NCBI RefSeq assembly: GCF_016859285.1
Contig: NC_053416.1
Location: 1,176,001-1,240,000, forward strand
Length of the DNA stretch: 64,000 bases
DNA from: Xiphias gladius
Taxonomy: Eukaryota > Chordata > Actinopteri > Istiophoriformes > Xiphiidae
Direction of reading: 5' to 3'
The notes under the pieces were generated by a model that worked only from the letters and a program-made list of their open reading frames with translations, was not told where the DNA came from and made no database searches. Below, in pieces: positions 1-64,000 of this stretch (position 1 is its first letter; each line of letters opens with the position of its first letter). Made by a program: the position numbers and the translations under genes.

Positions 1-871
1 GTGAGAGTGTCAGACTTTCTGACCACTCTCTGGCAACAATGTAATCTAGTTGAGATTGATCATGATTGCACTGCCCTTTCCTGCTATCTTCTTTCTGTTC
101 TATCTTTTTTCTTTCTTGAAAAAGCAAAAAAAAAAAAAAAAAAAAAAAGAAAGGTGTCGTCTCATCTGTGTTCTGTTGTTTAGTGTCATCTCAATTCTGT
201 TGTATTTAATACTTTGTTTGGCAATTTGTTAAATACTAACAAAAGAACCAACAAGACTTTTTTCCAATCATGTTTCCTTTGGTTTCCAATTGTTGTTTAT
301 TTTTGAACCCAAAGATGCTTGTAAGTAAAGTAAAAATTATATTTATTGCTGCTTAATAATTTATTAGTCAATATACCAATCCACCATTATGGCTTAGTTG
401 TTGCTGTTTTTGCTGCTTTTTTGTGCTGTTATTATGGAAAAACATGTACTTTGTGCTATGTAGATGACTATTAATCGTTACTACTTTTAACTTGCATGAA
501 ATTGCATATTGCTGCATTTTACAATCACACATATATTATAATTTATTTTGCCTTTTACATTACTTTTTAAGTTACGGTGCACGTGCAGTGCTTTGTGTCC
601 TTCAAGTTCCTAACTCCTTCTTGTGCGTCCCCTGTAAGTGTGTACCCTGTAATGGAGATGTAATTAATAAATGTGTATAAAATGTAATAAAAAGGAAAAT
701 AAAAATGAAAAAACATAAATAAACATGATGAAAACACTTAAATTTTTGGCTTTTGGCTTTTGGTTTCTTGGGGGTGATGGAAACATACCATCACTTTTGT
801 TACAGTGAACTTGCCAGCTGTTTGAACAACAATTTACATCCACATCATCCTCCATCTGGCTTTCATCCAGA
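1..871. other. Gene-free AT-rich stretch
   Basis: I see no gene here. The stretch is AT-rich, with a poly(A) run at about 126-148 and short frames that match nothing I recognise. The OR relic begins at its right edge. Confidence 0.6.
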
Positions 872-1423
872 GCAATCTGGTGAATCATCTTCATCATGGC
901 GTCCAACATCGGCCTGGTGGTCCTGATCGCCGTGGAGAGGAGCCTCCACCAGCCCATGTATCTGCTCTTCTGCAACATGAGTATCAACGAGGTTTTTGGG
1001 GCCACCGTCATCATTCCTCGCTTGCTGAGCGATGTTTTTACTGTAGTCACAGACCGGAACATCCATTTACATAGACTGTGTTGTTCAGGCCTTCTGTGCT
1101 CACTTTCATGCAGGCACTTCTCATGCGGTGCTCACGATCATGGCTTTCGATCGCTACGTGGCCATCTGCAACCCCCTTGCGATACGGTTGTCAGTTGGAG
1201 CCTAGGCGGCGGCCTTTGTCTCTTTCGCGGTCCTCCTGGGCCTCACCGTCCGTCTGATGCGCTGCAGGCTAAACGCCGTGGTCCTGCTGGGTTCCTCCCT
1301 CGGCAGCATCACGCTCACCCCCATGATCATGCACCGTCACCCTGAGTGGGCGGACAGCGGCAAAGTGGCGTCTGTCAAGTTTCATGTCGTCCCCCCGGGC
1401 TGCAGTGTAAGGAGCTCAGACAG
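872..1423 (+). pseudogene. Odorant receptor pseudogene (degenerate, + strand)
   Basis: This is a broken OR coding exon, the only OR sequence on the + strand. The frame from about 884 reads the end of TM1 through TM2 (SLHQPMYLLFCNMSINE at about 935-985), with an in-frame TGA just upstream of the readable part. Near 1068 the frame shifts, and another frame carries the end of TM3 with the OR signature [12 protein letters not shown] at about 1140-1175. A TAG follows near 1203. After it comes TM4-like sequence ending in RCR, joined directly to TM6-like sequence, so EL2 and TM5 appear deleted. It resembles the MENY subfamily of the - strand genes (SLHQPMYLLFCN is shared) but is clearly older and non-functional. 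The limits are approximate because both ends are eroded. Confidence 0.85.
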
Positions 1424-2264
1424 AAGACTGTCCGTGTGTTCACAAGAATAGAGTCATCTGATGGTCAAAGGGGGAGAATCTTTGCATAAAAAACTTCTTA
1501 AAATGCTCACACCTCCGAATACGAAGGTCTCATCAGTGGAGTACCACGGGTTCCCGGCACATCCCTCCTCAACGTGAACAGTTTTAGGGGAATTTAAGGT
1601 TCTCACCCAAAGCTTTTTATTGGAGACTGAGTTGAATTTGAATTAACATATTTTGCAACAGTTGGCAGAAGTGCTTGAAGATGTTTGCAGGACTGTCTGG
1701 ACCTACAGTTTTTAAGTTAAATGAAAACGTTTTGTCTTAGCTTTTGTTTATTTTTACTGACGATCATAAAGCTGAAATTATCCTCAATTATTTTTTTATT
1801 TTATTTTTATTTTTTTTAATTTGAAGGCTAATTTTTTAAGCTTCCAATCTTTTCTTATTCTCTCACATTTCACAGGTCATGTTGACACATTTGCAACATA
1901 AATTTTCACGATAAAGCTTACGTTGTTGCAAGGAAATAATTATTCGTATTCAGTGCAACAATCCGTATTAAACATCATGCTGCACACTTTAATAAAGGCT
2001 CTGGTTGGATTTATTTTGCATTATTAAATTTACCATGGGGCATGAAAGTTCAGTTTTTTACTAAAAGGAGTTTACTTCATATGCAGATGGTGTCTTGGAA
2101 AGTTTCCTATACTGTTTGTTTGAATAATATGCTTTTAGTAAAAAATGTTTTAAATGTGTCAAAAAATGTACATCATTGTCATTTCTTTTTATTTTAATTT
2201 CTTTATAATATACTTGGAGTTTTCTCCTTTCTTGAATATGAAAGTGTGGTATATTCCGGCTTGT
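1424..2264. other. Gene-free stretch
   Basis: AT-rich sequence with T-rich runs near 1785-1820. I see no gene and no clear repeat. Confidence 0.5.
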
Positions 2265-2743
2265 GGAACTGCTTTTTACTGAGGAAATTGCACTGGTGGA
2301 TGAAGTACTCAGATCATTGATCCTGAGTCACGGAGGCTTCAGCAGCATTTTACTGCTGGAGCTGCTCCAGGTGGAGCTGTTTTTATCTAGGTCACAGACA
2401 GGGAGAGAGTTTAGTCCACTGGTTCCCAACCTGGGCCCTTCCAGAGGGTCACCAGGTGAACCTGAGGGGTTGTCAGATGATTACAGATGAAACAGAGAAA
2501 AGAAGAATTTACAGAAATTTATACAGATTTCTTGTTTGTTTTTTTTTTGGAAATATTGGATGGTTTTACCTTTTCAAGCCTCGGACAGTTATTTAAATGA
2601 AACCATGTGAGAAGTTTAGAGGGAAAATGTCCCTTTGGTGGAGCTGCTAACAACTCAGAGACGTCTGAAACATGACAAGGGGCCCCAGCCAGACACAGTG
2701 TTTTTGTAAGAGGTCAAAAGTCAAAAAGTTTGGAAACCAATGG
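2265..2743. repeat. hAT-like non-autonomous element plus adjoining fish repeat fragment
   Basis: The interval 2416-2743 begins CCACTGGTTCCCAACCTGGG. It ends with a degenerate inverted copy (reverse complement CCATTGGTTTCCAAAC), the terminal pattern of a very common teleost hAT-type non-autonomous element. The body includes 'accatgtgagaagtttagagg', also typical of that family as I remember it. The part at 2265-2415 resembles the end of another teleost repeat that often sits beside such elements ('aagtactcagatc'). A second, reversed copy of the same left end lies at 62.44-62.59 kb. No target-site duplication could be confirmed by eye. Confidence 0.6.
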
Positions 2744-3198
2744 CTAAATCTTTAAAAATGTTTTGTATTACATAAGCTTATTTTATTTTTTTGTTAGGTG
2801 AAAAATATTAATCAGACATGAAATCATGGCTCTCAATGGGTGTAAATATCGAAACTCTGGATAAATTAATCTGAGACTTATTCAGACAGCTGTATGAAAG
2901 AAACATGATGTGCTACTGGTCTGTCCATCCATATGTGGAAAATATAGTCTTTCAACAAGAAGGAACTATTAATTAACACGTTTATTAAAAGGATCATTAA
3001 CTAGCTTAATGTGATTCTTGAATGTGAATGTAACACAATAAGTTTAGTTGACAATAAGAGTTAGTTAATAAATAGCTGAATAAATGTATCACACTATTGG
3101 TACAATGTACAATTCAAACAGTCTAGTTAAAAATCAAATAATTTGTAAACACGTTTTTGTGTAAGACAGGCAGCAGAATGGCATCTTCCCTGTCCGAG

Positions 3199-6100
3199 CT
3201 AGGACACTGTGTTGACGTCCGTTATGGCTGAAACAGCAGCAGGTCTGAGCCTGTTCAGAGTCCTTCTGATGGACTCCTGCAGCTCCTTGCTCCTCAGACT
3301 GTAGATCATCGGGTTCAGGAAAGGCGTCAGAGCGGAGTACAGCACAGACACAATGATACGGACCTAAAACGAAATCAAAAATAATGTTGGAAATTTGCTG
3401 TGAATGCTTGTGGTCCTCCAAATACAATGCTGCATTAACATGATTCCAAATATTTTTGGTGACCGCCATACCTTTTGTCTAAGGCCCTTTCAACATTTTG
3501 GTTGTTAAGGTATTTTGAAGACCAAATTGACAAATTTCCATTTAAATTGCTGTGCATATTCATTATCATCATCATCACGATAAAACCGAGAGGTCAGGGC
3601 TAAGTTCAATACACAATAAGATGCACTAGAAACAAAGTAAACTAGCATGGCACTACTCAGTAGAGCCTCCGCCAAGGCCAATGTTTAAAAACAACATCCA
3701 CCAGACTTAAGAGAAAAGAATTCAAATTCATAGTAAATGATCTGGATCTGCCCGAAAATGTAATGGATTCTTCCCTGGCCCATGTCCCATCCCTCCACCA
3801 AGATTGGTCCAAATCAGTTCAGTACTTTTTGCTGACAAATAAACAGACACCGGTGAACACATGAACTCCTTGGCGGAGGTAAAAATGCTTGATTGAACTG
3901 ACCATTCTTGGCGTCCTGAGGTTTGGTCTGTTCATCCAATAATTTGGGAGCATTCTTGACAATGTCATATTTCATATGTTTCACATGTTTTCTATGGACA
4001 TTCATGGTCCACAACTAACTATGAATCTTCATGAGTGATATAGTTTTTTGTGAGGTGACCCGCTCTGACCATTTGACAACATTTCCCCTCAATCAATGAT
4101 TTGGTTGACAACTTATTTTGAAGACCAAATGGTCAGATTCCTGTCAAATTTAATTTGGATATTCATGGTCACCAGAAGATCAATCTCAAAATTTTGGTGA
4201 TCTCCTGACCTTTCCTCTATCTTATATCTATTCCTTGCTAGCAGGGAGTACCATAAGAACGGTAGCCGGTTAGAAATAGATAGCTCAACAACTGCAGGTC
4301 AGATTGCCGTGAAATGTAATGTAAAAATTCATGCTCTCCAGGGGACTTTGTGACAACATGACCTCTTCTCTAACACCACACTCAGAGCTTTTCTGCTCTA
4401 AGAACTGTAAGATCATCAAAATGTCCAGTTGGGTGTAATGTACATTGCACCTTTAAGAGGTGCATCAACAGAATTTTAGATTCTTAGTCTTTCGACAACA
4501 AGTCAGCTGTGGCTGATAGGAATTTCATTCATTTTGGGGTTTGTTCATAAACCAAAGTATTGGACAAATTAAAATGTTGACCTGATGATGGCACAAGAAG
4601 AAAATCAGAGGATCAGCAAAGTTATAACAATTCATCCAGGGGAGAACGTGAATTTTTAAACCAGATTTCATCACAATCCATTTAACAGTTGTTCAGATGT
4701 TTCACTCAAAATCAAAAGTGTCAACTTTGGTGGCGCTAAAGGAAAAGTCAAAGAATCACCAAAGCTATTACAATTCATCCTCTGTGCGCTATGATTGTCT
4801 GTTCCAATGTAGTGCCAATTCCACAAGTAGAATTTGAGACATTTCACTCGATAAGTGAAAAAACTCTGACCTGCGCTACAGGTGGAGGTGGTGCTAGACA
4901 AAACGTCAGAAGATCAGTGAAGTCATACGCATTCATCCTCTGGGCACCATGAATATTTGAATCAAATTCCATGGCAATCCCTGCATTCGTTGCAGAGATA
5001 TATCAGTCTGGACCAAAGTGGTGGACCTTGGGTGATGAAATTGTTCAGTTGTCCTGGAGACGGTAGAGGTGTTCATCATGCGACCTAAGTGTGGCTCAGG
5101 AATTTCCTTTCCTTTCATCTAGTCTAGTCTATAGTGTTGAATACAGGACCTTAAATGTAATTTTTTGTGGACAGCACTGTGCAAAAGTTTTAGACACTAA
5201 AACTAAAGTGAGGATTCTTTCAAAAACAATGCCATGAATGCATTTTATTTATCAATTCACCTAGAGCTAAATCTAATCAGTATTCGCTTTTACCCCCCCT
5301 TAGTCTTTAAAACCAGCACTAGTTCTCCTCGGTACACCTGCACACATTTTTTCAGGTTCTTGGCAGGTAGGTTGTTCCTGAATCTTGGAGAACCTGACAC
5401 TGGCTGTTTGTTTGGGTTCATTTTGCTGCTACAGAATGAATCTGGGACTGATCAGACTCCTCCCTGATGGGGTTGATGCTGGAGAAGAATCCTAAGATCT
5501 AAAGGGCCTAAAACTTTTGTACAGTACTGTTAATGAGACACGTACTAAAACAAAAGCAAAGGTAAAAATGTAAAGTCAGATTATTTGAGTCTTGTACCTC
5601 TGGTGAAAATTTTCCGAGCCGGTAGGAAATGTATACAACGGAGGCCGAGCTGTAAGAGATGGACACCACAGTCAGGTGAGCAGTGCACGTCCCAAAGGCC
5701 TTCAGCCTCTCAGCGACACCCATCCTCGATATGGAAAGACCGATGAGGACGTAGGAAGTGAGAATGAGGACTCCTGTAGTCAGTAGTGCCACCAGGGCGA
5801 AAGAAATGGACACAATGTTATCCACTGAGGTGTCAGCGCACACCAGCCGCCTTACAGACGACGGGTCACACCAGCCATGTCTCACCACATTTGGCCCACA
5901 ATAAGGCCGCTGCCAGGCCATGGTACTTGCTGGCAGTGTGCAGATGGTGCCGAATCCCCAGGCTCCTGAGATGAGGAGCAGTTGGATGGGCCGGGTCATG
6001 ACAGCGGTGTAGCGCAGAGGGTTGCAGATGGCCATGTAGCGGTCGTACGCCATGACAGTCAGGATGGCACGGCCAGTAACGGCCAGCTGAATGAAGAAAT

Positions 6101-6568
6101 ACATCTGGAGAAAACAGCCCACGACAGAGATGGTTGCCGTGTCTGCCAGGAAGCTGGACAGCATGTTGGGGATGGTGGTGGTGGTGTAGACCATGTCCAC
6201 AAATGAGAGGTTGTATAGGAAGAAATACATGGGAGAGTTGAGTTTTGGATCAGTCAATGCCTGCAAGAGAAAGGACAGAGAATGACTACGACACTTACAA
6301 TTACGTCTCAGTCAGACTGAGGTAATATTGATAACACTAATACACTGTCATAAGTGATAGACGGCTTTGGGTTTTTTTACCACCAAGATAATCATGCTGT
6401 TTCCTCCGAGGGTGAGAATATAACCCAGCAGCAGGAAGACAAGAAGGATCATCTTTTTCTCGCCGAGGCTGGCGAGGCCCTGGATGACGAAGAAGTCGAC
6501 GCCATCAGGCTCCCAGGTGTCATTAACAGAGCCGGATCTGTGATTGGTTGACAAGGGCAGGTATGAAT
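3199..6568 (-). CDS. Intron-containing odorant receptor gene (eta-like), start exon missing
   Basis: Seven-transmembrane OR split over at least three exons on the - strand. Exon A is 6568-6381: TM1, with an NDT glycosylation site and GGN. Exon B is 6260-5598: TM2 to TM6, with LNSPMYFFLYNL, MAYDRYMAICNPLRY, YCGPNVVRHGWCD and KAFGTCTAHL. Exon C is 3363-3199: TM7, with LTPFLNPMIYSLRSKEL, ending in TAG. Splice sites read by eye are all GT/AG: donors at 6380 and 5597, acceptors just before 6260 and 3363. The joins are phase 0 and restore continuous OR sequence (LGKFSPE|VRIIVSV). Intron A-B is 120 bp and intron B-C about 2.2 kb. Exon A has an acceptor (ttctccag) before 6568 and no in-frame ATG ahead of TM1, so a short upstream exon presumably supplies the start. 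Intron-bearing ORs are known in teleosts. Assignment to the eta group is from memory. No stop or frameshift was seen. Confidence 0.85.
3520..5135. repeat. Cluster of degenerate teleost interspersed repeats inside the OR intron
   Basis: Most of the 2.2-kb intron of the split OR gene is repeat-like. The part at 3650-3890 matches a common fish repeat that mentions 'cttggcggaggt' near its end. The parts at about 3520-3600, 4090-4240 and 4480-5110 hold several tandem, diverged copies of another one. Its copies share 'gatgatggc(a/g)c', 'gatca(c/g)caaag', 'aattcatcc' and 'cacaatccat' at spacings of roughly 150-170 bp. Related copies occur near 10.0-10.27, 44.33-44.57 and 45.68-45.84 kb. I cannot name the family with certainty. 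Confidence 0.55.
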
Positions 6569-6644
6569 CTGGAGAAAAAAAAGGTAGCGTAAGACAGACA
6601 TCGGTGTTGAGTCAAAGTCAAAATCTGATGGAACGAGGACAGAC

Positions 6645-6915
6645 AGACATGTGTCAGTTTATTAGGAACACCTTGCTAAACTAATACAGTCTGATCCAAC
6701 ACGTCCTGTAATAAATCCTCCCTCAGGAAGGTTCTAATGTTCAGTTTGTAATGAAACTGCTTCGGAGATGTTGATTCAGCTGTGTGATGGAGGGTGTAGT
6801 CAGTGGTGGTGTTGACCTATATTGCATTATACTGAGAGGCGTCTCTGTTATTTAGCTCAACGATATAAATGGGGTGGACAAAATAATAGAAACTCCTGTC
6901 ACACAAAACGATTCA
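6645..6915. repeat. Fish non-autonomous DNA-transposon-like repeat
   Basis: The sequence starts near 'gtcagtttattaggaacacc' and runs through 'gatgttgattcagctgtgtgatggagg' to 'ggacaaaataatagaaactcctgtc'. This resembles a short dispersed percomorph repeat I know from fish genomes. It contains a patch with self-complementarity around 'gaggcgtctctgttattt'. The class is uncertain, and no transposase is present. Confidence 0.45.
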
Positions 6916-9660
6916 GCAGCACCACGAAAATGCATTAGTGTTAAAACAGTCTATCTACTACACTGTTCACTAAGTCTATTAAATCTAATACATCAAAAAA
7001 GAAAAAAAAAAATCAAATACACAGCGTGAATCTCATAAATCATCCAGGAGGAACAATTATCATAGAATCCACTATAAACTACTGTAAGAAAAATACAATA
7101 CATTGAAAAACACTATATATAGAGAATAGTAGGTTACTGGCCCAAAAGGGTTTAAACACTTAAACTCTTTAATGTGTTCTTGCATAACGTATTTGTAATG
7201 TATTTTTCTATTTTTGCCCTTTCCATAGAGGCAGCTTTGTCGCCTATATAGGCGTATCAAACAGTGTTACCCTGCTCCGATTGGTCCAGTCTGAGAGGAG
7301 CCAGACTCTCAGTCATGCAGATCACAACCACCTGAGAGACCGATGTGGTTGTGGCTCCGTTGGAGGGAAACAGTGCTCTGTCAAATTGAATTTGTTGGGA
7401 GCTATTAGTGCAGTGTGTGGATCTTTTGTTGTACTTTTGCCTTCAGTTTGTGTTTTGATCCAGCACCTGCAGAAGATTTTTTCGTCTGTCTTAAAACACT
7501 CACAAGTTCATATGTGCATAGAAAGAGTTTCTGCTTGCTGCGATCATTCCTCCGGCTCCTGATCGATTAAGAGACCCCTTCCTAACATGCTTCTAATCGA
7601 AGTGATGGGGGGACAAAATCCTCGGTCCTCATTCTGTGCAATAATGTATTAGCTAATATGAGTCTTCAGCAGTCTGAGTCAGTCACATCAGGTGGGAATC
7701 TTCCACATCTTCCATGTGATCTGTTGGACCTTTTGTTAGACACCTCAGGGCTTTTTTTTTTAGTAGCTCAGAAACATACCGAACTTGGTTTTATCAGCTT
7801 GACACTGAATGATTTTTCCTTATTTTAGATTAAATATAAACGTGATTTTGAACTGAAGAAACACGTTTCAGGAGTCCGCTACAGAAAATGACATATTAGT
7901 TCAGTTTGTCAGTAGTCTATTGGTTAATGTCTCTGGAGTTTTCTACCAGTCTGTTCATGTAAAATGTCCACCTTCCTGTAGACATGCACACATGAAATCA
8001 GATTTCTCCTGACAGTCTCGCTGACCACGGACATAATTACCATCACCATGCGGAATAGCTATTTTTTTTTTTGTTGTCAAACAAAAAGAGTATATATTTT
8101 CCATGCATAGCACATGACAACATGACATATTTACTTATTTGAAGTACGAATACGTCATGGTAATTTCTGTATTTCGTTGACTTCGTCAAATGTGCAGTTT
8201 GTGGCAGGGAAGGTTTATCACTTCAATACTTTTAGACAGAAGAAATTTATCATAGAAAATGAGTTGATTTTACAAATTTCGGGGTAATTTTAACTAATTT
8301 CTTTTACACATATGAGACCCTGAAAACAACAATGAAGTAAACCCAGTGTCAAAAGGAACACAAGGCTTAAGGATCTGCATATGAGAAATGCAGTATAATG
8401 AACTGAAGTGACTTTAGCACAGAATCTGAAGGTGCAGTCGCTTCTTTCACTCTCAGGTCGAGTCGATCTTAAGCTCCAACACCTTAAACAAGCCTTGTTC
8501 CAGCTGCACGACGCATCCCCCCATTTATGACCCTATCAGTGAAATATTAGGTTGTATAGGTCTACAAAACATAGCCTGCATTCTCATTTTGAAGACATTT
8601 TTAAAGACACACAAATGTAGTTTACAGCTATGACATTTCAAGATAAGTGCACTGAGATAATCTACTACCTAAGATAAGATTCAGTATTTTGAATATAATA
8701 CATCATTGCCTTCAATTATTGGAAAATATTTATGTTGATGTGATAAAAAAAATCCCTGAAAAGTCAGTTATGCCAGACGAGTTTCAAGGGATTAGCAGAT
8801 TCTAAATGAGTCTGGTCATAAATTTGGAAACCGTAGCATTACTATAAATTTTATACACATTTGAAGTTAGTACACATTTACTAACTTCATCCTTGTGGCC
8901 CTGTTCTCCTGCTAAGAGATGAAAAAACAGCTCTGATATATTTATGATGCTGTATATCACACGATAAAGTTTGGTTACACTGGACATCGGGGCAGTTCAG
9001 TAAATCACTGACAAAGAATGAAAAGCACAAAAACACTCACAGACCTCTGGGACTTTCACGTAAAATATCAAACAGCAAAAGCTCCATTTCTCCTCAGCAG
9101 ACAGATGAATAGATGAGTGGACGTAGACAAATTTGCTGTCAACAAACAACAAGTGCAGAATAACTGCATGAGCTCAGTTTGACAGCATCAAGAAAATCGA
9201 AAGACCTCCGCGTCTGCACAAAACAAAACTGCTTCATGTTTGAGGTTTTTTTGTGTCTACCGTGATTTCTAAAATATCTTTTAAAAGTATCATCATCTTA
9301 CCTGAACATGTGAATCAGACTTTGCGCTGCTCTGTCAGCAGAACCTCATCTGAGGTCCACATTTTGCCTTTTCAAGAGCAACCAACCTTTTTTGTGATTA
9401 TAATGGAGATTATAATGAGAGACCCCGGAACATTAATTACACAAAGTTGCATCAGATCCTTTGAATTAAAAACGTAAATTGTACACACGAAAGCAAAGGA
9501 ATACCAAAGGGACAGATTTTTATTTACCTTTGTGGCTATAAACCAAGAAAACATAGAAACATAATTGTCTTTGTCGCCAAGGTAACGACCGTCTGCTTCA
9601 AATGTCTCGTTTAACCTCCTCATTAAAGGTGAATTATAGAAGCTTTTACTCTACTTTAAT
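6916..9660. other. Gene-free stretch between the split OR and the next OR
   Basis: Nothing here reads as a gene on either strand. Frames such as 7281-7562 (+) have no recognisable domain. The sequence is AT-rich with short homopolymer runs. Confidence 0.5.
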
Positions 9661-9662
9661 TG

Positions 9663-9845
9663 CTTGTGTGTGTGTGTGTGTGTACACGTGTATTACTCGT
9701 GTTGTGGGGACATACATTTGCTTACACAGTCACATTGGTTTTGGGGACAAAAAGTACGTCCCCATAAAGTAAATCATTCAATTTTAGGGCGAAGACTTGG
9801 TCTAAGGTCAGGGTAAGGCAGGGGTGGACTGATAATCTGGACAGT
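9663..9845 (+). repeat. (TG)n microsatellite with G-rich fish repeat
   Basis: A (TG)n tract at about 9667-9683 is followed by 'gttgtggggacatac', 'ggttttggggacaaaaag' and 'cgaagacttggtctaaggtcaggg'. This is a microsatellite-linked teleost repeat. Two further copies lie at the far end of the window (63.12-63.34 and 63.59-63.87 kb). Confidence 0.6.
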
Positions 9846-9989
9846 GTGACAGAGTCCAGAACAGCGGTCGGACCTGCTGAACTGAGGTAGGCGTCCCAGA
9901 TTGACCGGCTGGCAGCCATTGGCCTAATACTTATCAGCTTCCATGTCTATCTGAGTAATATCGAGAAACTGTCATAATGCATCACATGA

Positions 9990-10290
9990 ACCACATGCGC
10001 AGGAAATTATATTCAACATTATAGTAAAATTCAAATTTTCCTGATGATGGCGCTAGATGAAAAATCTGAGGATCACCAAAGTCGGTAGAAATCACCCTGA
10101 GGGAATCCTGAAGGTCCGAACCAAATTTCACGACAATCCATCCAACAGTGTGTTGAGATCCAGATTTAAGTGTGGATCAACAGGGTTTACCAACAGAAAG
10201 ACCGACACGGCCATCCCAAGCAAGAGCCGAAAATAAAACTGTGACCACAACGAACACTGGTGCGATATGAGCTGCAACAGAGTCTTTGTA
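9990..10290. repeat. Degenerate interspersed repeat copy
   Basis: Shares 'cctgatgatggcgctagatg', 'gatcaccaaagtc' and 'cacgacaatccatccaac' with the repeats in the 4.5-5.1 kb intron cluster. It is followed by 'accgacacggccatccc', a usual end of that family. Confidence 0.55.
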
Positions 10291-11287
10291 CACAAATGGT
10301 GTACAGGTAGTATCAGAAATCCAATCATCGGCCCACTTTAACTGTGCCTGAACATGTAATCACTGAGGAGAAAGTCCTATTTCATGAGGAAAAATGACAT
10401 TTTCTGGATATTTCGGTTATGTTAAACTATTTAGATTTTAAAAACGTGTCACCTTTTGGTTGGAAGAACTCTTGGGCATGCGTTCATCAACTCTTAAGTC
10501 CATAGGGACGATAACACACCATTTGAATTTTATATAGTAAGAGAAGGGTCACTTTTTATCATGAGTTTCTTATTATAGATAACCCTCACATGGAGCTGAA
10601 GTTATGTTAAGCATATGTATAAATGCAGTGTGCATTTCGCCAAAGCAAAGATCGAAGCCTAAAACTTGTATCATAAACTAGATGATTTGAACAAGCACAT
10701 TTTATAAAAATGAGTTCAACAAAAGTAAGTCACACTTTGGGAGAACTTCTTCAAATTCATCTTAATAACATTTAAGCCAAATATCTGGAACTTTGTATGA
10801 AATTAATGTGATTTTATATTGTGGTTTTTTCTTTTACCAAAGGTTTGGAAAAGTCACATCAAGGAAAATCCATAAAAGCAAAAGAACATAATAAAGGTCT
10901 TTCATTTAATCATACAAAATACAAAACCACAGTGAAACCTCAAATCCATCAAAAACGTGCACAGACAGTATATTGTACAGATTTCCCTTTATTACATTTC
11001 ATTCTCTGAATAAATAGCTTCACTTTTGTATCAGATGTCTCAGGTAACAGTCGTTTTTCACAATTTAGTGCAAATTTTGTTATTCATCTAATTACTGTGA
11101 AAATGTCAAAATACCTACTTTTTGCAGTTTAAATGTTACGTCAGGGCAAAATATATTGATGGTTATCATCGTAGTTTCCCTCTGATCAGTGTTAAATTTC
11201 TCCCTTGTCGACTGCACAGTCACTGTTTTTTGTGTCAATCAGATGAAAATGAAGATAGATACATTAATTTACAATTTTCATCACACA
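10291..11287. other. Gene-free 3' flank of the 11.3-kb OR gene
   Basis: No gene seen. The region presumably includes the 3' untranslated sequence of the OR gene that ends at 11288, but I could not fix a polyadenylation site. Confidence 0.5.
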
Positions 11288-12232
11288 TTAAAATGATGTT
11301 TTAACTTTTCTGAGCTGGAATATATTTGACAAACACTTGTGAATTTCTTGGGACTGCAGCCCGTAGATGACGGGGTTGAGGCTGCCAGGAATAACGTTAA
11401 AGAGAATGGCTGAAATCTTCCTGTACTCTGCGTACTCAGGGAAGCGATGGAGGGTGATGAGGACCATCCCACTGGCGAGCATGATCAGATACAGGCACAG
11501 GTGAGTGCTGCAGGTCTTCAGGGCTTTACTGTTCAGAGACTTGTTCCTACTGGTCAGACAGACTACTGTAATCTTAGTATAGGTGAGAACGATGCTGCCA
11601 ATAGAGGAGGTGAGTAGAACCACAGTGAAAGCGAGGCCATAGATGTTATTGATGAACACATTCTCACAGGAGAGCTTAAACAGCGAGGCGTTGTCACAGT
11701 AAGGGTTGGTGATCAGAGTCCTGCATCGGTTCAGGCGTATGGTCAGACCGAGCAGAATCCCGACCAAAACAAAGGCCACTCCCCAGGCAGCAACTGTCAG
11801 CTTGATCACCATTTTGTTGGTCATGATGGCAGCGTAGCGCAGGGGGCTGCAGATGGCCACATATCTGTCAAAGGCCATAATCATCAGGACTGTGTGTGCA
11901 TTGGTGCCAAGCATATGTAAAGTAAAAGCTTGCATTACACACTCATAGTAGTGGATGTGGCGCTCAGAGGGAGGCACCAGGATGTCGGCGAGCAACCGGG
12001 GAACCAGGAGCGAGTTTCCCATGACATCATTGATCGGCAGGTTACAGAAGAGCAGGTACATCGGCTGGTGCAGGCTCCTCTCCGTCCATATCAAGACCAA
12101 AATGCCCACATTGGCAATTAAGATGAAAACATAGGCCAAGAGCAAGAATAAGAAGACAGGGTATGTGTTAGTCTTGGTGACCCTTAACCCCTCAAGCTGA
12201 AGAGTGAGGCTGTTGTATGTATAGTTTTCCAT
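11288..12232 (-). CDS. Odorant receptor, MENY subfamily (OR-1)
   Basis: Intact single-exon OR of 314 residues, a seven-transmembrane G-protein-coupled receptor expected in olfactory neuron cilia. Starting at MENYTYNSLTLQLEG there is an N-glycosylation site NYT at residues 3-5, the TM1 asparagine (IANVG), LHQPMYLLFCNLPIND (about 55-69), the TM3 cysteine near 98, [15 protein letters not shown] (119-133), EL2 cysteines near 170, 179 and 189, KALKTCSTHL (236-245), and NPVIYG in TM7. A second ATG lies five codons upstream (MCAAQ), but all paralogues begin at MENY, so I chose the inner one. The segment before it ends in ctcag, a possible splice acceptor with a weak pyrimidine tract. Nucleotides 11501-11896 are identical to 17476-17871 in the next gene, while the flanks differ. 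It is probably a delta-group (class I-like) receptor, and its ligand is unknown. Confidence 0.93.
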   Translation of the reverse strand: MENYTYNSLTLQLEGLRVTKTNTYPVFLFLLLAYVFILIANVGILVLIWTERSLHQPMYLLFCNLPINDVMGNSLLVPRLLADILVPPSERHIHYYECVMQAFTLHMLGTNAHTVLMIMAFDRYVAICSPLRYAAIMTNKMVIKLTVAAWGVAFVLVGILLGLTIRLNRCRTLITNPYCDNASLFKLSCENVFINNIYGLAFTVVLLTSSIGSIVLTYTKITVVCLTSRNKSLNSKALKTCSTHLCLYLIMLASGMVLITLHRFPEYAEYRKISAILFNVIPGSLNPVIYGLQSQEIHKCLSNIFQLRKVKTSF

Positions 12233-13855
12233 CTGAGCCGCACACAATTAAAACAAGAGAGAGAGGAAGTGAAAAAATCACGCATGAAATGCAAATTTAA
12301 AAGTCTACAACACAAGAATAGATACAGTAGAAAATAGTGACACCACAATTGGAAAAAAAAGCCATTATTTGGAAAGAATCAATAAGTAAAAGTGAACTTG
12401 TCTTAGTAGTAAAGTGCACTTGGAGAATGATTCCTTAAAGAAGAAATGGTTAATTATATACAATGCACTGAGATCGGTAATGCTGAAGGGAAAAGTTACC
12501 ATTGAGACTTAAGTTGCAAAACACTTGAGTTCTGTACTGTTACAGTCACTTAACTTCTCTTCCATTGCAGCCATTACATTTAGCTGCACTAGGATCCATC
12601 TGTGTCAGCTGGCTTCAGTGGAATACCACTGAATTAATAGAGTATATTAGGTATGAACAGTATATGCATGTATTGCTAAAATTTGATTTTCATTCGAAGG
12701 ATAAAGCTAGTCGGAGATTTTTTTGATTTCCCATCTTGTGATTCGAATGACTAAATTAGCTGAGAGAACACCAAGACATTTCAGACTGAGATTCTAATAA
12801 GAACTCCTCAAAATGAATTTTATGTCATTTAAACATAAAACTTGGGTTAATGTTTGAAAATAATACTTTCCCATGGAAACAATGTTATTTTTAATACCCT
12901 TCCCTGTTGTAACAGTCTATTTTCTAATTACACTCTTCAGTTGACTGGCATGAAGAACTCAGCTGAGGTAAATGTTAGATCAGTAAAGCATTAATGAATA
13001 CCTTCCCGTCCAGCAGCGCAGTTTTGGCTCTTCTCTATCAGCCCTCCTCTAAACAGTCTCCTCATGTAAGTCTGTTTTATGAGCATTATTTCCTCTGGGA
13101 AAACATTGAACATTACGTAATAAAACATTATGTGTTGTTCACGGAGTTCATGTAAACTGTCAGCAGGCTTGTTAGGTGGATGTTCATTAAAAACAACGTT
13201 TTTGCCAACTAGTAATCCTGATATTGGCGTAACCTGGTTATTTGGCCACTGTGTGTTAAAGAGCTTAATCTCACACATAGCCCTTTCAATATTTGACGTA
13301 CGCCTACTTAAATTTTAGCGGATCCTTGGCACTTTGATGTAATTTCCATTACTTCATTTCGACTCTTTCTTCAGCTCTTACGGATAACAGTATGGCCAAC
13401 TCTCTTGGTGACGTCTTGTGTAGTGGTTGTCATGTTCAAACAATTTTCATCTTACTACGAGTGACATAGTAAACCCCCAAGATAATGACATGAAACAATA
13501 TGCTTTGAAAAATATTTAAAGTCACAATGATCTTCACGCTGCATATCAGTTATTTAAGACCTAATTGACCTCTGCATTTAATGAATGTTTTCCTTTTGTT
13601 AACATTCCTAAAATATCTATGACTAGTGATACTAACTGAGGTTTACTAAAGGTCTCCAAAAATCAGCCATCAAAAGAAAGAAAACTATATATAAAAAGAT
13701 ATTGGATTTGTCCATCTATGAGACACAGAAACAAATAAAAATTGAATAAAAATTGCAAAGAAAAAATACATCACAAACGGGTTTAATGAAGCCTCTAATA
13801 ACTTCAGAAAAACATGGAAAGACATTAACCAGTTCTTAAATAAGACATCCCCAAT
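12233..13855. other. Gene-free stretch upstream of OR-1
   Basis: No coding sequence recognised. I looked for the promoter and first-exon block found upstream of the other MENY genes and did not see it here. Confidence 0.45.
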
Positions 13856-13859
13856 TGTG

Positions 13860-14535
13860 TCTTTAAAATTTGATTATGAATGAATGATTATAAACAAAGT
13901 ATGAATGAACTTGTTTATGAATATAAAACATATGAAATTTCTCGTGCTTTTAATGGGGTTTTTTTGTCAATATATTTGGAAAAGGTTTGTCCCTCCCTTC
14001 AAAGTTTTGAGCCTGCTACAGTGCGTGAAGAAACTGATGCTAAATCTAAAATGAGGAAATCAGCAGCAGTTCATGATGATGTTGGGCTTACATTAGTTAC
14101 CAAATGCAATTCTTCAATCGTTAAACCTCTTATTTACATTTTTACCAAATCAATTTCAACTGAAATTGTAATTACTGATCTCAAAATTGCAAAGGTAGTC
14201 TCTCTCTTTAAATCTGGAGAAAATTAGTACTAGGCGTAAGCATCTTCAAGAGTAGAGCATTTACATGAATATCAGATGTAAAATGACTACAGAAATGACT
14301 GTTATTCACCTGGTTGACAAAATACATACCGCTTGAGTTATCACATTATGGCTTCAATGGGCTGCTTTAGGGCTCTCAAATTTTATCATTAATCAGAAAC
14401 AATTTGTACATTTAAATGGACGGATTTCTGGTATGGCGCAAGGTACTTGTGTAATCCCACAGGGCTCCATTCTAGGACCTTTTTTGTTCCTAGTCCACAT
14501 TATTGACTTGGCGGCTTGTTCCTTTTACATCAAAT
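13860..14535 (+). mobile_element. Degenerate LINE (non-LTR) reverse transcriptase relic
   Basis: Two separate frames carry reverse-transcriptase-like sequence. The one at 13880-14227 ends in LKIAKVVSLFKSGEN, the usual run-up to the palm motifs in jockey/L2/CR1-type LINEs. The one at 14433-14530 has PQGSILGPFLFL followed by a degraded 'INDL' position. Between them the frame is broken by stops and shifts, and the catalytic aspartate block is not visible. It is a dead, truncated copy. I cannot assign the clade beyond the L2/CR1/Rex1-like style. Confidence 0.7.
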
Positions 14536-14569
14536 TTTTTCCTAACTTAGTTCTGAGGCCAATTATGAA

Positions 14570-15110
14570 TTATGGGGCATTTCCACCGCAGGAACTTTCC
14601 CCCGGTCTAAGAATCTTTGGATGAACTCAGGAACTAAACTTGTACTTCAATTGGAGGAACCAGGGACCAACTTCATTTTCCCGTACAGCAGTTCTAGGTG
14701 CTAAAAAAGTCCCTCTTTCAGGGGTGGTACTACCTGATGGTTCAGCAACTTTGAAGGCAGAGTTTGCAGGGCTGACTGTTCAAATACAGACAATGCAGCT
14801 GCTTCAGCATGTGTACTGCTTCTGCCATAAAACAAGCTGGCACTGTAGCATCAATATTAGGACAATGATCAGACATTTCTCTTTTCAACGTTAAAAACAG
14901 AGTTATGCTTTGATGTCGGCCTTCCAACTTGTTTTAGCAAAGAGCGCGAATGAACTGAAAGCATGAGCACGCCAGAGTGAATGAACGATACAATAATACA
15001 GACCACAACAGGATAACTGTGTTTTTGTTCCCTAGCTTAGTTCCTGTGATTAGTTTCTCCGGTTCCATAGATCCTGGTACTTCCCGGTCAAGAAGGGTTT
15101 TCAGATAACA
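14570..15110. repeat. Possible non-autonomous DNA element
   Basis: The sequence from 'tatggggcatttccaccgca' to 'ggtacttcccggtcaagaag' has the look of a short fish DNA element. It has repeated 'aggaac' and 'ccagggacc' patches at both ends. No clear terminal inverted repeat or target duplication could be confirmed. Confidence 0.3.
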
Positions 15111-15725
15111 CTTCTAAATGGTTTAAATTGAAAAAAAAAAATCTCTTTAAAACAAATTTAATAAATCTCGTCTAATTTTTAAAAGTGTATTTAAAGATTG
15201 TATTTAATGTCGAAAAGTTATGTAAATTTCTCAGATTTCCTGAGATTTTGTACCGGATTTGCCTACCCAGAGCCTCAGTCTGTTTTACAGGATGCTGTAA
15301 TCAACTGTGTCTAAGAGGGCTGGACGAGGTCCAGAAGAACAAGGACTGAGCACATCCCGTCATCAGCGGCCATTTAAAGGACATTAGTTACCCTGAGATA
15401 TCAGGGTATTATTTGCATCTGCCGAGATTTAGAACAACTCTCAGCTGTGATGCTCACACGATATTCTTCTCCCACAAATTTTGCTTTAACCTTTTTTGAT
15501 GAGCTAAACTACTTCAATATTGTAACTGTGGACCTCGTATCTTTAGTGGTTCTATGCAGTTGACAGTAATGTTATTTTATTGTTGGCATTTTTTTTTCAG
15601 TTAACTTGGTATCATTGTGTGAATTACATACACACACACACACACACTATTGTGCAAAACAAAATGTCAGTTTACTGATAAACGGCACAGGTGCAGAGGA
15701 TCCAAACATGAAGTATCTTAAATTA
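15111..15725. other. Gene-free stretch with short (CA)n
   Basis: No gene seen. A short (CA)n tract lies at about 15629-15648. Confidence 0.5.
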
Positions 15726-15729
15726 TAAA

Positions 15730-16060
15730 AATCAGACTTGCAGACGATTGGTATACAAGCAGGCAGGTGGGCAGGTTAAGGCAAAAGCTAACAAATGCAG
15801 GTAGCGAGTTCACAGGAACATAAGCTGGTCGCAGATGCACTGGAACATACTGTAAACAGAGAAACTGACAGAGAACTGGTGACAAAGGCAGGTATAAATA
15901 CAGGCTTGGGTGATGAGGGAACTGGGTTCAGGTGTGCGAATGGGGAGGGAAGCTCTGGTGATTGCAAATGTGGAACAGGGGAGCATGTGGAATTGTAGAC
16001 AGGAAGAAAGTCCGGGGACATCGGGGGGATGGATGGAGAATGTCAGATCTGGGGAGATGA
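15730..16060 (-). mobile_element. Probable LTR-retrotransposon fragment (reverse orientation)
   Basis: The G/A-rich + strand includes 'aggtataaatacaggc', 'ggtgatgagggaactggg' and 'gacaggaagaaagtccgggg'. This resembles the reversed promoter and leader region of teleost gypsy-type LTRs. No gag or pol sequence is attached. The assignment rests on general resemblance. Confidence 0.35.
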
Positions 16061-16134
16061 AAGGGAGAACATGGCTTTGGAGAAGTGAGCAGGGGGACAG
16101 AGGGAGCTTTCAGGAGAATAGTTAGCCCTGTGAT

Positions 16135-16228
16135 AGACTGGCAACCTGTCCAGTGTGTACCCTGCTAGAGTGAGCATCCAGCCCCCCATGAACCTGCAGG
16201 ACACAAACAGATAGAAAATGGATGGACG
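16135..16228 (+). repeat. Teleost SINE/LINE 3'-tail-like repeat
   Basis: Contains 'gatagactggcaacctgtcc', 'gtgtaccctgc', 'tccagccccc' and 'gaaaatggatggacgg'. This is a very widespread fish retroposon tail. An oppositely oriented fragment occurs at about 46.94-47.01 kb. Confidence 0.65.
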
Positions 16229-17262
16229 GACTATGCCAAAGAGAATTTCTAGATAGACAACCTCTACAGCACAGCTACAGACTGCAAAGCTCTGAAAATA
16301 ATCAATGGCAAAACACATCCCGTCCTGAGTATGAGTTGCTCCCCTCAAGATACCCATGGCAAAGGGAAAGATCTACAAGGACTCGTTTATCCCAAATGCA
16401 TCTGATGTAGTCAACAAACTACAGGAAACTTAGGGTCCACCTCACTCAGGGATGTGTGAGATCTCTGTTGTTAATGTTATGTGATGTCACTTGTGGACAT
16501 GTTTATGTTTTTTACTTTTCTGGGTGAGACCAAAGACAATTTCCTGCCATGGCTGGAAAATGAAGTTTATTCTATACCCTTCTAAATGACATATAATGTA
16601 AGATAAAAACACAAAACACAATTAACAGTGACAAACCGCAGAATGTTATTGAAATTTTAAATTTAATTTCAGTTAACTTTCCTTCCAAAATAAGTGTTTT
16701 AAATCTTGTTGAGCCTGTGACACACAGAGAACCAAAAATGGTCTCCAGACCACACCATTACAGAAACTAGGCTATAATCAACTCAGCAGCATGTGGCCTT
16801 CAATTTAGTATGACAACTGAGCAATACAAAACGACAGCAGCAGGAGAAAGCAGAACTGAGTAAAGCTTTGAAAAAACATTCCAAAGTATAATGTATGAGA
16901 TAAACATCACACACATGTGGATATTACGCCTAACATGTGAGACAAATAAAGAACAAATAAACTATTTGGACACCAAGAAAACACGCCAGTTAATTTGACA
17001 GCACTAATTTCTCTTTCAAATGAACTTCTGATCTGATTTTTTTTCTGAAATGTGGATTAAAATGTAAACATTCAGCTTCAGTGAGTGAACTTCAAAACCA
17101 ATCCAGTTGCCATGATTCTCTAATCTCACCAAAAACAATGAATATAAATGAACATTATGATGTGAAATACAATATGGCAGTTTAGTTTGCATTTGCTGAT
17201 TTTTCATTTTTTTGCTACATGTGTTGTCTCCATGTTTACATACTAACTTTAAAATTCTCAAC
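16229..17262. other. Gene-free 3' flank of the 17.3-kb OR gene
   Basis: No gene seen. Short frames such as 17016-17339 (-) overlap the OR 3' end and are not credible genes. Confidence 0.5.
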
Positions 17263-18207
17263 TCAGAGTAAGGGCATAACTGGTTTGGATCGGAACAACT
17301 TTGACAAGGATTTGCAGATTTCTGCAGACTGCACGCCATAAATAATTGGGTTGAGGCTACCAGGGATGATATGAAACAGAATGGCAGAAAGTTTTCTGTA
17401 GTCTGAGTACTGAGGGAAACGATGCAGGATGATGATGAGTGTTCCGCATAAGAACATGATCAGATACAAAACCAGGTGAGTGCTGCAGGTCTTCAGGGCT
17501 TTACTGTTCAGAGACTTGTTCCTACTGGTCAGACAGACTACTGTAATCTTAGTATAGGTGAGAACGATGCTGCCAATAGAGGAGGTGAGTAGAACCACAG
17601 TGAAAGCGAGGCCATAGATGTTATTGATGAACACATTCTCACAGGAGAGCTTAAACAGCGAGGCGTTGTCACAGTAAGGGTTGGTGATCAGAGTCCTGCA
17701 TCGGTTCAGGCGTATGGTCAGACCGAGCAGAATCCCGACCAAAACAAAGGCCACTCCCCAGGCAGCAACTGTCAGCTTGATCACCATTTTGTTGGTCATG
17801 ATGGCAGCGTAGCGCAGGGGGCTGCAGATGGCCACATATCTGTCAAAGGCCATAATCATCAGGACTGTGTGAGTGGTGGTACCGAACATGTGTGTGGTGA
17901 AAGCTTGGACCACACACTCATAATAACTGATGAGGCGTTCAGAGGGAGGACGCAACATGTCATTGAGCAAACGGGGCACCATGATAGAGTTTCCAACAAC
18001 GTCATTGACTGGCAGGTTGCAAAAAAGCAGGTACATAGGCTGGTGAAGGTTTTTGTCAATGAAAACCAGGAATGCAATACCTGCATTCACAAACATTAAA
18101 AAAATGTAGGAGAAAAGGAAGAGGAGAAAGACCAGGTAGACAGAGTCCTTTGAGACATTCAACCCCTCCACCTGGAGTGTTAAACTGTTGTAGGTGTAGT
18201 TTTCCAT
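17263..18207 (-). CDS. Odorant receptor, MENY subfamily (OR-2)
   Basis: Intact OR of 314 residues starting MENYTYNSLTLQVEG. Landmarks: NYT glycosylation site 3-5, TM1 asparagine 41, LHQPMYLLFCNLPVND 54-69, C98 at the top of TM3, [15 protein letters not shown] 119-133, EL2 cysteines 170, 179 and 189, KALKTCSTHL 236-245, NPIIYG 286-291. The start is supported by a splice acceptor (ttctttcag) four bases before the ATG. The open frame continues upstream, but that is intron sequence. A likely non-coding first exon and promoter lie at about 18422-18552. Residues about 112-245 are encoded by DNA identical to OR-1, whereas TM1-TM3 and TM6-TM7 differ, so the gene is a mosaic. Its signalling partner is presumably an olfactory G protein (family knowledge), and its ligand is unknown. 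Confidence 0.94.
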   Translation of the reverse strand: MENYTYNSLTLQVEGLNVSKDSVYLVFLLFLFSYIFLMFVNAGIAFLVFIDKNLHQPMYLLFCNLPVNDVVGNSIMVPRLLNDMLRPPSERLISYYECVVQAFTTHMFGTTTHTVLMIMAFDRYVAICSPLRYAAIMTNKMVIKLTVAAWGVAFVLVGILLGLTIRLNRCRTLITNPYCDNASLFKLSCENVFINNIYGLAFTVVLLTSSIGSIVLTYTKITVVCLTSRNKSLNSKALKTCSTHLVLYLIMFLCGTLIIILHRFPQYSDYRKLSAILFHIIPGSLNPIIYGVQSAEICKSLSKLFRSKPVMPLL

Positions 18208-18211
18208 CAGC

Positions 18212-18600
18212 CTGAAAGAACACAGATCAGAGATCACTGAAATGCTCACTGACAGCAGTGACTTTACAAATAACCAAAATAAAGGCTTTTACCAGTTAAT
18301 GAAGATTAAAGTAAAAATAAAAACTAAATTGAAAGATAATCACATATATTGTATTTGGACTTTTATCAAAAATTCTCATTATACTTTGCATTGTTAGAGA
18401 AAGACTGTTATTGATCAATACCTGCTTTGAGTCTTCTGGTTCATTGGTCTTTGTCTTTTCTTTCTTGTGTCTTTGCTGGCAGTTTATGTCCAGCAAGAAA
18501 GAGTTCTTCCTTGGGTGCAGTCTTATATCATCACAGTTTTATTCTCTGGGGACTCAGTGTCGACTCAGGTTATTTGTTGTGCAACATTATGACATTGTGA
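18212..18600 (-). promoter_or_regulatory. OR-2 promoter and non-coding first exon (candidate)
   Basis: On the - strand there is a block shared with the other MENY genes. It holds an EBF/Olf1-like stretch TCCCCAGAGA (about 18541-18552), then a TATA-like GATATAAGAC (18520-18529), then a leader containing GACACAAGAAAGAAAAGAC, then a splice donor CAAAGCAG|GTATTG ending the exon at 18422. The matching acceptor is ttctttcag just before 18211. OR genes commonly use a 5' UTR intron and O/E sites. The transcription start is inferred. Confidence 0.5.
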
Positions 18601-19540
18601 TGGCTTAAATCATGATGGTTAATGGTTAAGGCTTCTTTTAGCTACCTGCAATATGGAACTTTAAGGTCTGAGACAGTCAGACAAGAACCTTACCTGCCAT
18701 AACTTAATTTACCTTAATATTTAGATTAAGATTAAGATGAGATTTAATTCAAGTTTCACCTTAATCTTTATAAGATTAAGTTGAAACTAAATTCAAGTTT
18801 CAACACAAAGGCATGAACACAATGTTTAGTTGAAACTTGATGTTCACAAGATTAATTAACAAAACATTGATGCATTAATGTAACACAATGTCATTAGCTG
18901 CTAATTTTGGCTATTACCAATCAAATGTTAATTAGTGTAAACTTTGATTAGGTTAACTTAAAGCTTATGTTTGCGACATTAACTTCCAACATTTACCATC
19001 ACAAGACCTATGTTAAAGCTGCAGTAATCTATGTTTTATATATTTGGCAGCAGGCAGCTGGTGTTAGTAAAAAAACAATCTGGTAAACCTATTGTACTTA
19101 CCCAGCGCCAAATGGCTGATAAAATTAGCGACTAGCTGGTGAAGAAAGTACAACATCATGGTCAAAAGTCAAAAGCTGGCGGAGACCAAAGCATAGCTAA
19201 TAAGAGAGCAAATATTGGACCAGGTGACCAGAAACACGACTCCAACTGAATAGTAAAATTGACCCGCTTGTTGTTGTATTCTGTATTCTATGTAAACAGC
19301 CCACCTATGTCACTTTAATTTCATAATGCTGTATATCTTCTTTGCATTAAAACATGTTATAAGATAACCTTAACAGTTTTATAATACCAATTATATTTTA
19401 GGTTTTGTGCCTGTCAGCTTGAATAAAAAGTCAGAAACACTGGCTGCTCATTTGGGCTTCACAAATCTAAGTTAATCGTAGCATAACATAATTGTGATTG
19501 GCCCCGGTGCAAATATTTTTCTTCATCCCCACAGATAGCG
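18601..19540. other. Gene-free AT-rich stretch
   Basis: No gene recognised. Around 18720-18800 there are short direct repeats of 'gattaagatt'/'caagtttcaac'. Confidence 0.5.
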
Positions 19541-19544
19541 GCCT

Positions 19545-21790
19545 CTCCCTCTCTCACAGCCACCTGGTGCCAATCAGCCCGCGCACCCTCAGTCCATGAG
19601 CTCATCAGGCTTGGAGTATATATTCCCCAACCCTATAGCCACTCTTCGCCAGATTGTTGTACTCTTCAGTCCGGACCCCCATTCACCTACTCGCCTGCTT
19701 GCCTTCCAGTCTTCTGTGTGCTCTGCTCCAGATCTTCAGTTTGCCTTGCCTACCATCAGCCCTCTTCTTCACCCTGCCCGCCTACTCGTGTACTCCAACT
19801 CTTGAATGCTGTCCCACCTGCTTCCCTCATGGCTCCCTCTCCACCTGCTATCCACTTCCCTCTGCTCCAGCAGAAAGTCTTTTATTTTTTCTGAATGCTG
19901 AGTTTTGTCTCCACCATTTGGGTTACTTTATAACTCGCTCCATCAGGCCCTTGCCAGCCAAAGTGCCCTGGATATACAACATGAACAGACTTTATGTGAG
20001 GTAATGGAAAATTTACAGACCTTGTCAGCACATGGCACAATTTGGTGACCAGGTGGACCAAGTATCAATTCATCTCATTCATTAAATCCCGGGACACCAG
20101 CCCCTGCCCAACCAACCCGTTCCTGAGATTATTCCTAGCCCCGCAGCTCCCCAGTCCAAGGAACCCCACCTTCCACAACCTGAACCCTACTCCAGGAGTT
20201 TGAGAAAATGCTCACTAGTTTTCAACCAGCAGCCACCATCTTTTACCACAGATAAGTCTAAATGTGCTTATAGTATGAGGCTTCTTAGGGGGAATGCTAG
20301 TTGGGGCAACAGCTGTTTGGGAAAATCAACCCGTCTTGAGGGCTTCCATTGATAATTTTGTGTTCCTCTAATTGCTTTCTCTCCATCCGTCATGGGGTCG
20401 AAAGTGTGGCTGATTTTTCCATCGAGTTCCGCACTCTAGCACTGGATTCCAGCTGAAATGACAAGGCGCTTCAAGGAGTATTCTTAAAGGGATTAAGTTA
20501 CCAAGTAAAAGAAGAAATAGCCCTCTGCGATGAAGCATATAACCTGGATGCTTTGATTTCTTTGGCAACCAGATTAGCTAATCTCCCCATGAACGGCTCA
20601 GGGAGACATCTAGCCTTGCTCTGGCTCTGCCTTCACCTGCTCCCACTTGGTCTAGCTGCAGCCCCCAGCAATCCCTAGGCCAGTGACTCCAGCCTCCTCG
20701 GTTGAAGAGCTCATGTAACTGGCCCTCTTCTGTTGCCCCCCAACCCAGAATGCAGTTCGATGCTACTTTGTTTTGGAGCAAACATTCTCTTTTTCTGCCT
20801 TTCCTTGTTGATTCCGGAGCTGATGAGAACGTCCTAGATGTGACCTTTCCCACCCAGTCTGGTATCTCTGCAGAGCCACTCAGTCTTTTGCTGGATACCA
20901 ATTTGCTGAATGGTAGGCTAGTTGGTATAATCATAAATTGGAGTCATTTCTGTCATTTTCGTGCCTGCAATCTGTCAAACCACCTGCAGGGGTCAGTGTT
21001 GGCCCATCTGTACCACAGCTCCAAGATTTGTCATCTGTCCCCCCTGAATGTCATGATCTTGGAGAGATTTTCAGTAAAGGTAGAACCCTTTCATTGCCGC
21101 AACACCACCAGTACAACTGATCTATAGACCTTATTCTTGGAGCCCCCCCAACCCAGTAGCAAATTGTATAACCATTCCCGCCCTGAGTGAAGCCATGGAA
21201 AGTTATATCAATGACTCCCTAGCTACTGGTACAATCCGCCCCTCTTCTCTCTTGTGTGCTGGATTCTTCTTTGTGTCCATGAAAGAAAAGACTCTTCGAC
21301 CCTGCATTGACTTTAGAGGCTTAAATAACATCGCTGCTAAGAATAAATATTCGTTGTCACTGATCAACTCAGCGTTTTGAACTCCTTCATGGAGCCACCA
21401 TCTTCACCTAAACTGGACCTGAGAAATGCACATCTTCTGGCGAGGATATGTGAAGGAGAAGTGTGGAAGATCGCTTTCAACAACCCCCACGTCACTTTGA
21501 GTACTTGGTTATGTCCTTCTGCCTCACCAATGAACCATCATGTTCCAAGTACTGGTAAATGTCCTCTGTGACTTCATCAATCGCTTTGTATTCGTTTACT
21601 TTGGATGATATTCTCATTTCTCTTGGAACCCCCAAGAGCACACCTCCCACGACCACATGGTATTTCAACTGCTACTGGAGAATAAACTATTCGTAAAGGC
21701 AGAAAAATGTCAGTTTTCATGTCAGTTCTGTGAGTTTCCTGGGCTGAATCATTGAGAGTGGGCAGGTGAAAACAGCCCTGCAGAATGTAA
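19545..21790 (+). mobile_element. Degenerate Ty3/gypsy LTR retrotransposon
   Basis: A dead gypsy-type element on the + strand. A leader or LTR-like part with a TATA-like 'gagtatatattccc' lies near 19615-19630. Gag-like sequence follows at about 20030-20560, full of stops. A protease-like stretch with DSGAD lies near 20810-20830. The start of reverse transcriptase is in separate frames at 21195-21380 ([12 protein letters not shown]) and 21377-21480 (KLDLRNAH). Scraps of the palm and following domain run to about 21790. RNase H, integrase and a 3' LTR were not found, so the copy is truncated as well as frame-broken. I have not attempted to join the fragments. Confidence 0.8.
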
Positions 21791-24700
21791 TTATGATGTT
21801 GAAAACTGTGAACAGCTGAGTTTTGTGGGTTCCTCTGTTACTTGTGCATTTAGAGAAGTCATCATTCATCAGTGGCACAGCGGACAAACGTTCTCACAAA
21901 CACAGATTACGGTAGGTGTTCATTTTTCAACACACCGCACGACAGGTAACAATTACGTTGCTATAGATTTAAAGCCCTGATCCAACTTCATAACAAAGAC
22001 AAACCTGTAGTCACCCATTAGAAGTTCATCCTATGGGCCTTGCACTCAGTAAAGTCATTAACAAAACTGCCCAAAGAAGTCCATATTCTTCGATCTGCTG
22101 CTCTTTATTGAGATTATAGCCAATCCACTGAGTCTTTCTCGTCCCATGATGCTCCTTAAATAATATTTTATCAACTTGAGTTTGGAGAATGAGCACTCTC
22201 TGAGGTAAAATAGCAATGGCGTGCAAACATCACCATTTTGCAATGGCGTGCAAAATGATGTTTGCGCTTTTTGCATTTCAGATTTAAAGCAGGCTCTGAT
22301 TCCAAGGAGTTGGCTGGGGAAACTCAGGTTTGAAAGATAAATGTATTGCCAATGAACCAGTGATTACCTGCAACGAGCCAATGAACCAGCAAAGACTTTT
22401 ACCCAAACCTGCAGCTACACACAGCAATTCAACTCACTGTGAAAAAATCTACTGTTCCTCTCTGTGGTTTTATTCTCACAACAATAAGACAACTCTTCCC
22501 ATCAACAGACTAATGTTTAGGTACGATGAAAAAAAAATTCTCTGACATAAGCTTGTAACTTTGGTCTTCACGATGATAACACTGAGTTGAGTTGACAATG
22601 TCGGCAGCATTAGCTACTAACTTTGGTCATGATAAATCTAATGTTAAGGTAAAATAAAACAGGTGTCATGGGCTACAACATTTTGCCAGCGAACCATCAA
22701 TATTTTGTCTTGAAAAAAGAATCAGATGACTGTCTGTAACGTAAATGGGATCACTTACGCTGATACTTTCCAGACTTATCAGCCAACTCAGCCAGCAGCC
22801 GCATGCGGCATTTAGCATTTAGCCTATCATATCATCATAGGGTTCAGTGTCAGCGCTTTCATCTGTGTCATATCCAGCAGTGTGTGCAGCTGCCTTCAGC
22901 AAACAAGCAGTGTTGCAATAATTGGTGGTTTTCTGCCCAAATGGGAGACTTTTTCTATACTTGAGTGGGTAAAATTGATTTGGTGGCTTGTTGTAATTTG
23001 CGTTACTTTCTTTGCTATTGTGGTGGTTTCTGGCTACGGAACTTGGGCTATTTTCCAATTAGTAATTGTATTTCGGCTCACTTTTCAAAGCAATCAATAA
23101 CTACAGCAGCAGCAGTGGCCATTAAGGTAGAAAACCCTTACTGCCCGGTTGCTGCAGTTTGTGTCAAAAATTCATCATAACACACACACATGGTACTCAA
23201 TTTTAGATTCAGAGTGACTTACACTTACTGAACATATTATTATATTATCTCAAATGTCCATTGCAAATAAACGTGAGTTCTACTACCACTGAGGGACCTG
23301 CTGCCGTCTGCAACCACTGCTGAGCCAAATGAGGATCTGAAGGGAAAGAATGCCGTCTGGTGGCGCTTCCACAGACGTCACAAGCACAGGTCCAAACCAT
23401 TGCGCAAAAATTGACAAATACTAAGTACAGGGTTAGCAAAAAAATGTGTAAACTCCTGTGAATGATGAGTCTTGATCTGTATATATTTGAAAATAAGCAC
23501 TGTTTAAAAGACTCCCACTCAAGGATGGGTGCTGGGGGAGGGCGTTAACATTCTTTTTTGTTTTTAATATGAAGTTCAATGGCGTTATTAATGGTTGACT
23601 CTATGTCAGCATTGCCCTTGCAAGGCTCAGGATGATTGAAAACAGAAGGTGGCGTGTTGAGCCATTTTCAACCCATGAAGTACTGATTTTTATAACTTTG
23701 GTAAGAAATGTCAACGTCAGCACTGGCACTGATGTGTTTCATCACAGTACAGTCATATCATTTAGTTTACAGCTCAAACAAACATGTTTTAGTGTGGAGT
23801 ACCTCTTAAGATAGTTTTTCCTTTAATTTGAAGGGCATTTTCACAATTTCCTTAGGATTGCTACACCAAACAGTGAATTGAGATAATAAGTCGCAACTTA
23901 ATCAATAATGAAAATAGCTGTCAGATGCGAAGCTATGCAAAATTCTTTTTTTTCATTTGAAATTTTTAAATGACGACCCTATGTCATAGCGTTGTTGATT
24001 TGACTCAGGTTATTTTGAAGCTGTAGCATGTGGTGTGGTGGTATAAATCTACAGTGTGTGTGTTATTTAATTATACATACAGTCCATACCTTGTACAAAG
24101 GGTAAGCATATATTAGAAAAATAAATACACAAAATGAATAAGTAGTACGCAAATCTTTAAGTAGGTGTTGAGTCCGTAGTGTGCACACACTTGAAAAGAC
24201 ATTAAATTAATATTACTCTCAAAAGTCAGAGAGCACACAAAAAAACCCTTGATTTTTGAGTGGACTGTTGATAGATACTTTTCACCCACAAGGCATTGCA
24301 CAGAGGAAATGGGGGAGCTTCTTACAGGAGGTGGACGTTGAAAATCTTTCAAACCAATTATTTAGAGAAACATTTTGCTATTTGTAAAGTTTTTATTTCT
24401 CTTCCGCCGAAGGTAATAAGGTAAGAGCAGTGTATTGCAGTGTCCGCTCATTTTGCAATACTGGGTCTCAACCATAATCCAGAACCAAGCGTTAAGCATT
24501 TGGTTCTCCCACAAGTCACTCCATCACTCAAAAACACAGCAACACAACACAGAGAACTAGACCATCTAAGAGGGGGACCTGCAGGGCAAAGAGAAACAGA
24601 GGCTGGGTTAAATTAACATAAAATTAAATGAAAAAGGTCCTTATTCAGGATCATTGCACAGAAACTACAAGTGCCGTGATGCTGAATTTTTGATGGTATT

Positions 24701-25359
24701 ATCTTAATAAAGAGGAAATTTTCAGAATGGTCAAATAAAAGGAGTTTCTGCATTATTTTCTGGTAATTGACTGTGGCAATTTATTAGAAGTTTTTTTGTG
24801 AATGTGAAGGCTTACGCTGATATAATTCCATATGTACTGTGAAAACATGGACATAATATTACCTAATTGTTGTTAGCATAATATTTATTTATGTACCTCA
24901 TTTACATCAAGATTTCAGCCCATTGCCATTCTCTAATAGTAGAGATTATACACTTTTTTCTATTATTCTTGAGAGAATACAACTGTGATATTACCTTATT
25001 TTTCTGAGCAGATTGGCCACTTGTTACCCAATATAAATTGTTCATCACTGAGATGTTCTGCCCCATTATTATTACCATATTACATGAATGAGACCTCAAA
25101 ATTACCAATATTCTAAGTATGAATTCCAAGAAATTACCATCTTATCATAGAGGTAATTACCATGGTATTATCTACCCTGTTCTTACCAGACTCCTTTTTA
25201 CCTCAATATTGTTAAACTGTAATCATAGACCATAATACAATATGTGTCCATACACTTGCGGAAAAACAATCCCCACCAGATCATAGACTATGGCATTCTT
25301 GGTACGCATTTTATGTTCTTCATAATAATAAATATACAAATAAATCTTGGAAAACTACC
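21791..25359. other. Gene-free stretch between the gypsy relic and OR-3
   Basis: About 3.6 kb with no gene I can support. Frames such as 22819-23058 (-) or 22882-23180 (+) show no domain. The interval around 24.85-25.2 kb is very AT-rich, with repeated 'attacc' and 'taccat' words. No named repeat was recognised. Confidence 0.45.
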
Positions 25360-26304
25360 TTACAATGATGGCGAAACCTTCTTGGACTCAAACAACTTTG
25401 AAAGGAATTTCCGTATCTCTTTAGACTGCACGCCATAAATAACTGGGTTGAGGCTTCCGGGGATGATATGAAACAGAATTGTACAGAGTACTCTGTAGTC
25501 TGAGTACTGGGGAAATCGATGTAGAAAAACGATAGACATTCCACTGAACATCATGATCAGATACAAAACCAGGTGAGTGCTGCAGGTCTTCAGGGCTTTA
25601 CTGTTCAGAGACTTGTTCCTACTGGTCAGACAGACTACTGTAATCTTAGCATAGGTGAGAACGATGCTGCCAATAGAGGAGGTGAGTAGAACCACAGTGA
25701 AAGTGAGGCCATAGACGTTATTGATGAACACACTCTCACAGGAGAGCTTAAACAGCGAGGCGTTGTCACAGAAGGGGTTGGTGATCAGAGTCCTGCATCG
25801 GTTCAGGCGTATGGTCAGACCGAGCAGAATCCCGACCAAAACAAAGGCCACTCCCCAGGCAGAAACTGTCAGCTTGATCACCATTTTGTTGGTCATGATG
25901 GCAGCGTAGCGCAGGGGGCTGCAGATGGCCACATATCTGTCAAAGGCCATAATCATCAGGACTGTGTGGGAAGTGGTACCGAACATGTGTGCGGTGAAAG
26001 CTTGGACCACACACTCATAATAACCGATGAGGCGTTCAGAGGGAGGACGCAACATGTCAATGAGCAAACGGGGAACCGTGATTGAATTTCCAACAACGTC
26101 ATTGACTGGCAGGTTGCAAAAAAGCAGGTACATAGGCTGATGAAGGTTTTTGTCAATGAACACCAGAAACACAATGCCAACATTTGTGACCATTATAAAC
26201 ATATAGGAGAAAAAGAGGAAGAGAAACATAGGGTATGTTGAATCCTTTGAGACAATCAACCCCTCCAGCTGAAGAGTGAAGCTGTTGAAGGTGTAGTTTT
26301 CCAT
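25360..26304 (-). CDS. Odorant receptor, MENY subfamily (OR-3)
   Basis: Intact OR of 314 residues starting MENYTFNSFTLQLEG, with all family landmarks ([53 protein letters not shown]). The ATG sits four bases after a splice acceptor (ttctttcag). The gene is chimeric. From the ATG to the end of TM3 its DNA is identical to OR-4 (30.0 kb), and the identity ends just upstream of the ATG. The upstream flank and the TM6-TM7 end match OR-5 (35.8 kb) instead. One odd change is TVSAWG where paralogues have TVAAWG. It is the proximal member of the duplicated pair OR-3+OR-4 / OR-5+OR-6. Confidence 0.94.
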   Translation of the reverse strand: MENYTFNSFTLQLEGLIVSKDSTYPMFLFLFFSYMFIMVTNVGIVFLVFIDKNLHQPMYLLFCNLPVNDVVGNSITVPRLLIDMLRPPSERLIGYYECVVQAFTAHMFGTTSHTVLMIMAFDRYVAICSPLRYAAIMTNKMVIKLTVSAWGVAFVLVGILLGLTIRLNRCRTLITNPFCDNASLFKLSCESVFINNVYGLTFTVVLLTSSIGSIVLTYAKITVVCLTSRNKSLNSKALKTCSTHLVLYLIMMFSGMSIVFLHRFPQYSDYRVLCTILFHIIPGSLNPVIYGVQSKEIRKFLSKLFESKKVSPSL

Positions 26305-29300
26305 CAACCTGAAAGAACAAAACAGTTCTCTTAAGGTCACAGGTAATGCAATGTAGGTAGTACGTGGGTGTCTGACAAACCTGAAACTTTAAGTTTGTAA
26401 GTATGGAATATAAATACACACACACGCACAGTGTATTTGTCATTTCTTCAAATCATCATAAAAAGAATGAAAGTGGATACAAGTGAATAAGCGATACATT
26501 ACATTACTTTACAGTTTGACTGTGATCAGACTTTATACCTACTACGAGTGTCTCCGACTTCAAACTCTTGTCTTCTCTTTCTTGTGTCCCTGCCCATTGT
26601 TGATAGTATCTACCAGCTCCGATCAAGATCTCCTCCGTTTTATAGACATGATTTTATCTCTTGGGGAATCAGCTGTGTCAGATTATATGTGATGCAACAT
26701 TAAGAAATGATTATGCTGCAACGTGCGACTTTTAGCTCTGAGACAAGCGAGAGTAAGCTCGCCCTGTTCACCCTTCCTACCACCAAAACTTTTCAGTCAC
26801 CTTAAAGGTTAAACTTCAGGTGTCTTACAATTGCAAAACCATGACAGGCGATCAGTCATTCACCGGGTATTGAAGATTTAGTCCAATTTGGACGATGCTG
26901 TTCTCACCCATATACTGTACTAAATTTTTATTATTATATTAGCACAAGTAAGAAATGAACGGTGACAATTATAATATTTCAATCAATAAACAAGACAATT
27001 ATTAATGCTAACACATATAATAAGCAGCCTTACTATCAACCTGCGTGCCAAAGCCAGGAGTAGCATCCGTGGCCTGTGCCATCTAACTCTGGTACAGGAA
27101 AGGATCTGGCGTCCTGAAGCACCCCAAGCAGTAGCTTTACTACTCCATCACTGCATGCACTACTAATAGTAAGTTTCACTTTGTAACAATTCCCAAGTGA
27201 TTTTTACCTCGTTGTCAAGCTGAAATGCTTCCGTCTCAGTGAGCGCCTTTTGTCAGAGTCGGACAGATTGAGAGAGGCGTTGCAATTTTGTCGAAGTAGC
27301 GTCTACAAAAACTCAAATGAGACACGGTACAACAGATTTGGTCATTCATTCTCTGGACAGACCTAATCTTTATCAGAACAATCAAACCTTTCTGGCTGGA
27401 GCTTTTCACGGGGTAGGGCTCACATACTGCCCACAGTGGATCTCATTTTAATGGTATCGAGAGCCTTTGCCATACTGGGCAGATGTCCTTGTCCCGAGGT
27501 TTTAGGGAAGTGTGAAAAGACAACTCCCAAGTCAGCGGCACATTGGCACTGTTAACACAGTTTTGCCTCGCATAAAGGATCTGACAGCCGACTGGGGCCT
27601 TTGTGTTTTACAGCACATTTCCTGGATGGTTCAGTCTCGGCACTCTCGTCAACCCCGTTTCAACCAGCAGCAGGCAGCTGTTGTCACTGTCACTGGGATT
27701 TCTCTTACTTCCCAAACTGTAGCATTCCTGTGATTTTTCCTCAGTTTTAGCAGAATAGACAGAGAAAACATATATGGATTGAAAATAAAGTGTCTAAAAC
27801 CCACCCAGCAAACAGAGAAGCCAGACAGTGGTTTTTCCCCTTTAGGCCCCTCTGTTTGTACACAGGCAGGCCCAACTGTGGTCAGGCCTGTGGTGTAGGT
27901 TATCGCCCAGACAAGGCAACTTGAGTTTTTGGGGGCAGATTTGGATTTGCCCACAGAAAACCCATACACAGTTCACATTGTTTGTCTCACGTGTCTGTTT
28001 GTCCACTGAACTGTTTCCCTGCAGTGTGGGGAAATTCTTGTTGGTTCTTTTCTGGAGGTTCCAAGGTCTAAAGTCTTTCCCAAGGTCGAAACATTCACAC
28101 TGGCTCGTTTTTAATTCTGTTTACCGACCATGTGTTCTTTCTGCTTCTTTACACTGTTGTCGTTTTCGCTGTATGTAAAAGGAATGCATGACAAAGTTGT
28201 TGCGTAAAAATGGCGTTTCAGCAACTGCATTTATCATTATGATTTATTACTTTAACTTTATAGAGACTAAGCCCTTATACACAGCACGTTCACAGCCACA
28301 GTGTCATATTACAGGGTCAGCAGCACTGTCTGTTATCATTGTCCAGTTTGCAGTTTAATATACAGTCCACAGTCTTACATATGATTCAAGACTCACTCCG
28401 GCTGGGGAGTGTCACTGTTGTTCTTGCTCACTTGGCACTACTGAAGCCGTCCTCTAAACACTGAACAAAAACAGCGCATGCATTCAACACGGCCTCTAAT
28501 ATTAGTGCAAATGTTTTCTTCAGTAAACATCTGGAGGAAGATTCAGACATTTCACAGTCTGCGTTAATCTTGCACTCATTTCTATAAACAGCGTTTAAAC
28601 AGAACACGATAGCCGTCCAACAGCAACATTAATATTGCATCCATATCCACAGCCTTTGATATGTGACATTAGCTTATCTATCTTGAAGTGTTACGGCACA
28701 CTTGTTTGGATGTTGTTTTCTTCCCCCCGGCCGGTTTTCTGCTGCTTGTTATTTCTGCCTGTATTTCAGGCAGCGCTGACCGACTGATGCATGCAGGTAT
28801 TAGAACAAGAAAGCACTTTGTTAGAAACAGTAACGAGTTCATTTGCTCATTCGTCTCTTTCGGTTTATTAGATATGTTTTTATTCTTTAAAGAAAAATGA
28901 TGGTTTATCACAACCTAGGTTTTGTCTTTGTAGGTTCAGCCGTTGGTTCTATCGGCTATGAGAATGTATGAACCTAAGTAATATCTTAGAGCTCGGGACC
29001 TGGTGTCTGATCAGACAAACTGGCTATTTTACCGAAGTAGCTCTCTATTTGGAGGTAAAACCAAAAGTGATCATCCCCATAATGTCAGTAATAGTCCCTC
29101 GACACAATTTGTAATAAACCCTAGTTTTCTGTTTACGGCAATCGTAATACATTTCGCCAGAGTTTTTCATTTTAAAAGTTACTCTTTATTCAGTTGTCAT
29201 CTTGTTTATGATTTGAAGAAAGGGTCAACAAAAAATGTCATCATAGTTTTCACTTAGGAAATGAACACAGTCTCTGACTGTACTGACTTCAGGCAGCCAG

Positions 29301-30655
29301 TAGCAGTGGAAGAGGGGAATGCCACAGACATAAAACACATTCACAAATGAAAACTCAAAAAACATGGTACTTAGAGTTGTCTGTCAACCCTCCCATCAAC
29401 ATCTCATCACACTGAAATAATCTGAACGAACTTCTTTAAATAGCTGCTTTACGTGCATACATGTCAAGAATCAGAATATGGCCCATCACAACTTTTACTT
29501 GCACAATAATGTTCACTCCACAATATTCAATACTGGATCTACTGACGGGCAAGAACACTTAAACCGAGCCAAAATAAATCAAAGCAGGAATCAGGAAAAG
29601 TGAACTTGCGTTTTCAGCAGTTGGAGCATTAGTACCACCAGGTCAGTGTAATCTTAACACAGAGTTAAGTAAATACCACTTCACAAATAAGAAGAAATCT
29701 TCACAGTGGCCTTTTGCATGGCTCTATCACAGTGGTGTTGACTCAGTTCTGATGCCACCTTTGTCTTAAAAAAAGAGAGGTATTTGGAATTTCTCTGAAC
29801 CTGTGTTTACACAGATCCCAAATATAAATGGACTCTTTACGTGAAGTAGTGGACAGTTTTTACACTTATAAACGGGACTCTAGTTTTGAACAACAAAACT
29901 ATTCACATATACAGAGAAAACATGTCCTGTGTTTTTATTTGACTTGAGATCGTGCTGTATTCTTGGACTCTGTATTTACTCTATATATGACTTGTCTATT
30001 TATGTTTCCACAAATGTCAGTGAATGTCACAAAAAACAAATATTTATTTTTTACTTGAGAGCAAACATTTTTTGCACTGAAACATTTCAAATAGGAATTT
30101 CTGTATCTCTTTAGACTGCACACCATAAATAATGGGGTTGAGGCTTCCAGGGACAAGGACAAACAGAATGGCAGAAAGTTTCCTATAGTCTGGGTACTGA
30201 GGGAAGCGATGCAAAGTTATGATAATTACTCCACTTAATATCATGATCAGATACAAAACCAGGTGAGTGCTGCAGGTCTTCAGGGCTTTACTGTTCAGAG
30301 ACTTGTTCCTACTGGTCAGACAGACTACTGTAATCTTAGTATAGGTGAGAACGATGCTGCCAATAGAGGAGGTGAGTAGAACCACAGTGAAAGCAAGGCC
30401 ATAGATGTTATTGATGAACACACTCTCACAGGAGAGCTTAAACAGCGAGGCGTTGTCACAGAAGGGGTTGGTGATCAGAGTCCTGCATCGGTTCAGGCGT
30501 ATGGTCAGACCGAGCAGAATCCCGACCAAAACAAAGGCCACTCCCCAGGCAGCAACTGTCAGCTTGATCACCATTTTGTTGGTCATGATGGCAGCGTAGC
30601 GCAGGGGGCTGCAGATGGCCACATATCTGTCAAAGGCCATAATCATCAGGACTGT
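26285..30655. repeat. Segmental duplication, proximal copy
   Basis: About 4.37 kb, nearly identical to 36682-41050 at an offset of 10395-10398 bp. Differences I can see are single bases and small indels. Examples: 'ccctgttcaccc' here versus 'ccctggtcaccc' in the other copy, 'tactccatcac' versus 'tactccgtcac', and 'ttttaccgaagtagc' versus 'ttttgcagtagc'. It spans the OR-3 promoter and first exon, the intergenic DNA and the 3' two-thirds of OR-4. No extra gene was found in the intergenic part. A degenerate fish repeat lies near 27.78-27.97 kb ('cccacccagcaaacagag', 'cccacagaaaaccc'). Confidence 0.9.
26308..26700 (-). promoter_or_regulatory. OR-3 promoter and non-coding first exon (candidate)
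   Basis: On the - strand: an EBF/Olf1-like TTCCCCAAGAGA (26657-26668), TATA-like TCTATAAAAC (26637-26646), a leader with GACACAAGAAAGAGAAGAC, and a donor GTAG|GTATAA closing the exon at 26539. The intron runs 26538-26309. The whole block is repeated almost unchanged upstream of OR-5. Confidence 0.55.
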
Positions 30656-30994
30656 GTGGGAAGTGGTACCGAACATGTGTGCGGTGAAAGCTTGGACCAC
30701 ACACTCATAATAACCGATGAGGCGTTCAGAGGGAGGACGCAACATGTCAATGAGCAAACGGGGAACCGTGATTGAATTTCCAACAACGTCATTGACTGGC
30801 AGGTTGCAAAAAAGCAGGTACATAGGCTGATGAAGGTTTTTGTCAATGAACACCAGAAACACAATGCCAACATTTGTGACCATTATAAACATATAGGAGA
30901 AAAAGAGGAAGAGAAACATAGGGTATGTTGAATCCTTTGAGACAATCAACCCCTCCAGCTGAAGAGTGAAGCTGTTGAAGGTGTAGTTTTCCAT
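30044..30994 (-). CDS. Odorant receptor, MENY subfamily (OR-4)
   Basis: Intact OR of 316 residues starting MENYTFNSFTLQLEG. It has the usual motifs ([48 protein letters not shown]) and a distinctive C-terminus ending KKCLLSSKK. That C-terminal part, from TM6 on, is identical in protein to OR-6 at 40.4 kb. The TM1-TM3 part is identical in DNA to OR-3. The core mixes a NPFCDN...CESVFINN type (as in OR-3 and OR-6) with NIYGLAF (as in OR-1 and OR-2), suggesting a conversion join near residue 196. A splice acceptor-like stretch precedes the ATG (tttttcag). Confidence 0.94.
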   Translation of the reverse strand: MENYTFNSFTLQLEGLIVSKDSTYPMFLFLFFSYMFIMVTNVGIVFLVFIDKNLHQPMYLLFCNLPVNDVVGNSITVPRLLIDMLRPPSERLIGYYECVVQAFTAHMFGTTSHTVLMIMAFDRYVAICSPLRYAAIMTNKMVIKLTVAAWGVAFVLVGILLGLTIRLNRCRTLITNPFCDNASLFKLSCESVFINNIYGLAFTVVLLTSSIGSIVLTYTKITVVCLTSRNKSLNSKALKTCSTHLVLYLIMILSGVIIITLHRFPQYPDYRKLSAILFVLVPGSLNPIIYGVQSKEIQKFLFEMFQCKKCLLSSKK

Positions 30995-31404
30995 CAACCT
31001 GAAAAAACAAAACAATGATGTCACGAAATCCACGTATAAGAGATCAGTTTCTGAAATAGTGATGATTCCCCAACCAAATTAAAATAATCAGCTTTCCTGG
31101 GATCCTAGGGAAACATATTGTACAGTACATAGTTTCTGTGAAATAAATTATATCCTATATAATACTTCTACGTGTCTTTTGGTATGTTCTGCTGTGAAAG
31201 CTGAATAACCTCTGAGAAAAGTATTAGTCTAAGAACCAGAACCAGTCTAAGCTGGTTCAACGAATCATTAAATTCGTAACAGCTGGGGCTGAAGAGCTGA
31301 CTGCTCTCCACGTACTGTATATTTGACTTTGATCAAACATTCTGAGAAAAATGTATGAAAAATAAGAAAACAGAAACACTTTCTTGTAGATCAGTAATAC
31401 TTAC

Positions 31405-31560
31405 TTTTAGCAGGTCTGGTTTCAATCTTGCATCTCTTTCTCGTGTCTCCCCTCTCACTGCTGATAATATCAACCAGCCCCAATCAAGAGCTACTCTGAT
31501 ACAATGTTTTATAGACGTGATTTTATCACTGGAGAGTCAATTATCATTACCTCAAATATC
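31405..31560 (-). promoter_or_regulatory. OR-4 promoter and non-coding first exon (candidate)
   Basis: On the - strand: a homeodomain-type core TAATTG (31538-31543) next to an EBF-like GACTCTCCAGTG (31527-31538), TATA-like TCTATAAAAC (31506-31515), a leader with GAGACACGAGAAAGAGA, and a strong donor A|GTAAGTA ending the exon at 31405. The layout is the same as upstream of OR-2, OR-3 and OR-5, but more diverged. Confidence 0.5.
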
Positions 31561-31869
31561 TAATGATGCAACATTAGGAAATCACTATGATGGCCATTGC
31601 AACTGTCATCAAGCTGCGAACTGCAAGCCCTCAATTCTAACAACGTTTGTTTTGCAAGTTATCCGGCTTTCAAATCTCAATTTAAGGTATCTCACAATTG
31701 TAAATCCACTACAGATGACAGGACATGTACATTGTGCATGTACTCTGATTTGGAGGATTCCCCTCTTCCTGCCCCAGACTTATGCTCTGGACTGAGACTG
31801 TATATTTTTAGTCTTTTTGAAAAAAATGAATATTAACATAAGCCGATAATTAAAAGGGAAAACTTCTGT

Positions 31870-32015
31870 ATCTGTCCTCACATTCACCTAAGGGCAATTC
31901 AGTTAGGAATCACCAATCAACTTAACCTTCAAGCTTTTGGACAGTGGGAGGAAACCGGACCACCAGGAGGAAACCCACGCAGGCACAAGGAAAACAAGCA
32001 AACTCCAGTTGGAAA
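31870..32015. repeat. Teleost retroposon-like repeat fragment
   Basis: Contains 'ctaagggcaattcag', 'aatcaccaatcaactt', 'gggaggaaaccggacc' and 'gaggaaacccacgcagg'. This is a very common fish repeat, recognised by wording from memory. Confidence 0.65.
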
Positions 32016-33782
32016 AGCCCCAGTTGGCCATCAGCTTCTGTAGCTCCGAGCGTGTTTGTAGGCGAGTGATGAACCCAGTCTGATGTGTCCTTTGTTTTTA
32101 CATGGATGGCATTTCATTCCTCAAATTGGCATTCATCTAGCTCGTGCGCTTTGGTGATGCATCTGTAGCGGGGCCCTCCATTCGCCCATGTCTCTGGAAA
32201 ATGACTCTCTCAATTGCTTTAGCCTGAAATGACGTCTGTGACCATCATGGAGCTTTGTGTTTGTCACTTCGTTTGCTGATCTCATTATATTCTACAGATG
32301 GCGTCAAATCTCTGGTTTAAGCTGCATTTGGCGTTCAGTCGTGGTGAGCAATTCACTTTTTAACTTGCACACCATTTCTTCTTTTAAAAGTTAATTCAAA
32401 AACACATCAACCATGCAGGCTAGCCATTGATGTGGTGATTCACTTATAGAATCACTTTCTCTCTGCTTTCTGGATATAAATTTACTGTGGAAATGATTTC
32501 GCAGGAAGTCAATTAACTTTGACAACTTTTTTCTAAAACACAGCCTTTGATTTCACGTCATCGATAATTCTTTCATCTAGTTTAACCGGTAAAGGTGAGA
32601 TAAGATGATATCTGAGTGAAATTGTTTGTCTGTCGTCATTATTTTGTATCAGCTCTGATAATTATACTTCATCTCTCTATTGACCATTGTCAGATAATCC
32701 ACGTAGATTATTTTGTCAGATTTCAGTTGCCTCTATTCCTTTTCAGTTCTTCTAAAGTCTATATTTACCTTTGGCATAGAGGTTGCACAGTTCCAGGCTA
32801 CATTGGTTTTTCTTGGTAGCCACAACATTTATTGTACACATTAGTCAGTGACAGTTGCGAAATGACTTATTTAGGGCGCCCTTGGATAAGGAAGTAAATG
32901 TTCCATTAAATCTTCCAAGAGACAATGTTGCATTGCTCACAGTTAGACCGCTGCATGAATCTCTCCTAGTTGAATCATCAGGACAAAAGATGAATTGTGT
33001 CAGAAAACATCTCGTTCTCTCATAAAAAGTCAAAGGTACAACCCTTAAACTGAAAAAAAAAACCCCAACGTAATCCACAAAGCCTGTAGTGCATTGTGGT
33101 AAAAACCACCCACATCAACAATCTTAAAATTCTGTTACATTTGCCACTAACGGCTGAGGGAAGGTAGAGATTACGGTGTTGAGAAAACTGACAGTACAAT
33201 CTGCAATTTATGTCAGTTTACTATTGGATTCTTTTGGATTAACTCAGCAGCTGTTTTCACTTATTCTGTCTGTACAGTCTCAAAAAGACACATAATGTTA
33301 AGAAATCACCATGTCAGCTTTTCTGGGGGCCTTTCTAAGACCTGGGATATTACCAATTCAAGGGTACTGCCTCGGCGGAGTGACCCTTGACTGGCCTTGC
33401 CTTGTGGGAAGTGGTGCTGAACATGTGTGACAGTTATTTGGAGCTATGATCTCTAGCAATTGTCCAACCACCACATAGAACATAGTCATTATCTTGCTGT
33501 TGATCATGGTGAAATTATTGAACTGTTTTCAGCCCTAAATATCTTGTTAATCTCTGAATATCATCATCGGGCCCATGAGTTTACTGCCATACAGGAGGAA
33601 AACTTATTTTCTTCATGTACGGTGTTTTCTGTCACCTGTGTTAACATAACGTGCCAACGAGAACCTACCGTATGTTAATTTGTGTGCAGCATAAAAAGTA
33701 ATAATTTAGTGTTGAGTTCCTCTTGAGGTCTTTAAATTTCTCCATGGGTTTGCCCCTTTACCTCAGCAATTTAAACAAAAGA
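32016..33782. other. Gene-free stretch
   Basis: About 1.8 kb with no gene or clear element that I can support. Confidence 0.45.
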
Positions 33783-34378
33783 TACAATGGCTTCAGGTAG
33801 TATTCAGACCCCTTCACTTTTTTATAGTTTTAATGGATAAAACTGCCATTTTGTCCATCAGCCTTCACTCAATAACTCAGAATGACAAATTGAAAACATG
33901 TTTTCAGAAATGTTTGAAAATTTCTTGAAAATCAAAAACTGAAATCTACCTTTTACAAAATCATTTAGACCCTTTGCTGTTGCACAGCAAATTGTGGTCT
34001 GGTGCTACCTGCTGGCTTATTATCCTTGAGATGGCTGTAGAACTTGATTGGAGTCCACCTGTGGCAAATTGAACCGATTGGACATAGTTTAGAAAGGCTC
34101 ACACCTGTGTGTGTGTGTATAAGGCCCCTTAATTCACACTGCATCTCAGGACTTATCCTGAGATGCAGTGTGACCCATGGAGTCCAAGAAACTCTCTGTA
34201 GACCTCTCAGATAAAACTGTGGTGAGGCACAGATCAGGGCAACACCAGCTGTAAAGCTTTGAGCGCTCCCAGGAGCACAGTGGCCTCAATGGCAATTTTA
34301 TCCATTTACAATTAAACATGCAACACAATAAAATGTTCAAAAAGTCAAGGGGTCTGAAAACTTTCTGAGGCCAGTGTA
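33783..34378. mobile_element. Non-autonomous Tc1/mariner element with intact ends
   Basis: 596 bp including a TA at each end, the Tc1 target dinucleotide. The left end reads TACAATGGCTTCAGG..., and the right end (reverse complement) TACACTGGCCTCAG.... Both continue into TTCAGACCCCTT(C/G)ACTTTTT, so the terminal inverted repeats are clear. The inside has typical Tc1 sequence ('cttgattggagtccacctg', 'gaggcacagatcaggg', 'gagcacagtggcctc'). The transposase gene is missing, so this is an internal deletion derivative. A perfect hairpin sits in the middle. Confidence 0.85.
34135..34172. repeat. Perfect 17-bp hairpin inside the Tc1 element
   Basis: The arm cacactgcatctcagga (34135-34151) and its exact reverse complement (34156-34172) are separated by the four-base loop ctta. 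One arm resembles the usual Tc1 sequence at this place. The other looks like an inverted copy of it. Confidence 0.9.
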
Positions 34379-35200
34379 TGTTCCAACCAGGTCACTTTGA
34401 TCATTGCATGGTCATTTACTAGCCATCCCTACAATGTGTTTTAACCTTCCGTCCTTTGGCAACTTTATTTATCCTTGTAATACTTCTGCTCTGTATTGAT
34501 TTGCTTTCTAGATATGTGAGAGGTTAATGATGATTCCATTGTCTATGAATTATCACAGTTTATTAATGAGAAATTCACATCGATAATTCACATTTGTTTC
34601 TCTCACAAGCCCATTTTTTCTCTAGAGGTCCCCACGTCTTAAGTAGATTTGAGCTATCAACAAAATTGCGATACAGAACTGCCATAGGTACGGTATGTCT
34701 GAGGGAGACTAGAAAGGGTAAAACCATTACTGTTGCTGTTGTATTGATGTGATTTCTTCTGTGGGTTTTGTTCTATACCTGACGAAGTCTGATATGTTCT
34801 GTATTAGAATGATGCCAATAAACCAATAACCATTGAATCAAAGACATAGTTAGTCCACCACAGAGCAGTAACAAGTTAATTATTTATCAGTTAATGTCTT
34901 GGTCACAATTCTATTAACAGCAAACTTAAGGGATCCTTATGAAAATATGTTAAAGCAACCATTATATTTTTTAACTGTCAAATATCAATATTGGTATTGG
35001 CAACTAAAACATTCACACTGGCTATTCTCTCACAGTATAAACCAAATCACAAGACAACCATAAATTTACCTAACAGCTAAAAATAACATAGTAGTAGAAA
35101 TAGGTGTATATGCATTTCAGAGCCCTGTTTTATGGTTTTTACATGGAAACTACCATGTGGGTCTGCAGGTAGGAAACGTAAGCATTTAAATCGAGACATC
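34379..35200. other. Gene-free stretch
   Basis: No gene and no clear element seen. Confidence 0.45.
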
Positions 35201-35204
35201 TGTA

Positions 35205-35670
35205 CATGTTGTTTTACGGTTAGGCTGTGCCTTCCCTTCATTCCCAATGTTTTCCCTGTTTTCCGCTTCCTAGTGCTTCATGTTCGTTCCCAGTTTGCCT
35301 GTCTCCCGGTCTGTGTGTGTGTGTCTGCTGGACGTGGTGGTCCGGTCCTCCTCCAGTTCTCAATCATCCCGTGCACCTGAAGCTCGTCCAGTAATCAACG
35401 CCTGCAGTACAAAGACCCCGCCTCTTCAATCCACTCTTCACCAGATTGTTCTGTTCAACACTTTGGTAACAGGCAATGATCCCTCCACAACACCACAGTT
35501 GATTGTAGAAGATGGACCCATGTGGGTTTTCTGTAGGAAAGCCCAGCTGTGGGATGCCTACACAAAACCAACATGGGCCCAAAAGGGGAAAACTCCAATG
35601 AGCTCTGAAAGGCTAAACCTACAGAAGCACCATGTGGGTGTTCTGTGGGGAACCTTAATCTCTGGTCCAA
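35205..35670 (+). repeat. LTR-like fragment followed by degenerate tandem fish repeat
   Basis: The part at 35205-35470 is C/T-rich and shares 'cactcttc(a/g)ccagattgtt' with the leader of the gypsy relic near 19.65 kb, so it may be a solo LTR fragment. The part at 35505-35665 has two diverged units around 'ccatgtgggt(t/g)ttctgt(a/g)gg' and 'aacatgggcccaaaag'. It resembles the repeat near 27.8-27.97 kb. Classification is tentative. Confidence 0.4.
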
Positions 35671-35756
35671 TCACAAGGAACAATCACAAGAATATTTGGT
35701 TCATATTTTATGTCATTTCTGTTGATATATGTACAAATAAATCTTGAAATTCGTCT

Positions 35757-36701
35757 TTATAATGATGGCAAAACCTTCTTGGACTCAAATAACTTTGAAA
35801 GGAATTTCCGTATCTCTTTAGACTGCACGCCATAAATAACTGGGTTGAGGCTTCCAGGGATGATATGGAACAGAATAGCTACAACTTTTCTGCTGTCTGA
35901 GTGTTGAGGAAATCGATGTAGAACAATGATAGACATTCCACTGATCATCATGATCAGATACAAAACCAGGTGAGTGCTGCAGGTCTTCAGGGCTTTACTG
36001 TTCAGAGACTTGTTCCTACTGGTCAGACAGACTACTGTAATCTTAGTATAGGTGAGAACGATGCTGCCAATAGAGGAGGTGAGTAGAACCACAGTGAAAG
36101 TGAGGCCATAGACGTTATTGATGAACACACTCTCACAGGAGAGCTTAAACAGCGAGGCGTTGTCACAGTAAGGGCTTGTGATCAGAGTCCTGCATCGGTT
36201 CAGGCGTATGGTCAGACCGAGCAGAATCCCGACCAAAACAAAGGCCACTCCCCAGGCAGCAACTGTCAGCTTGATCACCATTTTGTTGGTCATGATGGCA
36301 GCGTAGCGCAGGGGGCTGCAGATGGCCACATATCTGTCAAAGGCCATAATCATGAGGACTGTGTGGGAAGTGGTGCCGAACATGTGTGAGGTGAAAGCTT
36401 GGACCACACATTCATAATAACTGATGAGGCGTTCAGAGGGAGGACGCAACATGTCAATGAGCAAACGGGGCACCATGATAGAGTTTCCAATGATGTCACT
36501 CAGTACCAGGTTGCAGAAAAGCAGGTACATAGGCTGGTGAAGGTTTTTGTCAATGAAAACCATGAACGCAATGCCGACGTTTGTGACCATTATGAACAAG
36601 TATGAGAAAAAGAGATAAAGAAACAGAGGGTAGACGGAGTCCTTTGAGACATTCAACCCCTCCAGCTGGAGTGTTAAGCTGTTGTAGGTGTAGTTTTCCA
36701 T
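35757..36701 (-). CDS. Odorant receptor, MENY subfamily (OR-5)
   Basis: Intact OR of 314 residues starting MENYTYNSLTLQLEG. Motifs: FIDKNLHQPMYLLFCNLVLSD (TM2 differs from paralogues, which have LPVND), C98, [21 protein letters not shown] in EL2 where others have NPYCDN or NPFCDN, KALKTCSTHL and NPVIYGVQSKEI. The C-terminal part matches OR-3 closely (KFLSKLFESKKV). The splice acceptor ttctttcag lies four bases before the ATG. It is the distal partner of OR-3 in the 10.4-kb duplication, yet its TM1-TM3 is more like OR-2 (LEGLNVSKDSVY), so OR-3 rather than OR-5 probably lost the ancestral 5' end. Confidence 0.94.
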   Translation of the reverse strand: MENYTYNSLTLQLEGLNVSKDSVYPLFLYLFFSYLFIMVTNVGIAFMVFIDKNLHQPMYLLFCNLVLSDIIGNSIMVPRLLIDMLRPPSERLISYYECVVQAFTSHMFGTTSHTVLMIMAFDRYVAICSPLRYAAIMTNKMVIKLTVAAWGVAFVLVGILLGLTIRLNRCRTLITSPYCDNASLFKLSCESVFINNVYGLTFTVVLLTSSIGSIVLTYTKITVVCLTSRNKSLNSKALKTCSTHLVLYLIMMISGMSIIVLHRFPQHSDSRKVVAILFHIIPGSLNPVIYGVQSKEIRKFLSKLFESKKVLPSL

Positions 36702-39700
36702 CAACCTGAAAGAACAAAACAGTTCTCTTAAGGTCACAGGTAATGCAATGTAGGTAGTACGTGGGTGTCTGACAAACCTGAAACTTTAAGTTTGTAAGTA
36801 TGGAATATAAATACACACACACGCACAGTGTATTTGTCATTTCTTCAAATCATCATAAAAAGAATGAAAGTGGATACAAGTGAATAAGCGATACATTACA
36901 TTACTTTACAGTTTGACTGTGATCAGACTTTATACCTACTACGAGTGTCTCCGACTTCAAACTCTTGTCTTCTCTTTCTTGTGTCCCTGCCCATTGTTGA
37001 TAGTATCTACCAGCTCCGATCAAGATCTCCTCCGTTTTATAGACATGATTTTATCTCTTGGGGAATCAGCTGTGTCAGATTATATGTGATGCAACATTAA
37101 GAAATGATTATGCTGCAACGTGCGACTTTTAGCTCTGAGACAAGCGAGAGTAAGCTCGCCCTGGTCACCCTTCCTACCACCAAAACTTTTCAGTCACCTT
37201 AAAGGTTAAACTTCAGGTGTCTTACAATTGCAAAACCATGACAGGCGATCAGTCATTCACCGGGTATTGAAGATTTAGTCCAATTTGGACGATGCTGTTC
37301 TCACCCATATACTGTACTAAATTTTTATTATTATATTAGCACAAGTAAGAAATGAACGGTGACAATTATAATATTTCAATCAATAAACAAGACAATTATT
37401 AATGCTAACACATATAATAAGCAGCCTTACTATCAACCTGCGTGCCAAAGCCAGGAGTAGCATCCGTGGCCTGTGCCATCTAACTCTGGTACAGGAAAGG
37501 ATCTGGCGTCCTGAAGCACCCCAAGCAGTAGCTTTACTACTCCGTCACTGCATGCACTACTAATAGTAAGTTTCACTTTGTAACAATTCCCAAGTGATTT
37601 TTACCTCGTTGTCAAGCTGAAATGCTTCCGTCTCAGTGAGCGCCTTTTGTCAGAGTCGGACAGATTGAGAGAGGCGTTGCAATTTTGTCGAAGTAGCGTC
37701 TACAAAAACTCAAATGAGACACGGTACAACAGATTTGGTCATTCATTCTCTGGACAGACCTAATCTTTATCAGAACAATCAAACCTTTCTGGCTGGAGCT
37801 TTTCACGGGGTAGGGCTCACATACTGCCCACAGTGGATCTCATTTTAATGGTATCGAGAGCCTTTGCCATACTGGGCAGATGTCCTTGTCCCGAGGTTTT
37901 AGGGAAGTGTGAAAAGACAACTCCCAAGTCAGCGGCACATTGGCACTGTTAACACAGTTTTGCCTCGCATAAAGGATCTGACAGCCGACTGGGGCCTTTG
38001 TGTTTTACAGCACATTTCCTGGATGGTTCAGTCTCGGCACTCTCGTCAACCCCGTTTCAACCAGCAGCAGGCAGCTGTTGTCACTGTCACTGGGATTTCT
38101 CTTACTTCCCAAACTGTAGCATTCCTGTGATTTTTCCTCAGTTTTAGCAGAATAGACAGAGAAAACATATATGGATTGAAAATAAAGTGTCTAAAACCCA
38201 CCCAGCAAACAGAGAAGCCAGACAGTGGTTTTCCCCTTTAGGCCCCTCTGTTTGTACACAGGCAGGCCCAACTGTGGTCAGGCCTGTGGTGTAGGTTATC
38301 GCCCAGACAAGGCAACTTGAGTTTTTGGGGGCAGATTTGGATTTGCCCACAGAAAACCCATACACAGTTCACATTGTTTGTCTCACGTGTCTGTTTGTCC
38401 ACTGAACTGTTTCCCCCTGCAGTGTGGGGAAATTCTTGTTGGTTCTTTTCTGGAGGTTCCAAGGTCTAAAGTCTTTCCCAAGGTCGAAACATTCACACTG
38501 GCTCGTTTTTAATTCTGTTTACCGACCATGTGTTCTTTCTGCTTCTTTACACTGTTGTCGTTTTCGCTGTATGTAAAAGGAATGCATGACAAAGTTGTTG
38601 CGTAAAAATGGCGTTTCAGCAACTGCATTTATCATTATGATTTATTACTTTAACTTTATAGAGACTAAGCCCTTATACACAGCACGTTCACAGCCACAGT
38701 GTCATATTACAGGGTCAGCAGCACTGTCTGTTATCATTGTCCAGTTTGCAGTTTAATATACAGTCCACAGTCTTACATATGATTCAAGACTCACTCCGGC
38801 TGGGGAGTGTCACTGTTGTTCTTGCTCACTTGGCACTACTGAAGCCGTCCTCTAAACATTGAACAAAAACAGCGCATGCATTCAACACGGCCTCTAATAT
38901 TAGTGCAAATGTTTTCTTCAGTAAACATCTGGAGGAAGATTCAGACATTTCACAGTCTGCGTTAATCTTGCACTCATTTCTATAAACAGCGTTTAAACAG
39001 AACACGATAGCCGTCCAACAGCAACATTAATATTGCATCCATATCCACAGCCTTTGATATGTGACATTAGCTTATCTATCTTGAAGTGTTACGGCACACT
39101 TGTTTGGATGTTGTTTTCTTCCCCCCGGCCGGTTTTCTGCTGCTTGTTATTTCTGCCTGTATTTCAGGCAGCGCTGACCGACTGATGCATGCAGGTATTA
39201 GAACAAGAAAGCACTTTGTTAGAAACAGTAACGAGTTCATTTGCTCATTCGTCTCTTTCGGTTTATTAGATATGTTTTTATTCTTTAAAGAAAAATGATG
39301 GTTTATCACAACCTAGGTTTTGTCTTTGTAGGTTCAGCCGTTGGTTCTATCGGCTATGAGAATGTATGAACCTAAGTAATATCTTAGAGCTCGGGACCTG
39401 GTGTCTGATCAGACAAACTGGCTATTTTGCAGTAGCTCTCTATTTGGAGGTAAAACCAAAAGTGATCATCCCCATAATGTCAGTAATAGTCCCTCGACAC
39501 AATTTGTAATAAACCCTAGTTTTCTGTTTACGCAATCGTAATACATTTAAGCCAGAGTTTTTCATTTTAAAAGTTACTCTTTATTCAGTTGTCATCTTGT
39601 TTATGATTTGAAGAAAGGGTCAACAAAAAATGTCATCATAGTTTTCACTTAGGAAATGAACACAGTCTCTGACTGTACTGACTTCAGGCAGCCAGTAGCA

Positions 39701-41050
39701 GTGGAAGAGGGGAATGCCACAGACATAAAACACATTCACAAATGAAAACTCAAAAAACATGGTACTTAGAGTTGTCTGTCAACCCTCCCATCAACATCTC
39801 ATCACACTGAAATAATCTGAACGAACTTCTTTAAATAGCTGCTTTACGTGCATACATGTCAAGAATCAGAATATGGCCCATCACAACTTTTACTTGCACA
39901 ATAATGTTCACTCCACAATATTCAATACTGGATCTACTGACGGGCAAGAACACTTAAACCGAGCCAAAATAAATCAAAGCAGGAATCAGGAAAAGTGAAC
40001 TTGCGTTTTCAGCAGTTGGAGCATTAGTACCACCAGGTCAGTGTAATCTTAACACAGAGTTAAGTAAATACCACTTCACAAATAAGAAGAAATCTTCACA
40101 GTGGCCTTTTGCATGGCTCTATCACAGTGGTGTTGACTCAGTTCTGATGCCACCTTTGTCTTAAAAAAAGAGAGGTATTTGGAATTTCTCTGAACCTGTG
40201 TTTACACCGATCCCAAATATAAATGGACTCTTTACGTGAAGTAGTGGACAGTTTTTACACTTATAAACGGGACTCTAGTTTTGAACAACAAAACTATTCA
40301 AATATACAGAGAAAACATGTCCTGTGTTTTTATTTGACTTGAGATCGTGCTGTATTCTTGGACTCTGTATTTACTCTATATATGACTTGTCTATTTATGT
40401 TTCCACAAATGTCAGTGAATGTCACAAAAAACAAATATTTATTTTTTACTTGAGAGCAAACATTTTTTGCACTGAAACATTTCAAATAGGAATTTCTGTA
40501 TCTCTTTAGACTGCACACCATAAATAATGGGGTTGAGGCTTCCAGGGACAAGGACAAACAGAATGGCAGAAAGTTTCCTATAGTCTGGGTACTGAGGGAA
40601 GCGATGCAAAGTTATGATAATTACTCCACTTAATATCATGATCAGATACAAAACCAGGTGAGTGCTGCAGGTCTTCAGGGCTTTACTGTTCAGAGACTTG
40701 TTCCTACTGGTCAGACAGACTACTGTAATCTTAGTATAGGTGAGAACGATGCTGCCAACAGAGGAGGTGAGTAGAACCACAGTGAAAGTGAGGCCATAGA
40801 CGTTATTGATGAACACACTCTCACAGGAGAGCTTAAACAGCGAGGCGTTGTCACAGAAGGGGTTGGTGATCAGAGTCCTGCATCGGTTCAGGCGTATGGT
40901 CAGACCGAGCAGAATCCCGACCAAAACAAAGGCCACTCCCCAGGCAGCAACTGTCAGCTTGATCACCATTTTGTTGGTCATGATGGCAGCGTAGCGCAGG
41001 GGGCTGCAGATGGCCACATATCTGTCAAAAGCCATAATCATCAGGACTGT
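36682..41050. repeat. Segmental duplication, distal copy
   Basis: Partner of 26285-30655. Near-identity starts about 20 bp inside the OR-5 start and stops inside OR-6 near the codons for HTVLMIMAFDRY. Beyond those points the coding sequences diverge sharply. The order and orientation of the two OR genes are the same in both copies, so the arrangement is tandem. Confidence 0.9.
36705..37097 (-). promoter_or_regulatory. OR-5 promoter and non-coding first exon (candidate)
   Basis: A copy of the OR-3 upstream block at +10397: EBF-like site at about 37054-37065, TATA-like TCTATAAAAC at about 37034-37043, the same leader, and donor ending the exon at 36936. The sequence is essentially unchanged between the two copies. 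Confidence 0.55.
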
Positions 41051-41389
41051 GTGGGAAGTGGTACCGAACAACTGTGTGGTGAAAGCTTGGACCACACACT
41101 CATAATAACTGATGAGGCGTTCAGAGGGAGGACGCAACATGTCAATGAGCAAACGGGGCACAATATGAGTCCCTCCAATGATGTCACTGACTGCCAGGTT
41201 GCAAAAAAGCAGGTACATAGGCTGGTGAAGGTTTTTGTCAATGAAAATTAGAACCAAAATGCCTATGTTCATAACCATTACAACAGCGTAGGAAACAAAG
41301 AAAAAGAAAAAGACCGGGTACATGGAATTCCCGGGGACCTTAAACCCCTCCAGCTGGAGTATGAAACTGTTGTAGGTGTAGTTTTCCAT
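40439..41389 (-). CDS. Odorant receptor, MENY subfamily (OR-6)
   Basis: Intact OR of 316 residues starting MENYTYNSFILQLEG. It has the most divergent TM1-TM2 of the set (EGFKVPGNSMYP, FFFFFVSYAVVMVMNIG) and AVSDIIGGTHIVPRLL in TM2-EL1. From [15 protein letters not shown] onward it matches the paralogues, and from TM6 to KKCLLSSKK it is the same as OR-4. The open frame extends 50 codons further upstream. I place the start at MENY because a splice acceptor (ttgtgatttcag) lies four bases before it, as in the paralogues. Confidence 0.94.
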   Translation of the reverse strand: MENYTYNSFILQLEGFKVPGNSMYPVFFFFFVSYAVVMVMNIGILVLIFIDKNLHQPMYLLFCNLAVSDIIGGTHIVPRLLIDMLRPPSERLISYYECVVQAFTTQLFGTTSHTVLMIMAFDRYVAICSPLRYAAIMTNKMVIKLTVAAWGVAFVLVGILLGLTIRLNRCRTLITNPFCDNASLFKLSCESVFINNVYGLTFTVVLLTSSVGSIVLTYTKITVVCLTSRNKSLNSKALKTCSTHLVLYLIMILSGVIIITLHRFPQYPDYRKLSAILFVLVPGSLNPIIYGVQSKEIQKFLFEMFQCKKCLLSSKK

Positions 41390-41659
41390 CAACCTGAAAT
41401 CACAAAACGATAATGTTCTGTTAATAATTGGATACTGAGTTAGTCTTGGCGGTCTAGATACCAGTGATACTTGATATCTGTCAAATGACAATACTGGCTG
41501 TTCAACAAAACACAAGCTTTTCTGTTTGATAAGTTCCAAAAGGTTAAAGTAGCAACAATAACAAATGCAAAGCTAAAGAACTTTACACATATTTTCACAA
41601 CATTTAGAAGATATGAAAATGCCTTTTTCTAAACAGTGGTGCTTGTTATACAATAATAC

Positions 41660-41800
41660 CTGCTTTGTGACTTAGGTTCATCCGTCTTTAGTCATCACTA
41701 CAAGCAGGTAGTACTCACCAACAACGATGAAGAACTGCTTTTTATCGGTGCATTTTCACATGAGGGATTCACTCAGCATTACATAATGTATGATGTAACA
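41660..41800 (-). promoter_or_regulatory. OR-6 promoter and non-coding first exon (candidate)
   Basis: On the - strand: AATCCCTCATGTGA (near 41755-41769, a weak EBF-like match), TATA-like GATAAAAAGC (41737-41746), and donor CAAAGCAG|GTATTATTG ending the exon at 41660, almost the same donor as OR-2. The leader is diverged and lacks the clear GACACAAGAAAGA word. Confidence 0.4.
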
Positions 41801-42174
41801 TAAAGGAATCAGTGTGATGGCCATCCCAACTGTCATTACGCAGCCATGTTTAACTTTCAGAACGTCTGTTGTTGAAAGTGTTCACAGTCTACATTTATCC
41901 CTTTCACACATTTTAATGTATTTTCAACAAATTTTACTACCCATCATTGTATTTTATGGCTCACATGCATAGATAAACAGTACTAAGATATGAGAAGCTT
42001 TGCAAAACACATAAGGCTTACCCTGCCTGTATATATGCAGTCATCAAACTTACTGTACCTGGGCCTGTGCAGCTCCTTAAGGCAATACTTTCACTAACAA
42101 AAACTGCGAAGGGAAGCTTCAAGAGGTATTAATTATGTTTTGCTACTATGGGACAATAAACTATCAAGGCAAGC

Positions 42175-42729
42175 TGACCAACCACCAACACCTGACCAAC
42201 CAGCAACACCTGACCAACCAGCAACACATGACCAACCACCAACACCTAACCAACCAGCAACTCCTGACCAACCAGCAACACCTAATCAACCATCAACACC
42301 TGACCAATCACCAACACCAGACCAACCAGCAACACCTAACCAACCACCCACACCTGACCAACCACCAACACCTGACCAACCAGCAAAACATGACCAACCA
42401 GCAAAACCTGACCAACCAGCAAAACATGACCAACCAGCAAAACCTGACCAACCAGCAAAACCTGACCAACCAGCAAAATCTGACCAACCAGCAAAACATG
42501 ACCAACCACCAACACCTGACCAACCACCAACACCTGACCAACCACCAACACCTGGCCAACCACCAACACCTGGCCAACCACCAACACTTGACCAACCACC
42601 AACACCTGACCAACCAGCAAAACATGACCAACCAGCAACACCTGACCAACCAGCAAAACATGACCAACCAGCAAAACCTGACCAACCAGCAAAACATGAC
42701 CAACCAGCAAAACCTGACCAACCAGCAAG
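42175..42729 (+). repeat. 18-bp minisatellite, about 31 copies
   Basis: Tandem units of 18 bp with consensus near accaaccagcaacacctg. Variants are caacacctg, caaaacatg, caaaacctg and caccaacacctg. The period is a multiple of three and stops are absent, so five of the six frames stay open and give six-residue repeats such as DQPATP or TNQQHL. No start, signal or flanking domain makes a gene likely. It abuts an OR fragment. Confidence 0.9.
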
Positions 42730-42769
42730 GGAGCAAGAATGGTGGAGTCTGATTTTACAGAGAACCATC

Positions 42770-42990
42770 CATGATAAAAGATAGAATTTATGAAATGCCA
42801 TTGTTCCCAAAAGATTCTGCCCCGCGACGCCATCAATGTGCAAAGAGAAGGCCTGTGCGATGGCTGGGATGTAGGCGATTCTCTTCTCCCTGTCAAAAAA
42901 GTGCTTCATGAGGCGAGGCAGCAGCGCGATGCCCCCCAGCAGATCACAGACCGCCTGATTACAAGCGTTTACAAACATGGGTATTTGCCT
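42770..42990 (-). pseudogene. Odorant receptor fragment (TM2-TM3)
   Basis: The - strand frame reads PMFVNACNQAVCDLLGG, then ALLPRLMKHFF, KRIAYIPAIAQAF and MAFHKFYLL, matching TM2 to the end of TM3 of a different OR subfamily (CDLLGG type). The DRY-like position is degraded to HKF. Coding similarity stops there, about 40 bp before the minisatellite, and nothing OR-like is visible upstream of TM2. It is a truncated relic. Confidence 0.8.
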
Positions 42991-44320
42991 ATGACTTTTG
43001 TCTTTCTTTGTAGTTCTTGACTAAATTAAACAGACTACACTGTGATGCCAGCAGCAAGACAGGCGACTGACACTTCATGAACAAACAGAAAAATTTGAAA
43101 TTTCATTTAAGACGTAAAAAGAAAAGAAGTAGAAGTAATGTGTAAAGATCACAAATCTATAAAGGTTCTTGTGAAAAGCCTATAAGGTCCCGTTCGGCCC
43201 CTCTGTCCTCTCGTCACAGCATTGATGTTGCTCTGATTTGTTGAGGAGAGTGGATTGTACTTTTGATAATTTTACGTTGTGTTCTGAGTATCCATCAGTA
43301 ACGCTGATCACTGGCTACAGTCAACGTTACCACTGAAACATCAGCCCCACCCTAAACCGTCACCGGCCACTCATGTCTGGAACTGGCACCAAGATTGAAT
43401 GATCTCATTGATTTCCACGGAAAACAGAGTTTGATTTTGAACACAGTGCAAACCGTTTGCTCATCTCTATAGTAATGACCTGAGGTTATTCCTACCTGCG
43501 CTGTCAGAGGAGGGAAGATCTATCACATGCTGCCATTTCAGCAAGTTGTTTCTAAGGTTTGAGGCATGACAGCACCGCTGTTGGATTAAGCCCTCCCTAA
43601 AAATATTTAGCCACACAGCTGAACTGAAAGCAGCTGAAAAGTTGATCTGGGTATATTATCGTAATAGCAGTATTTTTGGATCATCTACAACAGTTGCTTG
43701 GTCGCAACTCCTCACTGAGTATGTTGTTAGAGTAATGTATTGTAAAGGGTTCAAATTTGAAATTCAGTAATGACTTTACAGTCAATAATCCCACATTCCA
43801 CATTTTGAGCAGTTGGCTTTTTAGTTGTCTTACCAGGAGTTTCATGGAGGGTTATTGTGAGTTGTGTTACTGTGTGTTCGGTGGACAGACTGGAGGTGGA
43901 AGGAAATGACTAGCTCCACTAAACGAGGACCAAACGTCTTTCCGGTAACTCCGTAGTTGTCCTGTTTGGTTGTGCCTCCTTAGCGACCAGCTGGCCACTG
44001 GTACACCTACATTCAGGAGTCAACACAAACTCAAATATCTGCTGTGAAGGTCTGACCCGCCACATGCTCATCACCACCTCAACCTTTACACCCTTACAAT
44101 TCACCTCACTACATAAAGGAATCACTTCTTCCTGTTTGGCACTCACTGTTTGCATTCAATACAGAATCGCCCGGTATCAGTGTGACCTCTAGGAAGACTG
44201 GGCTGCATGAAGTCATGGTCCAGATAACGTGTGATAATTATGTTTTGGTGAAGCTAGAAGGTACAGAATCTGAATAACTGCAAATCAATTTATCCCCATG
44301 TCAACTTGTAGGGACCCTCT
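42991..44320. other. Gene-free stretch
   Basis: No gene recognised on either strand, and no clear repeat. Confidence 0.45.
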
Positions 44321-44324
44321 TCTG

Positions 44325-44575
44325 TTGAGGTCTTCTGTTGTTCTCTGGCTTATCAACTAACCACAGAGAGAAAATCAGCTTTGCAAAAGTCCCTGTCAGC
44401 AGTTTCACCAGAGGAGCTTCTGGCCGGAAAGCCATACAGTTTGCTGTGAATACTCATGGTCCCCTGAGGATGAAGCTTCATGCTGTCAGTGGCTTCCTGA
44501 CTTATCATTTAGCAGCACCATCAGGTCAAAATGTCGGCTTGTACACAAGAAATACTGTTTATCATAGTCAGTAAG
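44325..44575. repeat. Degenerate interspersed repeat copy
   Basis: Contains 'ggaaagccatacagtttgct', 'gtgaatactcatggtcccc' and 'aggatgaagcttcatg', matching the family seen in the 3.5-5.1 kb cluster. Confidence 0.5.
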
Positions 44576-45299
44576 ATTGTCATACAACACAGAGGATACT
44601 CTGCATAGACTGAACCTGTTTTATTTTAACCTTTCCTACAGCACCAACCTCAGGACAAATGTTATATCTTTGGCTGCCAAGAACTCTAAAAGTGCATTCA
44701 ATGTGAGACCAACACTAAAAAAAACTATAAAGCTTTGCTTTATTTTTTAAATGTTTTTGCACATTGTTCATCGCAAACAGCTAAGGGATGTAAGTGTAGA
44801 GACGTTAGCTGCAGCTAGCTAACAACGTCCAGTAACTCCATGTGTGAGTTTACCGGGAAAATCGTGTGTTTCTCTCACTTTTCTCTGGACTCGCTTCATG
44901 TATTGAGTGCCAGTGAGGTGGACCCAAACAGCGGGGCTTTTTCAATCAAGGTGAAGTGTTTTCACCTGAAGCGGATGCATCTCTGCCTCCGTTTGTGTGC
45001 CCGGATTGAAACCTGTGTGTGCCTTGTGGCTCTCGTATACCTGTGTTGTTATTGGGCCGTAATGAGTGTCCTGGAGGCCTCGGAGCTCCCAGGTGTCTCA
45101 GTGACCAGCAGGTTGATAGAATTAAAAGCTGCAGTGAGGCGTTCAGGGGATGACGGACAGGGAGCCGCTCTCAGTCTCTGGAGAGACTCCAGCCTGCAGA
45201 CGGACCTTCTCTCTTTACCTTCACACTTTTCGCTTCGCGCTCATCTGCGCATCTCATCATCTCCACTTTCTCTGAACCTGCAGCAGTGTTTGTTCTATA

Positions 45300-45545
45300 A
45301 AGGTTTTCCACTGGCCTGACTCACAGTCATCGTTCCAGTTCATCCCAAAGCCGTTGGATGGGGTCGAGGCCAGGACTCTGTGCAGGCCAGTCAAAATCTA
45401 CCACACCCAACTGGGCAAAAACCTTTCTTTACTTGAAACATGTTGTCATGTCGAAACAGGTCTCACCCAAACTTTTGCCAGGAAGTGAGAAGCACACTAT
45501 TGTCTAAAATACCAAAGAGCTCAAACCAGGGAAACAACTCCAGAC
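45300..45545 (-). mobile_element. Tc1-like transposase relic
   Basis: On the - strand a degraded reading gives DFDWPAQSPGLDPI and RLWDELER. This is the conserved stretch around the second catalytic aspartate to third acidic position of Tc1/mariner transposases. Upstream sequence is broken by stops. No terminal repeats were found, and it is unrelated in position to the Tc1 element at 33.8 kb. Confidence 0.7.
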
Positions 45546-45679
45546 CAAAAGCACCTGGACAGACGGGCCATATAATGTGTTTTACAGAGGAAGAGTCGCC
45601 GAGTCATTGTAATCAAAAAGTTGTGTGTGTTCAGCGAAGTTTCATGGGAGTTTGTCTGTTAGATTATGATATGTCTTAT

Positions 45680-45845
45680 GTGTTATGTGTTATGATGGCA
45701 CTAGAGGAAAGGTCAGGATTCAACCTCAATTGTTTAGGGACCAGCAGATTTCATCAACATCTGGGGAGTAGTTGCTGAGTTTTCTTGCTGTGGACCAAAG
45801 TGCGCTTTGCTGTAGAGTGTGTTCATCGTGCCCAGTCAGTGAAGT
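45680..45845. repeat. Degenerate interspersed repeat copy
   Basis: 'gatggcactagaggaaagg', 'gaccagcagatttcatcaac' and 'ctgtggaccaaagtg' match the repeat family of the 4.5-5.1 kb cluster. Confidence 0.5.
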
Positions 45846-48800
45846 GGGTCCCTGCAGATCCCAGGAGCTTTCTTCACTGCCTCCTGCACTCAGTGTGATC
45901 CTCTGAGTCCTGATACACATCCATCACTGGGCCTGTCTCTCTGCTCTCAGAGGGCTAATTACCATCAGACACTGTTGAGAAGTGTTTGGTTAGAAAGCAG
46001 CTCACAGTGGACCTCATTAATGATCCCCTTTGTTCCAGAAACACTAACACTCATTACTGGCTGCTGTGGTAACTGGAACACACAGTGATGAAACTTTTAC
46101 AACTGTTTCTACTGTTCACAACAAAGTTTAATGCAAAACTCTGATATTCAAGAGAGCACAGGAAGCCCAGTTGCCTTATTACCGTAACACATCCATGTTA
46201 GACTGGTTTATGTGACAGTCGTGCCCTTTACACTTAGAGTTCCATTTATTAGTTGAGGATCCTCGTACATACAAGGAAAGAAGCTGCTCTTTTGTTGGAC
46301 GAAGCTGAAATAAGTTCTGTCCAGGGTGTGAGCCATGACTATTTTCCATTTACTGACCTCCAAGTTCACTTCAAGTGCAGAGCGCTCAGCATGGTTAAGC
46401 CACTGAATGCCCAGAGACCCAGAACCTGGCCAGTGCTACACGTGAGCAAGTAGTATAAACTTATAAAAGTCTTCAACTCAGATTTTGACACAAGATAAGG
46501 TAATATAGCAGGGCCTTCTCTAACTAATGCTGGAAATTAAATGTTAATTAAACAAGTTAACATCAGTCTGAGGGATTTGGGGCCCCTTGCGGGTCTGGGT
46601 CCAGAGGGCAGGTGGTGCTTCGGTCCTATGCACCTGTGTTAATTGTCTGTTGCAGCCGTTCTGTTGTCCTGGTTGGTGGCAGTCCACACCGGACTGTGAT
46701 GGACATGCAGAGAACGGACTGATCTGTCTCACCAGTAGACTAGTCCAGCACGGCTTGGACTCACCAGTGCCACCTGCTGACAACTGGGGTGAGCTGAGGC
46801 TGCAGTAATCTGTTTCTGCTGCTGCAATTTTCATCCCTGATTGTCTGTTATTACAGCTGAAGAGTCGTACACTCCGGTTTCACACTATCCAATGGGGTCT
46901 ATAAGGAATACATCCATCCACCCACTCAGTTATCCATACTCGTTTATCCTGTGCAGGGCGACAGGGCACTGGAGCCCAGCACTCACCTGTGGGGTGAAAC
47001 CAGGGGGGAGGCAGGGGGACGTGACGCGCAAACGGCAGCTCCAGCCGCCAACAGTTTCCCAGGTTCCATTAAACTTGAGTGGATTCAAGCTGAACTTAGA
47101 CATCTCTCTGAGTCACTCAATAGAGATCAGATTCCACAAGAACGTGTGCATTTCATGTGCGTCATGTGTCCGGTGGACAGAATAAATACAGAGTAACAAT
47201 CAGGATACATATTCAGGGTTAAATGAGGCTTGTGTGGAAATCTGTCTGTGCTGAGTGTGATTGTGGACGGCCAGTGCAGAGGTGCGGAGGTTCAGGATGA
47301 ATCTTACAGTTGTGTAGCTCCACCTGCTGCCCTTTTTTTGCTATTGCGGTGTAGTGTAACTGAAACAACACACACAGAAGTTCTGTTTTTTCAAATGCCT
47401 TGCAGTTCACTATCTGCAAACATTTTTTTAACAGTGATGGTCTTGTTTGCCCATTGAGACCAGGGAGGGAATTGAACTATTGACCGGGGCCGCACCGGTG
47501 CGAGGCTCAGTCCCTTTACATGCACACACGTGCCAGACTCATCTTAGCAAGCGGCGTGAAAATCTGCTCTTGGGAGAGAAAAGCATGACAGGAGGAATCC
47601 GAAAATCCTGTGAACGGATTTTCTTTCAGATTCTGAATAATCACAGGTTAAGTTTGCAGAAGTGTCCATGACGGTCGCAGCGTAACGTTTGGGGGTCCAG
47701 TATTTTCATGCATCCCCAGTCTGTTTCTCTACTCATCAGCCATCTTGTTTAAATTGAAAGATCTGCATTGAGACAGTCATACTGATCTTTTTTTTAATGG
47801 GACAATCGCACCTGCTTCCAAAGTTCCTTTCAGCTTGTGGCATCGGAGCAGGATGACGGACACAAGCTGAAATGCACCGGTCTCATGACATGAGCGAAGC
47901 TCTTTGTACCACAAGTGTTGTCAGAGATCTGACCTCTTCAAAATAAGTGGAGCATGCAACATCGCCAGTTTATGCTGCAGTGCATTCTGGGGTCTCGTTG
48001 CTTTAGGAAGGTGCTGGGCTTCTGCAGTGTAACTTTATATAACGCGTAGACCTCATCAGCCCATTAACTCAGTTCCTTTGCTTCGTTTCACACCTACAGT
48101 CTCGCCAAAAGAAAAATCAAAATCAGGCCGACATCAGCGAAAGCTCCCCTCCAGAAACATCCCGTCTCAGAGAATCCATTTGGTTGTCTGTCCCCTTGAG
48201 GGGGAACCCACCTGCTGCCGTGGTCTGTGCTGCATCTGTTCACTTTTCTCGCCCCTCCCTTAGACGTGCTCCTTGTCTGTGTGTATGTGTGTGTGTGTGT
48301 GTCTGGGAGGCATGTTGATGAAACCGTCTGCGCTGGACTCTGACTCAGCTGTTGACTGAAGGATCAGATTCGCTCCTTCCTCATTCCTGTGGTGGAGAGA
48401 ACACCAGGAATCAGGAAGTGAAGTTTCTTCAGAGTTTCTTATTTTACCACCACCAGTGTTGAAATAACAAGACTCCTAAAGGTGAACTCTGCTCCTGGTC
48501 CTGGCTGATGCGGTTCAGGAAAGCTGCCTCGTAGTTCTCCTAGTTTCCACCCTACTGGCCGTAGTCCGTGCTGCAGGTTCTGAGTTCTGGATGCGTTCTT
48601 CCTTAACCCTCCTCTCGGTCTCCCTCCAACGCGACCGTGCTTTTTTACGGCTTCTTTACCGGCGAAGCAGGTTTTTCCAGACTGGAGGGGCAGCGCCACC
48701 TGCTGCAGACAGACCAGACTGCAGCTCAGACACAAGGCTCTGACTGCGACGGCCTGCGTGAGTCTCTGGACGTGACATGACGTTGCCTAATGATTTGCTC

Positions 48801-51524
48801 AGGAGGACAAACGTAAACCAAACGTCTGAGGAGGAACACGTCAAAGTCAATGCTCTCCTTTCTGGCCTCTGTTCATTTTGCTCCTTTCTTCATTATCTTG
48901 ACAGGAAGTATCGATTAGCAGTGTTGTGACCTCTGCTCCCTCCAAAGCCTGCTACCCTCCGCCTCAATTAATAATAGTAACAACAACAACAATAATAATA
49001 CAATCGCCTGCATAAAGCTCAGTAAACACAGTTGCTTTAATATGAAAAGTTTAATGTGTTTCATGGCATTGACAGTGTGTCGCGTGTAAATATATCTTTA
49101 GACAAACGTTCAAGACCAACCACACAGACAGGATATATAACAAGAAGCTACAGTCATGTATTTGGCATTTCTCATTTTCACATTGTGATGATTACGAACA
49201 CTGCAAAAAACGGGAAGTCCAGTGACTTCAGGCAAATAAAGTTTCATTCAATTGAAATTCTGTCACTTCTTCACTTTAAATTCCTAAATGAGGTTATTAA
49301 ATCAAGGTGACGGGAAGTTGTACTGAGCGGGACATTTTTCCTCTCTGGAGGACAAACTATCTGACGTCTTGCTCTGTCTGAGCCTATAAATGAATGCAAT
49401 TAATCTTTTTAAGATTTGCTTTGTTATTGTTTCCTGTTTTTAAACAGAAAACTTATCATAAAATGTTAAGTCTTGTGCATAAGATGGTGCTGTTGTACTC
49501 AGTCTTCCCACAAGTTCAATACTATTTGATTTATTCAGCATATAAAGACATAAAATAGGTGACAATAATTATGTCTTGCGGTGAATCCTCAATCGTTCTG
49601 TGTCATCGTGAGATTATCGCCACGATTATCCCTCATTCAGCGTCCTTCCTTTCTCTGTTCCTTCCTTCAGTCCCAGCTTCATTCTCTACAACCTCTCTCC
49701 CATCTTCCTGCACTGTGTGACTGCTCTGGCGGCTGAATAAAAAAAAAGCAGGATTCAAAACTGGCATTCAGCTTCATTCACGGACTGCCAAAGTAACAGT
49801 CAGTGGATCGACGCAGAATTCACACATGACGCGGTTTTGTCGAACGGAATCCTCGAGCTTGAGATGGGAACACAGAAATATTTTTCATTTTATAAACTGT
49901 ACTTAAAGACGAACGGATAACGGAGCTCGTTAGTCAGTGTGATCGATGCTTTCAATAAAAAAAAGATCCTGCGTGCATTTTTACGTGTCAAAAAAATGAG
50001 CACTCCAAAAACATACATATAAAAAAGACAGTATAATGTTTTTAAAACTGTGACGGTGGGAGTGAGTTGTGTGTTTGTGTGTTTGTGTTCAGCTGTAAGT
50101 GTGTAACTGTGTCGGCTGCAGATCAGATCAGTCGTCTCGTCAAGTGAACTCCTACGTTCTTTTCATCTTTTGATCCTCACAAACAGACGGAGATCGGTCG
50201 GCGCTAGACGAAGCTCACTGCGTCTTTTAATGTTGAGTTCACCTCTTTAAAACATTTGACGATAACATTGACCTTTAAAATCCATTTTTTCCTTCCAACA
50301 AGTGAAAAATGCTGGAACCAGGTTGAAGCGAATCCAACCGAGTTCAGTTTTGCATCATTTTCTCTAAACAAAGGGGGATGTGTAGGAGAAACCCTGCGTC
50401 CAGCTGCAGAAAACGCCTTGTTTTCCATGGCAGTTCCTGTAAGATCTCCCTGGAGGAGACGCGTTTGGTAAATGGAAGTTTTGTTTGTACGTGCATTTTA
50501 AGCCTCTACCTAGTTCCATGCTCATTTTCTGATGTGCACACACAAAGAGCCAACAGAGTTGTTTGAAAGCGAAGATGTACCAGGAAGTGTGTTTTAAGAC
50601 AGAGAGAGAAAACGCTGTGGAAACTTTATCTCCATCCTTGTTTCTCGCCTCATTTGATGCTTCCAGCTTTACTCTCAGATCGTATTCACTCACTGGATCA
50701 GTCGAACACAGGTTTTCACTTTGGCTTTTTTCTGTCAATCTCGCATCATAAAAACACCAACACTTTGGTTCGTAATCTCTAGTAATTTGACTCATTTGGG
50801 CAGAAAAGACGTTACTATGGCAACTTTACAGAAATTCCTGCTTGACTATGGCAAATCATTAAGTATCTGACATTAGGAATCTACTGCAGATGTTTCTGGA
50901 CGACGTTTGAGTAAGAAAAAAATATTTATGCGTGGGGCAAAGAAAACCCTGAATGTTTCGTGCAACTGGGCACTAAAGTCTCAGTTACAACACTGAGCAT
51001 CACATCAGTTGACACCCACGGAAAAACATCGGACATGTTGGATGCGCCGATCTCAGGAGCGAAGGTGACAAATCGCTGCTTTTCCAGCGAGTTCAGGGAA
51101 ATCCGTTAAAATGCTGCAGATGTGTGCTGCCCGTAGGAGTTCTGTGATCTGACGAGCTGAAGATCGGGCTCTTGGATTGAAGATAATTTGATGAGATGCT
51201 TTCAAAGCCTTTTGAAATGATCTGTGGCCTTTCCTCGATTATTTTACCCTCATAAACTCTGATTAAAAACTCCATCTGTCCAAACTCCGTTTGTGTGGCT
51301 GAGTCTATTTAAAACCCACACATCTGCATTTTAAATTTTGGTGGAAATCATTGTTTGCAAAGACACTAGGTAGACTATCAAGTAATGACAGGTTGGCGGC
51401 TTGAGCCTTTAGACTGAAATTCAATGGCCATTTGAGCAAACCGTCAGCGGGCTGATTTTCGACTTAATGGAAGCTAAACGAATCTTTCAATCGGTGAACC
51501 AACTCGCCGCCCTCACCATCTCCA
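45846..51524. other. Gene-free stretch downstream of chrna10
   Basis: About 5.7 kb without a supported gene. A retroposon-tail fragment lies at about 46.94-47.01 kb ('tatcctgtgcagggcgacag'), and a short (GT)n at about 48.28-48.30 kb. The 3' untranslated region of chrna10 should begin at 51524 and run leftward, but I could not fix its end. Frames such as 50364-50795 (-) have no recognisable domain. Confidence 0.45.
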
Positions 51525-53374
51525 TCAGATGGCTTTTCCCAGGATCAGGATGCTCATGAAGAAGACCATGATGAAGAACAGCCACATGAAGAAGCGATCC
51601 ATGACCTTGGCGACCTTCCTCCACTCTCCGATGCGCAGCTGCGCTACTCGCTGGTCCTGGTATGAGTTGGCAATGTACTCGACATTCCTGCGCAGCCCCG
51701 GGTGCTGGCAAACACACTGGGTTTTCACTAAGATCTCCCTCCCGTTCTCTCCGGCTCCGCCTCCTCCTTCACCTCCTACTCCTTTCTTTTCCTGGACGTG
51801 CTCTCCTCCTCCTCCACGGGCACCGTTTGACTCTTCTCCCTGCCCTTCACGTCCACCGGCAGCTCCTTCCTCCTCCGAGTGGTCGATGGTCACAAACAGA
51901 TCCTCCTTCCAGTCGCTCTGGTCGGTCAAATCCCGCCCCCCCTTCAGAGACTCCCGCGCCCCATCCTCTTCCACCCTGCCTCCCCAGGCCTGTCCGTTCA
52001 CTTCCCAGTTTGGTCCTTTGCGGTTGCTACCACCGGTTGATGGGGCTTCGGACTCCTCCTGAGACAGAGGCTTCCTGGATGAAGTCCCACCGAGGCAGTT
52101 CTCGCCGACCTCGTAGACGAAACAGATGCGGGCGAGGTGGTTGAGGATGAAGCGTTCGGCCCATTCTGGGACGGGACGAGCCTCGGGACTGCAGTGGTGT
52201 ATGTTCATGATGAAGATGGTGAGTGCCGTTGAAGCAGTGACCATCGTCATGGTCGCAATGTAGTACTTCCCTGTTGAAAAAGGAAACCGGAGATCATTTA
52301 GAAGGTCACAATCCATCTACAGTTAAATCTTTGAAGGTGTAAAGACGGATGTTGGTCTGGCTTCTCAGTCAGCAGCTTGGTGATTGGTGGGGATTTGGTG
52401 GAGAATGCAGGAAGTGGATGCAGTGAAAGCCTCGGTGTGAGAGAAGCAACAGGATAAACAGCAGCAACCGTCCTCATCAACCACCAAGTGGAGATTACAG
52501 GATCATGATGCAACAGTCACTGTTCACACAACCACATTGAAAATCACAAATATTGGCCATTTTAGGCATTTAAACAAATAACCAATGCAGTCATTTTCCC
52601 CGTGAGGACAGTTGTGGGTCCTTTGACCTGCTCATGTGGATTTCACAACAGAGTTCACTAGTTGTGATGCAGGCTGAGGTTTTTGTTCTTTCCTTTTTTT
52701 TCTCTTTCCGGAATAGGAAGTTGAAAAGGTGAAGCACACAAAATTATTAATCGCTTTTTAAAAGGGAACGCGGCAACGTCCACGTTGTTGTCAGGAGCCC
52801 AGCGACCGCGCTCACACACCCCGAACCCCTCGAATGCCAAGCCTACACGTCATGTACTCAGTCGACTAAAGTCACACTGCGTTGAACTGGGGATGGCTGT
52901 TCCTGGCTGGGAAATTCAAAGTTTAAACTGCGTGAAAAAGAAGGGATTTCCTCATTCGAAACATTTCTCGGCTTGTTTTAACCCAAACTGCTCCAGCCGA
53001 GCTGAACAAAGTCACATCTTGTGTAACGTGTTCAAAATCTTTGACAAAGACGACTGGTTATTTTTGTGAAGGGAGATTCACTGCAAAACTCTCAAACGTA
53101 AAGAGAACAAATAGATAAAGTTTAATCCAGGTTTGATATTTAGCTAGACTCTTTAGGACACAGCATAAAGATAGAGTGTTTATGGGGAGAGTTTAAATGG
53201 TTGTACAGGAAGTGATTCAGTGATTCGTGAGCTGTGACAGACATTGTCCACCTGCCGGGCTCCTGCTCGTTAACGTGATGGTAGACAACGAACACGAACA
53301 GGGTGATTACTGCCGGGGCTCAAGCTATTCACCAAAATCTTCACTGTCTGTTCAGTTTATCCGTTACAGACAAG

Positions 53375-53407
<33 letters not shown>

Positions 53408-56400
53408 CAAATCTGCTTGATTGGAAACTTACTTCTCCTTTACAACAGCGAACTCAACACTGATGATCTAAACTGATCTGAGGCTCTGACACTGAAGGGG
53501 TGAAGGAAGAAGCTGCCTACCTGTCGGCTGCAGGTTTTACCTTTCAGGCTCACGGTTAAAGGTGAGCGCTGGGATCTCACAGCCATGAATTCAAATATTT
53601 TCCGAGCAACGTGGATTTATTATGCCGCACCATGTCGACCGATTTGGCGTCTGAATCTCAGACTTTTTACGTGGTAAAGATTTTAAATATTTTTGGATGA
53701 AGACATGACAGTCGGCGTTGAATCAGGTGAGAGCTCTGTACAGTATGGACCTCATCAGGTTTTAAAGTCCCACTCCACTCAAAAATGCATTTTACTTCTT
53801 GTCACTTGACTTGGATGTCTGACCTTGACCGTGCAGAACGATGTTCGTGCAGATTTGGGCACGAGGAGGCTGGTTTTAAATGTATCTGCCGCAGGGGGAA
53901 ACATTAGATCTCACTTTAACACCCGTACGGACGATCAGGATTTTGTGACATCACAACTAGTTTGGTAGCCAGTTGCGGTCCAGTGTACAAATAACGCAGG
54001 TGAAACCTCCAGGTCACAAACAGTGAGAATGGACTTTTCAGTCGGAGACGTCTCGTGTCCACTTGTTTAACCTTGCTTTCTGTGTTGTGATTTGATTTTG
54101 AAGACAAAAGGCTAAATAATTGTCTGTTTTTCATTTGAGTGTGAAAGGAAATGCACACATTAAAAGGAAACACATGTAACAATATATTACAACAGGACAA
54201 CAAGAGCGGTCGGCCCAGGATATACAAGAACATGTTGTATCTTACAGTAAAATACTCCGTTTAGTTCCGCATCAATCATAACTGCCTGTGTAATAAACTT
54301 TGGTGGGTTAAGTTGCTCTGAGTAGATGTCGTCCCCAAAGTTTTAATGAAAAATATGTTTTTTCCAATTCAGACATAGAGGTCTTCTTAATAATCCCACA
54401 GTTGGATTATGGGAGATGTTTCTATGAGGATTAGGTTACCAATATTCACTATGGGGATTTTAAATTGACCTATACTTCCTATCAGCAGCTAATGGCACCT
54501 TTGAAAATAGCTGACGCGTTGTTTTTAATCACCTGACTTGATTGTCAGTTGTTCAAGGTTGTTGTGTTTTCGCCTTGGATAATGCCACCAGGTGTCCTCA
54601 GACTTTCCTTTCTGCGGCCGGATCCACCCGCTCACCTGTTTCCCATTCCCAGTCACAGGAACTTCCCCACCTACCTACACACCTGTTCCCCATTTCCCTC
54701 CTTTGCTCCCCGGCTACCGGCCCCTTTTTCCCCAGTCAGTTAACCGGATCATGCGATCACGTGTCAGTGTGTTCCCCTCTTTGCTGTTCATGCTGTGGAC
54801 TCTCGTTACTGTTGCCTGTCTGTCTACCTGTAAACCTGGTCTTCACCATTTGTTTAATTAAAGCAAATTCACAGCACCAGCCTGCGCATGCTCCTATCAC
54901 CAGCGGTGACACTAAGCCTTTTTTCTTTTGCTTTTATTTATCTGAAAATGTTTCTACTGTGTGTGTGTACATCTTATTATAAGTGACCAATGGCCAAATC
55001 AAATAGCTGTTACTTCGTCCAACGTTTTTTATTCACATTTCCGATCTTTGCATAAAGAAACCTGAGACCAAACACTGGGAATTTGCACTAAATGTGAGGC
55101 GGAACTTCCTGTCTGCGTTGTTGTTGAGAAGGTCCCGGTGAACCCAGTGTAGTTTTCTCTTTAGAGAAAAACAGACTCATCTTGACTGCCGCTCTGCTGT
55201 CGCTTTGAAAAACTTCCACCTTCATGGGTGGAACGTGGCCTTGAAGCTGCCCTGTCATTCTAGTTTTGGGTTTGGGTTTGCAAAACAGTTTTTCTGTTTC
55301 ACAATAATATTTTCTGCTTTGCCTCAAATGTTAACATCAGATTCAGGACATGCTCAGCTAACAGAAGACGAACTAGTTTGACAGGATGCAGGACTCACAA
55401 AGATGCTGCCGCAAAAACAAAGTTCCTGTGATGTAATGCACATGCGCTGCCACTGTTGTCTGAGGATACTGGTGGTTTTGTCTCTCAGGCTTGAAATCAG
55501 TACCTTGGCAATAGGCGAGTCAGCTCGTCCTGTTTGCCAAAAGTCAAGTACGATATGAAAACTCTGGGAGACTTTGACAGAGTGCGTCCGTCAACTGATC
55601 AGGAACTGATCCAAAATGTCAAAACTAAGTGATTTTCAAGAATCCGGCCATTTGGAATGAGAACTCAGTCTCAGTGTCGGTCTCTGAAGTGATCACAATG
55701 ATCGATGACTTCACGTTTAAGTTTCCAGTGAATTTTTAGAACAGAACTACTTACCTGTCCCTCTTACATGTATAACAACCATCATGTCCACCACCTTATT
55801 GATTTGGAAACTCCTCAGTCTGCTCACCGATCAGTGGGACGCTCTCGGATGGCGGCATGCTCTCAGCCACCAGCAACTGAAACACGGTAAGGGCCAGCAG
55901 CACCGTGACCCCCAGAGAAACCTTTTCACCCGAGTCCGCCGGCAGGTAGAAGCCCAGCGGAGCCAGAAAGGAGATCATCATGCAGGGGATGAGAAGGTTG
56001 AAGATGTAGAAGGAGGCACGTCTCTTCAGGTGGAGGGTAAAGGTGATGTCCGGGTATGGATCCGAGCAGCAGCCATACAAGATGACATTTTTCTTGGCTG
56101 GCATGCCCAGGACCTGGTTAGGAAGAAAAGGTGTTTGATTTTGTCAAAAAAACTGACGCATGATTGGTTGTGAACACGTGAACGAAGTAACAACTCACCT
56201 CCCACTCCACATTAGGGACAAAGTCAGCCAGGTCAGCACTGTCCAAGGCATTGAACAAGTCCATCTGGTTGCCGTTGTGAGTCCAGGAGCCGAAGGTTAG
56301 GTGACACTGCTGCACATCAAATGGGAAGAAGGCCACGTCCACTGAGCAGGAGCTTTTGGTGATGGCTGGCTGGTCCCACATGACCTGACCATCGTTACGG

Positions 56401-56951
56401 AGAACCACGTTGGTCTCCATGGAGCTGGAGAACTCGTCGTCTGCACTGTGGTGGAGAAAGTGGAGGAAGTCATGTGAAGGCAGGGAGAAGGAACAGAGGA
56501 TGGAAGAGAAGAGGTCATAACTGAGTGTTACTGCCAATCGATCAGTGCGCTTCCATGCCAAAGTCCTACCTGTTATACAGAACAATATCAGGTCTCCAGA
56601 CGTAGCTGCTGGGTATGCGGATGGTGTCGAGGCCGTCATAGTCCTCCTTCTTCCAGGTGAGGTAGGCGTCCATCCACACCTGGCGTACCCACAGGTAGGT
56701 AGTCAGGATCTGGTTCCGCTCATCCTGGTGAAAGGAAACATGCACCACAGAGGCATGAAGACACACAACATGAACATCTGGATCAGCAGTCAGGGGGACG
56801 ATTACCATGTCGATGATCTGGGACAGAGTGATCTGCAGGGTGACATTGATGATGTGGTCAGTGTCCTCCACCGGCCGCAAGGCGTTGGTGTAGTTGGAGA
56901 ACAAGTCGTTCAGCAACTTCTGAGCGAAGCGACCATGAGCGGCCAAGCAAA
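51525..56951 (-). CDS. chrna10: Nicotinic acetylcholine receptor subunit alpha-10 (chrna10-like), signal exon missing
   Basis: Ligand-gated cation channel subunit of the Cys-loop family. Alpha-9/alpha-10 receptors mediate efferent inhibition of hair cells. Five exons read by eye, with GT/AG sites and matching phases: 56951-56806 (start of mature protein to SQIIDM), 56724-56570 ([12 protein letters not shown]...[10 protein letters not shown]), 56445-56199 (Cys-loop [15 protein letters not shown]), 56113-55828 ([10 protein letters not shown] vicinal cysteines, M1, M2 with [20 protein letters not shown]), 52270-51525 (M3, cytoplasmic loop, M4, stop). About 526 codons. SQIIDM, IPSS.VWRPD, VLGMPA and [20 protein letters not shown] favour alpha-10 over alpha-9. 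The first exon has an acceptor (ccattctccag) and lacks a signal peptide, so exon 1 lies upstream and was not found. The M3-M4 loop is Gly/Glu-rich and longer than I recall for mammals. No disabling change was seen. Confidence 0.88.
53376..53405. repeat. (AC)n microsatellite in chrna10 intron
   Basis: Uninterrupted (AC) run of about 30 bp inside the 3.6-kb intron between the last two chrna10 exons. Confidence 0.9.
54585..54910 (+). repeat. Possible solo LTR fragment in chrna10 intron
   Basis: C/T-rich sequence with 'cacctgtttcccattcccag', 'ctgtctacctgtaaacctgg' and 'ccatttgtttaattaaagc' resembles the 3' part of a teleost gypsy-type LTR. No internal region is attached. The rest of this intron (52271-54584 and 54911-55827) shows nothing I can name. 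Confidence 0.4.
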
Positions 56952-61615
<4,664 letters not shown>

Positions 61616-61619
61616 GATC

Positions 61620-62400
61620 ACGTAGAATCTTTTTAAGGTCCACTAGACACATCTTCCAGACAGATAACCTCCTCGATGACCACTAGCGCCTCCTCCATGA
61701 TAAAAAAAAACGTCCCAAAGGAGCCTGGTGGTGCTTTGTTCCAAAATATCCCATAGATGTTCCCACTGGTACCCTAGAACTTCCTCAGTGGCTACTAGAA
61801 CTAGCTAAAGGGAAACTTGAACCTTCTTAATGATGACTAAAACCCCCTAAATTGCAATAAGAACCCCCTAAGACTTACAGAGCTTCCTCAGTGTCCCATA
61901 GAACCTCCTTAGTGGATACAAGAACCACCTAAAGGACCCCTAAAACCTCTTCAAGGACCACTAAAACCTCCTCTGTGGCCTAAGAACCTCATCACTTATG
62001 ACTAAAGCTTCCTACAGGACAACTAGAACACCTAAAGGACCCCATGAACCTCCTCAGTGATGTCCAGAACGTACTGGAGACCAGCTAGAACCACCTAAGG
62101 GACCTTTTAGAACATCCTCTGTGGCCACCAGACCTACCTAAAGGACACTTCAGTGACCACTAGAACCTCTCGCTGACAACTAAAACCTCCTAAAGAACAA
62201 CTAGAACACCTACAGGACCCCTAGAACCTCCTCAGTGGCTGCAAGAACCACCTAAAGGATCCGTACAACCTCTTTAAGGACCACTAATACCTCTCCTCAG
62301 TGACCACTAGGTCCTCCTGTACACCTACTACAACCACCTTAGGGACTTCTAAAACTTCCTCACTGGCCACAAGAACCTCTTCATTGACAATTAGAATTTT
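61620..62400 (+). repeat. Degenerate minisatellite (about 20-21 bp units)
   Basis: Many diverged units alternate around ctagaacctcctcagtggcc and ctagaaccacctaaaggacc. Copies are clear at 61.85-62.35 kb and fade at both edges. There is no open frame across it. Confidence 0.7.
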
Positions 62401-62439
62401 TCATTTTCAATTATCTAATATTACACAGAAAATCAAAGA

Positions 62440-62802
62440 TTAGAGAAAAGTCCAATAAATGAAAACAGATCAGTGAATCAGAACTGTGTTTCTTCTTCTT
62501 TCCTTTCCCATGAATCATCCTACAACCCCTCAAATTTATCTGGTGACCCTCTGGAGGGGCCCGACCCCCAGGTTGGGAAATTACTCCTACTACTACTGTG
62601 TTTTAACCACACAAAGCCCATAATAGTGTGTACTTTTACTGTTGATACTTAAATTAGATCAATCTGATTATGCTTCTGTGTTTTCACTAAGGTAAGATTT
62701 TAACTACAGGACGTTTAGTTTTAAAAGAGTTTTTTTAATATTGTTGTATTGATATTTTTACATAAGTAAAGGACGTGAGTACTACTTCCTCCACTAGCAG
62801 AA
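62440..62802 (-). repeat. hAT-like element fragment and adjoining fish repeat
   Basis: The part at 62440-62585, read on the - strand, has 'aatttcccaacctgggggtc', then 'cctccagagggtcacc', then 'tgaggggttgtaggatgatt'. This is the same left end as the element at 2.4 kb. The part at 62590-62802 resembles another common teleost repeat ('tacttttactgttgatactt', 'aagtaaaggacgtgagtact'). Confidence 0.55.
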
Positions 62803-63119
62803 ATTACCAAAACTTTAACCAACATACACGTGTTTGACAGAAAAAGCGGGACCAAAACATACTGCATTCGGCCTGAAACTATAAATGATGCTCATTTTCT
62901 TCCGGGCGAGATCGTAAAACTCCTGAGGCCTTTCTGTAAACAACCTGCAACTCCACCTCTTATTGTCGCTGTTTGTTGTTCGAACGTCTTCGTGGTCCGT
63001 TGAGCAGATGAGTCAGCGCTTTGTCTGACAGCGTCAGCTCCCTGAGGAGTTAAAGCGTTAGCGCTAACAGCTCTGAGAGCATGCCAGCTGGCACGCACAC
63101 ATACTCGTGTTTCCATCAG

Positions 63120-63345
63120 TTCATAGGACAGTACATTGACTTACATTCATTTCCTGGGGACTTACCCTAACTGTACCCATAGCCACTACTGGCCTACCCA
63201 TAAGCCATAACCTTAAACCAAGTTTTCACCCTAAAATTTAATGACTTATGTCACAGGGACTTGTTTCTTGTCCCCAAAAACGCGGAGTCCCCACAATGTC
63301 TAAACGGATCCATGTCCCCAAAACATAAGTAATACAAGTACACAC
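63120..63345 (-). repeat. G-rich fish repeat, inverted copy
   Basis: Read on the - strand it contains 'cattgtggggact', 'tttggggacaag', 'aaaacttggtttaaggtta' and 'gttagggtaagtcccc', so it is a reversed copy of the repeat at 9.66 kb. It faces the copy that starts at 63586. Confidence 0.6.
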
Positions 63346-63584
63346 ACACAGCACATATTCATTACCGGCATCATCCTCATCACCTTGATGATCTTTAACA
63401 GCCTCATCAAAATCGTTACCATCATCTTCAACTCTTTCATTGTCACCGTGAACATCGCCACCATCGTCGTCATGGTAACGAGTGAGTCCATACATTCTGC
63501 ACGGTGCACAGATGGTCAGAATCGTGTGCATCACGGCTAAGTGCAAAAAACAGATGAAGGCATGTTAAGTCAATATGACCTAAG

Positions 63585-63585
<1 letters not shown>

Positions 63586-63648
<63 letters not shown>

Positions 63649-63870
63649 TCATAATACTCACGTTGTGGGGACCTAAATCTGCTAACGAGATCACAGTGGG
63701 GGACTCGACTTCCTTTTGGGACCAAGGTCCATTGACGTAAATCCCTTAATTTTAAGGTGAAGACTTGGTTTAAGGTTACGTTTAGGTTAAAGTTAGAAAA
63801 GTAGTGGTTAGGGTTACAGTGGGTCCCCAGGAAATGAATTTAAGTCAATGTAGTGTCCTCTGAGGTGATG
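63586..63870 (+). repeat. (GT)n microsatellite and G-rich fish repeat, direct copy
   Basis: A (GT)n run at 63586-63642 is followed by 'cgttgtggggacctaaatc', 'tgaagacttggtttaaggtt' and 'tgggtccccaggaaatgaat', the same repeat as at 9.66 kb in the same orientation. Confidence 0.65.
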
Positions 63871-64000
63871 GAAACACGACTGTGTGTGTGTCTTCACAGG
63901 TGACGCTGATTCCATAGCACGAAACATCCCATCCCATTCACATCCAGATCCAGTTTCCTCCTATACTTCCAACGTCAGAAACCTGTGGGGGCAGGGGGGG

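Follow-up and report, generated by a model that had tools for sequence, protein, structure and literature searches.

Regional gene conversion was reportedly described in zebrafish protocadherin clusters by Noonan in 2004. In the fugu protocadherin clusters, according to the consulted part of PMC1852091, regional gene conversion homogenises the 3' region of the variable exons, and GC3 is higher there. Two further systems are odorant receptors. In a primate odorant receptor cluster, conversion and recombination reportedly make mosaic tandem genes (Sharon 1999, as cited in the review PMC1995454, consulted in part), and for the avian gamma-c odorant receptors, whose paralogues group by species, concerted evolution or conversion has been proposed in the consulted parts of PMC2758906 and PMC6969042.

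In this study, we analysed a window of 64,000 nucleotides from Xiphias gladius (contig NC_053416.1), which contains an array of six odorant receptor genes, OR1 to OR6. As in the teleost protocadherins, at least as far as the consulted text describes them, the genes are tandem paralogues that have one near-identical segment, silent sites included, and a diverged remainder; OR2-OR6 also show a trend similar to the higher GC3 of the homogenised part. The protocadherin segment is, however, the 3' region of an exon, whereas that of the array lies in the interior of a seven-helix receptor, and in the array some pairs also have common N or C halves. The array resembles the primate cluster in having mosaic receptor genes in tandem, but an array-wide common core with separate ends is absent from the description of odorant receptor clusters in the consulted part of PMC1995454. 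With the avian receptors it shares a proposal of concerted evolution or conversion among paralogues; in contrast, the most variable positions of the shearwater set are reported to be in TM4 and TM5, which here lie inside the homogenised core (PMC2758906, PMC6969042, partial texts). Among the matches listed in a full-text literature search, as far as their text was available, none described odorant receptors with a pattern limited to the core. The array clearly exemplifies a process already known, not a new one.

All six genes lie in tandem in one shared orientation, on the minus strand, and all are intact: OR1 (11288..12232), OR2 (17263..18207), OR3 (25360..26304) and OR5 (35757..36701) have 314 codons each, and OR4 (30044..30994) and OR6 (40439..41389) have 316. 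Each has an uninterrupted frame containing the stretches [10 protein letters not shown] and KALKTCSTH, which we take to be motifs of the odorant receptor family. Close forms are named in the consulted part of PMC6969042. The Pfam profile PF13853 (7tm_4) matched every gene over nearly its full length, with E values from 1e-41 to 6e-47 (5.7e-47 for OR1, a single open frame starting with MENYT). When OR2, the single query used, was compared with solved structures, the 13 best matches were odorant receptors.

A sequence-only reading of this DNA had noticed that positions 11501-11896 and 17476-17871 match at an offset of 5975, and indeed there is no mismatch in the 396 bp and no indel. The exact run is slightly longer, 399 bp (OR1 core, 11498..11896, minus strand; OR2 core, 17473..17871, minus strand), and is bounded by mismatches at 11497 and 11897. 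It spans codons 113-245 in a numbering that begins at the common MENYT start (residues of about 112-245 had been given earlier); these codons run from late TM3 to the start of TM6, presumably about 3.40 to 6.41 in GPCR numbering. Divergence on both sides, also claimed in that reading, amounts to 31.5% in the N part (nt 0-336) and 29.6% in the C part (nt 735-924). Its claim that silent sites are identical holds as well: where OR1 and OR2 encode the same amino acid (Met and Trp excluded), none of the 128 core codons differs, versus 50 of the 108 flank codons (Fisher p = 3e-21), and at fourfold sites the counts are 0/70 and 25/45 (p = 2e-13). The silent identity of this pair therefore far exceeds the expectation based on the flanks. 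A GENECONV-like permutation of variable sites gave p = 0.0004 for OR1/OR2 using all sites and 0.16 when restricted to third positions; no pair of OR1 with OR3-OR6 reached significance. Note that this permutation is weak where all six copies are alike, because it drops invariant columns. The OR1/OR2 core is best explained by recent gene conversion.

An event restricted to two genes is ruled out, since all six cores are alike. Codons 113-245 show 0-8 differences per 399 bp in all 15 pairs: OR1 differs from OR3-OR6 at 4-7 sites, and the cores of OR3 (25570..25968), OR4 (30260..30658), OR5 (35967..36365) and OR6 (40655..41053), all on the minus strand, differ from the other five at 4-7, 4-8, 6-8 and 4-7 sites, respectively. 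The OR1/OR2 pair is thus the extreme of an array-wide pattern, and the first observation was correct but understated. Outside the core, the divergence is 12.5-31.8% in the N part for 14 of 15 pairs and 10.6-36.5% in the C part, again for 14 of 15, the exceptions being OR3/OR4 (0) and OR4/OR6 (0), respectively; OR1 differs from the other five by 0-1.8% in the core but by about 29-37% beyond it. The emptiest 399-nt window of the six-gene alignment has 13 variable columns, and the lowest value in 10,000 codon shuffles was 67. Thirteen of the 133 codons of the core are variable, eight changing an amino acid and five silent; OR3, OR4, OR5 and OR6 each have private changes, and one change is common to OR1 and OR2 only. 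The core contains TM4, the second extracellular loop, TM5 and intracellular loops 2 and 3. In general, it is somewhat better conserved than the flanks, as observed with two controls, a related pseudogene and a distant receptor.

Conversion had been proposed to be confined to the receptor core. This fits OR1 but not the array, where the core is common to six genes, OR3 and OR4 have a common N half, and OR4 and OR6 a common C half. The OR3 N half (25864..26314, minus strand) is identical over 451 bp, from nt -10 to 440 relative to the ATG, to that of OR4 (30554..31004, minus strand), with a permutation p of 0.0002, the minimum that 5,000 shuffles allow. OR4 is the probable donor and OR3 the likelier recipient, because the upstream DNA of OR3 and OR5 is alike and their N halves are not. 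The whole C half is identical between OR4 and OR6 and belongs to a block of about 4.07 kb. One copy (26289..30363) covers the first ~15 nt of OR3, the OR3-OR4 intergenic stretch and the OR4 C half, and the other (36686..40758) covers the first ~15 nt of OR5, the intergenic stretch and the OR6 C half; they are 99.6% identical over 4,078 columns, with 7 mismatches and 8 gap positions. Both larger common stretches, the N half and the block, end inside genes. In a plus-strand BLAST of seven intergenic and flanking stretches (E 1e-3), the only long match was that between the two block copies, three others being short (75-83%), and the three stretches adjoining OR1 and OR2 gave no match that would indicate common intergenic elements. 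Since the long match is limited to the block copies, most of the duplications appear to be old and the cores to be young.

The N part, core and C part also have conflicting trees by AU tests. The N-part alignment rejects the trees of the other segments at p <= 2.3e-5 and the C-part alignment at p <= 9.2e-8. On the core alignment, the N-part tree has p = 0.0013 and the C-part tree p = 0.027, the latter being rejected by AU only (KH 0.115, SH 0.273); bootstrap values are 53-78 in the core tree and just 41 and 52 for two splits of the N-part tree. Within the core, site pairs 530/532 and 588/600 show four-gamete conflict, with all four combinations present. GC3 is higher in core than in flank in OR2-OR6 (p 0.007-0.10; below 0.05 in OR3, OR4 and OR6, 0.08 in OR2 and 0.10 in OR5), and OR1 shows no rise (0.677 in the core, 0.674 in the flank).

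We consider it highly likely that the array consists of six old tandem duplicates that have undergone recurrent ectopic gene conversion and at least one larger exchange. A donor copy would repair a break in a neighbouring gene, and pairing would be limited to stretches in which the copies have stayed similar, so that the core would be continually renewed while most ends would have drifted too far for pairing. In the newest event, about 399 bp of OR1 may have been replaced by the OR2 core; this direction is the probable one from the sequences, because outside the core OR1 differs from each of the other five genes by 29-37%. In separate events, the OR4 N half may have been copied into OR3, and the block of about 4.07 kb exchanged between the OR6-OR5 and OR4-OR3 intervals. 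The outcome would be receptors with a common middle and mix-and-match ends. We infer the direction and mechanism of each exchange from a single assembly.

Instead of non-reciprocal conversion, unequal crossing over could have produced part of the mosaics, by joining the front of one gene to the rear of a second. The ~4.07 kb block, which has a partial gene on each side, is consistent with this origin, which we regard as possible though not probable and which is compatible with conversion elsewhere in the array. Crossing over alone fails for OR1/OR2, however: diverged DNA flanks the 399-bp tract on both sides, a configuration that requires either a conversion or two crossovers close together.

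It is rather unlikely that selection keeps the pattern by eliminating conversions that extend into the ends, since TM1-TM3 and TM6-TM7 would have to differ, with homogenisation of the core tolerated or favoured for G-protein coupling; this, too, is compatible with conversion as the process. The mean amino acid difference by segment is 0-6% inside the core and 18-33% outside, and the core stops just short of the TM3 and TM6 pocket residues. Against selection, the sharing between OR3/OR4 and OR4/OR6 did extend through N and C halves, respectively, and the 28 nt adjoining the core on the N side differ at 11-12 sites in the three OR1 pairs binned, a divergence that could by itself stop pairing. 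The earlier suggestion that the ends carry the receptor differences did not gain support as a selected arrangement: in flank bins (excluding those with both rates zero or dS saturated), pairwise dN is below dS, the sole exception being codons 51-98 of OR2/OR6 (dN 0.11, dS 0.08). Divergence alone could be what keeps conversion out of the ends. In core bins, dN exceeds dS in several pairs, but few changes underlie this. The idea of positive selection on the core was set aside, the variable codons, eight against five, being too few for a claim.

An assembly collapse, chimera or polishing error that put one core over the others is improbable. Although all of the sequence comes from one assembly, such an error would not account for the 13 variable core codons, the gene-private changes and the change found in OR1 and OR2 only, and the open frames and unique flanks are intact. 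The OR1/OR2 pair is the least protected, because exact identity is limited to it.

Constraint on the silent sites of the core (an RNA element or codon use) with no conversion is extremely improbable, since, although a related pseudogene has 73% DNA identity in the core versus 59-61% in the flanks (four of six genes, 146 core nt aligned) and a distant receptor 33% versus 16-26% amino acid identity (three of six genes), OR1 is far closer to the others in the core than outside, and the segment trees conflict. The core of the pseudogene is still 27% different, though a pseudogene is itself free of constraint.

Recurrent conversion among old duplicates has consequences for how such arrays are analysed: whole-gene trees and selection tests would mislead, because each part of a gene has its own history. 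A more speculative extension, to which we give little weight, is that the core serves as a recombination platform, in which conversion keeps the core alike, neighbours pair through it, and N (TM1-TM3) and C (TM6-TM7) modules recombine. OR4, which combines the N module found in OR3 with the C module found in OR6, matches this pattern; if it is true, receptor diversity would come from module shuffling, beyond point mutation alone. The array also provides natural receptor chimeras, with a near-constant core and swapped ends, that are useful for finding which helices set odour preference.

Six intact odorant-receptor genes, OR1 to OR6 (11288-12232, 17263-18207, 25360-26304, 30044-30994, 35757-36701 and 40439-41389), lie in tandem on the minus strand of the window, each a single open frame of 314-316 codons with a common MENYT start and a match to the olfactory receptor profile. 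A CAG resembling an acceptor stands directly 5' of the ATG in all six (as TTTCAG in five), a placement that would fit one coding exon preceded by an untranslated exon. Upstream of OR6, about 0.8 kb from its start, is a minisatellite (42174-42728; ~31 copies of an 18-bp unit, located within open frames on both strands), adjoined by a short OR-like fragment (42784-43002, minus strand; 33% identity over ~74 residues). Farther along are an open frame matching Pfam PF02932, the membrane region of neurotransmitter-gated ion channels (51525-52316, minus strand), and CA and TG dinucleotide repeats (60227-60316 and 63586-63647).

The sequence-only reading reported about 396 identical bp in OR1 and OR2 between clearly diverged flanks; the exact run is 399 bp (11498-11896 and 17473-17871), with mismatches directly at both ends, and the flanks differ by 31.5% (N part, nt 0-336) and 29.6% (C part, nt 735-924). 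As that reading also held, the signal is carried by silent sites: among codons for the same amino acid (excluding Met and Trp), 0 of 128 differ in the core versus 50 of 108 in the flanks, and among fourfold sites 0 of 70 versus 25 of 45. By the rule of three, zero differences in 399 bp put the 95% upper bound on core divergence at ~0.75%. The likelier direction of transfer would be from OR2 to OR1, because outside the core OR1 differs by 29-37% from every other gene (0-1.8% inside), whereas OR2 differs from OR3-OR6 by only 13-17% (N) and 22-23% (C).

Conversion had been read as confined to the OR1/OR2 core. The tract itself stands, but the core (codons 113-245) is shared array-wide, with 0-8 differences in 399 sites in all 15 pairs, and other segments are identical too. 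The N parts differ by 12.5-31.8% in 14 pairs (OR3/OR4, 0) and the C parts by 10.6-36.5% in 14 (OR4/OR6, 0). Only 13 of the 249 variable columns of the six-gene alignment fall within the 399 core columns, a value that none of 10,000 shuffles reached; 5 of 120 silent core codons vary, the lowest of 10,000 shuffles being 17. Binned synonymous divergence, the check proposed with the earlier reading, agrees (dS 0-0.05 in every pair for two bins within the core, codons 131-231), and amino-acid differences average 0-6% by segment inside the core and 18-33% outside.

The genes are also mosaics. OR3 and OR4 are identical over 451 bp (nt -10 to 440), and OR4 and OR6 from nt 631 to past the stop. OR3 and OR5 have ~3.7 kb of upstream DNA in common at 99.6%; nevertheless, their N parts differ by 12.5%. 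The two copies of a block that extends from the opening codons of OR3/OR5 and takes in the C half of OR4/OR6 (26289-30363 and 36686-40758) align at 99.6% identity across 4,078 columns. In the simplest order, exchange of this block would have preceded the overwriting of OR3's N half by that of OR4. The trees of the three parts conflict: the N part groups OR3+OR4 (95% bootstrap; other splits 41 and 52), the core OR1+OR2 (78%), and the C part OR4+OR6 (100%) and OR3+OR5 (97%). Where the core disagrees with the C part, the support comes from the AU test alone. All four combinations occur at core site pairs 530/532 and 588/600, which suggests repeated exchange within the core, recurrent mutation being an alternative source.

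General conservation of the core falls far short of accounting for 98-100% identity. It appears modest, because a related pseudogene (887-1394, plus strand, opposite to OR1-OR6, with a frame change and a stop) that served as a control shows 73% identity in 146 aligned core nt versus 59-61% in the N part (four of the six genes compared), and a distant odorant receptor (5508-6266, minus strand, with an open frame of 252 codons and 28-29% identity to OR1 and OR2 across the matched part) shows amino-acid identities of 33% in the core versus 16-26% in the flanks (three genes compared). The earlier reading further had the ends left to carry receptor differences; their sparing by selection is possible, but pairwise dN and dS lend it no support. 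The best reading is recurrent ectopic conversion between near neighbours, the ends perhaps being spared since they are too diverged for pairing. Gene conversion as first proposed is retained, as a recurrent, array-wide process. Against it, the third-position permutation test for OR1/OR2 was not significant (p 0.16), and neither was any permutation test pairing OR1 with OR3-OR6; a GC3 rise in the core is absent in OR1, and of the remaining five genes three show it at the 0.05 level.

We take the core to span ~3.40 to 6.41 in GPCR numbering, read against the alignments, and thus presumably to hold the G-protein-facing loops, TM4, the second extracellular loop and TM5. The most variable positions of shearwater receptors lie in TM4 and TM5 (PMC6969042), and of two zebrafish TM sites that show signs of positive selection, one is in TM4 (PMC1325023); the homogenised TM4-TM5 of the swordfish array is notable because of these reports. 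Other papers attribute regional homogenisation of fugu protocadherin clusters to conversion (PMC1852091), describe mosaic odorant receptors produced by conversion and recombination (PMC1995454, a review) and report possible conversion in channel catfish OlfC receptors (PMC6588630); stickleback copy-number genes overall show no positive link to conversion (PMC4256280), and the term 'gene conversion' is absent from PMC2605262. The OR1-OR6 array is an unusually clear case of an already known process.
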